This document shows, piece by piece, positions 1 through 38,909 of a stretch of 38,909 bases of DNA. The notes below the pieces were generated by a model that saw only the letters and a program-made list of their open reading frames with translations, had not been told where the DNA came from and ran no database searches. The translations under genes were made by a program, and so were the position numbers. The first letter of the stretch is position 1, and each line of letters begins with the position of its first letter. This DNA comes from a virus. The stretch spans positions 1 through 38,909 of the IMG/VR virus record IMGVR_UViG_3300037086_000144, one strand, 5' to 3'.

Positions 1-1
1 C

Positions 2-1231
2 ATTGGAGACCGCGCCGCCGAGCAGGCATTCTCCGAAGGTCTCGGCAGCCGGAGCTTGATCGATAAGATTCCTGGCGTCGGCATCGTGAGCCGGGCGGTT
101 GCTGATTACACGTTCCACCAACTCATTCCGCAGCTCAAATGGCATGCGTTCAACGCGATCAACGAACGCAACCTCAAGTTATTTGGGCCGGAGGCGCGGC
201 CGATGGACGTCGCCTACCTGAGCGCGAAGCAGGTTAATGCCCGGTTCGGCCACCTGAATCTCGCGGATCTCAACCGAGATCCGACTTTCCAGCATCTCCT
301 CGGTTGGGGCTTGCTGGCTCCTGACTTCCTGGAGTCGAACGTCCGCAACTACGGGCAGGACATTAGGGGTCTCACCGGATCGAAGACCGGTCGAGAGCCC
401 ATGAAAGCCCTCGCTTGGACGGCCGCCGTGATTTGGGTCCTCGCCCGAATCATCAACCAACTCTTTGACGATGATCCTCACTATGACGAGCCTTTCAGTG
501 TCGTCATCGGAGACCGGCGCTACACGATGCGTAACGAGGCTGAGGACCTCTGGCGGCTGACGCACGAGACCGGTCAATTCGTCAGCGCCCGACTGAATCC
601 TACTGTGCAAATGGCCGACCAGCTCCGGACCGGGCGCAACTGGCGCGGAGAAAAGGTCACCACCACGGACACACTCAAGGAATTCCTTACCAAAGGCGTT
701 CCGATCTCCGGCCGCGCCCTCCCGGGTGCCCGGCAATTCGTCGAGTGGAGCGCCACCGGCAAGGCGCGAACCGTCACTCCATTTGAGGAGTTCCTTTCGT
801 CCCAAGGCATTCAGGTGAGCCGCGTTTCCGCGCTGAATGACGCCTACAAACTCGCTCGCGACTATCGGAAGGGCCAGGGCGAGAAGGAGGACACCGGAAC
901 CTATCCTGTCAGCCGCTACCAGCAGACGCGCTACGCCCTCGAGGACAAGAACACGGAGCGCGCAAAGGACGAAAGCGACAAACTGATCGCCGAGGAACGG
1001 CAGCAGCAGCCGAAGCTGACGGCGGAACAGGCGAAGGCGAAAGTCGTTGCGGGATTCAGGCAATCGCTCAACCGGCCTTGGACGAAGACCAAGGAGCAGG
1101 ATCGCGAGTTCCTCCATACACTCACCCGGGAACAGAAACTTATCATCATGGCCGCGAACAAACACCGTGACCAAATCTGGAAGACATTCTGTTCGATCAA
1201 CCATGTTGCCTACACCCCACTTTCAGATTAA
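2..1231 (+). CDS. C-terminal part of a large phage protein, 5'-truncated by window edge
   Basis: The frame is open from base 2 with no stop, so the gene starts outside the window; the TTG at 56 is internal. About 409 residues are visible. There is one hydrophobic stretch (roughly residues 135-150, AWTAAVIWVLARIINQLF), which may be a membrane or membrane-interacting helix. The C-terminal 130 residues are charged and rich in Lys, Glu and Gln. It ends 12 bp before the portal gene on the same strand. Position and size suggest the end of a large virion or polyvalent phage protein (injected or internal protein), but I do not recognise a named domain and assign no function. Confidence 0.75.
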   Translation: MGDRAAEQAFSEGLGSRSLIDKIPGVGIVSRAVADYTFHQLIPQLKWHAFNAINERNLKLFGPEARPMDVAYLSAKQVNARFGHLNLADLNRDPTFQHLLGWGLLAPDFLESNVRNYGQDIRGLTGSKTGREPMKALAWTAAVIWVLARIINQLFDDDPHYDEPFSVVIGDRRYTMRNEAEDLWRLTHETGQFVSARLNPTVQMADQLRTGRNWRGEKVTTTDTLKEFLTKGVPISGRALPGARQFVEWSATGKARTVTPFEEFLSSQGIQVSRVSALNDAYKLARDYRKGQGEKEDTGTYPVSRYQQTRYALEDKNTERAKDESDKLIAEERQQQPKLTAEQAKAKVVAGFRQSLNRPWTKTKEQDREFLHTLTREQKLIIMAANKHRDQIWKTFCSINHVAYTPLSD

Positions 1232-1243
1232 CCCCCTCCGCTT

Positions 1244-3589
1244 ATGCCCGAATCCTCACAGGTAGACAGATTTCTTGACGTCGCAAAGACCGAGCTGGCG
1301 GCGGCTCCTCCCCTCGATCCAAACGCGGCGAAGGTGCCCTTTCCGAGTCCGCTCGTCCTCACCGGGAAGCAGGAGAAGAAGATGCTCGACCAAGCTTTCG
1401 AGCGGTTGAAGGAGCTCGAGCAGGAATCCGGCCGCGATCAAACGCTTAATCCTACTTGGTGGATGAACTTGGCACCGGCGCCAAACCTCATGCTGGCCTC
1501 GCAGGGACTTCTGCCCTCAAACACTTTCCTTGGGAAGCGATCGAGGTACGAAGCCACGTTCGGCAACGATGTGTCGTGGCGCCCCTGGACAATGGGACCC
1601 GACAACATCTTTATGACGTCGAACCTCGTCGTCCCGCTGGCCCGCCGGATCTGTCGGCAGCAGATTGCCAGAGCCAAGAACAAGTTCTTTGGCAGCGATC
1701 CGTGGTTTTCGATCGATCCGAAGCCCGAGCCCTCAACAGAGATCGACGACAAGATGGCGGACCGGATTCAGAACTTCTGCCGGTTCAAGTTGAAGGAGAC
1801 CGACTCGAAGACCGACAAGGAGAGCGCCATCACCCGGGCGCTGATTCTCGGCGAGTGCGTCGTCAAGACCAGCTACGTTGTTCGCGACCAATTCTTTGAC
1901 TGTGAGGCGATGGTCCTCACGGACGTCACCGGCGAGCCGAGCCTGGGCCAGGACGGCAATCATATCACCCAAGATGACCAGTGGGACGAGCAACCGCTTG
2001 CCGACCAGGAGCAGCAGCCGAGCATGCTGGGTAAACTGGGGGCGATGGTGAAGCAACGCACCTTCAACCCGACGGTGAAAGTGCTTCGGCGGGATGGCAC
2101 CACCCAGATGCCGGACGCTCCGATTTGGACAAAGCAGACCTTGCCGCGCCGTCAGATCCTCTTCGAGGGTGCCCGCTCGGAGCCGATCTACTACAAGGAT
2201 TTCCTCTGCCCGCTGACGGCAACCGACGTCCAGACGGCCGATTGCATCGTCCACCTTTACGACAAGCCGGTCATGGAGTTCGTCGACCTCATCGTGAAGC
2301 GCGGTCAAATCCCCGGAGACAACGCCTCCCGCCAGGCTGCCGGCCAGCGGATCGCTGCTCTTGTGCAAAAGCTCTCTGGCGATAGCTCAGCTCCGAAAGC
2401 CGCCGTAACGATGGAGCTCCGGCCAAACGAGAATTTCTCGCCGATTCCAGGGAGCCAGAAGGCCGGAGGCCCGGTTGCGGAGTTTGCGGAGTTCTGCCTC
2501 TGGTTCGATGCGAATGAGGACGGCATCGCTGAGAATATCCTCTTGATCGCCGACCGGAAGAACCAGGCGCCGATCTTCTACGATCATGTCCCGAACGTCA
2601 CCACAGACGGCCTGCGCCCCTTCGAAGTCATCCGGATCAATCCCGTCGAGGGTCGGTGGTACGGTTACGGCGTCATGGAACTCTTCGAGAGCTACCAAGT
2701 TGTCACCGATCTGATGGTCAACCGGTGGAACTTCAGCCAGAGCCGGAGCGGCCGTGTCGACCTCTGGAACCCCACCAACACCATCGAGGGCGACCGAGAT
2801 CCCAACCTCAAGATGAACTGGGGAGGGACCTACACGAAGAAGCCCGGGATGAAGAAGGAGGATATCATCGAGACCGTCTATCTGACGGACACGAAATTCG
2901 AGCAGATCCATGAAATGATCCAGTTCTTCATGCAGTTGGCGATGAACGAGAGTGGCGTCTCGATGGCAAACGACGACCAGGCGGCCGGCATGCAGTCGGC
3001 CAAGCTGGCGACCGGGATTGTCAATGTGCAGCAGTCCGGGGATGAGCTTTTCGACCCGACTGTTTCCGACCTGCGGGGACCGTTCAGCCGACTCCTCGAG
3101 CGCGAGATCCACGTCACGCTGGCGAACATGAACCCAGAGGAAGCCTTCAGTTACCTCGAGGGGGATACGCTGGGTATCGACAAACTGACCCCCGATGACG
3201 TCCGCGGACTGCGGTTCAAGGTCAACATCGAGCTCACCACGCACAAGAATCAGCAGATCATCCAAATGTCGGCCCAAGCGGAGGCCTGCGTGAAGGACTT
3301 CTATTCGCTGCCTCCCGAGATCCAGGTCAAGGTGGCGCCGATGTACCGGAACCATCTCCGGGCGCTCTCTCCGCATACAAATGCCGAGGAGATCATCTCC
3401 CCGATGGTGCCGCTGCCGCCGGCAGGTCCGCCAGCAGAGGGTGGCGAGCCCGGTGAAGGTGCCGAGCCCGGCGAAGCACCGCAGCCTGCCGCTGGCGGTC
3501 CCCAGGCTCGGCCGGCCGGCCCGGGCGGTTCGACCCCATTCCCGACGCAGCTCTCCCAGACGAACAGCCAGCCGAAGACGGCGGCATGA
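1244..3589 (+). CDS. Portal protein (podovirus-like head-tail connector)
   Basis: 781 residues. The protein would form the dodecameric ring at one capsid vertex, through which DNA is packaged and ejected. Support: the size is typical of large podoviral portals; the central region (about residues 425-640) has the portal-like pattern of a polar strand region followed by helices (NPVEGRWYGYGVMELFESYQ, then a long helix from about 540 to 575 and a region ending in LLEREI); and it lies just ahead of scaffold and capsid genes. The last 75 residues are Pro/Gly/Ala-rich and probably disordered. The ATG at 1244 has no Shine-Dalgarno sequence; the leader is pyrimidine-rich (CCCCCTCCGCTT). Portal is the best call on combined content and context, but the exact family was not tested. 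Confidence 0.85.
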   Translation: MPESSQVDRFLDVAKTELAAAPPLDPNAAKVPFPSPLVLTGKQEKKMLDQAFERLKELEQESGRDQTLNPTWWMNLAPAPNLMLASQGLLPSNTFLGKRSRYEATFGNDVSWRPWTMGPDNIFMTSNLVVPLARRICRQQIARAKNKFFGSDPWFSIDPKPEPSTEIDDKMADRIQNFCRFKLKETDSKTDKESAITRALILGECVVKTSYVVRDQFFDCEAMVLTDVTGEPSLGQDGNHITQDDQWDEQPLADQEQQPSMLGKLGAMVKQRTFNPTVKVLRRDGTTQMPDAPIWTKQTLPRRQILFEGARSEPIYYKDFLCPLTATDVQTADCIVHLYDKPVMEFVDLIVKRGQIPGDNASRQAAGQRIAALVQKLSGDSSAPKAAVTMELRPNENFSPIPGSQKAGGPVAEFAEFCLWFDANEDGIAENILLIADRKNQAPIFYDHVPNVTTDGLRPFEVIRINPVEGRWYGYGVMELFESYQVVTDLMVNRWNFSQSRSGRVDLWNPTNTIEGDRDPNLKMNWGGTYTKKPGMKKEDIIETVYLTDTKFEQIHEMIQFFMQLAMNESGVSMANDDQAAGMQSAKLATGIVNVQQSGDELFDPTVSDLRGPFSRLLEREIHVTLANMNPEEAFSYLEGDTLGIDKLTPDDVRGLRFKVNIELTTHKNQQIIQMSAQAEACVKDFYSLPPEIQVKVAPMYRNHLRALSPHTNAEEIISPMVPLPPAGPPAEGGEPGEGAEPGEAPQPAAGGPQARPAGPGGSTPFPTQLSQTNSQPKTAA

Positions 3590-3631
3590 TTCGCGCTTGA
3601 CGGTAATCGGAGCCGCCGAAAGGTTCGGCGC

Positions 3632-4765
3632 GTGCATATCCTTACTCTGTCTGATCGCATCACGATTCCGAGGGAGCCGCCCATCGATCCGGGTGACTAT
3701 CTGCTGACCGACATCAACGCGGCGGATCTCCTCCAGTGGGCCGGCCGGGGTCAGATGCGCCCATTGCCAGAAGGCCGGCCGTTTGACGAGTCAAAGGATT
3801 GGAGCGGCAAAAAGATTCTGTTCATGCGGCCGGGCGGATTCGGCGACCTGATCCTCCTGACGCCAGTTCTGCGCGAGCTCAAGCGGCGCTGGCCGGACTG
3901 CACCATCGGAGTCTCGACGATGAGGCACTACAGTTGTGTTTTCAACGGGCTTCCATTCGTCACCGGCATCCTGCGCTATCCGCTCCCGGTCGCTGAGGCC
4001 AATCAGTTTGACGCATGGATCATGCTGGAAAACGCTGTTGAGTTGAATCCCCGTGCCCGACAGATCCACATGACCGACCTCTTTGCCGAAATCACCGGGC
4101 TTTCCTCGATCCAGGACAAGCAGCCGGCTTACCGAGTGAGCGTCCAAGAGCTCAATTGGTGTCGGGAGCAGTATCCCCGTAAGGCTGGCGTGCGCCGTCT
4201 CTGCGTCGCGCCTGGCGCCAGCACTCCCTCCCGGGTATTTCCGATTCCGCTTTTCGGTGCGGTCATCGGGGAATTCGTCACGAAGGGCTGGGAGGTCTTG
4301 GTGCTCGGGACGCCGCAGGATCTTGGCGATTTCAAGATCAAGCCGCATGAGGGGCTTCGCAACCTCACTGAGTTCAACCACACCTTTCGCCAGAGTTGCG
4401 CGGTGATGAACAACGCCGATTGCCTCCTCGGGAATGATTCGGCGATGGTGCACGTCGCTGGCGCTCTCGGCACGCCGGCGGTGGCGCTCTATGGTCCTTT
4501 CCCGTGGGCGCTTCGCACGGCATACTCTCACAGCGTCACCGCGCTCCAAGGCCGGTGCCCGGTCTCTCCCTGTTTCCATCACGTCAACCTGACCAAGAGG
4601 AACTTCTTCCCTGATAACTGCCCTTCGGCCAGCCGAAACTACTGTGAGGCGCTCGGCGGAAAGATGGATGACAAGGGCAAGCAGGAGGGGGGAATCAGGG
4701 TGTCCAAAATCGCAACAACCATCGAGCTCGTGGCCCGGCGCTTCGAGCCCACCGAAATGCTATGA
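3632..4765 (+). CDS. Glycosyltransferase family 9 (heptosyltransferase-like)
   Basis: 377 residues. GT9 enzymes transfer sugars such as ADP-heptose to lipopolysaccharide core in the cytoplasm. The N-terminal Rossmann domain shows the family signature at about residues 66-83 (RPGGFGDLILLTPVLREL). The C-terminal nucleotide-sugar domain shows CLLGNDSAMVHVAGALGTP followed by ALYGPF. The length fits the family. The first 55 residues are an extra N-terminal extension. The GTG start at 3632 is preceded by GAAAGG, one of the few Shine-Dalgarno-like sites in the window. Its stop overlaps the next start (ATGA), so it is part of the structural operon. A role in changing the host LPS or glycosylating the virion is inference; the acceptor cannot be told from sequence. 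Confidence 0.88.
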   Translation: MHILTLSDRITIPREPPIDPGDYLLTDINAADLLQWAGRGQMRPLPEGRPFDESKDWSGKKILFMRPGGFGDLILLTPVLRELKRRWPDCTIGVSTMRHYSCVFNGLPFVTGILRYPLPVAEANQFDAWIMLENAVELNPRARQIHMTDLFAEITGLSSIQDKQPAYRVSVQELNWCREQYPRKAGVRRLCVAPGASTPSRVFPIPLFGAVIGEFVTKGWEVLVLGTPQDLGDFKIKPHEGLRNLTEFNHTFRQSCAVMNNADCLLGNDSAMVHVAGALGTPAVALYGPFPWALRTAYSHSVTALQGRCPVSPCFHHVNLTKRNFFPDNCPSASRNYCEALGGKMDDKGKQEGGIRVSKIATTIELVARRFEPTEML

Positions 4766-5115
4766 CCCCAGAACAAAGCATCACCCGCGAGCTCGCTAAC
4801 CGCGACCTGGGAGACATTACTCATCTCGAGAGCTCCGACCCATTCAACCGCTATTTCATGCGGCGGCTGAAAGAGAAGAAGGCCGCGATCGAGAAACGCT
4901 TCTACGAGGATCCGCCGGCGAAGGTCGACGCGGCCGAGCGTGAGATTCTGCGGCGCATGCTCCTCGAGTACGATACGCTGATCGAGATGACCACGATCGA
5001 GAAGGTTACCTGCCGCAATCTGATTGAGGATGCAGTCAACGAGGACCGCAAGGAAGGCTTCCGCCAGGGCGACAAGCGCCCGCCTATTCCTGGTCTGCCA
5101 TCTGGCTACGATTAG
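4762..5115 (+). CDS. Small charged helical protein, unknown function
   Basis: 117 residues, rich in Arg, Lys and Glu and predicted by eye to be mostly helical (residues 30-100), with a Pro-rich C-terminal tail. No signal peptide or recognisable motif. Its ATG overlaps the glycosyltransferase stop codon (ATGA), so translation is probably coupled. Its 3' end overlaps the convergent minus-strand gene by 32 bp. It is the last plus-strand gene before the inverted cassette. A small virion or assembly protein is possible, but nothing in the sequence proves it. Confidence 0.7.
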   Translation: MTPEQSITRELANRDLGDITHLESSDPFNRYFMRRLKEKKAAIEKRFYEDPPAKVDAAEREILRRMLLEYDTLIEMTTIEKVTCRNLIEDAVNEDRKEGFRQGDKRPPIPGLPSGYD

Positions 5116-5914
5116 CCGCCGGCTCTGGCGAACGCCGCAGCATCGATCCGTTCCCCTGGCCTTGGTTGCCGAAGAGGCGCTGCACGTAATCGTGATAGAG
5201 GCCGGCGGAGCCGGGATTCGAAAACGTTCGCTCCATTGGGCCAAACCCACCGCTGAAGCTATTGGGCGAGCTCGAGCCGACCGGCGAGGTACTGCCGCGG
5301 CGGTTGACGCCAAAGGCACTCGCGGGATTGAGGGTCGGTGGCGCCGTGATGGTGCCCGTGGGCGCTTCGCCTCCGGTATCCCCAGACAAAGGCGAGTTGG
5401 CCTCGACGGATTGCTTCGCCGGCACCGGCGCGGTCGGCTGGGCTGATGGCCGGTTGGCCGCGGTTGCTGGTTCACCAGGCTTCGCTGTCCACTCCATCGG
5501 ATTCTTCTGATCCTGCATCGCTGGATTGTTGGGCTGGCCAGATACCGTTATCGGAGCCATTGACGCGGCGGTCGGGCCTTTCGGCATGACCTGTGGAGCT
5601 CCGGGTGATGGGCTGGCCGCGGTGCCGACCGGTGCCGCGGCCGGTGCACCCGGCGCGGATGGGGCTGCCGCGGTCGCCGGCTTCGGACTCCTCTTCAAAA
5701 ACGCTTCCCGATCGGCATTCTGCTGGGCAACCAGATCCTCATTCTTGTAGCCGCTCATCGGATCGAGGTCGGGGATGACCCCGCCAGTTGTGCCAGTCTG
5801 CGGGCCCGGCGTGCGGCGCATCGGCGTCTGGCCGGCAAGCGGATCTTGCTGCGGTCTGCCTCGACGAAGACCCATTGTTGGAACCTGCATCCCGGGAGCT
5901 AGAGTTCTGGACAT
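5084..5914 (-). CDS. Pro/Ala/Gly-rich low-complexity protein, possibly virion-associated
   Basis: 276 residues. Most of it (about 80-230) is Pro, Ala, Ser, Thr and Gly-rich and likely disordered. A short N-terminal segment (about 50-75, SGYKNEDLVAQQNADREAFL) and a C-terminal segment (about 225-250, with LYHDYVQRLFGNQ) look ordered. The ATG at 5914 lies 45 bp after the HNH stop, with leader CCCCCTCATAAAATC and no Shine-Dalgarno. Low-complexity linkers like this occur in phage structural proteins, and the neighbouring genes look like virion proteins, but function is unknown. Coding is supported by the orientation and end-to-end fit with the cassette rather than by recognised homology. Confidence 0.6.
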   Translation of the reverse strand: MSRTLAPGMQVPTMGLRRGRPQQDPLAGQTPMRRTPGPQTGTTGGVIPDLDPMSGYKNEDLVAQQNADREAFLKRSPKPATAAAPSAPGAPAAAPVGTAASPSPGAPQVMPKGPTAASMAPITVSGQPNNPAMQDQKNPMEWTAKPGEPATAANRPSAQPTAPVPAKQSVEANSPLSGDTGGEAPTGTITAPPTLNPASAFGVNRRGSTSPVGSSSPNSFSGGFGPMERTFSNPGSAGLYHDYVQRLFGNQGQGNGSMLRRSPEPAANRSQMADQE

Positions 5915-5959
5915 GATTTTATGAGGGGGTTGCCTGTCGGAAATTCGGCATAGTAGGGT

Positions 5960-6793
5960 TTAGCGGCCAGCGCGAGCCTTTTGGGTGTCGGCAGACTTGA
6001 TCGGAGCAAGAAAATGGCCTTGGCCTGATTTGTCGAAGAAGCCGATACGCCTATTCCCCTTCTGAATGTTCTCTGGTTTCTTCATCGGAACTAGATTGGA
6101 TAGCCTCCAACAGTCGCGGAACGCAGTCGAATCCATATTGGAGTAGTGGAAAAGTGATTGGGGTACCACATGGTCTACTTGCCATTTCCGGCCGTAATTC
6201 TCCCATGTGAATCCGTTCTGGTTGTCAAAAAACGATTCCAAATGAGCCTTAAGCTGCGGGATTGAATAAGGAAGGTATCTCGCTATAGATCCGCACTTCT
6301 GGGCGCGATTTTTACGGAGGGCCCGCCAGATCGTCTTGCTGACGATATTGCGCAAACGGAATTCTGGATCGCGTTTTGTTTTCTCACGCAGAAACGCATT
6401 CCGCCTAGTCTTGAATGCAGGGACCTTGGCTTTTTCTCGACCGCCTCTCTTTCGTCGGTCTGCACGGCATTTTTCAGAACAAATATCGAAACGGTCATTG
6501 GCGGGATGAAATGGCGTTCCGCACTCAATACAGATTTTCTGGAGCGTCCCATTCCTCAAGGCCCGTCTCTGTTTGTTCTGTTTGGAGACCTTTTTCCCAT
6601 GATCCTTACGCTGCTCCGGACTCATCTCGTGATAGTGCTGGAAGCTCCGTCTTTTTATCTTTTTCGATCGGCATTCTTGAGAACAAACCATCTTTCTCGC
6701 TTGGTGGGGACCACGAGAAAAGCTAGTTCCACATTCGGAACAGATCACCATTTTAGGATCGGGCATCGTTCGGTTTTTAGCCAGGCTTTCCAT
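5960..6793 (-). CDS. HNH homing endonuclease with N-terminal zinc fingers
   Basis: Up to 277 residues. Two Cys4 zinc-finger-like units come first (about residues 18-41, CxxC then CxxxC, and a second starting near 87 with CIECGTPF). Then there is a basic linker and a C-terminal HNH nuclease domain with WQVDHVVPQS as its His-containing catalytic strand. The block before it (IPQLKAHLESFF...GFTW) matches a block in the endonuclease at 21440-22021, so the two share a nuclease lineage. Such proteins cut intron-less or allelic targets to spread their own gene. Three starts are possible: 6793, 6766 and 6751. The last gives an ATGGTGA junction with the upstream gene's stop and begins just before the first finger. 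The gene is visibly more AT-rich than its neighbours, which suggests recent arrival. Confidence 0.88.
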   Translation of the reverse strand: MESLAKNRTMPDPKMVICSECGTSFSRGPHQARKMVCSQECRSKKIKRRSFQHYHEMSPEQRKDHGKKVSKQNKQRRALRNGTLQKICIECGTPFHPANDRFDICSEKCRADRRKRGGREKAKVPAFKTRRNAFLREKTKRDPEFRLRNIVSKTIWRALRKNRAQKCGSIARYLPYSIPQLKAHLESFFDNQNGFTWENYGRKWQVDHVVPQSLFHYSNMDSTAFRDCWRLSNLVPMKKPENIQKGNRRIGFFDKSGQGHFLAPIKSADTQKARAGR

Positions 6794-7092
6794 CTACCGC
6801 AACCGCAATTAGGATGCTTACATTTGCCGATTCCCCAACGTGCATCACCATCCCAGAATTCACATGCCTCGCAGGTTGCAAAGCGTGTTTCGTATTCTTC
6901 TGCGTTGACCGTCTTAAAGCCCGCGGCGCCCCATCGGGCCATTGCCACGGCAAAATTAGCCGCCATCTCAATCCTCGTGGGCGGCTCCGGCAGCGCCGGC
7001 GGACGAGTGATGATGGGCGGCGGTTCTGCCTGTTCTGGTTGCGGACCGTAATCCGGCCGGTGGGTCGAGACATTAACAATCGTCGCTATCAT
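6745..7092 (-). CDS. Small Cys-rich protein, probable zinc binder, unknown function
   Basis: 115 residues. The first 45 are Pro-rich. The C-terminal half holds a six-cysteine pattern: C74xxC77, C91, C96, C98 and C110, ending in ERCPILKW. Small proteins with a CxxC...CxC...CPxxKW tail occur beside tail genes in many phages, but I know of no defined function. The ATG overlaps the preceding gene's TGA (ATGA at 7089-7092), so it is coupled to the large repeat protein upstream. A metal-binding structural or assembly role is inference. Confidence 0.75.
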   Translation of the reverse strand: MIATIVNVSTHRPDYGPQPEQAEPPPIITRPPALPEPPTRIEMAANFAVAMARWGAAGFKTVNAEEYETRFATCEACEFWDGDARWGIGKCKHPNCGCGRWKAWLKTERCPILKW

Positions 7093-9098
7093 TGGTAAAG
7101 ATAGGTGTCATAGCCTCGGAGATTGGGAACATCGACGATGAGTTCGAGGTTGCCGAGAGCATCGGAGGTCCCGCTAATCAACATCGTCTGGTAGGCGACA
7201 TATGGATTGATCCCGTAGACGCGGCGCATGACGTGCAGTTGAGTGAAGTACATCGGGCTGGGCTGGAGACTGGCCCACTCAGCCTTCCACTGGGCTTCCT
7301 CGTAGGCGAATGAATCGCCGGACGTCCGGATCTGGTACGAAGTCAAACAGCAAGCGGACGGGAGACAGGTGCCTCCGGTGCCATCTCCGACCGGGTTCCA
7401 AGATCCCCAGACGCCGCCAGCGCCAGCCAGCAGCCGACCAATCGCATCGGTTTCGGTGTCCTCATCGCTAAGGGTTTCCGTGACCGTGCCGACGACTTTG
7501 ACGTAGGGAAATGGATCATCGTAGGTCCGGGCAGAGAGGACACAGGTGTTATTCCCGGTGAGTGTCCTCGTGGTGGCGGTCTTGGTCTCCGTCGTCGCGC
7601 CGGCGCCGATGCAATAGTCCGATTCATCCGGTCCGATTGGATCGACAACCCCGTCCACCGTCCGGAGGTTATTGTTGACCGTCGTGAAAGAGCAATCGAC
7701 CGGACTATATTGCCGAGTATAGTCCCAAGTGTCCGTGGTGTTGTCGTTGAGCAGAATGACGCAATTCGTGACGTAGGTATCGTAGCCCTTCAGATTCGGG
7801 ACGATCTGATCGTTGATCGCGAGGTTGCCCGAGCCGTCAGTCGTCCCACTGAGCACGAGCGTCTGCAGGAGTGTGAAGGTGCCGGCGCCGTAGGGGCTGC
7901 GATAGACGTCGACTGTCACATGGTAGGTTTTGCTGTTCGCCAGCCCGCTCTTGGTGATGTTGTACTTGGACTCCTGATAGTTGAAGGCGGCCGTCGTGCG
8001 CTGCTCGTAGCGAGCCATGCACCACGTCGAGCTCTGGCAGGTTGAGGAACCGCCCCAGGCGGGCGAGGTTGCGAGCCAGCGGTTGATCGCGTCAGTCTCG
8101 CTATCCGGATCAGTCAAGACCGCCTGCGAGGTAATTGTGTTGAAGGCTCTCGCGCCACCACCCTGACCATCCGGCACGCAGCCGGCATCAGTCAGCGCCC
8201 AGACGGTCTGCGTTTTGCTCTCTCCCGCGAAGCGGCCCCAGTTGAGCGGTCCATCATTGACGCCATGCGCGCTGGTGCCCGAAGGGTTGCAGGGCGAGGG
8301 ATGGGTATATTGGCCGTCATTCTCAACGATGGTTCCCGCGGCATTCCACGCATAGGCTCCGCTCTCCGTCAACACACAGATGTTGTGTGCTGAGGTGCAG
8401 CCGAGATCATTATACATGTGGTTGCTTGTTGCACCGCTCCACGTCTTCCGACGGTAGAAGTTGGGCGGCGAGGAGGGGCTCGCGAATTCGGCATGCCCGA
8501 TGAGAGCCAGGAAGGCTCCCCGCTTCACGCCATCCATGTTGCCCGGTGTCGTCGGCTGGTCGCAAGTGTTGTCCGGCGAACGGATGAAATTCATCGCGCC
8601 ACTCTTCACGCGACGGCGGTAGAATCTCGGTGGCGTGCTCACATGGCCGGAGAATTCTCCCACGCCGCACATCTGCGCCGTTCCTCCGCGCTGCCGGCAA
8701 CTGATATCCGTGGAGGGAGGCAACCAGCCCCACGGCACGCCAGGAGGCGGCGGATTGTCGGGAAGCGGCCAGTCCGGAAGCCCGGGCGGGTGTTTCCACA
8801 TCTCGCCGACCAGAGACCAATGGCGAATCAGATCCTTGCCGGCTGCCTTGTACTCCTCGGGGAAGCCGCCCGGGCTCCCCGCAGGAGGCGGTTCTCCGCC
8901 GCCCACGCCGATCTTGTAACCAGGATCGGGGATCAAACTATCGATGCCGTCCTTCAGGAACGATTCGACGAATTCCCGCGATTCACTACTCCCGCCAAGG
9001 CCGTGCGCTCCCTTCGACCGCGATCTCTTTAACCGCTTAACTTCCTCGAATTCTGTGTCGATGAAGTTTGGAGTATCGCTGTCTTGCTCGAGGCTCAT
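7089..9098 (-). CDS. Large repeat-bearing virion-type protein, probable tail/host-contact component
   Basis: 669 residues from the ATG at 9098, chosen because it forms an ATGA overlap with the upstream gene; a longer frame begins at 9245 but would overlap that gene by 150 bp. After an acidic N terminus and a Pro/Gly-rich linker (about 60-130), there is a short duplicated block (PPRFYRRRVKSGA and PPNFYRRKTWSGA, about 156 and 211). Two long repeats follow, about residues 333-443 and 548-666. Each runs from an (S/T)ETDAI(N/G)R motif through a Cys pair to a PNL(K/R)GYDTY motif. The protein is Cys-rich and beta-rich by eye. Repeat-built, extracellular-looking proteins like this fit a tail fibre, spike or receptor-contact role, but I do not recognise the family. 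Confidence 0.78.
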   Translation of the reverse strand: MSLEQDSDTPNFIDTEFEEVKRLKRSRSKGAHGLGGSSESREFVESFLKDGIDSLIPDPGYKIGVGGGEPPPAGSPGGFPEEYKAAGKDLIRHWSLVGEMWKHPPGLPDWPLPDNPPPPGVPWGWLPPSTDISCRQRGGTAQMCGVGEFSGHVSTPPRFYRRRVKSGAMNFIRSPDNTCDQPTTPGNMDGVKRGAFLALIGHAEFASPSSPPNFYRRKTWSGATSNHMYNDLGCTSAHNICVLTESGAYAWNAAGTIVENDGQYTHPSPCNPSGTSAHGVNDGPLNWGRFAGESKTQTVWALTDAGCVPDGQGGGARAFNTITSQAVLTDPDSETDAINRWLATSPAWGGSSTCQSSTWCMARYEQRTTAAFNYQESKYNITKSGLANSKTYHVTVDVYRSPYGAGTFTLLQTLVLSGTTDGSGNLAINDQIVPNLKGYDTYVTNCVILLNDNTTDTWDYTRQYSPVDCSFTTVNNNLRTVDGVVDPIGPDESDYCIGAGATTETKTATTRTLTGNNTCVLSARTYDDPFPYVKVVGTVTETLSDEDTETDAIGRLLAGAGGVWGSWNPVGDGTGGTCLPSACCLTSYQIRTSGDSFAYEEAQWKAEWASLQPSPMYFTQLHVMRRVYGINPYVAYQTMLISGTSDALGNLELIVDVPNLRGYDTYLYQ

Positions 9099-10891
9099 AC
9101 CGGCAGGGCGGCTTGGGTCGGAGCCACGCAGGAGGTCACCGTCTTGCGATACCATTTCGTGCCATTGGTCTCGGTGAACGCCAGCTCGAGGCTGTAGTGC
9201 ATCGTGTAGGTGTTCCCGTCTGGCGCAACTGGTCCGCCGTAGCAAGTCAGCGTTCCGGAGCTTCCGCCGAAACAGGTATTCCCCAGCATCGTGCCGCCGT
9301 TGTAGTCAAGCGAGCCGAAGGTGTGAGAGATCGGGGTGGCGTCGACCGACCGGTAACCACGCAGCGCGGTCATGCTGAATTTCGGGTAGTTGCCGATCCC
9401 CACGTAGGAGGCTTCCACCGTCGCCCAAGTGCTCGGGGCCCAGAGGGTGCCGACGGTGCCGAGCGTGGCGCTGGTCTGATAGGTCACGGTCACCAAGAAG
9501 TCTACCGGGACCTCGACGGGTGGGCTGAGGAAGACGTCGAGTGCGGTCCAATATCCGATTGTCTTCGCGTAGGATTTCGCCCGCCCAGGCATCGGGAAAC
9601 TCCCGAGTTTGTGCTGGGTATAGTTGACAGCCGAAGGATCGCTGCTGCCGTCCGCCGATTGGATCACGCTGACCGTGTAGATCGTATACCCAGCATCAAT
9701 GTGGTAATCGTCACGGATCACGATGCCTTGGGCCGGCTGAATCCGGGTGCCCAGAGAGATATCTGTGACCTCGCGGGTGCCATCGTTCTTCGCGACGATG
9801 TTCTCGGAGATGAGACCGTGACCTTCAGCCCACTTGTAATCATAGATGATCGTGCCGTCCTCGAACCGGGAGCCGTTGCGCTGCGATGAGGAGATCAAAA
9901 CCACGGATCCGCCAAGCGTCGGCGAGGGTGCGCTCGGCACCGCATTGATCGACGTGATTGAATAGACGACAGCGCGGCCGTTGTTCCGAACGACGGTATC
10001 CGAGGCGATGATTCCTTGGCCGTGGGCATAGGTTGCGCTCCAGATCCGGTGACCGTCGCTGTCCTCGTAGGTGACGGCGATCAGCTCCGTGCTCGCCGGC
10101 GGAGAAATGGGGTTAGAGCTAACGCTTGGATCACTGAGCTGCTTGATCTTGTAGACCGTGCAGCCCGTTGTTCCCTGATCTGGCGAGAGCCGATATTCGA
10201 TATCGAGGGAAATCTGGCCGTTGCCTTTCGCGAAGGCGTAGGTCCGGACCGGCAAACCGCCGGGATACTCTACCTTCTGCGAAATATTGATGTATCCGGC
10301 GGGCGTCGGCGGGACGTCGTTGACGTAAACCAAGGTGCGCAAAAGTAGAGCTCCGTCATTGCGCGTTTCGTCAGATTGACTAATCAATCCGTGGTTTATG
10401 AAGTCACGTTTTATCCTTCTGAGTGTGCCATCATCTGTTCGCGATTCAGTTTTAAGGACACATTGCGTCCAAGGTGCAGAAGCTAAAGTTGTCCCAGGCA
10501 CTCCATATACCGCTGTTCCAGTAGAAAACTGTAGGTAGTTCTGGGATACAGTGATAAGTCCATCTTGGCCAATGGCCACATCAGCATTCCCAACGACCGT
10601 CTCAAGAGCAGAATCTATTTGTTCAAAGATGCGGGTGAGTACGGCAGGGCGGCTTTCGGGACTTTGCTTCGAATCTCCTAGGGGCTCCTGGCCGGCGACA
10701 TCCTGCTTGATGAGCCTCGTGTCCGTGTATTTCTCGTCAATCGTACCCCAAGGAAGCCAAGCCAACGCAAGAATCTCAGCCGGAGTTTTTACGGCGGCCG
10801 GGAGTGCATCGTACTTTCGCGTCACCCGAAGACGCAAGTCTGGTAACCGTTCTACGGTCGGCAGGCGATTCCTAAGATCGAGAAAACTCAT
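9095..10891 (-). CDS. Tandem-repeat beta-rich protein, probable tail structural protein
   Basis: 598 residues. Residues 1-100 form a helical/mixed head region. From about 146 to 380 there are four degenerate repeats of roughly 45 residues. Each has a DG or GG turn, an aromatic-rich strand, a G-x-G-x-I segment (HGLISQ, NGQISL, QGIIAS, HGLISE) and mostly an N-(D/N)-G turn before another strand. The C-terminal 200 residues are beta-rich, including an FGSLDYNGGTML segment. This is the build of a fibrous or shaft protein. Both ends are stop/start overlaps (ATGA), coupling it to the GIY-YIG gene before and the 669-residue protein after. Function as a virion tail or fibre component is inferred from repeats and neighbourhood. 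Confidence 0.78.
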   Translation of the reverse strand: MSFLDLRNRLPTVERLPDLRLRVTRKYDALPAAVKTPAEILALAWLPWGTIDEKYTDTRLIKQDVAGQEPLGDSKQSPESRPAVLTRIFEQIDSALETVVGNADVAIGQDGLITVSQNYLQFSTGTAVYGVPGTTLASAPWTQCVLKTESRTDDGTLRRIKRDFINHGLISQSDETRNDGALLLRTLVYVNDVPPTPAGYINISQKVEYPGGLPVRTYAFAKGNGQISLDIEYRLSPDQGTTGCTVYKIKQLSDPSVSSNPISPPASTELIAVTYEDSDGHRIWSATYAHGQGIIASDTVVRNNGRAVVYSITSINAVPSAPSPTLGGSVVLISSSQRNGSRFEDGTIIYDYKWAEGHGLISENIVAKNDGTREVTDISLGTRIQPAQGIVIRDDYHIDAGYTIYTVSVIQSADGSSDPSAVNYTQHKLGSFPMPGRAKSYAKTIGYWTALDVFLSPPVEVPVDFLVTVTYQTSATLGTVGTLWAPSTWATVEASYVGIGNYPKFSMTALRGYRSVDATPISHTFGSLDYNGGTMLGNTCFGGSSGTLTCYGGPVAPDGNTYTMHYSLELAFTETNGTKWYRKTVTSCVAPTQAALPV

Positions 10892-11658
10892 GCTGCTATA
10901 TTCCGGTCGATTTCAGACGGATTCATCCCCAGATTACTAATGATCCATCGGTTTAGGGCATATCTTTGCTTGTGGGATAAACTCATTCTCATGCGCGTTT
11001 CGACTGAAGCCTTCTTACCCTTGCGTGCTAGACTGATCTTGTCTCGGCTGGTCATGGAATGCTTTCGACCAGTCCAAGTAGCGATCGCTCTTATCGAGAT
11101 TTCCCTCGAATGTCGTCTGCCAGCAATGCGCATCTTCTCCTTTGTGGCCTCAGAGACAGAATGACCGTGATGAGCTAGACCCATTTTTTTACGAGTTTCT
11201 TCGCTCGCTATCCTTTTCTTTGCCGAATTACTCATTCGTTCCCTGGTAATCGGATTTGCGAGAGCAGCTCTTAGTTTAGTTTTTTGTCCTTCCGATAGCT
11301 TTGTTCCTAAGGTCGATCCAGCCAAAGGAGCTATATTGTAGCCCGTTTTGGGGTCCGCAGTTTGGAACTGAGTAATAAAGAATTGCTCGCGTCGGATACA
11401 ATCAGCCGGTGGGCATCGCTCTAGGATAGCGAATTCAAAGGCCGCTTCTCCATCCCTATCCCATGCCCGCTGGAGATGAAGGCTGTGATGCTTCCCGTGG
11501 CGCAGATGATTTCTGTGTACCGCCCAGCGGTGACTGAAACCGCTTGCTGCACTCCCGATGTACCTCTTGCCGTTTAGGGTATTGAGAATGCAATAGACTC
11601 CAGTCTCGATCACACCGGACATGGGCAACGGAATCGCGCCAAAGTCATTGAAAGGCAA
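10888..11658 (-). CDS. GIY-YIG homing endonuclease with NUMOD3 repeats
   Basis: 256 residues. The N-terminal nuclease domain shows GVYCIL, then RYIGSA about ten residues later, a downstream Arg (HRWAVH) and a Glu (LERCPP, RREQFF), as expected for the GIY-YIG fold. From about residue 113 there are several NUMOD3-type DNA-binding repeats (LGTKLSEGQKTKL, GHSVSEATKEKM, GRKHSMTSRDKI, GKKASVETRMRM) and a C-terminal basic segment. This is the classic arrangement of phage freestanding homing endonucleases. It is the first gene of the minus-strand cassette and its stop overlaps the next start (ATGA). A second Met at residue 13 is an alternative start, just before the nuclease domain. AT-rich compared with its surroundings. 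Confidence 0.92.
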   Translation of the reverse strand: MPFNDFGAIPLPMSGVIETGVYCILNTLNGKRYIGSAASGFSHRWAVHRNHLRHGKHHSLHLQRAWDRDGEAAFEFAILERCPPADCIRREQFFITQFQTADPKTGYNIAPLAGSTLGTKLSEGQKTKLRAALANPITRERMSNSAKKRIASEETRKKMGLAHHGHSVSEATKEKMRIAGRRHSREISIRAIATWTGRKHSMTSRDKISLARKGKKASVETRMRMSLSHKQRYALNRWIISNLGMNPSEIDRNIAA

Positions 11659-11715
11659 GTTCTGATGATACCATTCCCATTTGACTTATGATTTTCGGGG
11701 AATCTGCCTGCGACT
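11659..11715. promoter_or_regulatory. Divergent intergenic region, candidate promoters
   Basis: 57 bp separate the minus-strand cassette from the plus-strand scaffold/capsid operon, so it should drive or separate both. It is AT-richer than its flanks and contains TTGACT (11681-11686) and TATGAT (11687-11692) on the plus strand. These are directly adjacent instead of 17 bp apart, so they do not make one sigma-70 promoter. On the minus strand TATCAT lies about 12 bp before the endonuclease start region. No operator palindrome is visible. The promoter call is positional. Confidence 0.3.
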
Positions 11716-12918
11716 ATGTCAGAGACACCCGCCCACGCGGAGCCCGCTGGGACCACCGCACCGACAGCTACTCCGGCAGCGGCAACACCCGCAGCCAGTT
11801 CTTTACCAAGTCAGGACGCAGATTTTGCGAGACAGATTGAGCAGGCACACACGCCGGCTGAAATCGCAGGAGTCTTGCAGAGCCTCACCAAGAGGTCTCC
11901 CGCACCACCTCCGCCGAAGCCAGCCGAGCCAGCGCCGGCGCCAGCCGAACCCACCGCCGGGGAAACCCCCGCAGGCGAGACCCCGGCCGAGACCCCCGCT
12001 GAGACGCCACCAGGCGAGGAAACGCCTCCCGCTGAAACACCAGCGGAGACGCCAGCCGAGCCCGCGGAGCCAGAAGAGCCGGCCGAACCGAGCGAGACTG
12101 ACCGGGATGCCCCCGTCACTCCGAGCACGGCAAGGAAGATCGGTTTGAGGCTCCCCGAAACCGACGAAGTCGGACGCCTAGCCACCGCCTTTATGAGGCG
12201 GAACGCCGATTGGACGCTGGAAGAGGCGATGACCGCCGCCAAGAAACAGCTCGGGATCAAACCCAGCACGGCAGCGGCACCAGAAACCCCAGCGGCACCC
12301 AAAGACCCGGATCTTCCGGACACCATCGAAGCGGTTGACGCTAAATTGATGGAGCTCGAGGAAGGTCTGGACAAGGCGGCTGAGGAGCTCGACACCGTCA
12401 AGGAGGCGAGAATTCACCGGCAGTTGAGGAAACTCGACCGTCACCGGCTCAGTCTTCAGGCACAAGCAGCCCAAGCAGAAGCGACTAACCACACCGCCTA
12501 CAATCGGGAATTCGACGCCTCGCAGACGCGAGCGGTTGAAGTGTATCCTTTCGCGGGAGACCCGAAGAGTGAAGGTGGCAAGTTGATGGTGGAGATCGAG
12601 GATGCCCTCGAGGCAACTCAAGACCCTCGGTTTCATCACCCCAACAAGCCGTACCTCGTGGCACAGATGGCCGCTATGGAATTGGGTATTGCGCCTCGCA
12701 GAACAGGAGCGCCCGCCGCGCCGGCAAAGCCCGCGGCCACAGTCCCGGCGGCTCCAGGTCCCCGGAAGGGCATCCTCCCGTCCGGTTCAAGCCGAACGGC
12801 GGTACCAACGGGTACGAATCCAAACACGGAGTTCGCGAAGGCCATTTCAGCGGCGAAAACACCCTTGGACTTGAGGCGAGCGACAGAGAAGCTCGGAATC
12901 AAGCTTCCAGGCATGTAG
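11716..12918 (+). CDS. Scaffold-like capsid assembly protein
   Basis: 400 residues, directly ahead of the major capsid gene, which is the usual place for a scaffold. The N-terminal third is extremely Pro/Ala/Glu/Thr-rich (residues 60-135, repeated AETPAE units). A helical, heptad-like stretch follows (about 200-260, EAVDAKLMELEEGLDKAAEEL onward in short form), then another Pro/Ala linker. The last 30 residues form a basic helix (AKAISAAKTPLDLRRATEKL), as in scaffolds whose C-terminal helix binds coat protein. No protease domain is visible. It starts at ATG 11716 with no Shine-Dalgarno sequence. The call rests on position and build, not on sequence identity. Confidence 0.7.
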   Translation: MSETPAHAEPAGTTAPTATPAAATPAASSLPSQDADFARQIEQAHTPAEIAGVLQSLTKRSPAPPPPKPAEPAPAPAEPTAGETPAGETPAETPAETPPGEETPPAETPAETPAEPAEPEEPAEPSETDRDAPVTPSTARKIGLRLPETDEVGRLATAFMRRNADWTLEEAMTAAKKQLGIKPSTAAAPETPAAPKDPDLPDTIEAVDAKLMELEEGLDKAAEELDTVKEARIHRQLRKLDRHRLSLQAQAAQAEATNHTAYNREFDASQTRAVEVYPFAGDPKSEGGKLMVEIEDALEATQDPRFHHPNKPYLVAQMAAMELGIAPRRTGAPAAPAKPAATVPAAPGPRKGILPSGSSRTAVPTGTNPNTEFAKAISAAKTPLDLRRATEKLGIKLPGM

Positions 12919-12995
12919 TTCCAGCCGTTTTGATGGACTGAGCGATACTCCCCTCGCCGGCGGGCAGCCGGTTATCGTTCGATCCATTTCAAAAC

Positions 12996-14480
12996 ATGAG
13001 CTGGGATATCGGCACAAACAACACAGCGACAGCCCTTGCCGCGCTGTCCCCTGACTCTGTCCGCATTTTGTGGCAGAAGCAGGTCGACGTCTTCGAGCAG
13101 ACCGAAGACTTTTTCATGCAGTTCGAGGGGACCAATCGGGACTCTCCAATCTTCGTCATCAACGACACCGCAGCCGGCAAGGGCCTCAAGTTGCGGATCA
13201 CCAGCCGCGCCGGGTACTATGGCCCGGGCAAGAGCGGCGACGATCTGTTCGAAGCCAAGGAAGACTTCGAGACGGACGTCATCAACAGCATGGAGGTCGA
13301 TGTGGACTTCCTGCGCAACGCCGTCTCGATCACCGAGCGGACCGACGAGTTCATGGGTATGGTCGGCGAGCTGGCTTCGGGCCAGACCATCGAGCTCGGC
13401 AAGTGGATGGGCCGCGAGAAGACCGCCCGGATCATGATGACCTACATTCTCAAAGGCGGCGGCGAGAATCTCCTCATCGGCGGCGGGCACGCCAGCCAGG
13501 ACAGCATCGTCACAGCGGACGGCCTGGTCTACAACGATATCCTGTTCATGGGCCAGGCGCTCAAGCCGTTGGGCGGCGCCCCCTGCGAGACGGGAACGGT
13601 GCGCGGCGTGCCGGTCCTCAAGTATTGCGTGGTCGGAGTCACTCCCGGCCTCTTCAGCCTCAAGCAGGACTCGGACTACAAGCTGATCATCAAGGACGCG
13701 ATGCCGCGTGAAAAGTACGACGAGAATCCGCTGTTCACCGGTGGGTATGCGGAGCTCGACGGGCATTCGATCCGCGAGTACAACCCGATCGACCATGACG
13801 GCTACGGGCCGGTCGGCAGCGCCTTCAATCCGAAGGCCTTCCTTGGGGGCGCGATCTCGGCCGGCACGGCGGCATTCGATCTTCTGGGCGGTGGTTCGGC
13901 CGCCGCGGCAGCCCTCACGAAGATCCAATACTTCCGGTTCTTCCCCAACTACGCGTTCGAGTTCCTCCCGAGCGACATCACCACGCCGGCGACGGCGCAG
14001 CAATACCTCCTGGTCGTCAATCCGAAGAATGCCACGGTCGATCCGGGCAAGGTCGGAATGTACGGGTTCACGACCGGCAACAACGGCAACAAGATCACCG
14101 TGAACCTGCGCCTGGCGCCGCTCACGAATGGTCCGGTTGCCGAGCAGACGGTGGGCAATGTGACCTGGAATACCGGAGTGTGGGCCAACCGCCACACCCA
14201 GACGCACCCCATCGGGGCGACGGTGTTGCTCTGCAACGCGAACGGCGTGCCGATCGGCGACACGATCATGTTCGGTGCGCGGAACATCGTGCGCGGCTAC
14301 GGCAGCATGCGCAACAAGCGCACCCAATGGCTCGTGGACGGCGATTTCGAAACCCGCAAGTACATCACGTCTGTCTTCGGGCAGGCGCTCCGGAAGAACG
14401 TCCGGAACGTGTACCCGGGCTACGTCCGCCTCCGCCACGCCCTCCACTATCCGGAGCTCGGTCTCCCGGTGGTGGTCTGA
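12996..14480 (+). CDS. Major capsid protein, N4-gp56-like
   Basis: 494 residues; forms the icosahedral shell (HK97-like fold). Pattern support: an early segment with RILWQKQVDVFEQTEDFF, a conserved-looking GLKLRITSRAGYYGPGKSGD region, a helical stretch (about 105-150) with ERTDEFMGMVGELASGQTIE, and a C-terminal GARNIVRGYG block. This resembles the N4-gp56/DUF4043 group of podoviral coat proteins. It is followed by a very strong terminator, as expected for a gene needing high expression. Codon use is strongly GC-biased at third positions, which also produces a long false antisense reading frame. The start is ATG 12996 in an AT-rich leader (CCATTTCAAAAC). Confidence 0.85.
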   Translation: MSWDIGTNNTATALAALSPDSVRILWQKQVDVFEQTEDFFMQFEGTNRDSPIFVINDTAAGKGLKLRITSRAGYYGPGKSGDDLFEAKEDFETDVINSMEVDVDFLRNAVSITERTDEFMGMVGELASGQTIELGKWMGREKTARIMMTYILKGGGENLLIGGGHASQDSIVTADGLVYNDILFMGQALKPLGGAPCETGTVRGVPVLKYCVVGVTPGLFSLKQDSDYKLIIKDAMPREKYDENPLFTGGYAELDGHSIREYNPIDHDGYGPVGSAFNPKAFLGGAISAGTAAFDLLGGGSAAAAALTKIQYFRFFPNYAFEFLPSDITTPATAQQYLLVVNPKNATVDPGKVGMYGFTTGNNGNKITVNLRLAPLTNGPVAEQTVGNVTWNTGVWANRHTQTHPIGATVLLCNANGVPIGDTIMFGARNIVRGYGSMRNKRTQWLVDGDFETRKYITSVFGQALRKNVRNVYPGYVRLRHALHYPELGLPVVV

Positions 14481-14506
14481 GTAGTTTGGGAGAGTAGTGC
14501 TCAACC

Positions 14507-14544
14507 GGGGCGCCCGGATCGTGGGCGGGCGCCCCTTCCCTTTT
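14507..14544 (+). terminator. Strong intrinsic terminator ending at the next start codon
   Basis: Perfect 10-bp stem: GGGGCGCCCG (14507-14516), 9-nt loop, CGGGCGCCCC (14526-14535), followed by TTCCCTTTT (14536-14544). The ATG of the next gene begins at 14545. It would stop most capsid transcripts and let a fraction read through to the adaptor genes. Confidence 0.85.
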
Positions 14545-14892
14545 ATGGCAAAGCTCATCATATACGTGACCGGAAGGCCGTTGATTCACGGCTACAAGCA
14601 GGGCCCGTTCATCTGGAGCGAGACCCTCAGAACCTATGTGTATCAGGGTAAGGAGTTCAGCGAGCAGGAGTTCAACGCCATCGCCGAAAAGACGATCAAG
14701 GACTATGACCATCTTCATCCCGCGGTGAAGGTGAGCGAGTTCAGCGTGACCAGCCCGCCCATTGCTCCCAGCGCGGCGACAGTCAACGGCCGCGAGATCA
14801 CCGTCGACCAGGCGGAAGCCGTGATGCTTCGCTTGGCGCCCGAGCGGCTCAAAAAGAAATCCGGTCCCAAACCACTCTTCGCGGGCGCATGA
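14545..14892 (+). CDS. Small protein downstream of capsid, unknown function
   Basis: 115 residues from ATG 14545. An in-frame GTG at 14497 would place the terminator hairpin inside the coding sequence, so the ATG is preferred. The N terminus is beta-like with aromatic residues (KLIIYVTGRPLIHGY, then GPFIWSETLRTYVYQGKEF); the C-terminal third is helical and basic and ends in Lys/Pro-rich sequence. A small neck, decoration or DNA-interacting protein is possible from its place between capsid and adaptor genes. No motif supports a specific role. Confidence 0.75.
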   Translation: MAKLIIYVTGRPLIHGYKQGPFIWSETLRTYVYQGKEFSEQEFNAIAEKTIKDYDHLHPAVKVSEFSVTSPPIAPSAATVNGREITVDQAEAVMLRLAPERLKKKSGPKPLFAGA

Positions 14893-14895
14893 CGC

Positions 14896-15606
14896 ATGCT
14901 GACAATTACGCAGGTTCGGGATGACCTCCTGAGCAAACTCAATATCGAGGATGCGACGCTCGCCACGGCGCTGCAGCTTCAGGACGTCGTCATCGCGATC
15001 AACGGGGCAATGCAGACGCTCCAGGTCGCCGGCCAGGACTTTTTCACCCGCGAGAAGCTGACCATCGGGTTTTCCGCCGGAACGGCGATGTACCCGATCA
15101 GTCAGACGATTCAGGCGGTTATCGGGCCCGTCCGGCTCAACGACAGTCAGCCCTTGCGGGCGCTCGGCAGTCGCGGCGAGCTCGACCAGTTTGACCGAAT
15201 CTTTCGCGGCGTCGCCGACTACGGAGCAGCCCAAGGCGATCCGATTGCCTACTGGGTCGAGAACATTCGTTACCCCGCCGGCCCGGACGCCAATCAAATC
15301 AATATCTGGCTGGCGCCAGTTCCACTCAGCAGCGGCTCGCTCGTTATCGAAGTCGTTAAGGATGCTCCTGCCTACGACGTCGCCGCGCTCGCCGGCGGAA
15401 CTGCTCTGCCGGTGGCGCAAGCCTACACGGAATCGATTTTCCTTCCGATCGCCAGGATGCTCATTACTCGATCCAGCCTCTTCAGCCGGCCGGATATCGT
15501 CGAGGGGCTCACGGCTGATTATCAACTCGCCATCGCTCGACTGGCTGCCGCTGGCGGCTTCCCGAACATGGCTCAACCCGAACCGCCGAGGGAGGTCACC
15601 GCATGA
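14896..15606 (+). CDS. Head-tail adaptor-like protein 1
   Basis: 236 residues. It opens with a helical segment of the adaptor type (MLTITQVRDDLLSKLNI, then ALQLQDVVIAINGAMQTL), followed by a beta-rich middle (about 60-150) and two C-terminal helices (about 175-220). This alpha-beta-alpha layout and the position after portal and capsid genes fit the podoviral adaptor/tail-tube proteins that sit under the portal ring. Its stop overlaps the next start (ATGA at 15603-15606), and the next protein has a similar layout. The adaptor call is by context and architecture. Confidence 0.65.
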   Translation: MLTITQVRDDLLSKLNIEDATLATALQLQDVVIAINGAMQTLQVAGQDFFTREKLTIGFSAGTAMYPISQTIQAVIGPVRLNDSQPLRALGSRGELDQFDRIFRGVADYGAAQGDPIAYWVENIRYPAGPDANQINIWLAPVPLSSGSLVIEVVKDAPAYDVAALAGGTALPVAQAYTESIFLPIARMLITRSSLFSRPDIVEGLTADYQLAIARLAAAGGFPNMAQPEPPREVTA

Positions 15607-16478
15607 CGACCATTGAATTCTTCCATAGGCTCGGCCGGCGAGCCCGCGGCGGGGACTTCACCGCGCTTTCCCTCACGGAATGGACGGACCTCCTCGAGGC
15701 CGGCAATTCCGCGTTGAATCGGCTCTACAACGCGCTGCCGATGTATTTCAAGGACACGCCGGTTGGCTTCAACCTAGCGGCTCCGAGAATTACCACCGTC
15801 GCGGTCACTGAAGGATCCCCGGATCTCTCTTCGGACGTCTTCGCGCCGGCCGAGATCGGCCGGTCTGTCCTCCTGGCTGGAGATCCGTCCTGGAATCAGA
15901 TCCTCGGCACGGGCACGGTTCTCAACCCATACAACGCGCCGAGCGGCACGGTGCAGGCGACGGTCTATGGGGATGCTTTCTGGAGCGAACGGTATCCCTT
16001 CGACCGCCTCATCGGCAGTCCGCGTTTTTCCGAACAGTCCGCCCTCCCTCTGCTCCGCAGCGAGCTTGCTCGATCGAGCTACGCCTCCCTGTTCTATCAG
16101 ACCGTTGGCCGGCCGCAATGCTTCTGGACTCAGAGTTTGGGCAACAGCCAGGGCAATGAACCGATCATGGTTATGCGGTTCGCGCCGGCGCCGGACAAGG
16201 TTTACCCCATGACGTGTCGGATCGCCTTCTGGGCAAAGCGGCTTGTGCTCAACGATCTAATGGCGGCGAGCACGCTGCCGATTCCGGATCAGTTCCTAGA
16301 GACGGCTTTCATCCCGCTCGCCATCAAGGCGCTCATGTCCACGCCGATCTGGGACAAGACCCGCAGCGATCCGAAGCAGGTCAATCAAGACGCGATCGAG
16401 GCGGAAGCCTTTCTGCGAAATCAACCCGGTCAGCCTGGCGCGCCGGACAACCGCGTTTTCACCCCAATCGGCTTCTAA
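15603..16478 (+). CDS. Head-tail adaptor / neck protein 2
   Basis: 291 residues, translationally coupled to the preceding gene by ATGA. It begins with helices (EFFHRLGRRARGG, then LTEWTDLLEAGNSALNRLYN), continues with a beta-rich central part (about 55-215) that includes a FWSERYPFDRLIG segment, and ends with helices and a short tail. It shares the general layout of the protein before it, so the two may form successive rings of the neck, or one may be a stopper. No specific family is certain. Confidence 0.62.
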   Translation: MTTIEFFHRLGRRARGGDFTALSLTEWTDLLEAGNSALNRLYNALPMYFKDTPVGFNLAAPRITTVAVTEGSPDLSSDVFAPAEIGRSVLLAGDPSWNQILGTGTVLNPYNAPSGTVQATVYGDAFWSERYPFDRLIGSPRFSEQSALPLLRSELARSSYASLFYQTVGRPQCFWTQSLGNSQGNEPIMVMRFAPAPDKVYPMTCRIAFWAKRLVLNDLMAASTLPIPDQFLETAFIPLAIKALMSTPIWDKTRSDPKQVNQDAIEAEAFLRNQPGQPGAPDNRVFTPIGF

Positions 16479-16490
16479 CCCATTGCTCTT

Positions 16491-16760
16491 ATGGCACCAA
16501 AACACAATTACGGCGCTGCCCAGAAAAGCGGAGCCCTCCTCGTCAATATCGCCAACGATGGCGGTCTTTACATTGCCGACACCGATACCCATTTGGGTGA
16601 TTGGACGTCCATCCTGGCAACGACTGCGGCCGTTGCGGCACTCGTGTCCGACAACCTCACCGGCACACTGACCTCCGTCAATATCGCCGCCGGCGTCGAG
16701 ATCAAAGGCCACTTCACCAGCATCAAGCTGGCCTCTGGCACGGTCATTGCCTACGCCTGA
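16491..16760 (+). CDS. Small beta-rich protein, possible virion component
   Basis: 89 residues, Gly/Ala/Thr/Ile-rich, with alternating hydrophobic strands through its length and no signal peptide. The ATG at 16491 follows a pyrimidine-rich leader (CCCATTGCTCTT) with no Shine-Dalgarno. Its TGA overlaps the next ATG (TGATG). Size and composition resemble small virion decoration proteins, but this is only a suggestion. Confidence 0.65.
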   Translation: MAPKHNYGAAQKSGALLVNIANDGGLYIADTDTHLGDWTSILATTAAVAALVSDNLTGTLTSVNIAAGVEIKGHFTSIKLASGTVIAYA

Positions 16761-17038
16761 TGAAGACTCGACCAGGCGCCGCCATCTACAACCCGCCCGG
16801 GACCTCGATGGGGACCGCGGCCTCGATCGATGCCGGCATCACGTCCGAGACCGATCTCGCGGCCGTCGTCACGTCGATTCTCAATCCCGGCGCCATTCGG
16901 GAATGGGTCAAAGCGGCCGATGGGACCGTCCAAGTCTGGCGGCTGATCGCCGGTACGGTCCTGCCAGGAGAGGGTATCGTCATTCCGAATGACTGGAGTG
17001 GGGTACGGCCGCTCTTCTGGGCAAAGGCCTCGAGCTGA
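16760..17038 (+). CDS. Small protein, unknown function
   Basis: 92 residues from ATG 16760, chosen because it overlaps the preceding stop (TGATG); the frame is open further upstream, but that part is Arg/His-rich shadow sequence. Composition is mixed with a Trp-rich C-terminal half (REWVKAADGTVQVWRLIAG and WSGVRPLFWAK). It ends 4 bp before the tail-fibre start. Presumably part of the tail/fibre group. Confidence 0.65.
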   Translation: MKTRPGAAIYNPPGTSMGTAASIDAGITSETDLAAVVTSILNPGAIREWVKAADGTVQVWRLIAGTVLPGEGIVIPNDWSGVRPLFWAKASS

Positions 17039-17042
17039 TCTT

Positions 17043-20000
17043 GTGAAAAAACTACTGTTCGGTTTGCTCCTCTGTGTGGCCGCGAGGCTCGCAGCGGTCT
17101 CCGTCAACGACGTCAAAGTCTCTCAGGCGACTACTACTGTACCGACCTACACGGACCGGTTCATCACGCCGGCGGCCGTAGGTGTCTGGGGATTCGATGC
17201 GAGCAATCACCCGGTCTTCTACGGCCTCGGGGCGAACGTCAGCATCATCAACGGCAAACTCGAGGTCTCCAGCACGATCGGGACGGCCTGGGGAAACATC
17301 AGCGGCAATATCGCGCTGCAGACCGACCTGCAGACGGCGCTGGGGCTGAAGGCGAACACCTCGAGTCTCGGCACCGCGGCATTCCAGCCGACCGGAGCAT
17401 TTGACCCCGCCGGCGCCGCGGCGGCAATCACCCTGGCCGGTCTCGGAGGCGTTCCCACCTCGAGGACAATCAACACCCATGCCCTCAACGCGAACCTCGT
17501 TCTGACCGCCGCGGATCTCTCCCTGGCGACGGTGGCGACCTCCGGAGCGTATGCTGACCTCACCGGCAAACCGTCCCTTTTCTCGGGCGCTTATGCCGAT
17601 CTGACAGGCAAACCTACTCTATTTTCGGGTGCCTACGCGGATCTGACAGGCAAACCGACCCTTGGGACGGCCGCAGCGCACGACATTGGCTACTTCGAGC
17701 TGGCGCTCGGAAACCCAAGCGTCACCGGCTACGTCCTCTCGAGCACAACGCTGGGCGTCCGCTCGTGGATTCCGATGACCGTTGGCGGCACGGTGACCAG
17801 CGTAGGACTTTCGCTGCCTACAGGGTTCACTGTAACCGTCTCGCCGATCACAACCTCGGGTACGCTCACGGCTACCTTTGGCGTGACTGGTATCCTCAAG
17901 GGTGCCGCTGGCGCTTTTGTCGCAGCCAGCGCGGGGACGGACTATGTTGTCCCCCACACGACCCTTGCCGGCTATGGCATCACGGATGCGGTGCCGAACA
18001 CGAGGACTGTCGCCGGTTATCCGTTGTCGAGTGACGTTGGCCTTACCTATACAGACGTCGGCGCGGCGCCAGCGGCCGGCAACAGCAGCATCGTCAACCT
18101 GGGAGTCATCGTCTCGGGCGTCTGGCACGGCACGTCGATTGATACGGCCTACACGGATGCGAAGGTCACCAGTGTTGCAACACGCACCGGTGCGGTGAGT
18201 CTGACCGCGGCGGACATCGGCGCAGGAACCTTTCCGTCTGGCGGCTACACGATGCAGGGCAATCTACTCTTCTCGGCTGATGCGACCTATAACATCGGCG
18301 CGGCTAGCGCGACTCGACCAAATATCGTTTACGCGGCCACGAGTTTCATCGTGGGAGGAACGGTCAACAATGCCCATCTGATTATCGACGGTGCCGCGGG
18401 TTCAACCCGACATCTCATCTATCGGACAGCGGGCGTGAATCGCTGGCATCTCCACGCGACCAATGCCGCGGAATCCGGCGGTGATGCCGGGTCAAACTTG
18501 GAGATGGAAGCCTATACGGACGCTGGCGTCCTCATCGATAATCCCCTGAAGATCGATCGCGTTGCTGGCGGGACGATTACTTTTTCTTCAGCCCGTCCAA
18601 TCTCATTTGGGACTGTGTCTGCTGGAACTTGGCACGGCACGGCGATCACTGACACCTACATTGCCAGCGCAACGACTTGGAACGGTAAAGCTACCGCTGG
18701 CGCGGTCGGCAGCTCGGGGCTGACGATGAACACCGCGAGGCTGCTCGGCCGCAGCACGGCTGCGGTCGGTGCGATCGAGGAGATCACGCTCGGTACCAAC
18801 TTAACCTTCAGCGGAACGACTCTCAACGCAGCCGGCGGTTCTACGTCCTTCGCCAACCCATCCGCGAACGTCTCTAATACCGTCGTAAACGGGTCTGCCT
18901 CGACGGCCATGCGGTCAGATGCGGCACCAGCGATTTCGACGTCCGCGGCTTTGCAGTTCGCGACCCTGGGCTTAGGGACCGCCATCACCGGAACGCACGT
19001 CATGGACATTCAAGCCGTGAACAAAGTCGCGGCGGGCTTTGGTGACCTAGTTGGGTCGGGGGCGCTGTTCTACTTCAACGTCCCGACCGGCTTCGTCGAC
19101 CTGTTTTCGCGGAATAATCATCCGATCAAGGTTTCGGGTTTCAGCGGTTCGGAAGTCGAATGGGCCCGGTTCACCGCGGCCGGCAATCTTCTGATCGGCG
19201 GGACCGCGGAAACCGGCCTGACCGGCGCCGGCGGAATGTTCCTTTACGGGACGACGGACGCGACGTCGGGGGCCGCGGGGACGCTGATCTGTTCGGGCGG
19301 GATCTATGTTTCGAAGAAAATCTGGACGTCTTCATCGATTAACACCGCGCTGACGACGGATGCGACGACGACGGCGACCGGATCGATCATCACGGCCGGC
19401 GGGATGGGCGTCGCGAAGACGATCTGGGCAAACGCGATTCATCTTCCCTCTTCGGGTTTCGCGATGCGGGACACGTCCGCGGCTTACGATCTAACGATCG
19501 CTTCGACATCATCGACCGCCTTCACGGCCGGCCGGACGCTGACCCTGGACATGGTCAACGCGGACCGCACGCTGAAGATCCAGGGAAACCCGACCCTGGA
19601 CGACTGGTTCAATCAGAGCGTCAAGACGACAGCCACGCCGCAGTTTGCGCGGATCGGACTTGGGGCTGCAGCGGACGCCACGATCCTAGCGACCATCGCC
19701 GGTAAGTCCCAGATTGTCTACTCCGGTACGACGATTGCAACTAACCCAGCCGAAGGCGGACAGTCGATGCTGACGATTAGTAGTAACCCAACCGGCTCCG
19801 ATGGCTCACAATCGGCGCTTCTCTTGCAGCGTAACACTTCCTCTACGAATGTTCTAGTATCTGGGGCGATCCTTCAAGCGAACTCAACGGGAACCGCAGC
19901 GGCAGGCTTCGGCACTCGCTTTCGTTTTGATATTAAAGGCTCAGATGGCACGATTCGCACAATGGGAGGCGTGGGAGTGATCCTAGAGAATACGACTGAT

Positions 20001-20249
20001 ACGGGAAGCCTAGTGTTTCAGTCGACTAATGCGGGAACTCCAGCAATCGCGCTTCAACTTTATGGCGACCTTCACGCTGTTTTCTCCAGTTCCATCACGA
20101 CCGGCGCGCCGACCGGCGGTACGGCGGCGGCGTGGAAGCTCGGCTCTGTCGTCAGCGGCATCGCGGCCACGATGGTCACGACCAATTATGTTCAGGTCGA
20201 TATTGGTGGGGTACTCGTTAAACTTGCCACCGTTACGTCTGTGCCCTAG
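17043..20249 (+). CDS. Large tail fibre protein with signal-peptide-like N terminus
   Basis: 1068 residues from GTG 17043. The first 20 residues look like a secretion signal: two Lys, a Leu-rich core, then an Ala-rich region (KKLLFGLLLCVAARLAAVS). An N-terminal beta region is followed by three tandem 14-residue units built on FSGAYADLTGKP (about residues 168-209), a well-known tail-fibre shaft motif. There are also shorter fibre-like elements (TLAGYGITDA, TRTGAVSLTAADIGAG). The rest is Thr/Ser/Ala/Gly-rich and beta-rich. No C-terminal autoprotease or chaperone domain is recognisable. The product should bind the host surface. A classical signal peptide is unusual because fibres are normally assembled in the cytoplasm. 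A frame opening at 16989 exists but overlaps the previous gene. Confidence 0.82.
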   Translation: MKKLLFGLLLCVAARLAAVSVNDVKVSQATTTVPTYTDRFITPAAVGVWGFDASNHPVFYGLGANVSIINGKLEVSSTIGTAWGNISGNIALQTDLQTALGLKANTSSLGTAAFQPTGAFDPAGAAAAITLAGLGGVPTSRTINTHALNANLVLTAADLSLATVATSGAYADLTGKPSLFSGAYADLTGKPTLFSGAYADLTGKPTLGTAAAHDIGYFELALGNPSVTGYVLSSTTLGVRSWIPMTVGGTVTSVGLSLPTGFTVTVSPITTSGTLTATFGVTGILKGAAGAFVAASAGTDYVVPHTTLAGYGITDAVPNTRTVAGYPLSSDVGLTYTDVGAAPAAGNSSIVNLGVIVSGVWHGTSIDTAYTDAKVTSVATRTGAVSLTAADIGAGTFPSGGYTMQGNLLFSADATYNIGAASATRPNIVYAATSFIVGGTVNNAHLIIDGAAGSTRHLIYRTAGVNRWHLHATNAAESGGDAGSNLEMEAYTDAGVLIDNPLKIDRVAGGTITFSSARPISFGTVSAGTWHGTAITDTYIASATTWNGKATAGAVGSSGLTMNTARLLGRSTAAVGAIEEITLGTNLTFSGTTLNAAGGSTSFANPSANVSNTVVNGSASTAMRSDAAPAISTSAALQFATLGLGTAITGTHVMDIQAVNKVAAGFGDLVGSGALFYFNVPTGFVDLFSRNNHPIKVSGFSGSEVEWARFTAAGNLLIGGTAETGLTGAGGMFLYGTTDATSGAAGTLICSGGIYVSKKIWTSSSINTALTTDATTTATGSIITAGGMGVAKTIWANAIHLPSSGFAMRDTSAAYDLTIASTSSTAFTAGRTLTLDMVNADRTLKIQGNPTLDDWFNQSVKTTATPQFARIGLGAAADATILATIAGKSQIVYSGTTIATNPAEGGQSMLTISSNPTGSDGSQSALLLQRNTSSTNVLVSGAILQANSTGTAAAGFGTRFRFDIKGSDGTIRTMGGVGVILENTTDTGSLVFQSTNAGTPAIALQLYGDLHAVFSSSITTGAPTGGTAAAWKLGSVVSGIAATMVTTNYVQVDIGGVLVKLATVTSVP
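17544..17669 (+). repeat. Three tandem 42-bp repeats in tail fibre gene
   Basis: Units start at 17544, 17586 and 17628. Each encodes a 14-residue AYADLTGKP-type unit, with third-position differences between copies. Such in-frame repeats can change copy number and so fibre length. Confidence 0.8.
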
Positions 20250-20257
20250 TATGCGCC

Positions 20258-20983
20258 ATGAACAGAAGATTTAAGATCATCTGCGCAAATTGTGGATTAC
20301 CAGTCGTGAGAAGTAACCCGGTGCAGACTTGTTCATTCGAGTGTCGCTCCGCGCTGCAACTGAAGAAACTTATACGACAGAATCCCGTTGCACAATGCCC
20401 GGTCTGTGGAGAAGACAGGCATCTTATCTATCGCGCAAAATTACATAGAGTCTGTAGCAAGAAGTGTGCGGCGACCATTTACGGAAGATACCAGCACAAT
20501 CTGAAGCTGACGCTTCCCCCTCGGAGTAAGGATTATCCGTGTAAGTTGTGCGGCACTCCATTCTCACAGAAACGCCCGAATGAATACTTCTGTTCCTCCA
20601 AGTGTTTCGACGGATGGCGTTATCTCCATAAGAAAAAAGATCAAATTGCCAAAAGGCGTGAAGCTCGCTATCAAGCAATGAGCCCGTGCGCCCTTTGTGG
20701 GGTGGATTATCAAACAATCTTAACAGCTAAATGTCTCGGCTCGCGAATGCACCAGCAAAAATTTGTCAAAGATCACATTCTTCCTCGGTCGCACGATGGA
20801 GACGATTCCCCCGATAACTTGAGAAATCTTTGTTGGTTCTGCAATACAGCACGTCGAGATATCTCTTCTGATTATGATAAGGCGATTGCGGCAGCAGGAA
20901 AGGCATTTTGGGATGAGATACGCAAACTGGCTACAGGCACGTCGGTTCCAGTAATCCCGTCAGACGGTATCGCTATTTGTTGA
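20258..20983 (+). CDS. HNH homing endonuclease with three zinc fingers
   Basis: 241 residues. Three Cys4 fingers are readable: C9/C12/C25/C29, C47/C50/C66/C70 and C95/C98/C112/C116. A basic helix (about 120-140) links them to a C-terminal HNH domain with CALC at 144-147, KDHILPRSHDG at 171-181, the N187/N190 region and CWFC at 192-195. The treble-clef HNH with its DH pair should be catalytically intact. It begins 8 bp after the tail-fibre stop and is markedly AT-richer than its neighbours, typical of a freestanding homing gene inserted next to its target allele. Confidence 0.9.
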   Translation: MNRRFKIICANCGLPVVRSNPVQTCSFECRSALQLKKLIRQNPVAQCPVCGEDRHLIYRAKLHRVCSKKCAATIYGRYQHNLKLTLPPRSKDYPCKLCGTPFSQKRPNEYFCSSKCFDGWRYLHKKKDQIAKRREARYQAMSPCALCGVDYQTILTAKCLGSRMHQQKFVKDHILPRSHDGDDSPDNLRNLCWFCNTARRDISSDYDKAIAAAGKAFWDEIRKLATGTSVPVIPSDGIAIC

Positions 20984-21017
20984 CGCCGATCAAGCGAAGG
21001 ACCTAGCTGAAGATCCC

Positions 21018-21443
21018 ATGAAATCGAAACTCCTCCTGCTCTTCCTCCTGGCGCCGGCGCTGGCATTCGCCGATGCCAAGCTCACCAACGTTCAAGCGAA
21101 CGAGCTTTTGACGGTCCTCAGCCAGGTCGGCCCAGGCTTGACTGCCCAGAACACCACGCGGATCGCCCGCGATATCAACGCGCTTCGCCCGATCGTGGAG
21201 GCCTGGGCCAAGGGTGACCAGGCGGCGCGGGAGCGGCTCAAGATCACCGCCGGCATGAAGAATGACGCACCCGAGGCTCTCGCTTATCTCGCGGAAGCGA
21301 AGAAAAACGGCGAGGACAGTTCGCCGATCACCCTGCAGCCGGTTATAGTCTCCGACGAGGAGATCACCTCAGCCAAGATCACTCCTGCCACTCTCGCAGT
21401 CTTCCTGCTCTACCTCAGCGAACCAGCGAAGAAAAACCCGTGA
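21018..21443 (+). CDS. Secreted helical protein, unknown function
   Basis: 141 residues with a clear signal peptide (residues 1-19: KSK, then LLLLFLLAPALAFA with an AFA cleavage motif). The mature part is helical (about 25-100). A short hydrophobic segment near the C terminus (PATLAVFLLYLSE, about 122-134) could associate with membrane. Its stop overlaps the GTG start of the HNH gene (GTGA). It may act in the periplasm during lysis or in envelope modification; no family recognised. Confidence 0.75.
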   Translation: MKSKLLLLFLLAPALAFADAKLTNVQANELLTVLSQVGPGLTAQNTTRIARDINALRPIVEAWAKGDQAARERLKITAGMKNDAPEALAYLAEAKKNGEDSSPITLQPVIVSDEEITSAKITPATLAVFLLYLSEPAKKNP

Positions 21444-22021
21444 GTACAAAGGAACAAAATCGGGAATACGACCGGCGTTATCGTCGACGGCACGCTGCCG
21501 AGCTCCTAGCTCGCAGACAGCTATATCGTCGCGATCACGCAGAAGAATTAAGAGCGAAGCGGCGTGCCTACTATCTGGCGGATTTAGCGGATCCAGCACG
21601 GAGGAAGCTCATAATCGAACAACGGCGAGAAGGATTGGAGCGCTGGCGTCGTACCGAGAAAGGAAAGCGATATTTAAGCGCGTACCAGAAGATGAAGATG
21701 GCTGATCCTCAATATCAACTGGCGCAGAACGTTCGCGTTAGAATCGGAGATGCGCTCAGGATCAGTGGAGCGCCCAAAGCTGCGAGGACACAGAATCTGC
21801 TCGGATGCACGATCAAACAATTAAGGGATCACTTAGAACGCCTTTTCCTTTCCGGAATGGGTTGGCACAATCGCAAATTGTGGCATGTCGATCACGTTCG
21901 TCCCTGTGCATCTTTCGATCTAATGGACCCTGCGCAGCAGCGCTGCTGCTTTCACTATACCAATCTCCAGCCACTCTGGGCGGCTGACAACATCAGAAAA
22001 TCCGACAAGATAATCGCTTAA
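21440..22021 (+). CDS. HNH homing endonuclease
   Basis: 193 residues. The N-terminal half is very basic and helical with repeated R/K-RR and EL motifs, probably for DNA binding. The C-terminal nuclease domain (about 118-190) has LLGCTIKQLRDHLERLF, WHVDHVRPCASF and a closing NLQPLWAADNIRKSDK segment, the same HNH subtype as the gene at 5960-6793. The gene fits into its operon with no spare DNA: its GTG overlaps the preceding stop and its TAA is directly followed by the next ATG. It looks like a homing gene inserted between two small coupled genes. Confidence 0.88.
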   Translation: MSTKEQNREYDRRYRRRHAAELLARRQLYRRDHAEELRAKRRAYYLADLADPARRKLIIEQRREGLERWRRTEKGKRYLSAYQKMKMADPQYQLAQNVRVRIGDALRISGAPKAARTQNLLGCTIKQLRDHLERLFLSGMGWHNRKLWHVDHVRPCASFDLMDPAQQRCCFHYTNLQPLWAADNIRKSDKIIA

Positions 22022-22360
22022 ATGAACATCATCTTAAGTCTAGCGGTCCATTATCTTTATGGCTTGTTTGCTCAATCATGGCAGGGAGGAATCACCGCCA
22101 TTTCTGTTATCGTTAAAGAATTCGCTGAGGGAAAGCTGGCCTCGCAGGGGATTTGGGTCACGGTCTGGCATGCCTTTATTTCGGGCGTTGCCGTGAATGC
22201 TTTCTTGTATCTTTATGCCCATCCCCTTCCGGCCGCGCTCCCACCTGGGATTGCTGATACGCCGATGGCCCGGCTGCGGCAGGCGACTAATCCCGCCGCT
22301 GTTCTTGTTCCGTCTCAACCCGCGAAACCGATCACTCCAACTGTCCCAACCGCACAATGA
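22022..22360 (+). CDS. Small membrane protein, possible holin
   Basis: 112 residues. An N-terminal amphipathic/hydrophobic stretch (about 3-20) and one convincing membrane helix (about 48-67, WHAFISGVAVNAFLYLY) are followed by a Pro/Ala/Thr-rich tail. The start directly abuts the HNH stop and its own stop overlaps the next start (ATGA). Size and membrane layout would fit a holin or holin-like protein in a lysis cluster, but no family signature is seen. Confidence 0.6.
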   Translation: MNIILSLAVHYLYGLFAQSWQGGITAISVIVKEFAEGKLASQGIWVTVWHAFISGVAVNAFLYLYAHPLPAALPPGIADTPMARLRQATNPAAVLVPSQPAKPITPTVPTAQ

Positions 22361-22752
22361 AAAACCTACTCCGGATCCTCACCCTCTTCGCCCTCCTCTG
22401 CATGGTGGTGGGCGTTCCGTCTGCTTGCGCCTCCACCGGCACGGCCGCCGTCGGCAAATCCGTCGCCGCCTATATCGTTTCAGTGGATGGCACTCAGCCA
22501 ATGACCTTTCAGTGGAACAAGGATGGTGTACCTATCCAAGGGGCAACAGGAATCGCCATCCCCGCTTGGGTTCCAGCCGGGCCAACTATTCCGAATTCTG
22601 CTTTCGTGATTGCGGCGGTGGCTCCGGCTGATGCCGGGACCTATACCTGTACGGTCACTAACGCGGCCGGCTCGACGACTTCTGACCCGGCTGTTCTGAC
22701 TGTTCTGGTCGCTCCGAGCGGTGCGGTTACGGGCATCTGGTCGAAGCCCTAA
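22357..22752 (+). CDS. Secreted Ig-like domain protein
   Basis: 131 residues. A signal peptide (1-25, MKNLLRILTLFALLCMVVGV, then PSACAS) precedes one Ig-like domain. The domain shows the strand pattern with Trp in strand C (MTFQWNKDGVPIQGATG) and the DAGTYTCTVTN motif of strand F, then a final strand. This is the form abundant in exported proteins of Verrucomicrobiota, which supports the host inference. Ig-like domains on phage proteins usually decorate virions and aid surface binding; a separately exported one would instead sit in the periplasm or outside the cell. Coupled to the membrane protein before it by ATGA. Confidence 0.78.
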   Translation: MKNLLRILTLFALLCMVVGVPSACASTGTAAVGKSVAAYIVSVDGTQPMTFQWNKDGVPIQGATGIAIPAWVPAGPTIPNSAFVIAAVAPADAGTYTCTVTNAAGSTTSDPAVLTVLVAPSGAVTGIWSKP

Positions 22753-22757
22753 ACCAC

Positions 22758-23372
22758 ATGAAGCGCCTGCTCTTGCTCCCTTTGCTCTTCCTGGCGGGCT
22801 GCGTGGTCACGCTGCAGACCACGCCAGACGTCAACTATTGGTCCTATAGTGGCGCGGCCGATGGTTCGCTGGTCCTCACCAACCCGGCGAATCCCGCCGG
22901 GCTGCTCCTGCGGTCGGGCCCGCTGCCGATCTATAATCTGCCCGAGCTCGTTATCGATCTTTCGAAGGTCGATTGCTCGGGCTGGAATGACATTCTGAAA
23001 TTCAGCCGCGTGGTGAACATGCAAATCGGGCATGTCGTCGTGAAGACCGATGGCCGGCAGAAGGAAAACGCAGCCGACTTTAACAATCTCTGCTCAAATA
23101 TCACGATTGATCGATTGGAACTTCAGGAAGGGCAAGAGTGTGCGCTTGTCGAAAAAGGTGGATGTACTGATATTCGCTTTGGGTCCCTTATGATTACGCC
23201 GGGAAATGGCAATTGTGACGTCGAACTCGGCGGGATCTCTACTGAGTCAATTCTTGCAACAACGCTCATCACCGCGACCGTGAATATGGCGAGCGGCAAG
23301 CCGGTCCGCCTCCGCCTCATCAACGTCGCTCAACCCCTCATCTTCTCCGGCAATGTCACCCAAACTTGGTAA
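22758..23372 (+). CDS. Lipoprotein, possible short beta-helix
   Basis: 204 residues with a lipoprotein signal (KRLLLLPLLFLAGC, lipobox LAGC with Cys15). The mature part has regularly spaced strands (INITI-type pattern such as CSNITIDRLELQEGQ, then TDIRFGSLMITPGNG and VELGGIS) that could form a small right-handed beta-helix. Cys residues are scattered along it. It begins 5 bp after the Ig-protein stop. A membrane-anchored envelope protein encoded by a phage may help exclude other phages or modify the surface; this is inference. Confidence 0.72.
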   Translation: MKRLLLLPLLFLAGCVVTLQTTPDVNYWSYSGAADGSLVLTNPANPAGLLLRSGPLPIYNLPELVIDLSKVDCSGWNDILKFSRVVNMQIGHVVVKTDGRQKENAADFNNLCSNITIDRLELQEGQECALVEKGGCTDIRFGSLMITPGNGNCDVELGGISTESILATTLITATVNMASGKPVRLRLINVAQPLIFSGNVTQTW

Positions 23373-23382
23373 ACATCTCCCC

Positions 23383-23838
23383 ATGAGAAATACAAAGATC
23401 ACCCTGCAACTGCTGTTCGTTACGGTTGCCCTTGGCCTGCTCGCGGCCTGTGGCACTACCTTGGCACCAGGAGGCGCCTATTCCGACGTCAACCTTGCTC
23501 AAACTGACCAAGCTATCCTTGACGCCAATGGTGCGATGGACGGCTTTGTCCAATGGGAAGCTGCCAATCACACGTTTCTGCTGAAGTATCAGGAAGTCGG
23601 CGCTCTGGCGGCTATTATCACCGCACAGAAAGGTGGTTGGGTGAAAGAAGCCTATGCTGCTCGAGATGCCTACGCTTCCGCCAGCCAGGCGTATAAAGCG
23701 GCTATAGCCGCCGGCAAAACCGCCGACCCTACAGGGCAGAATGCAGCGCATGATAAACTCATCGCGGCGCTCGCTGTTCTGACCGACGTCACCAAACAGG
23801 TCGTAGCCTATAGGGCTGCGCATCCTCCTACAGCCTGA
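23383..23838 (+). CDS. Lipoprotein, possible outer spanin or envelope protein
   Basis: 151 residues from ATG 23383; an earlier in-frame start at 23353 would overlap the previous gene and spoil the signal. The N terminus is a lipoprotein signal (RNTKITLQLLFVTVALGLLAAC, lipobox LAAC). The mature protein is helical and Ala-rich (about 60-140). A leader of CATCTCCCC precedes the start with no Shine-Dalgarno. A small outer-membrane lipoprotein in a phage lysis cluster could be the outer spanin, but it is longer than most and lacks the usual Pro-rich region. Confidence 0.68.
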   Translation: MRNTKITLQLLFVTVALGLLAACGTTLAPGGAYSDVNLAQTDQAILDANGAMDGFVQWEAANHTFLLKYQEVGALAAIITAQKGGWVKEAYAARDAYASASQAYKAAIAAGKTADPTGQNAAHDKLIAALAVLTDVTKQVVAYRAAHPPTA

Positions 23839-23886
23839 CCGAGCCGCCCCTTCGCGTTCGCAACCACAATCCTGTTAATTCACCCT

Positions 23887-24186
23887 ATGGATCCTTCTCC
23901 CACAACTCCTCCAGCGACGCCGGCCGCGGCCGTCTCGCAATTCACGGCAGATGATGCCGTCGCCATCCTTAACACGCTCGGCACCCTCGTTGCCACAGCC
24001 ATTCCCGGCGAAGCTGCGGCAGTGGCCGCTATCACTGGCGTTGTCCAGTTGATCGACAAGACGATCATTCCTGGCGTTCAGCATTTGCTGGCGCACGAGA
24101 TCAGTGTCGTGCAGCAAGCCGCGCTCCAGGTCCAGTCGGCTGCCCTTCGCGTGCTGGTCGGTGCCCCACCGGCAACAACCAACTGA
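23887..24186 (+). CDS. Small hydrophobic Ala-rich protein, possible holin
   Basis: 99 residues. A Pro/Thr-rich N terminus is followed by a long Ala/Val/Ile-rich helical region (about 22-75) that could contain one or two weak membrane or amphipathic helices, and a Pro/Thr-rich end. It is followed by a terminator. Its place between envelope lipoproteins and a membrane-anchored coiled coil suggests a lysis-related role, unproven. Confidence 0.55.
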   Translation: MDPSPTTPPATPAAAVSQFTADDAVAILNTLGTLVATAIPGEAAAVAAITGVVQLIDKTIIPGVQHLLAHEISVVQQAALQVQSAALRVLVGAPPATTN

Positions 24187-24210
24187 GGCACCCTGCCTTT
24201 TCGATACACT

Positions 24211-24243
24211 GAAGACTGGCTTTCGAGCCAGTCTTCTTTCTTT
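24211..24243 (+). terminator. Intrinsic terminator ending at next start codon
   Basis: Perfect 11-bp stem GAAGACTGGCT (24211-24221), TTCG tetraloop (24222-24225), AGCCAGTCTTC (24226-24236), then TTTCTTT (24237-24243). The next ATG is at 24244, directly after the T tract. Confidence 0.88.
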
Positions 24244-24804
24244 ATGCTCTCCACGATCCGATACCTTGCAGAACTCAAGATCGACATTCCCCCGCTGACC
24301 ATCGTGGAGATCGCGGAGCTCTTCGCCATCATCGGGACCGTGTTCACCGTCGGCACGAGTGCCTTCCTGCTCTTCCTGTCGAATCGGTTCATGAGCAAAC
24401 GGGCGTGGCATGCCATCCATGCTGAAATCCGGCAGGACGAGCAGAAGATCGAATCCACGCTCAAGAAAGAGGAGGCGGATCTTGCAACGCGGCTCGGCTC
24501 AGTCGAGCGGATCCAGGGTAGTCTCGTTCAGGACCGCGTGGCGCTGACGGAATTGACGGATAAAGTTGCCGTCATCTCGGAGCGCCAGCAAACGGTTCTA
24601 AAGACCTTGGCCGTCATCGATCAGCTCAATCTCGTGGTGAAAGAATCGACCAAGCGGCTCGAAGAACTACTCACGATCCACTTGGAGAAGATGGACTCTT
24701 TTGTCGTCGGCATTGATCGCCGTGTGACCGTGCTCGAGACGAAGGACAAGGTCCGGCACGGTCGAGGATCCAGGGCAGACCGCGACTCAGGCGGCGGGGG
24801 CTGA
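24244..24804 (+). CDS. Membrane-anchored coiled-coil protein, possible inner spanin/holin-associated
   Basis: 186 residues. One membrane helix (about 24-46, LFAIIGTVFTVGTSAFLLFL) is followed by a long charged helix with heptad-like spacing (about 55-165) and a Gly/Arg-rich tail. This single-anchor-plus-coiled-coil build fits an inner spanin or similar envelope protein in the lysis block. It begins immediately after the terminator and overlaps the convergent ATPase gene by 18 bp. Confidence 0.65.
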   Translation: MLSTIRYLAELKIDIPPLTIVEIAELFAIIGTVFTVGTSAFLLFLSNRFMSKRAWHAIHAEIRQDEQKIESTLKKEEADLATRLGSVERIQGSLVQDRVALTELTDKVAVISERQQTVLKTLAVIDQLNLVVKESTKRLEELLTIHLEKMDSFVVGIDRRVTVLETKDKVRHGRGSRADRDSGGGG

Positions 24805-26523
24805 GGGTTTCGGTGGGAGGCTGGTCCGGACAAAGCCATCGCCGACTTTGGCAATCAGATTTTGGCGCTCGCATTCACTCTGCATCTCGTCCCAGAAGCT
24901 CGGTGTGTGGGCACCCCCGGTCCGTGCTTCCTTGAGGATTACGTGGATACTCTTGGGCGGGCTGCCGGGATTTGGGACATACGCGAGGAAGCGCTCGAGG
25001 CTATGGCCGATCGTCAGTTTTTGTGTGGCCGCTTGCTTCTTGCCGGTGCCATTCGTGCCCACTCCTTCGCCGTCATGCTCCCAAACGACCAACTGACGTT
25101 CACGGCCGCCGACCTTCATCTTGCCGGTTGAGTGCTTCAGGTTGATGTGGGTGACCGGCTGGAGGGTGTAGCCAGCGCCTTGCGCGACCTTCTTCACAAG
25201 GCCGGCGTTCATCGCACCCTTGCCCAGGCGGAGCACGTAATGGCCGGTCTCGTCGGTCGGCTGGAGGAAACAGGAACCCCGCGGCCAGTTCGCCCAATAG
25301 GAGGAGCCGATGCCCATGTAGATCGCCTCCCAGTCCTGCATCTCGTCGTACTGCTTGCCATCGGCACCAGGCGGTTTCCCGGTGTGGTGGACGATGAAAT
25401 ACGCGGCATGCCGGTCCGCGTTCACCTTCTCCAGATTGGTGATGGCCCGCTGTGCCGCCTCCGACTTCGAAATGTCTCCTTCGGCGTAAAGGTAGAGCGG
25501 GTTGATGCCGATGACGTCGGGATTGTGCATCCGCTTCAGGCGCTCAAGTTCCCGGTAAAAGTCCGGTCCGGTGCAGCCGCGCAGCGATTTAACGATGACG
25601 TTCTTCTTCAGCAAAGCCTCCTCGTCCGCCGTCAGTTTATTCACGTAGGCGTAGCTGCCGCGGATTTTGCCAAGGTAGCGGTCGCTGTCCTCGTGCTGGA
25701 TGATGAGGCTCTTCAGCGGCCCGGAGCACCGCAGACCGTGCCAGGGGCGCCCCAGCGCCCAATCCTGGCACATATCGAGCTGCAAGGGGCTCTTGCCGGA
25801 TCCGGTCACACTCACGAGGAACAGCGCGCCGCCGCGGCCGACGAAATCCTCCCCGCCGATCAGAATGTCTGGATCATCGTCCGCCGGATAATTGAAGTCG
25901 GTGATGGGCCTGCCGTGGTCGATCTGGCGTCCGGCAGAGGCATCAACGACTGTCTGTAGCTTCTTCTGCTGGTTGTCGAGAAATTCATCAATGTCGCCGG
26001 TAAACTGGAAAGCCTGCTCGACGGCGGCGGTGTTGGCCTTGATCGTTTCGCGCAGGAGCCAGAGATCACGAACCTTGCTGATGAAATAGGTGGCTTCTGC
26101 CGTCGTTGGGATCTTGGCAGTAACTCCCATGATATAGGGTATGCCACCGATCGACTCGAGTTGCTTTTGATCTCTGAGCTCCGAAATGAGGACCTCAAAC
26201 GAGACCGGCAGCTTAGCATCCTGTATTTCACAGAGCCGCGCATAGATGATCTGATTGGCCGAATGATAGAACGCGGCCGATGGGATCTTCGCTTGGCGGG
26301 CCCGGGTCAGTGTATATCCGTCATCAAGCAAGCAAACCGAGATTAAGTTCTCCTCTGCATCGAAATTGTGCGGTGGGGTGCGTCCACCGCCGCGGTCTTG
26401 GCGTTGGTCCTGCGGCGTGATGGCCGGACGATAGCCGGTCGTGGTTATCGGCTTGGCGACGGCCGGCGACGGTATTGGCGGCGGCTCGTCGTCTCCCAAG
26501 TAAACGCAATCGCTTTCGCTCAT
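24787..26523 (-). CDS. DnaB-N-domain / RepA-like (AAA_25) replicative ATPase
   Basis: 578 residues. After a disordered N terminus, residues about 52-165 resemble the DnaB N-terminal helical domain (HNFDAEENLISVCLLDDGY, then a GGIPYI motif). Residues about 215-440 form a RecA-type ATPase: SVTGSGKS at 238-245 is the P-loop and IIQHEDS at 274-280 the E-D block typical of RepA-like hexameric helicases. A C-terminal helical domain follows, possibly a winged helix. The P-loop has Ser in place of the usual first Gly. It probably unwinds DNA at the phage fork. The start overlaps the helicase stop (ATGA); it is the last gene of the replication operon. Confidence 0.82.
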   Translation of the reverse strand: MSESDCVYLGDDEPPPIPSPAVAKPITTTGYRPAITPQDQRQDRGGGRTPPHNFDAEENLISVCLLDDGYTLTRARQAKIPSAAFYHSANQIIYARLCEIQDAKLPVSFEVLISELRDQKQLESIGGIPYIMGVTAKIPTTAEATYFISKVRDLWLLRETIKANTAAVEQAFQFTGDIDEFLDNQQKKLQTVVDASAGRQIDHGRPITDFNYPADDDPDILIGGEDFVGRGGALFLVSVTGSGKSPLQLDMCQDWALGRPWHGLRCSGPLKSLIIQHEDSDRYLGKIRGSYAYVNKLTADEEALLKKNVIVKSLRGCTGPDFYRELERLKRMHNPDVIGINPLYLYAEGDISKSEAAQRAITNLEKVNADRHAAYFIVHHTGKPPGADGKQYDEMQDWEAIYMGIGSSYWANWPRGSCFLQPTDETGHYVLRLGKGAMNAGLVKKVAQGAGYTLQPVTHINLKHSTGKMKVGGRERQLVVWEHDGEGVGTNGTGKKQAATQKLTIGHSLERFLAYVPNPGSPPKSIHVILKEARTGGAHTPSFWDEMQSECERQNLIAKVGDGFVRTSLPPKPSAPAA

Positions 26524-29500
26524 AACTCGACGCAGTTCTCTACCGGTTGCTCGCCATCGGAAAGGTCCACAAACTCGAGCTGGGGAACCTTCTTCTTGGC
26601 TTGGGGGCTGCGGGCGCGAAGCTCGGCCAACCGCTCATCGATCTTCGCCTTCGCCTCCTTGTAGCTCGTGAGGGCGCGGTCCTCATGCAGACCAAGGCGC
26701 CCGAGAAAGTTCATCTGTTGCACGGACGCCAGCCCCAGCTTCCGGCGCTTGAGCAGTTTGTCGATTAGGTGGGAGGCGAAGCCGGAGTTGGTCACCTTCG
26801 TGGCATCGATACCCAACTGAGTGAGGAGCCTTGCTTGGCCCTCGGACGGTTTGTTGATTTCCCAGCGGGAGGAGGGCTCATACATCTCGAGCTCCTCATC
26901 GTGGATCGAGACCGCGAAGCTGAGTGGGTCGATCACCCTGGCCTTGCGGTTCTTGACCTCCGCCATGCGCTTCTCCAGCGCCTTCAGATAGTCCCGGGCG
27001 GCAAACTCCGCGAGGTCGAGCAGGTCCCCCTGCTGATCCATTGTCTTCGAATGCTGGGCGATCTCCGCATTCGTGATGACGAGATCCGCCGGCCGGACGA
27101 GGTCGAGCTTCTCCGTCAGCCAGAGGAAATCGAGGATGAGCATGTCCGGCTTGAGTGATCCCGCCAGGAGGAGCCGACGTTCCTCCGCGCTGCCGGCGGC
27201 ATTCAGCGCGGGCACGATCTCCGTCAACGGACGCAGTCCGCGCCCAACGCAATTCCCCACGATGATGGCTTTCCCATTTCTCCTAGTGACCAATGTTCCC
27301 AGATCGTTACGCACGCACCAACAGGATTCATTTGGTCGCGACGGAAGGATTTGCCAATTGGGTCGATCAGCACTCGTTCCACCGATCCGGTGGAATAGGC
27401 ATTTCTTCAGGTGAACCGTCCAATAGGTCGCATTCTCCCGCAAAATCGGAGAGATATTCGCCCGATAGCCGCTCCGAATGGCGGTCGTCTGGAGCCGGTC
27501 TGCAAAGGTTCTATTGCCTGTGATGATGTGGTAGCTCCGTTGAGTCCACGATTGTCCACGCTGTTTCGCTCCGTCCCCCTTATGGATGGCCTCTATCAGC
27601 ACATCAAATTGGTGCGCCGAGAGGCTCATCAATGCTGGCGCGAAATCCTTGCTTACCCAATGCTCCAAGGCACCCCAGCCGCGCAGGTGTTTATCTCTTC
27701 CCCTCGGCTTTCCAAATGAGATGGTCCATCGAACATTCGGGCTGCTGCGCTTGAATTGGCTATTACCCCACCAAACGCGCTTCCCAAATTTGAAACCACA
27801 GCCCACAAGCATCCGCTCAATATCTTCGCAGTAGGGTTGGTGTTGGCCTTGGTCGATGCAGATTCCTTTCCCTTCTTTGTTCATCGAACCATCCGTCATA
27901 AACCAGCCGATGAACCGGATCTCGTCATCAGTCAGTTCCACTCCAGCACTCCCACTGAAACCAGCCGCCGGCAAATAGCTGCCATATCGGTATGCCGCGA
28001 GATCAGCCGCGCTCTTGAATTTCCAGCCTCTTTGTTTCTGTCTCCGATCATAGAGCATTTGATGCCCAGCAGTAACGCGAATGTCGCAACTCTGCGTCTT
28101 AATCGAAGCCCATGCCTCACCAGCCATCGGCCTTCTGATTACCTCGAGAGCAGGAACATATTGGATCTCCTGCGTTTTCGGATCAAAAGCAGCGACCAAC
28201 TCTCCGACGGCAACATCTCGCTTCCACCCTTCGAGTGTAAGAATCTCTGTCTCCTCATCGAGACATTGCTCGAGAAGGCTCCGGATCTTGGTCAGCCGCC
28301 AGACGGAAATGCAGGAGATTTGAGGATCATCGAATCCCTCGACGAGCAGGTAGGCGTTGATCGTAACCTGCACACGGCCATCCCGTAGCGCCTGCATCTT
28401 CTCGTCTCGATCCGGACATTCCCCGGAAACGAATTGGCAACGGATGCCGTGCCGGCTGATGGCCTCAGCCGCCATTTTCGCCAGATGGATCGATGGGACG
28501 TAGACGACCGTGCGCCGGCGGCCGATCTCCCGCACCAGGGCGGCGCACATCGCGGCGATGAGCGGTTCGAGCCGGTGGGTTACTTCGACGGGATCGTAGT
28601 CATAGCCCAAGGACGTCCGGGTCGACTTCACACCCTTCATGTCGATCTCGACCGGCACCGTCTTAACGATCGGCCGCACGAGCCAGCCGTCCTTCACGGC
28701 ATCGATCATGTTAAACTGGAAAGGGATGTTCTCGAAGACCTCGGCGAGGTTGCGCTTGTCCCCGCGGTCGGCCGTCGCGGTCACGCCAAGCACCCGGGCG
28801 CCCTCGAAGTGCGCGAGGATGCGGGTATAGCTTGCCGCCAAAGAATGGTGGCAATTATGGGCTAGGATGCCGTCGGCGAAATAGTTGCTGTTGCCCTCAA
28901 TCTCAAGATTGTAGACAAAACCGTCTGGACACACGCGGGCAAATCCTGATCGACCTGCTGGTTCGAGAACCTCAACACGGTCCACCCTAAGCTCTGTAAG
29001 ACCTCGGTCTTTCTGTGGTCGAGAAAGCGCCATCTGCGGGTCTGGTGTGTCTTCCCATCTACTTCGATCGCCAGCTTCACGGTTGGATCGGCTATATCGA
29101 CCTTGTACGAATGCGGCAACGAGACGAAACGCTCGCCGACTCCAGAGGTACAAATCGGATATTCCATAAACTCGATCAGCTTGATTGCTCCGGCCAATAC
29201 CTTCTGTTGCTTGGTCATCTGACCATTTCCCCCGCGACTTAGGAAAGTACGGCCGAAAGACTTGAGAATCATCTTTTGGCGAATTCCTTCCTTCGCCATC
29301 GGGTTGTTGCGCTTCATCCGATCCGAAGCGTATTTGCGGTTGGTCGCCGCCATCGTTTTCGAGCTTATCTTCCGAAGAAATTTCTCCCGGCACTTGGCAG
29401 AGCAAAAGGCGCGTCCCGTTCTGGCCCATCGAGTCTGCGTTTTCCTGTCTTTCGGTTGAGCCGGCTTGCCGCAGACCCGGCAAATCAAAGGCGGTAGAGC

Positions 29501-30245
29501 TTTCCGACTCTTCATTCGGGCTTTTGCTTCGCAATCGCTTGAGCAGGTTCGCCGAGCGCAGAATGCGAGAAATTTTGTGCCGCAGACCTTGCAGACCCGT
29601 CGATAAATATCCATGAGCCGAGGCTAGGACAACATCATGTGATGTCAATGTCATAGCAGGCAGATAGCCACGTTTGGTGTAAATTGGATGATTCGCTGTG
29701 CAGATCAGGGTTCTGCCCCCTTCGAACAGGATCCGGACCATAGATGCCGGCCGTCTCTTAAAGATATTCATGACGCGGCGCAGTTCTCGACAGGACCGCT
29801 GGTGATTCCATGAAACAACAAGATCACCTTGGCCGATACTCTCGATAGGCCTGCCATCAACAAGTGTCCCGGCGGGAAAACATTCGTCGACGATCACGAG
29901 TCGGAAATGATCCTTGGGCCAGCCGAGGAGCCGGATCTCGCGGGAGAGGGTTTGGACCGAGGCAACTACGATTTCATCCGTGGTGAAGGCCTCGCTGTCG
30001 GCCTTTTCCTTCCCGCACATGATGAGCGTCGTCCGCTGGATCTTGTCGATGGCCTGGTCGATCAGTTCCTCTGTGTGGGCGAGAATCAAGACCTTGCCGC
30101 CGCGGTCGACCTCCTCCTTAGCTGCCTGGGCGAATAGAACCGTTTTGCCTGAACCTGTGGCCGCAACGATTAATTGCTTGCGCCAGAGCTTCCATCCTTC
30201 GCGAATGGAGTCGAGACAACGGGTCTGGTAGTCGCGGAGAATCAT
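26520..30245 (-). CDS. SF2 DEAD/DEAH-type helicase interrupted by two inteins
   Basis: 1241 residues in the precursor; about 560 after splicing. The ATG at 30245 is chosen because it overlaps the upstream stop (ATGA). The helicase has the Q-like opening (LRDYQTRCLDSI), motif I AATGSGKT (residues 28-35), motif II VDE-CHH, motif III TATADR, and motif VI Q-CVGRGLRP. It should unwind or remodel DNA during phage replication or repair. Intein 1 (residues 122-464) sits inside motif II and intein 2 (661-998) inside motif VI. Both begin with Cys and end with Asn before a Cys. Without splicing the ATPase would be inactive. The C-terminal extein (about 250 residues) is helical and includes a KLLKRRKLG segment. 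It is in the same operon as the ATPase and methyltransferase. Confidence 0.92.
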   Translation of the reverse strand: MILRDYQTRCLDSIREGWKLWRKQLIVAATGSGKTVLFAQAAKEEVDRGGKVLILAHTEELIDQAIDKIQRTTLIMCGKEKADSEAFTTDEIVVASVQTLSREIRLLGWPKDHFRLVIVDECFPAGTLVDGRPIESIGQGDLVVSWNHQRSCRELRRVMNIFKRRPASMVRILFEGGRTLICTANHPIYTKRGYLPAMTLTSHDVVLASAHGYLSTGLQGLRHKISRILRSANLLKRLRSKSPNEESESSTAFDLPGLRQAGSTERQENADSMGQNGTRLLLCQVPGEISSEDKLENDGGDQPQIRFGSDEAQQPDGEGRNSPKDDSQVFRPYFPKSRGKWSDDQATEGIGRSNQADRVYGISDLYLWSRRAFRLVAAFVQGRYSRSNREAGDRSRWEDTPDPQMALSRPQKDRGLTELRVDRVEVLEPAGRSGFARVCPDGFVYNLEIEGNSNYFADGILAHNCHHSLAASYTRILAHFEGARVLGVTATADRGDKRNLAEVFENIPFQFNMIDAVKDGWLVRPIVKTVPVEIDMKGVKSTRTSLGYDYDPVEVTHRLEPLIAAMCAALVREIGRRRTVVYVPSIHLAKMAAEAISRHGIRCQFVSGECPDRDEKMQALRDGRVQVTINAYLLVEGFDDPQISCISVWRLTKIRSLLEQCLDEETEILTLEGWKRDVAVGELVAAFDPKTQEIQYVPALEVIRRPMAGEAWASIKTQSCDIRVTAGHQMLYDRRQKQRGWKFKSAADLAAYRYGSYLPAAGFSGSAGVELTDDEIRFIGWFMTDGSMNKEGKGICIDQGQHQPYCEDIERMLVGCGFKFGKRVWWGNSQFKRSSPNVRWTISFGKPRGRDKHLRGWGALEHWVSKDFAPALMSLSAHQFDVLIEAIHKGDGAKQRGQSWTQRSYHIITGNRTFADRLQTTAIRSGYRANISPILRENATYWTVHLKKCLFHRIGGTSADRPNWQILPSRPNESCWCVRNDLGTLVTRRNGKAIIVGNCVGRGLRPLTEIVPALNAAGSAEERRLLLAGSLKPDMLILDFLWLTEKLDLVRPADLVITNAEIAQHSKTMDQQGDLLDLAEFAARDYLKALEKRMAEVKNRKARVIDPLSFAVSIHDEELEMYEPSSRWEINKPSEGQARLLTQLGIDATKVTNSGFASHLIDKLLKRRKLGLASVQQMNFLGRLGLHEDRALTSYKEAKAKIDERLAELRARSPQAKKKVPQLEFVDLSDGEQPVENCVEL
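27252..28265 (-). mobile_element. Intein 2 (LAGLIDADG) in helicase motif VI
   Basis: 338 residues between LLEQ and CVGRGLRP. Block A: CLDEETEILTLEGW. Block B: RVTAGHQM with the TxxH pair. Two LAGLIDADG-type helices: FIGWFMTDGSM and LIEAIHKGDGA, so the DOD endonuclease looks two-motif and potentially active. Block F/G: RRNGKAIIVGN before Cys+1. The penultimate residue is Gly instead of the usual His, a variant known in several phage inteins. Confidence 0.92.
28854..29882 (-). mobile_element. Intein 1 in helicase motif II, with a nested endonuclease gene
   Basis: 343 residues between VIVDE and CHHS. Block A: CFPAGTLVDGRPI. Block B: CTANHPIYT with the TxxH pair. C-terminal blocks: FVYNLEIEGNSNYFADG, then ILAHN before Cys+1, with the standard His-Asn pair. 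The middle of the intein frame (about 200 codons) has no endonuclease motif and reads as polar, low-sense sequence, but stays free of stops. A complete endonuclease gene in the +1 frame (28862-29614) covers this part. Confidence 0.92.
28862..29614 (-). CDS. Zinc-finger/Vsr-like (EDxHD-type) homing endonuclease nested in intein 1
   Basis: 250 residues in the +1 frame relative to the helicase. Two zinc fingers come first: C8/C11/C24/C28 and C45/C48/C71/C75. Then a basic stretch with a RNNPMAKEG segment leads to a Vsr/DUF559-like nuclease domain (about 135-235): KVDIADPTVKLAIEVDGKTH gives D173, E184, D186 and H190, and GWTVLRFSNQQV is the typical closing strand. This matches freestanding Vsr-like homing endonucleases such as the EDxHD group. 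Its ATG is inside the intein after block B and its TAG is 8 bp before the intein's end, so residues 210-250 share DNA with intein blocks F and G. No Shine-Dalgarno is seen before its start. Confidence 0.88.
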   Translation of the reverse strand: MDIYRRVCKVCGTKFLAFCARRTCSSDCEAKARMKSRKALPPLICRVCGKPAQPKDRKTQTRWARTGRAFCSAKCREKFLRKISSKTMAATNRKYASDRMKRNNPMAKEGIRQKMILKSFGRTFLSRGGNGQMTKQQKVLAGAIKLIEFMEYPICTSGVGERFVSLPHSYKVDIADPTVKLAIEVDGKTHQTRRWRFLDHRKTEVLQSLGWTVLRFSNQQVDQDLPACVQTVLSTILRLRATATISPTAS

Positions 30246-31624
30246 TGGAGTACCATCCCGGTTTGTCCCGTGCGCCGGCGAGCCATCTCGACGTACTTTG
30301 GTGAGATTTCGATGAGGACGGCGTTGCGTCCACACTCTTGGGCAACCTCTCCAGACGTTCCGGATCCGGAGAAGGGATCTAGGATCGTGTCGCCCGGGCG
30401 GCTTCCGGCCAGGATGCAGCGGCGGGCAAGGTCCGGGGGAAAGGTGGCAAAGTGGGCGTCAGCGAATGGGATTGGCGGCATCGTCCAGACGCTGCGCATA
30501 TTGCGGGTGTCGCCAAAGGGGAAGTCATGCTCGGCGCCGGCCGCGCGCTCCCGGGCTTCCTTCGTGTTGTAGAAGTAGCGTTCCGATTTCGCGAATAGGT
30601 AGATGTACTCGTGCGATTTGGTCGGGCGGTCAGTCACGCTCTCAGGCATGGGGTTGGGCTTCGACCAGATGATGTCCTGCCGCAGCCACCAGCCCTGCTC
30701 GGTCCTATGCGGTTCAGGTGTATTCAGCCAATCAGGCGTCGTTTCAATGGACCGTTGGTTGAATGCTTTGACGGTCAGAAAGATCCTTTCTCGCTCGGCG
30801 ATTACGGCATCCGGCACGACGTTTCCCCGCCCGCGGCGCTTATCTTTGTTGGACTTATCGAGCGCACAAATACACGCCGCTTGATTCTGCTTGATGAGCA
30901 GGTACGGATAAAGTTCCCGCGCCAATTCTGCCGCCTTGTTTCCATCAAGCCTCCATACATAAGGCACCCGCCGGGTCTTAACTTTCCTCGCATCCTCTCC
31001 TATTCTCCAGGATTCTGCCCGGACTTCGCCCATGCCGGTAATCTCAGCAGCTTTGTCAAGTGGTGCACGGTCGCTCATTTTTATCGCAGCATAGGCGATG
31101 TAAGAGTCATTCCACTCCGGGCCTCGAGCTCCGCTTGATGATTGCCGCCGGATTCCAAAACAGCCTTCGCCATCAAAGAGTGCGGCCAGCCAAAATCGCC
31201 ATCGTTCATCTTTGATCCGCCCTGTGTAATATGGCTGCTGAAGCGCGAAGGCGACACGCCAGGGGATGCCGACAAGCTGTTTACCAGCCAGCCCTTCGAT
31301 TGGCGGGAACCCATCTCGATTTCGTTGGGCACGGGCATCGACTTTCCCATCCGCTCTGCCAGCGCCGGGACGCCCAAAATGCCCAGATGCACGCATATTT
31401 TTGGGATCTCTTGCATCATCTTTGGTTCGCCCGCCTGCTGCGTAGCTGTCCCCAAGATTCAACCACAGCACCCCGTCCGGCTTTAACACCCGCCGCACCT
31501 CGCGGAAAACTGCGACCAGTTTGGCGACGTACTCTTGCGGGGTGGATTCGAGGCCGAGCTGTGGCGCGGGCTTAAAGAAACCCCGCAAGTCTTCGGGAAT
31601 GTCATCCAAATGATAGATATTCAC
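30242..31624 (-). CDS. DNA methyltransferase, C-terminal fragment with LAGLIDADG insertion
   Basis: 460 residues. It carries most of a beta-type (N4-C/N6-A) DNA methyltransferase: LVGIPWRVAFAL, then WWLRQDIIWSKPNPMPESV, TDRPTKSHEYIYLF and, near the C terminus, motif I DPFSGSGTSG (AdoMet binding) followed by EISPKYVEMA. The catalytic SPPY motif IV is missing here and sits in the fragment at 32110-32334. The frame has a TAG just before the GTG at 31624. Residues about 131-309 are an inserted domain with a LAGLIDADG motif. The stop overlaps the helicase start (ATGA). Whether the fragments assemble into a working enzyme is unknown. Confidence 0.85.
   Translation of the reverse strand: MNIYHLDDIPEDLRGFFKPAPQLGLESTPQEYVAKLVAVFREVRRVLKPDGVLWLNLGDSYAAGGRTKDDARDPKNMRASGHFGRPGAGRADGKVDARAQRNRDGFPPIEGLAGKQLVGIPWRVAFALQQPYYTGRIKDERWRFWLAALFDGEGCFGIRRQSSSGARGPEWNDSYIAYAAIKMSDRAPLDKAAEITGMGEVRAESWRIGEDARKVKTRRVPYVWRLDGNKAAELARELYPYLLIKQNQAACICALDKSNKDKRRGRGNVVPDAVIAERERIFLTVKAFNQRSIETTPDWLNTPEPHRTEQGWWLRQDIIWSKPNPMPESVTDRPTKSHEYIYLFAKSERYFYNTKEARERAAGAEHDFPFGDTRNMRSVWTMPPIPFADAHFATFPPDLARRCILAGSRPGDTILDPFSGSGTSGEVAQECGRNAVLIEISPKYVEMARRRTGQTGMVLQ
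30698..31234 (-). mobile_element. In-frame LAGLIDADG domain inserted in the methyltransferase
   Basis: About 179 residues lie between FALQQ and GWWLRQDIIW, which are adjacent in ordinary methyltransferases of this type. The insert begins PYYTGRIKDERW and has WLAALFDGEGCFGI, a LAGLIDADG helix. Only one such helix is evident. There is no Cys/Ser at the start and no His-Asn at the end, so it does not look like an intein. Confidence 0.75.
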
Positions 31625-32195
31625 GGGCTACATTCCTTTTCGAGTGTACCCATGTGTGGCACGCGGCGCAGAGTGTAATGATATTCCTGAGATCGAAACG
31701 AGCGTTTGGATTGCCGGCCCACGGCTTGACGTGGTGCGCGTGCAGCCGGTTCTTCCCGCTATGCGGGGCACCGCAACGGGCGCATTTGTAATCGTCCCGC
31801 TCGTAAATTGCCCTAATGAGATCCTTCCAGAATGAACGAGCGTACATCCTATTCCGTTCCGGCGACGAGCCATCAATCCACCGGGGGTTCCTGCAACCAC
31901 ATCGGCCAAACATGCCATTGGCTTCTCCGTGCAGGCCCCACTTCTTACGCTTCCGAATTTCGGACATGCTGCGTCGCGGGATGCCGTGCTTCGCCAAAAA
32001 GTAGAGCACGTTGTTTTCAATGCACCCAAATTCCTTGGCGATCTCGGCCGCACTGCGCCCCTTGGAATACTCCCGCTGGAGCCAATCCTTCCGCCAGTAT
32101 GGTTTTGGTTCACGGCGCTTGAACACGGGGATTAATCCCGCGTTTTCGGAGTTCGGCCTCGATAAAGGTTTGCTCATCTTGCGTGAGATCATCAC
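31602..32195 (-). CDS. HNH homing endonuclease splitting the methyltransferase
   Basis: 197 residues. A helix-turn-helix-like region (about 48-75, RSAAEIAKEFGCIENNVL, then AKHGIPRR) precedes a C-terminal HNH domain: CARCGAPHSGKNRLHAHHVK, then NIITLCAACHTWVHS, with intact HH and the two CxxC pairs. It overlaps the end of the methyltransferase N-terminal fragment by 86 bp and the start of the C-terminal fragment by 23 bp, in different frames. Starts at 32195, 32192 or 32177 are possible. Position and type mark it as a homing gene that inserted in or next to its own target. Confidence 0.9.
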   Translation of the reverse strand: MMISRKMSKPLSRPNSENAGLIPVFKRREPKPYWRKDWLQREYSKGRSAAEIAKEFGCIENNVLYFLAKHGIPRRSMSEIRKRKKWGLHGEANGMFGRCGCRNPRWIDGSSPERNRMYARSFWKDLIRAIYERDDYKCARCGAPHSGKNRLHAHHVKPWAGNPNARFDLRNIITLCAACHTWVHSKRNVAREYLSFG

Positions 32196-32334
32196 GCATT
32201 ACTGTGGCCTTGTCAAATAAATACTGGCGCAGGCCCCAGTAAGGCGGTGAGGTTACGCAGCATTGCACCGACTCTGCTTCCAGCTTCGGCATCTCCGACA
32301 TGCAATCCCCGCAGATAAGCTGGCAGGTTGTCAT
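32110..32334 (-). CDS. DNA methyltransferase, N-terminal fragment (motif IV)
   Basis: 74 residues from ATG 32334, which overlaps the upstream stop (ATGA). It shows the opening of a beta-type methyltransferase: LICGDCMSEMPKL, then CCVTSPPYWGLRQYLF, with SPPY as the catalytic motif IV. After RKRGINP the frame runs into PRVQAP and a stop where the HNH insertion begins. The matching continuation (IYHLDDIPEDLRGFF) opens the downstream fragment at 31624. It is thus one half of a gene broken by the endonuclease. Confidence 0.85.
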   Translation of the reverse strand: MTTCQLICGDCMSEMPKLEAESVQCCVTSPPYWGLRQYLFDKATVMRDDLTQDEQTFIEAELRKRGINPRVQAP

Positions 32335-32642
32335 GTTTCCTTCAGCGGACCGTCTGGGTTGAATGGCTGCCTGAGCATCTCCTCGTGTGCGCCTTCGATG
32401 GCTTTCACCGTCGGGCTCTTGTAGTCGTGCGAAGGCGACGGCCGCTCCCACTCGCCGATTTTCTCATCAATCGGCATCGGCTTCTCAATCCACGTTCGCC
32501 AGAGCCCGACGGTCATTTCCGCGGTTAGCGCGTTGATCGTGGCCTCGGTGATGGTAAGTTCTGACCGGGCGAGCTCGATCGGCTCATCAACCCGCAACTG
32601 CGCCATGAGGCGGTGCGGGCCGGGATAGAAGATCACTGACAT
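32331..32642 (-). CDS. Small protein, unknown function
   Basis: 103 residues, mixed composition, with a helical middle (about 20-50) and a Pro-rich charged C-terminal half. No motif recognised. The leader is CTCTCCTCCC directly before the ATG, the complement-like opposite of a Shine-Dalgarno. Its stop overlaps the methyltransferase start (ATGA), so the two are coupled. Probably a phage accessory or regulatory protein. Confidence 0.65.
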   Translation of the reverse strand: MSVIFYPGPHRLMAQLRVDEPIELARSELTITEATINALTAEMTVGLWRTWIEKPMPIDEKIGEWERPSPSHDYKSPTVKAIEGAHEEMLRQPFNPDGPLKET

Positions 32643-32821
32643 GGGAGGAGAGTATCAGCCGCCGCGCCTGCGGGTGTGCGCCCTCCCACCGAACCGCTAG
32701 GCGATCAAATGGAGAGAGCCGCCGACGCGACGGCGTTTGCCTTGCGGCAAAGTGAAATGGTTTAGGAGAGGCAGATCATGACACACCGATGCCTCTGCCG
32801 AGAGTGGACGGCCGGACGGAG
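32643..32821. other. Non-coding gap with two small hairpins
   Basis: 179 bp without a convincing gene. On the minus strand there is TTTGCC-GCAA-GGCAAA (32736-32751, a 6-bp stem with a GNRA-type loop) and, just downstream, CGCCG-TCGCGT-CGGCG (about 32720-32735). Neither is followed by a T run, so they are not intrinsic terminators. They may be leader structure for the 103-residue gene. Confidence 0.35.
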
Positions 32822-33247
32822 TCAGGGCAACACTATTTGCTCGCGCCACTCGCCCTTCACGCGCCAGACGAGTTTGAACGTGGCCCAGCGGTGCGCGCTG
32901 GCCGCGATCTTCAGCGCCTCAAAACCCCCGCGGAAGGCGTGCGGGCCCTTGCATTCGATGAAGAGTTTCTCTGAAGGGACAAAGTGATCCGGCTTGTACC
33001 AACAACCGTTGCCGATTTTTAACCGGATTGCTTGGGAGAGGATCTCGGCGCCAGGGTAGAAGAACCGCAGTTGGTCGAGGTAGGACTCCTCGAGTTTGTT
33101 CATCAGCGGTTTCTTGTCTTGGCGGATCCGCTCCGCCGGCGCCGCAGGCACCGGCGCCTGGCCGAATAGCTGAGGGTTCAGCTTCCGGAAAGACGCCGAT
33201 CCATGCGTCGCGAGCCAAACGGGATCAATGATGCCGGTCCGCTTCAC
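32822..33247 (-). CDS. PD-(D/E)XK nuclease-like protein
   Basis: 141 residues from GTG 33247, which overlaps the upstream TGA (GTGA). A helical region with KLEESYLDQLRFFYPGAEIL is followed by YKPDHFVPSEKLFIECKGPH, which gives the D...ECK core of the PD-(D/E)XK fold, and a C-terminal helix. Phage proteins of this size and pattern (DUF1064-like) are thought to act on DNA ends or junctions. An internal Met at residue 49 is an alternative start. Its place in the replication operon fits a recombination or resolution role. Confidence 0.65.
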   Translation of the reverse strand: MKRTGIIDPVWLATHGSASFRKLNPQLFGQAPVPAAPAERIRQDKKPLMNKLEESYLDQLRFFYPGAEILSQAIRLKIGNGCWYKPDHFVPSEKLFIECKGPHAFRGGFEALKIAASAHRWATFKLVWRVKGEWREQIVLP

Positions 33248-33843
33248 TTCTTCTTTGCGACCTTGGTCTTCGGTGCCGCCGGCTTCGCCTCCGGAAGGAG
33301 ATTAACGGTGGCCTTGACGCCGGCGCCAAGGTCCCGCGTCATCGCGAAGCCGAAGTAAAGTTGCTTGCCGGAGAGAACGAACCGGGTCGCTTGCTTGCAT
33401 TCCATCGAAGCGGCGCCGTGGCGCTGGGCAATGGCATCGAACCAGCCGAATTGACGATCGTGGAGTTTGAGCTTCAGCTTGGGGCGACCATGCTCATCCA
33501 CCTTCGGCCGACCGTGGCGGTTGAGTTTGATTTCCAGGTGAAAGAGTTCGTGGTCGAGCAGCGCATCCTGTTCGGCCTCGCTCATCTCATAGTAGCGAAG
33601 CTCGTCGACGACGATTTCCGCGTCGCCGCGGCCCATCGCCCGCTGCTTGGAGTCGAGAACCTTTACGACGGCGACGCCTGCGGCGCCGTGAAGCTTGATG
33701 GCCGGCTCTTCCTCGTCGGTATTGACGGCGGAGATGCAGTCGATTCGAACCGAGTTGAGATTGAGTTCGGGGTGGAACGAGGCGATCAAGCGGGAGATCC
33801 GCTCGGAGATTTCACTTGGGGCTTTGGCGTAGTTTGTGGACAT
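33244..33843 (-). CDS. Putative phage metallopeptidase (HExxH)
   Basis: 199 residues from ATG 33843; an upstream in-frame start at 33912 would overlap the previous gene by about 100 bp. The hallmark is EAEQDALLDHELFHLEIKL with H98-E99-x-x-H102, the zinc-binding HExxH motif, in the setting seen in the 'putative phage metallopeptidase' family (a run of Asp/Glu, then LLDHEL). A Lys-rich C-terminal tail follows. The substrate is unknown. The family commonly sits in phage replication operons. Confidence 0.8.
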   Translation of the reverse strand: MSTNYAKAPSEISERISRLIASFHPELNLNSVRIDCISAVNTDEEEPAIKLHGAAGVAVVKVLDSKQRAMGRGDAEIVVDELRYYEMSEAEQDALLDHELFHLEIKLNRHGRPKVDEHGRPKLKLKLHDRQFGWFDAIAQRHGAASMECKQATRFVLSGKQLYFGFAMTRDLGAGVKATVNLLPEAKPAAPKTKVAKKK

Positions 33844-34207
33844 AAGCTTTTTGGACGTCGCGGGCGTAGCGGTAGTGGCGTTCTTCGAAGTGGCGGCGAT
33901 TGGGCCCGGCATTCCAGCGCAGGGCGATCGTGTAGGGGTTCACTGGCACTCCCTGCATCCAGCAGGCGATTTCAAGATCATCGAGAATACAGAGGGCCAC
34001 CGCTCGCTGTAGTTCCGGGCCGGCGGTCTTCATCGGGAGCGTGCAGTAGTCCGCCCAAGTCGACGGGAGAATATGCCAAGGCGTGAGCTCGCCGGCGGCA
34101 CCAGGCGGAGGACCTTCGACCGAGGCGATGGCGGCGAGTTCGCGGGTTTGGTCAATCTGCGCTAGGCAGGGGAGAGCGAGGCAAATCAATAATACGAGGA
34201 GTTTCAC
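33812..34207 (-). CDS. Exported lytic-transglycosylase-like protein, candidate endolysin
   Basis: 131 residues. A signal peptide (KLLVLLICLALPCLA) precedes a compact domain with E31 in SVEGPPPG, LTPWHILPSTW (about 41-51) and RWNAGPNRRHF (about 97-107). The Glu / STW / NAGP spacing resembles SLT-type lytic transglycosylases, which cleave peptidoglycan. It could be the phage lysin (exported by Sec) or a cell-wall enzyme used at infection. It is oddly placed in the replication operon. GTG start at 34207; overlaps the next gene by 32 bp. Confidence 0.62.
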   Translation of the reverse strand: MKLLVLLICLALPCLAQIDQTRELAAIASVEGPPPGAAGELTPWHILPSTWADYCTLPMKTAGPELQRAVALCILDDLEIACWMQGVPVNPYTIALRWNAGPNRRHFEERHYRYARDVQKAYVHKLRQSPK

Positions 34208-34388
34208 GTTGTTTGGCTTTGAGGTTGCGGACGATCTTCTCCAGCTTGGTTGTGATGTCCTGGCGGTGGAGATTCATCGCCCGGATCTGGGCGCGGTCTT
34301 TCGCTGGCACCTTCCACCAGCATTTTGAGCAGACGAATGAGACGCGCTCCTCGGATCGCCCGCAGGCCGGACAGATAAAGGGGTTCAT
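34152..34388 (-). CDS. Small zinc-ribbon protein
   Basis: 78 residues from ATG 34388, which overlaps the HNH stop (ATGA). The N terminus has two CxxC pairs (CPACGRSEERVSFVCSKC) forming a zinc ribbon. The rest is basic and helical. Its 3' end overlaps the next gene by 56 bp. A longer frame runs upstream to 34565, but that part overlaps the HNH gene. Function unknown; DNA- or RNA-binding is plausible. Confidence 0.65.
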   Translation of the reverse strand: MNPFICPACGRSEERVSFVCSKCWWKVPAKDRAQIRAMNLHRQDITTKLEKIVRNLKAKQRETPRIIDLPRSPLPSAD

Positions 34389-34939
34389 AACAGAAATCCT
34401 TTCTGCTGCATGAAAACGATCGGATCTTTGTCGCTCTTGCTCCCGTTGCACTTTGGACAGAGAAGCTGGATATTGCTGTCGATATTCGGGCCGCCTTTGG
34501 TGATGGCAATGATATGATCCATGTCGTAGCCGGTCTTCTTCAGGTTTGCGTGGCAGACAGGGCATTTGCCGTGCTGGAGCTTCATCAGGCGGAGAGGAAG
34601 GTCCGCAGAGAGTCGCCCGCCTACTGCTTTGACTCGTGCCCGTCTATTCTGCCCATTAACAGAGAAAATATGGCGATTTTTCTTTGCATATTCTCGGCTC
34701 TTCGAGCGCCTTTCTTCGATATGCTTGAGATGGGATTTCTTGCGTATTTCAACCACTCTTTCGTGATGTTTTTTCCGGTAATTTTGCCCGGCTTTAATCG
34801 CCTTATCTCGGTTCCTCCAATACCAAGCAGTAGCATAGGCATTCGCACGCTGCTTATTCCTTTTAACCCAAGCTATCTGATAAGCGCGTTTCCGCGCACG
34901 ACTAGAGATAACCTCTTCTGCTGTAAGTTTTCTGCGCAT
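34385..34939 (-). CDS. HNH homing endonuclease
   Basis: 184 residues. A highly basic N-terminal 100 residues (Lys/Arg/Tyr-rich, repeated NRDKA/KHHERV-type units) probably bind DNA. The C-terminal HNH has CPVCHANLKKTGYDMDHIIA, then GGPNIDSNIQLLCPKCNGSK, with both CxxC pairs, the DH pair and the Asn residues of an active treble clef. It is clearly AT-richer than its neighbours. It begins 1 bp after the nuclease stop region and its own stop overlaps the zinc-ribbon start (ATGA), so the insertion leaves the operon intact. Confidence 0.9.
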   Translation of the reverse strand: MRRKLTAEEVISSRARKRAYQIAWVKRNKQRANAYATAWYWRNRDKAIKAGQNYRKKHHERVVEIRKKSHLKHIEERRSKSREYAKKNRHIFSVNGQNRRARVKAVGGRLSADLPLRLMKLQHGKCPVCHANLKKTGYDMDHIIAITKGGPNIDSNIQLLCPKCNGSKSDKDPIVFMQQKGFLL

Positions 34940-34940
34940 C

Positions 34941-36095
34941 TCACGCCACCTTCAGAACGGAATTGGTCTTCTGGACCGTAATCGCGCCCAGTCGCTCTTT
35001 ATATTCCGTCTGCCCACTGTCTCCTTTTTTGGAAGTCTTCGGTAGATCAAACTGCTCAGCTAACAGCCGTTCGATCTCACCCGGGCGGAATTTGTACGAC
35101 TGATGGAATCGATCATCGCTGAGGCATTGCAGCGCGGCCGTGGCCGCGGCGTTGTCCGTGATTTCCCGGGCCCCTGGCCGGTCGACGACAAAGAGCTTGG
35201 TGCCGTCGGAGAGCTCGGCGCCGCCCATCTCCATCACGCGAGCCTTGAGCGTGTCGTGCGCGAGCGCCAGGGGCGCCTCAAACTTCTTCGCCGCCTCCTC
35301 GAAGCGGTAGAGCTTCTCGAGATCCGGCTCGGAGGGGATCGCGGCAAACTGCTCGGGTGTGAGCGTGAGTTTCATTTTTTCAACGTCGTTTTCGAAGGCT
35401 GGGCAAACAAGGGCGGCCGGGCAATATTGACACTGGCGAAATCCGTCCGAATTTAGATCAAACTGATGATCGAGGCTGCGATTTATCTCCTGTTCGAGAT
35501 AGGCTATTTCTCGGTCAAGTTGTTCCCGAGTTTCGGCACGAACAACAGTGATTTTCTCGATGCCGCTGTCTTCGTCGTTTTGCGGCTGTACTAATGCGGT
35601 GAGAATCTTCTGAAGCGTAGGGAAATTCAATGCCCTCAATACCCGATACCCCAATAGCTGAGGATTATCTGCGGCGATCGTGACTGGGGCAGATCCAGCT
35701 TTCCAGTCGAAGTCACACGCCTCCGTGGCATTGGCATCGATGGAGGCACAGTCCAGATGACCGACCAGTTTGAAGCGTTCAAATTCCCACGCGTATTCCG
35801 CTTCCACTTCCAGGGCTAAGTGCGGCTCGATGTACATGCGGGCTGTATCGATACAGAATGAGGCAATCCACTCATCGAAGCGCGTTGCCTTGTGGTCGGG
35901 AAAAACAATTTCCGGACCAACCGCACCCTCTTCATCCTTCAGCCGTTGGGCGATCCGGGCGTGAACCCATCGACCTAATACGGCCTGCGAAGAATCCTTA
36001 TCTGGCCGTTTCACTCGACCTACGAGCATTCTGGAAGCAGGGCAGCTTAAGAGTTGATCCAGACCACTGCAACGGATTGTCGGTTTCTCTGGCAT
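34941..36095 (-). CDS. RecB/Cas4-like Fe-S exonuclease
   Basis: 384 residues from ATG 36095; the frame extends up to 36272 but that part overlaps the previous gene and has no sense. A conserved N-terminal C9...SCPAS start, GHLD at about 112, the DFDWKAG nuclease motif (D128/D130/K132) and a C-terminal CQYCPAALVC (C222, C225, C231) define a PD-(D/E)XK nuclease with a probable 4Fe-4S cluster, as in DUF2800/Cas4-like phage exonucleases. The expected role is resection of DNA ends to give single strands for RecT, encoded two genes upstream. The last 120 residues are helical. Confidence 0.82.
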   Translation of the reverse strand: MPEKPTIRCSGLDQLLSCPASRMLVGRVKRPDKDSSQAVLGRWVHARIAQRLKDEEGAVGPEIVFPDHKATRFDEWIASFCIDTARMYIEPHLALEVEAEYAWEFERFKLVGHLDCASIDANATEACDFDWKAGSAPVTIAADNPQLLGYRVLRALNFPTLQKILTALVQPQNDEDSGIEKITVVRAETREQLDREIAYLEQEINRSLDHQFDLNSDGFRQCQYCPAALVCPAFENDVEKMKLTLTPEQFAAIPSEPDLEKLYRFEEAAKKFEAPLALAHDTLKARVMEMGGAELSDGTKLFVVDRPGAREITDNAAATAALQCLSDDRFHQSYKFRPGEIERLLAEQFDLPKTSKKGDSGQTEYKERLGAITVQKTNSVLKVA

Positions 36096-36180
36096 GGCTA
36101 GATGGCGAGTGTTTGTTGCACCGGAACACGATCCCATTTGGCGCGATTCTGTGGTGCCTCTTCTCCTTAGTCTCCATTGC

Positions 36181-37059
36181 TCAACGACGATTGGAATTGA
36201 TCGGATCTTTCTGAATGAAGAATTGTACCCCGGGAAGCACCGGCAACGGCTGTCGGGCATTAAATCCGGCACAAAAATCTTTGCGGATAGCAGCGTCGTC
36301 GATCGTTCTAATCACATATTTAGAGGGAAGTGCCGCTATGTTGAGGACTGTGAATTTCAATGTCTCCCTGAAACTGATTCCGCTTGGCCGGATGATGGCG
36401 GCGGGCTTGGCCTTCAGAGCCTCTTCCTGGCGGGCGAGCTGGGCCTCGCGGTTGGCTGCCTCCTGGTCGGCGAGGAGAGCCATGTCGTCATCCGCGGCGA
36501 GCGCGGCCGGCGGCGCTGGTTCCTCGGCAGGCTCAAAGGGCAAATCCTCCTGCGGCGGAGCCTCAGCGGCTTGCTTCCGGCGGGCCTCCGCTTCGGCTTC
36601 CTCTTTCTGTCGCTTCCGCTCGGCGATCTCCCGGTCAATGCGATCCTGTTCCAGCTTCAGCCGCTCCGCCTCGATGCGGCGCAATTCGGCTTGGCGGCCG
36701 CGTTCCGCCTCCTCCCGCCGGCGCTGTTCAGCCATCTCCCAAACGCGCAAGCGGTCGCTGGCCTGAGTATCGATGGCCTTGAGCGCCGCCATCGGCCCGG
36801 CGGCCGTGGCGTCGATCTTGGCCTCCAGATCCAGAAGCGGGCGCTTGGTCTCCAGCCGGCGGGCGTCGAGCGCCTTGCGGAGGTCGCGGGCTTCCCGCAT
36901 GATGCTGGCACAATCATCAGCCTCCTCTGTATTGCCGATAGCAACCAAGCCTTTGAGCTTGGTGGATAGCGCCTCGGTGCGGATTAGAACGTCCGCCGGG
37001 ACCACCAGCGCGGTGCGCTGCGGAAGTTCGGTTACTACTTCGAGGGCGAGGGTGGGCAT
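36181..37059 (-). CDS. Coiled-coil recombination-associated protein
   Basis: 292 residues. An N-terminal helical domain (about 20-105) runs into a long highly charged coiled coil (about 108-165, Arg/Glu-rich). A Pro/Ala linker (about 165-190) is followed by another helical stretch and a C-terminal domain with FTVLNIAALPSKYVIRTIDD, like proteins found beside phage RecT genes. It begins 8 bp after the RecT stop. I infer a structural or accessory role in recombination. The C-terminal third is AT-richer than the rest. Confidence 0.7.
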   Translation of the reverse strand: MPTLALEVVTELPQRTALVVPADVLIRTEALSTKLKGLVAIGNTEEADDCASIMREARDLRKALDARRLETKRPLLDLEAKIDATAAGPMAALKAIDTQASDRLRVWEMAEQRRREEAERGRQAELRRIEAERLKLEQDRIDREIAERKRQKEEAEAEARRKQAAEAPPQEDLPFEPAEEPAPPAALAADDDMALLADQEAANREAQLARQEEALKAKPAAIIRPSGISFRETLKFTVLNIAALPSKYVIRTIDDAAIRKDFCAGFNARQPLPVLPGVQFFIQKDPINSNRR

Positions 37060-37066
37060 AGGAATA

Positions 37067-38584
37067 TCAACCGAATGCAGGTTCCTTAGACTCTCCTATA
37101 TTCTTGGCAATCAGCGCCGGCGGCCGGCTGTAGTCCGGCACATTCTTGCCGTCGACCTTCACGGCCTTGGCCTGGGCCTCGAAGTTGGCTTCGAGGATCG
37201 CCCCAATGTTCATCAAATTGGGTTTGGCCACGATCGCAGCCTTGTTCTGATCCACGCCAGCGCATTCGAACGTAACCGCTTCGCCCTCGTAGCCTTCGGC
37301 TTTGATTTGCAGTAGGAGGTAAGGCCTGGTGCCGCCGGCGAGCCGTGGCTGGATCTCGACGACTTCGAAGGTGATGACTTGCGGCCACGGTTTGCCGTGG
37401 AATCCCTGCAAAGTGACGTTTGGAGCGATTGGCGGGCAGTTTTGCGGTGCCGGGCTGGCTTTGGCTGCCGCGGATCCGCTCGAACCGTTGGTCTGAGCCG
37501 CCAGCGGGGTCGCGGCAGCCGCAGAACTGGCCGCTGTGCCGCGCCGCCGACCTGACGCGGGTGTTGAGACGGGGGGAGCCTCCTTGGGCGGTTCCTGGCC
37601 TGCTGCGGGCGTTTTGGCCTGTTCGCCTGCTGGCGGCTGTTGAGAACCAGTTGCGCCTGCAGGAGGCGGTTCGGACGCTGCCCGGGCGCCGCCGCGCTTG
37701 GGAGCGGGCAGGGCTGGCCGGCCAGTGGGGTCAGCCTGGGGATCACCAAGGGGGGTTTCAGCTCCCGGCGTCACGTTGCGAATGAGCCTTTCCTCGGTCT
37801 TTTCTTCAGCTACCATCGCCTCACGGGCGGTCTCGGTGATGGGCAGACTCTTGAAATGCCTCCGGATGAGAGTCTTCTTACCCATCTCCTCGAAATACTC
37901 AGTCCAGGGCGATTGCTTAACCTTCCAGTCTTCGAGCCCCTTCAGTACCTTGTTACGGACCTCCTCAACTTTCGAAACCGGCATCCATTCGTAGGACGTG
38001 AGGCCGGAACGCAGCGCGGCGCAGGAATAGAAGCCAAGGATGGCACCGTTCTCCCGCGGGTCGGGTTTGTGCACAAGTTCCTGGCGCGGAGCGCGGACGA
38101 TGGAGAACTCATCACCTTCGCGAACAATGCCGGGCCAAACATCAAGGATCTCGGGAGATTGAAGCGCCAAATCCCTCAAACCACGAAAGCCGACGAGAAT
38201 GGTGCAGACCTTTTTGTCGCCCTGGCGCTTTGGTCGACGTGCGATGAAGAAAACCTTCTGCGTAACAGAGTCGGGATACATTCCCATCGTCGCACAATCG
38301 CTGATGCACGAAAAGAAGCTGACGGGGTCACACTCGGAAAGCTCGGGCTGGCGGTAGATGAGCGAGACGACGAGCCGCTTGAACTTGTCGAGGGAGAGTT
38401 CCTTCGGAATCAACGCCTGGATTTTCTGCTGGGTGGTGGCTGCCTCCCACTTTGCAAGGAGCAAAGGCGGTTGTTCGCGGACCGCCAGGGCGCGAGCCCC
38501 AGTGGTTCCTACCGGCGGCGCTTGATTCGCCGGCGGCTCGACGGTCGCGGGCGGAGCGGTTTCGAATGATTCGGAGTCGGACAT
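37067..38584 (-). CDS. recT: RecT-family single-strand annealing protein with C-terminal extension
   Basis: 505 residues. Residues about 40-265 match RecT: helical start, then PVSFFSCISDCATMGMYPD, ILVGFRGLRDLAL and YFEEMGKKTLIRRHFKSLP, the usual family landmarks. RecT anneals complementary single strands at phage DNA ends. A Pro/Ala/Gly-rich linker (about 275-385) joins it to a separate C-terminal domain (about 390-490) that is beta-rich and might be an OB-like DNA-binding fold. This makes it about 200 residues longer than a typical RecT. It starts at ATG 38584 with leader CCCACTGAATT and no Shine-Dalgarno. Confidence 0.87.
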   Translation of the reverse strand: MSDSESFETAPPATVEPPANQAPPVGTTGARALAVREQPPLLLAKWEAATTQQKIQALIPKELSLDKFKRLVVSLIYRQPELSECDPVSFFSCISDCATMGMYPDSVTQKVFFIARRPKRQGDKKVCTILVGFRGLRDLALQSPEILDVWPGIVREGDEFSIVRAPRQELVHKPDPRENGAILGFYSCAALRSGLTSYEWMPVSKVEEVRNKVLKGLEDWKVKQSPWTEYFEEMGKKTLIRRHFKSLPITETAREAMVAEEKTEERLIRNVTPGAETPLGDPQADPTGRPALPAPKRGGARAASEPPPAGATGSQQPPAGEQAKTPAAGQEPPKEAPPVSTPASGRRRGTAASSAAAATPLAAQTNGSSGSAAAKASPAPQNCPPIAPNVTLQGFHGKPWPQVITFEVVEIQPRLAGGTRPYLLLQIKAEGYEGEAVTFECAGVDQNKAAIVAKPNLMNIGAILEANFEAQAKAVKVDGKNVPDYSRPPALIAKNIGESKEPAFG

Positions 38585-38817
38585 AATTCAGTGGGTTGGA
38601 TTGTTTCGATTCGCAGGTTCAAAACCGGGCGGTCCTTGAGGACGCAGAGCGCATCACAGGCAGGCTGAAGCCCCTTCTGGATAGCGGTGCGCAGGACCGT
38701 GGCGCGATCTTCGCCAGTGTGCCGAGAAACCTTCCACACCATCGCTGAGATGGCGGGCGTAAAGCGCACGCCGAAAACAAAAGGCAACCGGACCGGCCTC
38801 AACACACCAGAGGGCAT
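38509..38817 (-). CDS. Possible ribbon-helix-helix DNA-binding protein
   Basis: 102 residues from ATG 38817 (a TTG at 38859 is also in frame). The middle has a strand (VRLPFVFGVRF) followed by two helices (TPAISAMVWKVSRHTG and ATVLRTAIQKGLQ), which fits a ribbon-helix-helix fold. The C-terminal tail is Arg/Pro-rich and overlaps the RecT start by 76 bp. As the first gene of the recombination operon it could be its regulator. Real coding is less certain than for its neighbours. Confidence 0.5.
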   Translation of the reverse strand: MPSGVLRPVRLPFVFGVRFTPAISAMVWKVSRHTGEDRATVLRTAIQKGLQPACDALCVLKDRPVLNLRIETIQPTELCPTPNHSKPLRPRPSSRRRIKRRR

Positions 38818-38909
38818 GCCGGAACGCTCGCGCACGTAAACGCGGCGGTCAAGCCTCAATTATCAGCGTAGGGAAGACGCACGTTGACCGGCGGCCGTGG
38901 CTTCCGCCG

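Follow-up and report, generated by a model that had tools for sequence, protein, structure and literature searches.

Gene order and the GT9 enzyme

The window (that is, the whole stretch of DNA that was analysed) is a linear fragment of 38,909 bases from an uncultured phage. It carries on the plus strand a portal gene of the SU10 type (1244..3589), recognised by PF23899 (SU10_portal, 33.5 bits) and by 15 related loci. After a gap of 42 nt follows, on the same strand, a gene for a family-9 glycosyltransferase, GT9 (3632..4765; 377 amino acids, GTG start, TGA stop), which we define by its open reading frame, a PF01075 match, a structural model and fold matches. Its stop codon overlaps the next start as ATGA (4762-4765), and the coupling of the two genes proposed in the initial annotation is borne out. 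The coupled gene (4762..5115, plus strand), which we call family 5, is a small conserved gene of 117 amino acids for which we found no family match.

Further downstream lie a block of genes on the minus strand (5084..11658), a probable scaffold gene (11716..12918, plus strand) and the major coat gene (12996..14480, plus strand; PF13252 and phrog_334). The scaffold gene was named only by its position ahead of the coat gene, and the Pfam search gave no family match for it. GT9 had been described as located between the portal and the coat genes. The portal is directly upstream and the coat is downstream, but the latter is 8.2 kb away, with the 117-aa gene, the minus-strand block and the probable scaffold gene in between, so that the description is true only loosely. 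That GT9 is expressed late we infer from its gene position.

The minus-strand block holds the family 4 gene (9095-10891; 598 amino acids, beta-rich) and two homing-endonuclease-like ORFs (5960-6793 and 10888-11658, both on the minus strand); a third such ORF is found on the plus strand (20258-20983). One of the three is a GIY-YIG enzyme by Pfam and two are HNH-like by eye. Their GC content is low, 0.47-0.49 as compared to 0.57-0.66 in the other genes measured. We considered the family 4 product as a lead to the acceptor of GT9 and dropped it: the model was poor (pTM 0.39) and the viral Foldseek matches were meaningless.

The product of the GT9 gene matches the PF01075 profile (Glyco_transf_9) with 61.1 bits (E = 1.4e-16, cut-off 22). 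The same profile is matched by all 23 phage members of an alignment that we denote A2 (E <= 1), while a smaller alignment, A1, holds 9 nearer relatives. The PHROG matches of the protein were weak and carried no name. The GTG start at 3632 is supported by the first two residues, "MH", which are invariant across A1; several of the A1 members use a GTG start as well.

An AlphaFold2 model of the protein, calculated with 23 viral sequences as input, reached a pLDDT of 89.6 and a pTM of 0.89. Its fold matches in VIA were a Veillonella GT9 (3tov, Z 26.5), E. coli WaaF (25.1), WaaC (22.5) and TibC (22.0), and the top rows of both Foldseek and VIA were the 3tov, 1psw and WaaC entries. According to this model, the enzyme has a GT-B fold and is similar to WaaF and WaaC; a profile comparison with WaaF gave E = 3.7e-19. 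It shares with these LPS heptosyltransferases (GT9; PDB 1psw, 2gt1, 2h1h, 6dfe) the predicted fold, the aligned catalytic Asp and the DSxxxH motif. On the other hand, it has about 57 extra N-terminal residues and a longer four-cysteine loop, is only about 20% identical to them, and belongs to a viral clade and to the context of a virion operon. Proteins of uncultured Caudovirales that are annotated as GT9 in BFVD (e.g. A0A6J7WHE7, "RfaF") are also viral and have the same fold, and the top match among them is 21% identical.

Three sites are invariant in all 23 members of A2. Asp72 (plus strand, 3845..3847, within GGFGD) is aligned to WaaF, at the place of Asp13 of WaaC and WaaF, the catalytic base in these enzymes. 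Arg201 (plus strand, 4232..4234) aligns near the basic residue of WaaC and WaaF that binds the donor phosphate. The DSxxxH motif (Asp269-Ser270...His274; plus strand, 4436..4453) is aligned to DSGLMH of WaaF and belongs to the ADP-sugar site. The dN/dS ratio of the gene was 0.15-0.28 in five of six pairs of relatives, while for the sixth pair dS was not computable. Given the fold, the invariant catalytic residues and the dN/dS values, the gene is real and under purifying selection and, judged by the conserved residues, its enzyme should be active. The family assignment of the initial annotation is thus confirmed by the profile match, the WaaF/WaaC-like fold and the intact catalytic residues.

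The N-terminal extension (approximately residues 1-57; 3632..3802, plus strand) is predicted to form a strand-strand-helix-strand domain. It is kept across the phage family (A1 and A2), and its pattern PGxYxxxDxxAAQLL is recognisable throughout A2. The VIA alignments of 3tov, WaaF and WaaC begin only at model residues 54-60, which leaves the first ~57 residues outside the core. No Pfam match above the cut-off covers this domain. In cellular members of the viral GT9 clade described below, the profile match includes the very start of the profile (1-356 in G036 and 1-346 in G037), and therefore the domain marks the clade. A second feature is a stretch with four cysteines (Cys309, 314, 330 and 338; 4556..4645, plus strand), where all 23 phage members have at least four. 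A version with a shorter loop and four cysteines is also found in three of the four ordinary cellular GT9s that this pattern retrieved, so that the stretch is not diagnostic of the bacterial autotransporter heptosyltransferases (BAHT; TibC/AAH), which heptosylate proteins.

Still, the combination of a core like that of GT9 with an added N-terminal domain and four cysteines in one stretch resembles TibC/AAH. TibC is a protein heptosyltransferase which requires an N-terminal barrel and an iron finger for its activity; the barrel is a beta-barrel of 97 residues, as compared to ~57 residues with a helix in our protein, and the cysteines are spaced C-x2-C-x15-C-x11-C, as compared to C-x4-C-x15-C-x7-C (PMC4358343). 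When VIA aligns the model with TibC, the match starts at model residue 25 or 36. The profile match between the two proteins is not significant (E = 0.4, versus 3.7e-19 to WaaF). We treat this resemblance as a lead only. The iron finger of TibC as a proof of a protein acceptor was dropped, the four-cysteine stretch being common to ordinary cellular GT9s.

Distribution and descent of the GT9 gene

A scan with the portal yielded 15 related records. GT9 was found in 11 of these, and the four records without it are fragments of 4,142 to 16,076 bases. In a wider set it was present in 31 of the 35 records searched, most of which had been found by means of GT9 itself. For 23 relatives both genes could be located; in 19 of them (15/18 if near-copies are removed) GT9 adjoins the portal or sits between portal and scaffold. 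The four remaining ones (G002, G003, G007 and G012) have GT9 away from the portal, which means that the gene need not be part of the virion operon.

In two relatives (G009 and G013; L013:10299-15914 and its near-copy L017) the genes from family 4 to GT9 form a block that lies between portal and scaffold in the opposite orientation to that of the window. An active invertible switch was considered and rejected: no pair of inverted repeats flanks the block in L013, L017 or the window, and for this reason the inversion reads as an old rearrangement. In the records G007 (61,666 bases) and G002 (66,085 bases) the matches of the family 4 gene run over both ends of the supposedly linear sequence, so that each is probably a complete genome, circularly permuted and about 62-66 kb long. 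Two fusions were also seen, namely a protein of 722 amino acids with two GT9 stretches (L046:9845-12013) and a GT2-GT9 fusion of 526 amino acids (L038:11020-12600), the latter directly after the GT9 gene of the same locus.

Among 50,697 records of isolated phages, the portal had no match, and GT9 had two weak partial matches only, both in Campylobacter phages (26% over 33%). Genome contigs were scanned twice for the lineage; the first scan confirmed none and the second gave 5 loci. One Verrucomicrobiota genome (G283) contains a related phage contig, and two others give weaker portal matches (3 of 387 genomes in all). For Verrucomicrobiota as possible hosts this is binning-level evidence only.

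The initial annotation had seen a hint of a separate origin in the Shine-Dalgarno sequence of GT9, which was thought to be the only good one. The best anti-SD pairing of the gene is -4.2 kcal/mol. This value lies within the background of the window, in which random 19-mers have a mean of -2.9 and 5% reach -7.0, and four genes on the same strand pair more strongly (-12.1 for the gene at 15603, -7.3 at 14497, -6.5 at 16989 and -5.7 at 11716). The composition of GT9 (GC 0.606, GC3 0.748) is close to that of the portal (0.607 and 0.793). Furthermore, the GT9 and portal distances between 15 phages are correlated (Mantel r = 0.835, 0 of 9999 permutations).

For the GT9 tree we started from 66 non-redundant GT9-like ORFs and removed six (the L038 fusion, L109, L118, L111 and the near-copies L065 and L047), which left 60 rows. 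In this quick tree, with several long branches and viral rows picked by query similarity, one clade (SH-aLRT 98) unites 32 viral with 6 cellular rows. This clade is separate from the outgroup of 22 ordinary cellular GT9s, which come from Verrucomicrobiota, Zixibacteria, Chloroflexi and Riflebacteria only. The window is the sister of L003 (support 95). It does group with a viral family, but one of no known function, so that the outcome named in the initial annotation as a refutation (a widespread group of phage proteins with another, known role) did not arise.

The six cellular rows are sporadic and belong to one Verrucomicrobiota genome, four Zixibacteria genomes and G404. At E <= 1e-30, a GT9 of the viral clade was found in 2 of the 387 sampled Verrucomicrobiota genomes. 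The chromosomal gene in Verrucomicrobiota (L051) is flanked by fumarase-like and queE-like genes, and those in Zixibacteria (L052, L053, L122 and L123) are chromosomal and lie by dnaG (both by eye). A methyltransferase-like gene follows GT9 in L053 and L123, and a similar gene is found downstream of GT9 in phage L090, which suggests an exchange between phage and cell. One more Zixibacteria copy (L134) lies in what by eye is a prophage-like tail locus and was counted as viral.

GT9 is, then, a long-resident gene of a lineage with an SU10-like portal, and it is inherited vertically with this portal. The idea of a separate origin did not hold up, as the Shine-Dalgarno argument was wrong, the composition is native, the gene diverges together with the portal and it groups with viral GT9s. 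A recent capture from an LPS locus of the host was rejected on composition, portal co-divergence and the tree. With a sampling biased towards the query, the gene may have been transferred in either direction between phages and cells, but a recent capture from a host is not supported.

Glycan genes beside the terminase of relatives

The terminase of the relatives was identified as phrog_24361, and the region upstream of it is covered in 11 records (G002, G003, G004, G007, G008, G009, G011, G017, G020, G023 and G024). In every one of these, two GT2-type genes (GT2a and GT2b) stand directly upstream of the terminase. They are part of a string of genes that also includes a GNAT acetyltransferase (10/11), a large transferase named from weak matches and from its place (10/11), a Methyltransf_24 domain, either alone or fused to the large transferase (7/11), an FkbM-like methyltransferase (7/11, two of them weak) and a further putative transferase of 243 amino acids without a family match of its own (6/11). 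In Pfam the GT2 genes score weakly, some of them below the cut-off, but PHROGs also classes them as glycosyltransferases. A simple hydropathy scan found no transmembrane segments in GT9 or in the string.

GT9 is tied to this string by the record G002 (L030), where both lie on one strand, with 650 bases between GT9 and the string's first gene. More distant phages with GT9 have similar partners: GT2 genes in L038, L041, L046 and L077, methyltransferases in L038, L041 and L042, and a PLOD-type transferase together with FkbM in L039. Conversely, a 63-kb contig from a Verrucomicrobiota genome, with a portal 40% and a terminase 43% identical, has neither GT9 nor the string. The window itself contains no GT2 and no Methyltransf_24 genes within its 38,909 bases, which start downstream of the terminase region; its record is truncated on the upstream side of the portal, and the string is thus inferred for this phage from its relatives.

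GT9 is thus among the core genes of a glycan set that these phages carry. What is new here is the retention of GT9 across the lineage and the conserved glycan string on the terminase side in relatives. In the literature, searched largely at the level of catalogue entries, we met no description of a string of GT9 plus GT2 in this lineage.

Possible acceptors of the glycan

We see even chances that GT9 takes part, with other enzymes, in a pathway of glycan assembly encoded by the phage, and that this pathway most likely decorates the virion rather than the LPS of the host. Phage-encoded transferases adjoin virion genes, as GT9 lies by the portal in 19/23 relatives and the GT2 pair by the terminase in 11/11. 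It is this position among packaging and head genes, together with the precedent in mycobacteriophages, that makes us favour a virion protein as the acceptor. Since the relatives carry a set of sugar-building genes by a packaging gene, it is probable that the viruses synthesise a sugar coat themselves, most likely one for the virus particle.

As for the precedent, two reports describe covalent glycans on the capsids of the mycobacteriophages Che8 and Rita (PMC11256854) and on phage capsid and tail tube (PMC12619734). There, as here, the transferases are encoded by the phage and the glycan is proposed to be attached to virion proteins. Che8 and Rita belong to an unrelated lineage, however, and they apparently use other enzymes; moreover, the glycan was measured there and is inferred here (PMC11256854, PMC12619734). 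The transferase genes of Maravista are located towards the 3' end of its genome (PMC11256854), whereas in our lineage they lie beside terminase and portal.

If virion decoration is the correct reading, soluble enzymes would, probably late in infection, take nucleotide sugars from the host cell, and GT9 would add one sugar, perhaps a heptose or another sugar carried by a nucleotide. The enzymes of the string would then extend, methylate and acetylate the chain, possibly in this order, to give a short modified glycan that head or tail proteins would carry. The methyltransferase and the GNAT of the string could, on the other hand, have unrelated substrates. A more specific proposal is that the whole lineage has its own virion-glycan pathway in the packaging and head operon, in which GT9 with its extra N-terminal domain would be directed at proteins and act, similarly to TibC, on a head or tail protein, while the GT2 pair, the large methyltransferase-transferase fusion, FkbM and GNAT would extend and cap the glycan. 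We regard this version as speculative and rather improbable as a whole.

Both roles suggested by the initial annotation, remodelling of the host surface or decoration of the virion, survive as proposals, and the stronger evidence is the conserved string by the terminase of relatives, that is, outside the window. Remodelling would mean that GT9 and the string of transferases alter the surface of the infected cell (the LPS core or another envelope glycan) and thereby block superinfection or the re-adsorption of released virions. WaaC and WaaF, the nearest solved relatives of known activity, are soluble cytoplasmic enzymes acting on LPS, so that the missing membrane segments are compatible with an LPS acceptor. 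Moreover, the rare chromosomal relative in Verrucomicrobiota (L051) and the four Zixibacteria genomes with a GT9 of the same clade indicate that this type of enzyme can serve a cell. However, most relatives have the gene among those for packaging and head, and this, together with the methyl- and acetyltransferases of the string, fits a dedicated glycan better than a single core sugar. The clade occurs in only 2 of the 387 Verrucomicrobiota genomes at E <= 1e-30, hence GT9 is not a copied standard LPS enzyme. Weighing these points, we give remodelling of the cell surface an appreciable but minor chance.

Two further explanations appear much less probable. Phage glycosyltransferases have been reported to glycosylate modified DNA bases (PMC12619734), and the family 27 gene of some relatives reads by eye like a cytosine-5 methyltransferase, so the transferases could in principle glycosylate modified bases of the phage DNA. 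Yet among 22 records, which may be incomplete, the Tet_JBP domain was found in none (the control genomes gave no positive over the cut-off either), and a hydroxymethylase of the thymidylate-synthase type in only one, the distant relative G033. GT9 itself matches enzymes of the LPS type and not DNA glucosyltransferases, and we consider this explanation highly improbable. The lowest probability, next to negligible, we give to GT9 as a late cargo gene (a moron) of recent bacterial origin and without a role in the phage's own life. GT9 is a bacterial family, and the nearby homing-endonuclease ORFs demonstrate that foreign DNA can enter this region; but a moron is hardly compatible with the native composition of the gene, its co-divergence with the portal, its near-universal presence, its virus-dominated clade and the purifying selection.

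The glycosyltransferase genes of phages are frequently regarded as auxiliary strays. In this lineage, GT9 and the string behave like core genes: they are found in nearly every member with enough sequence, they are inherited with the portal and they lie by packaging genes. Should the virion be what they act on, then a second, unrelated group of phages would join the few with glycosylated particles, and the question would arise what a glycan coat is good for in phages of soil and water that do not meet any immune system. The GT9 subfamily with the extra N-terminal domain is a test case for acceptors that are proteins rather than LPS.

The window also contains two genes with apparent insertions. 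The helicase ORF (26520-30335, minus strand, 1271 amino acids) appears to hold two inteins, with C...HN|C and C...GN|C boundaries seen by eye. Within the first of these, on the same strand and in another frame, there is a cysteine-rich endonuclease-like ORF (28862-29614), so that two frames may be in use over the same stretch. The gene for a DNA-methyltransferase-like protein (30242-31624, minus strand) seems, by eye, to carry an in-frame LAGLIDADG-like insertion.
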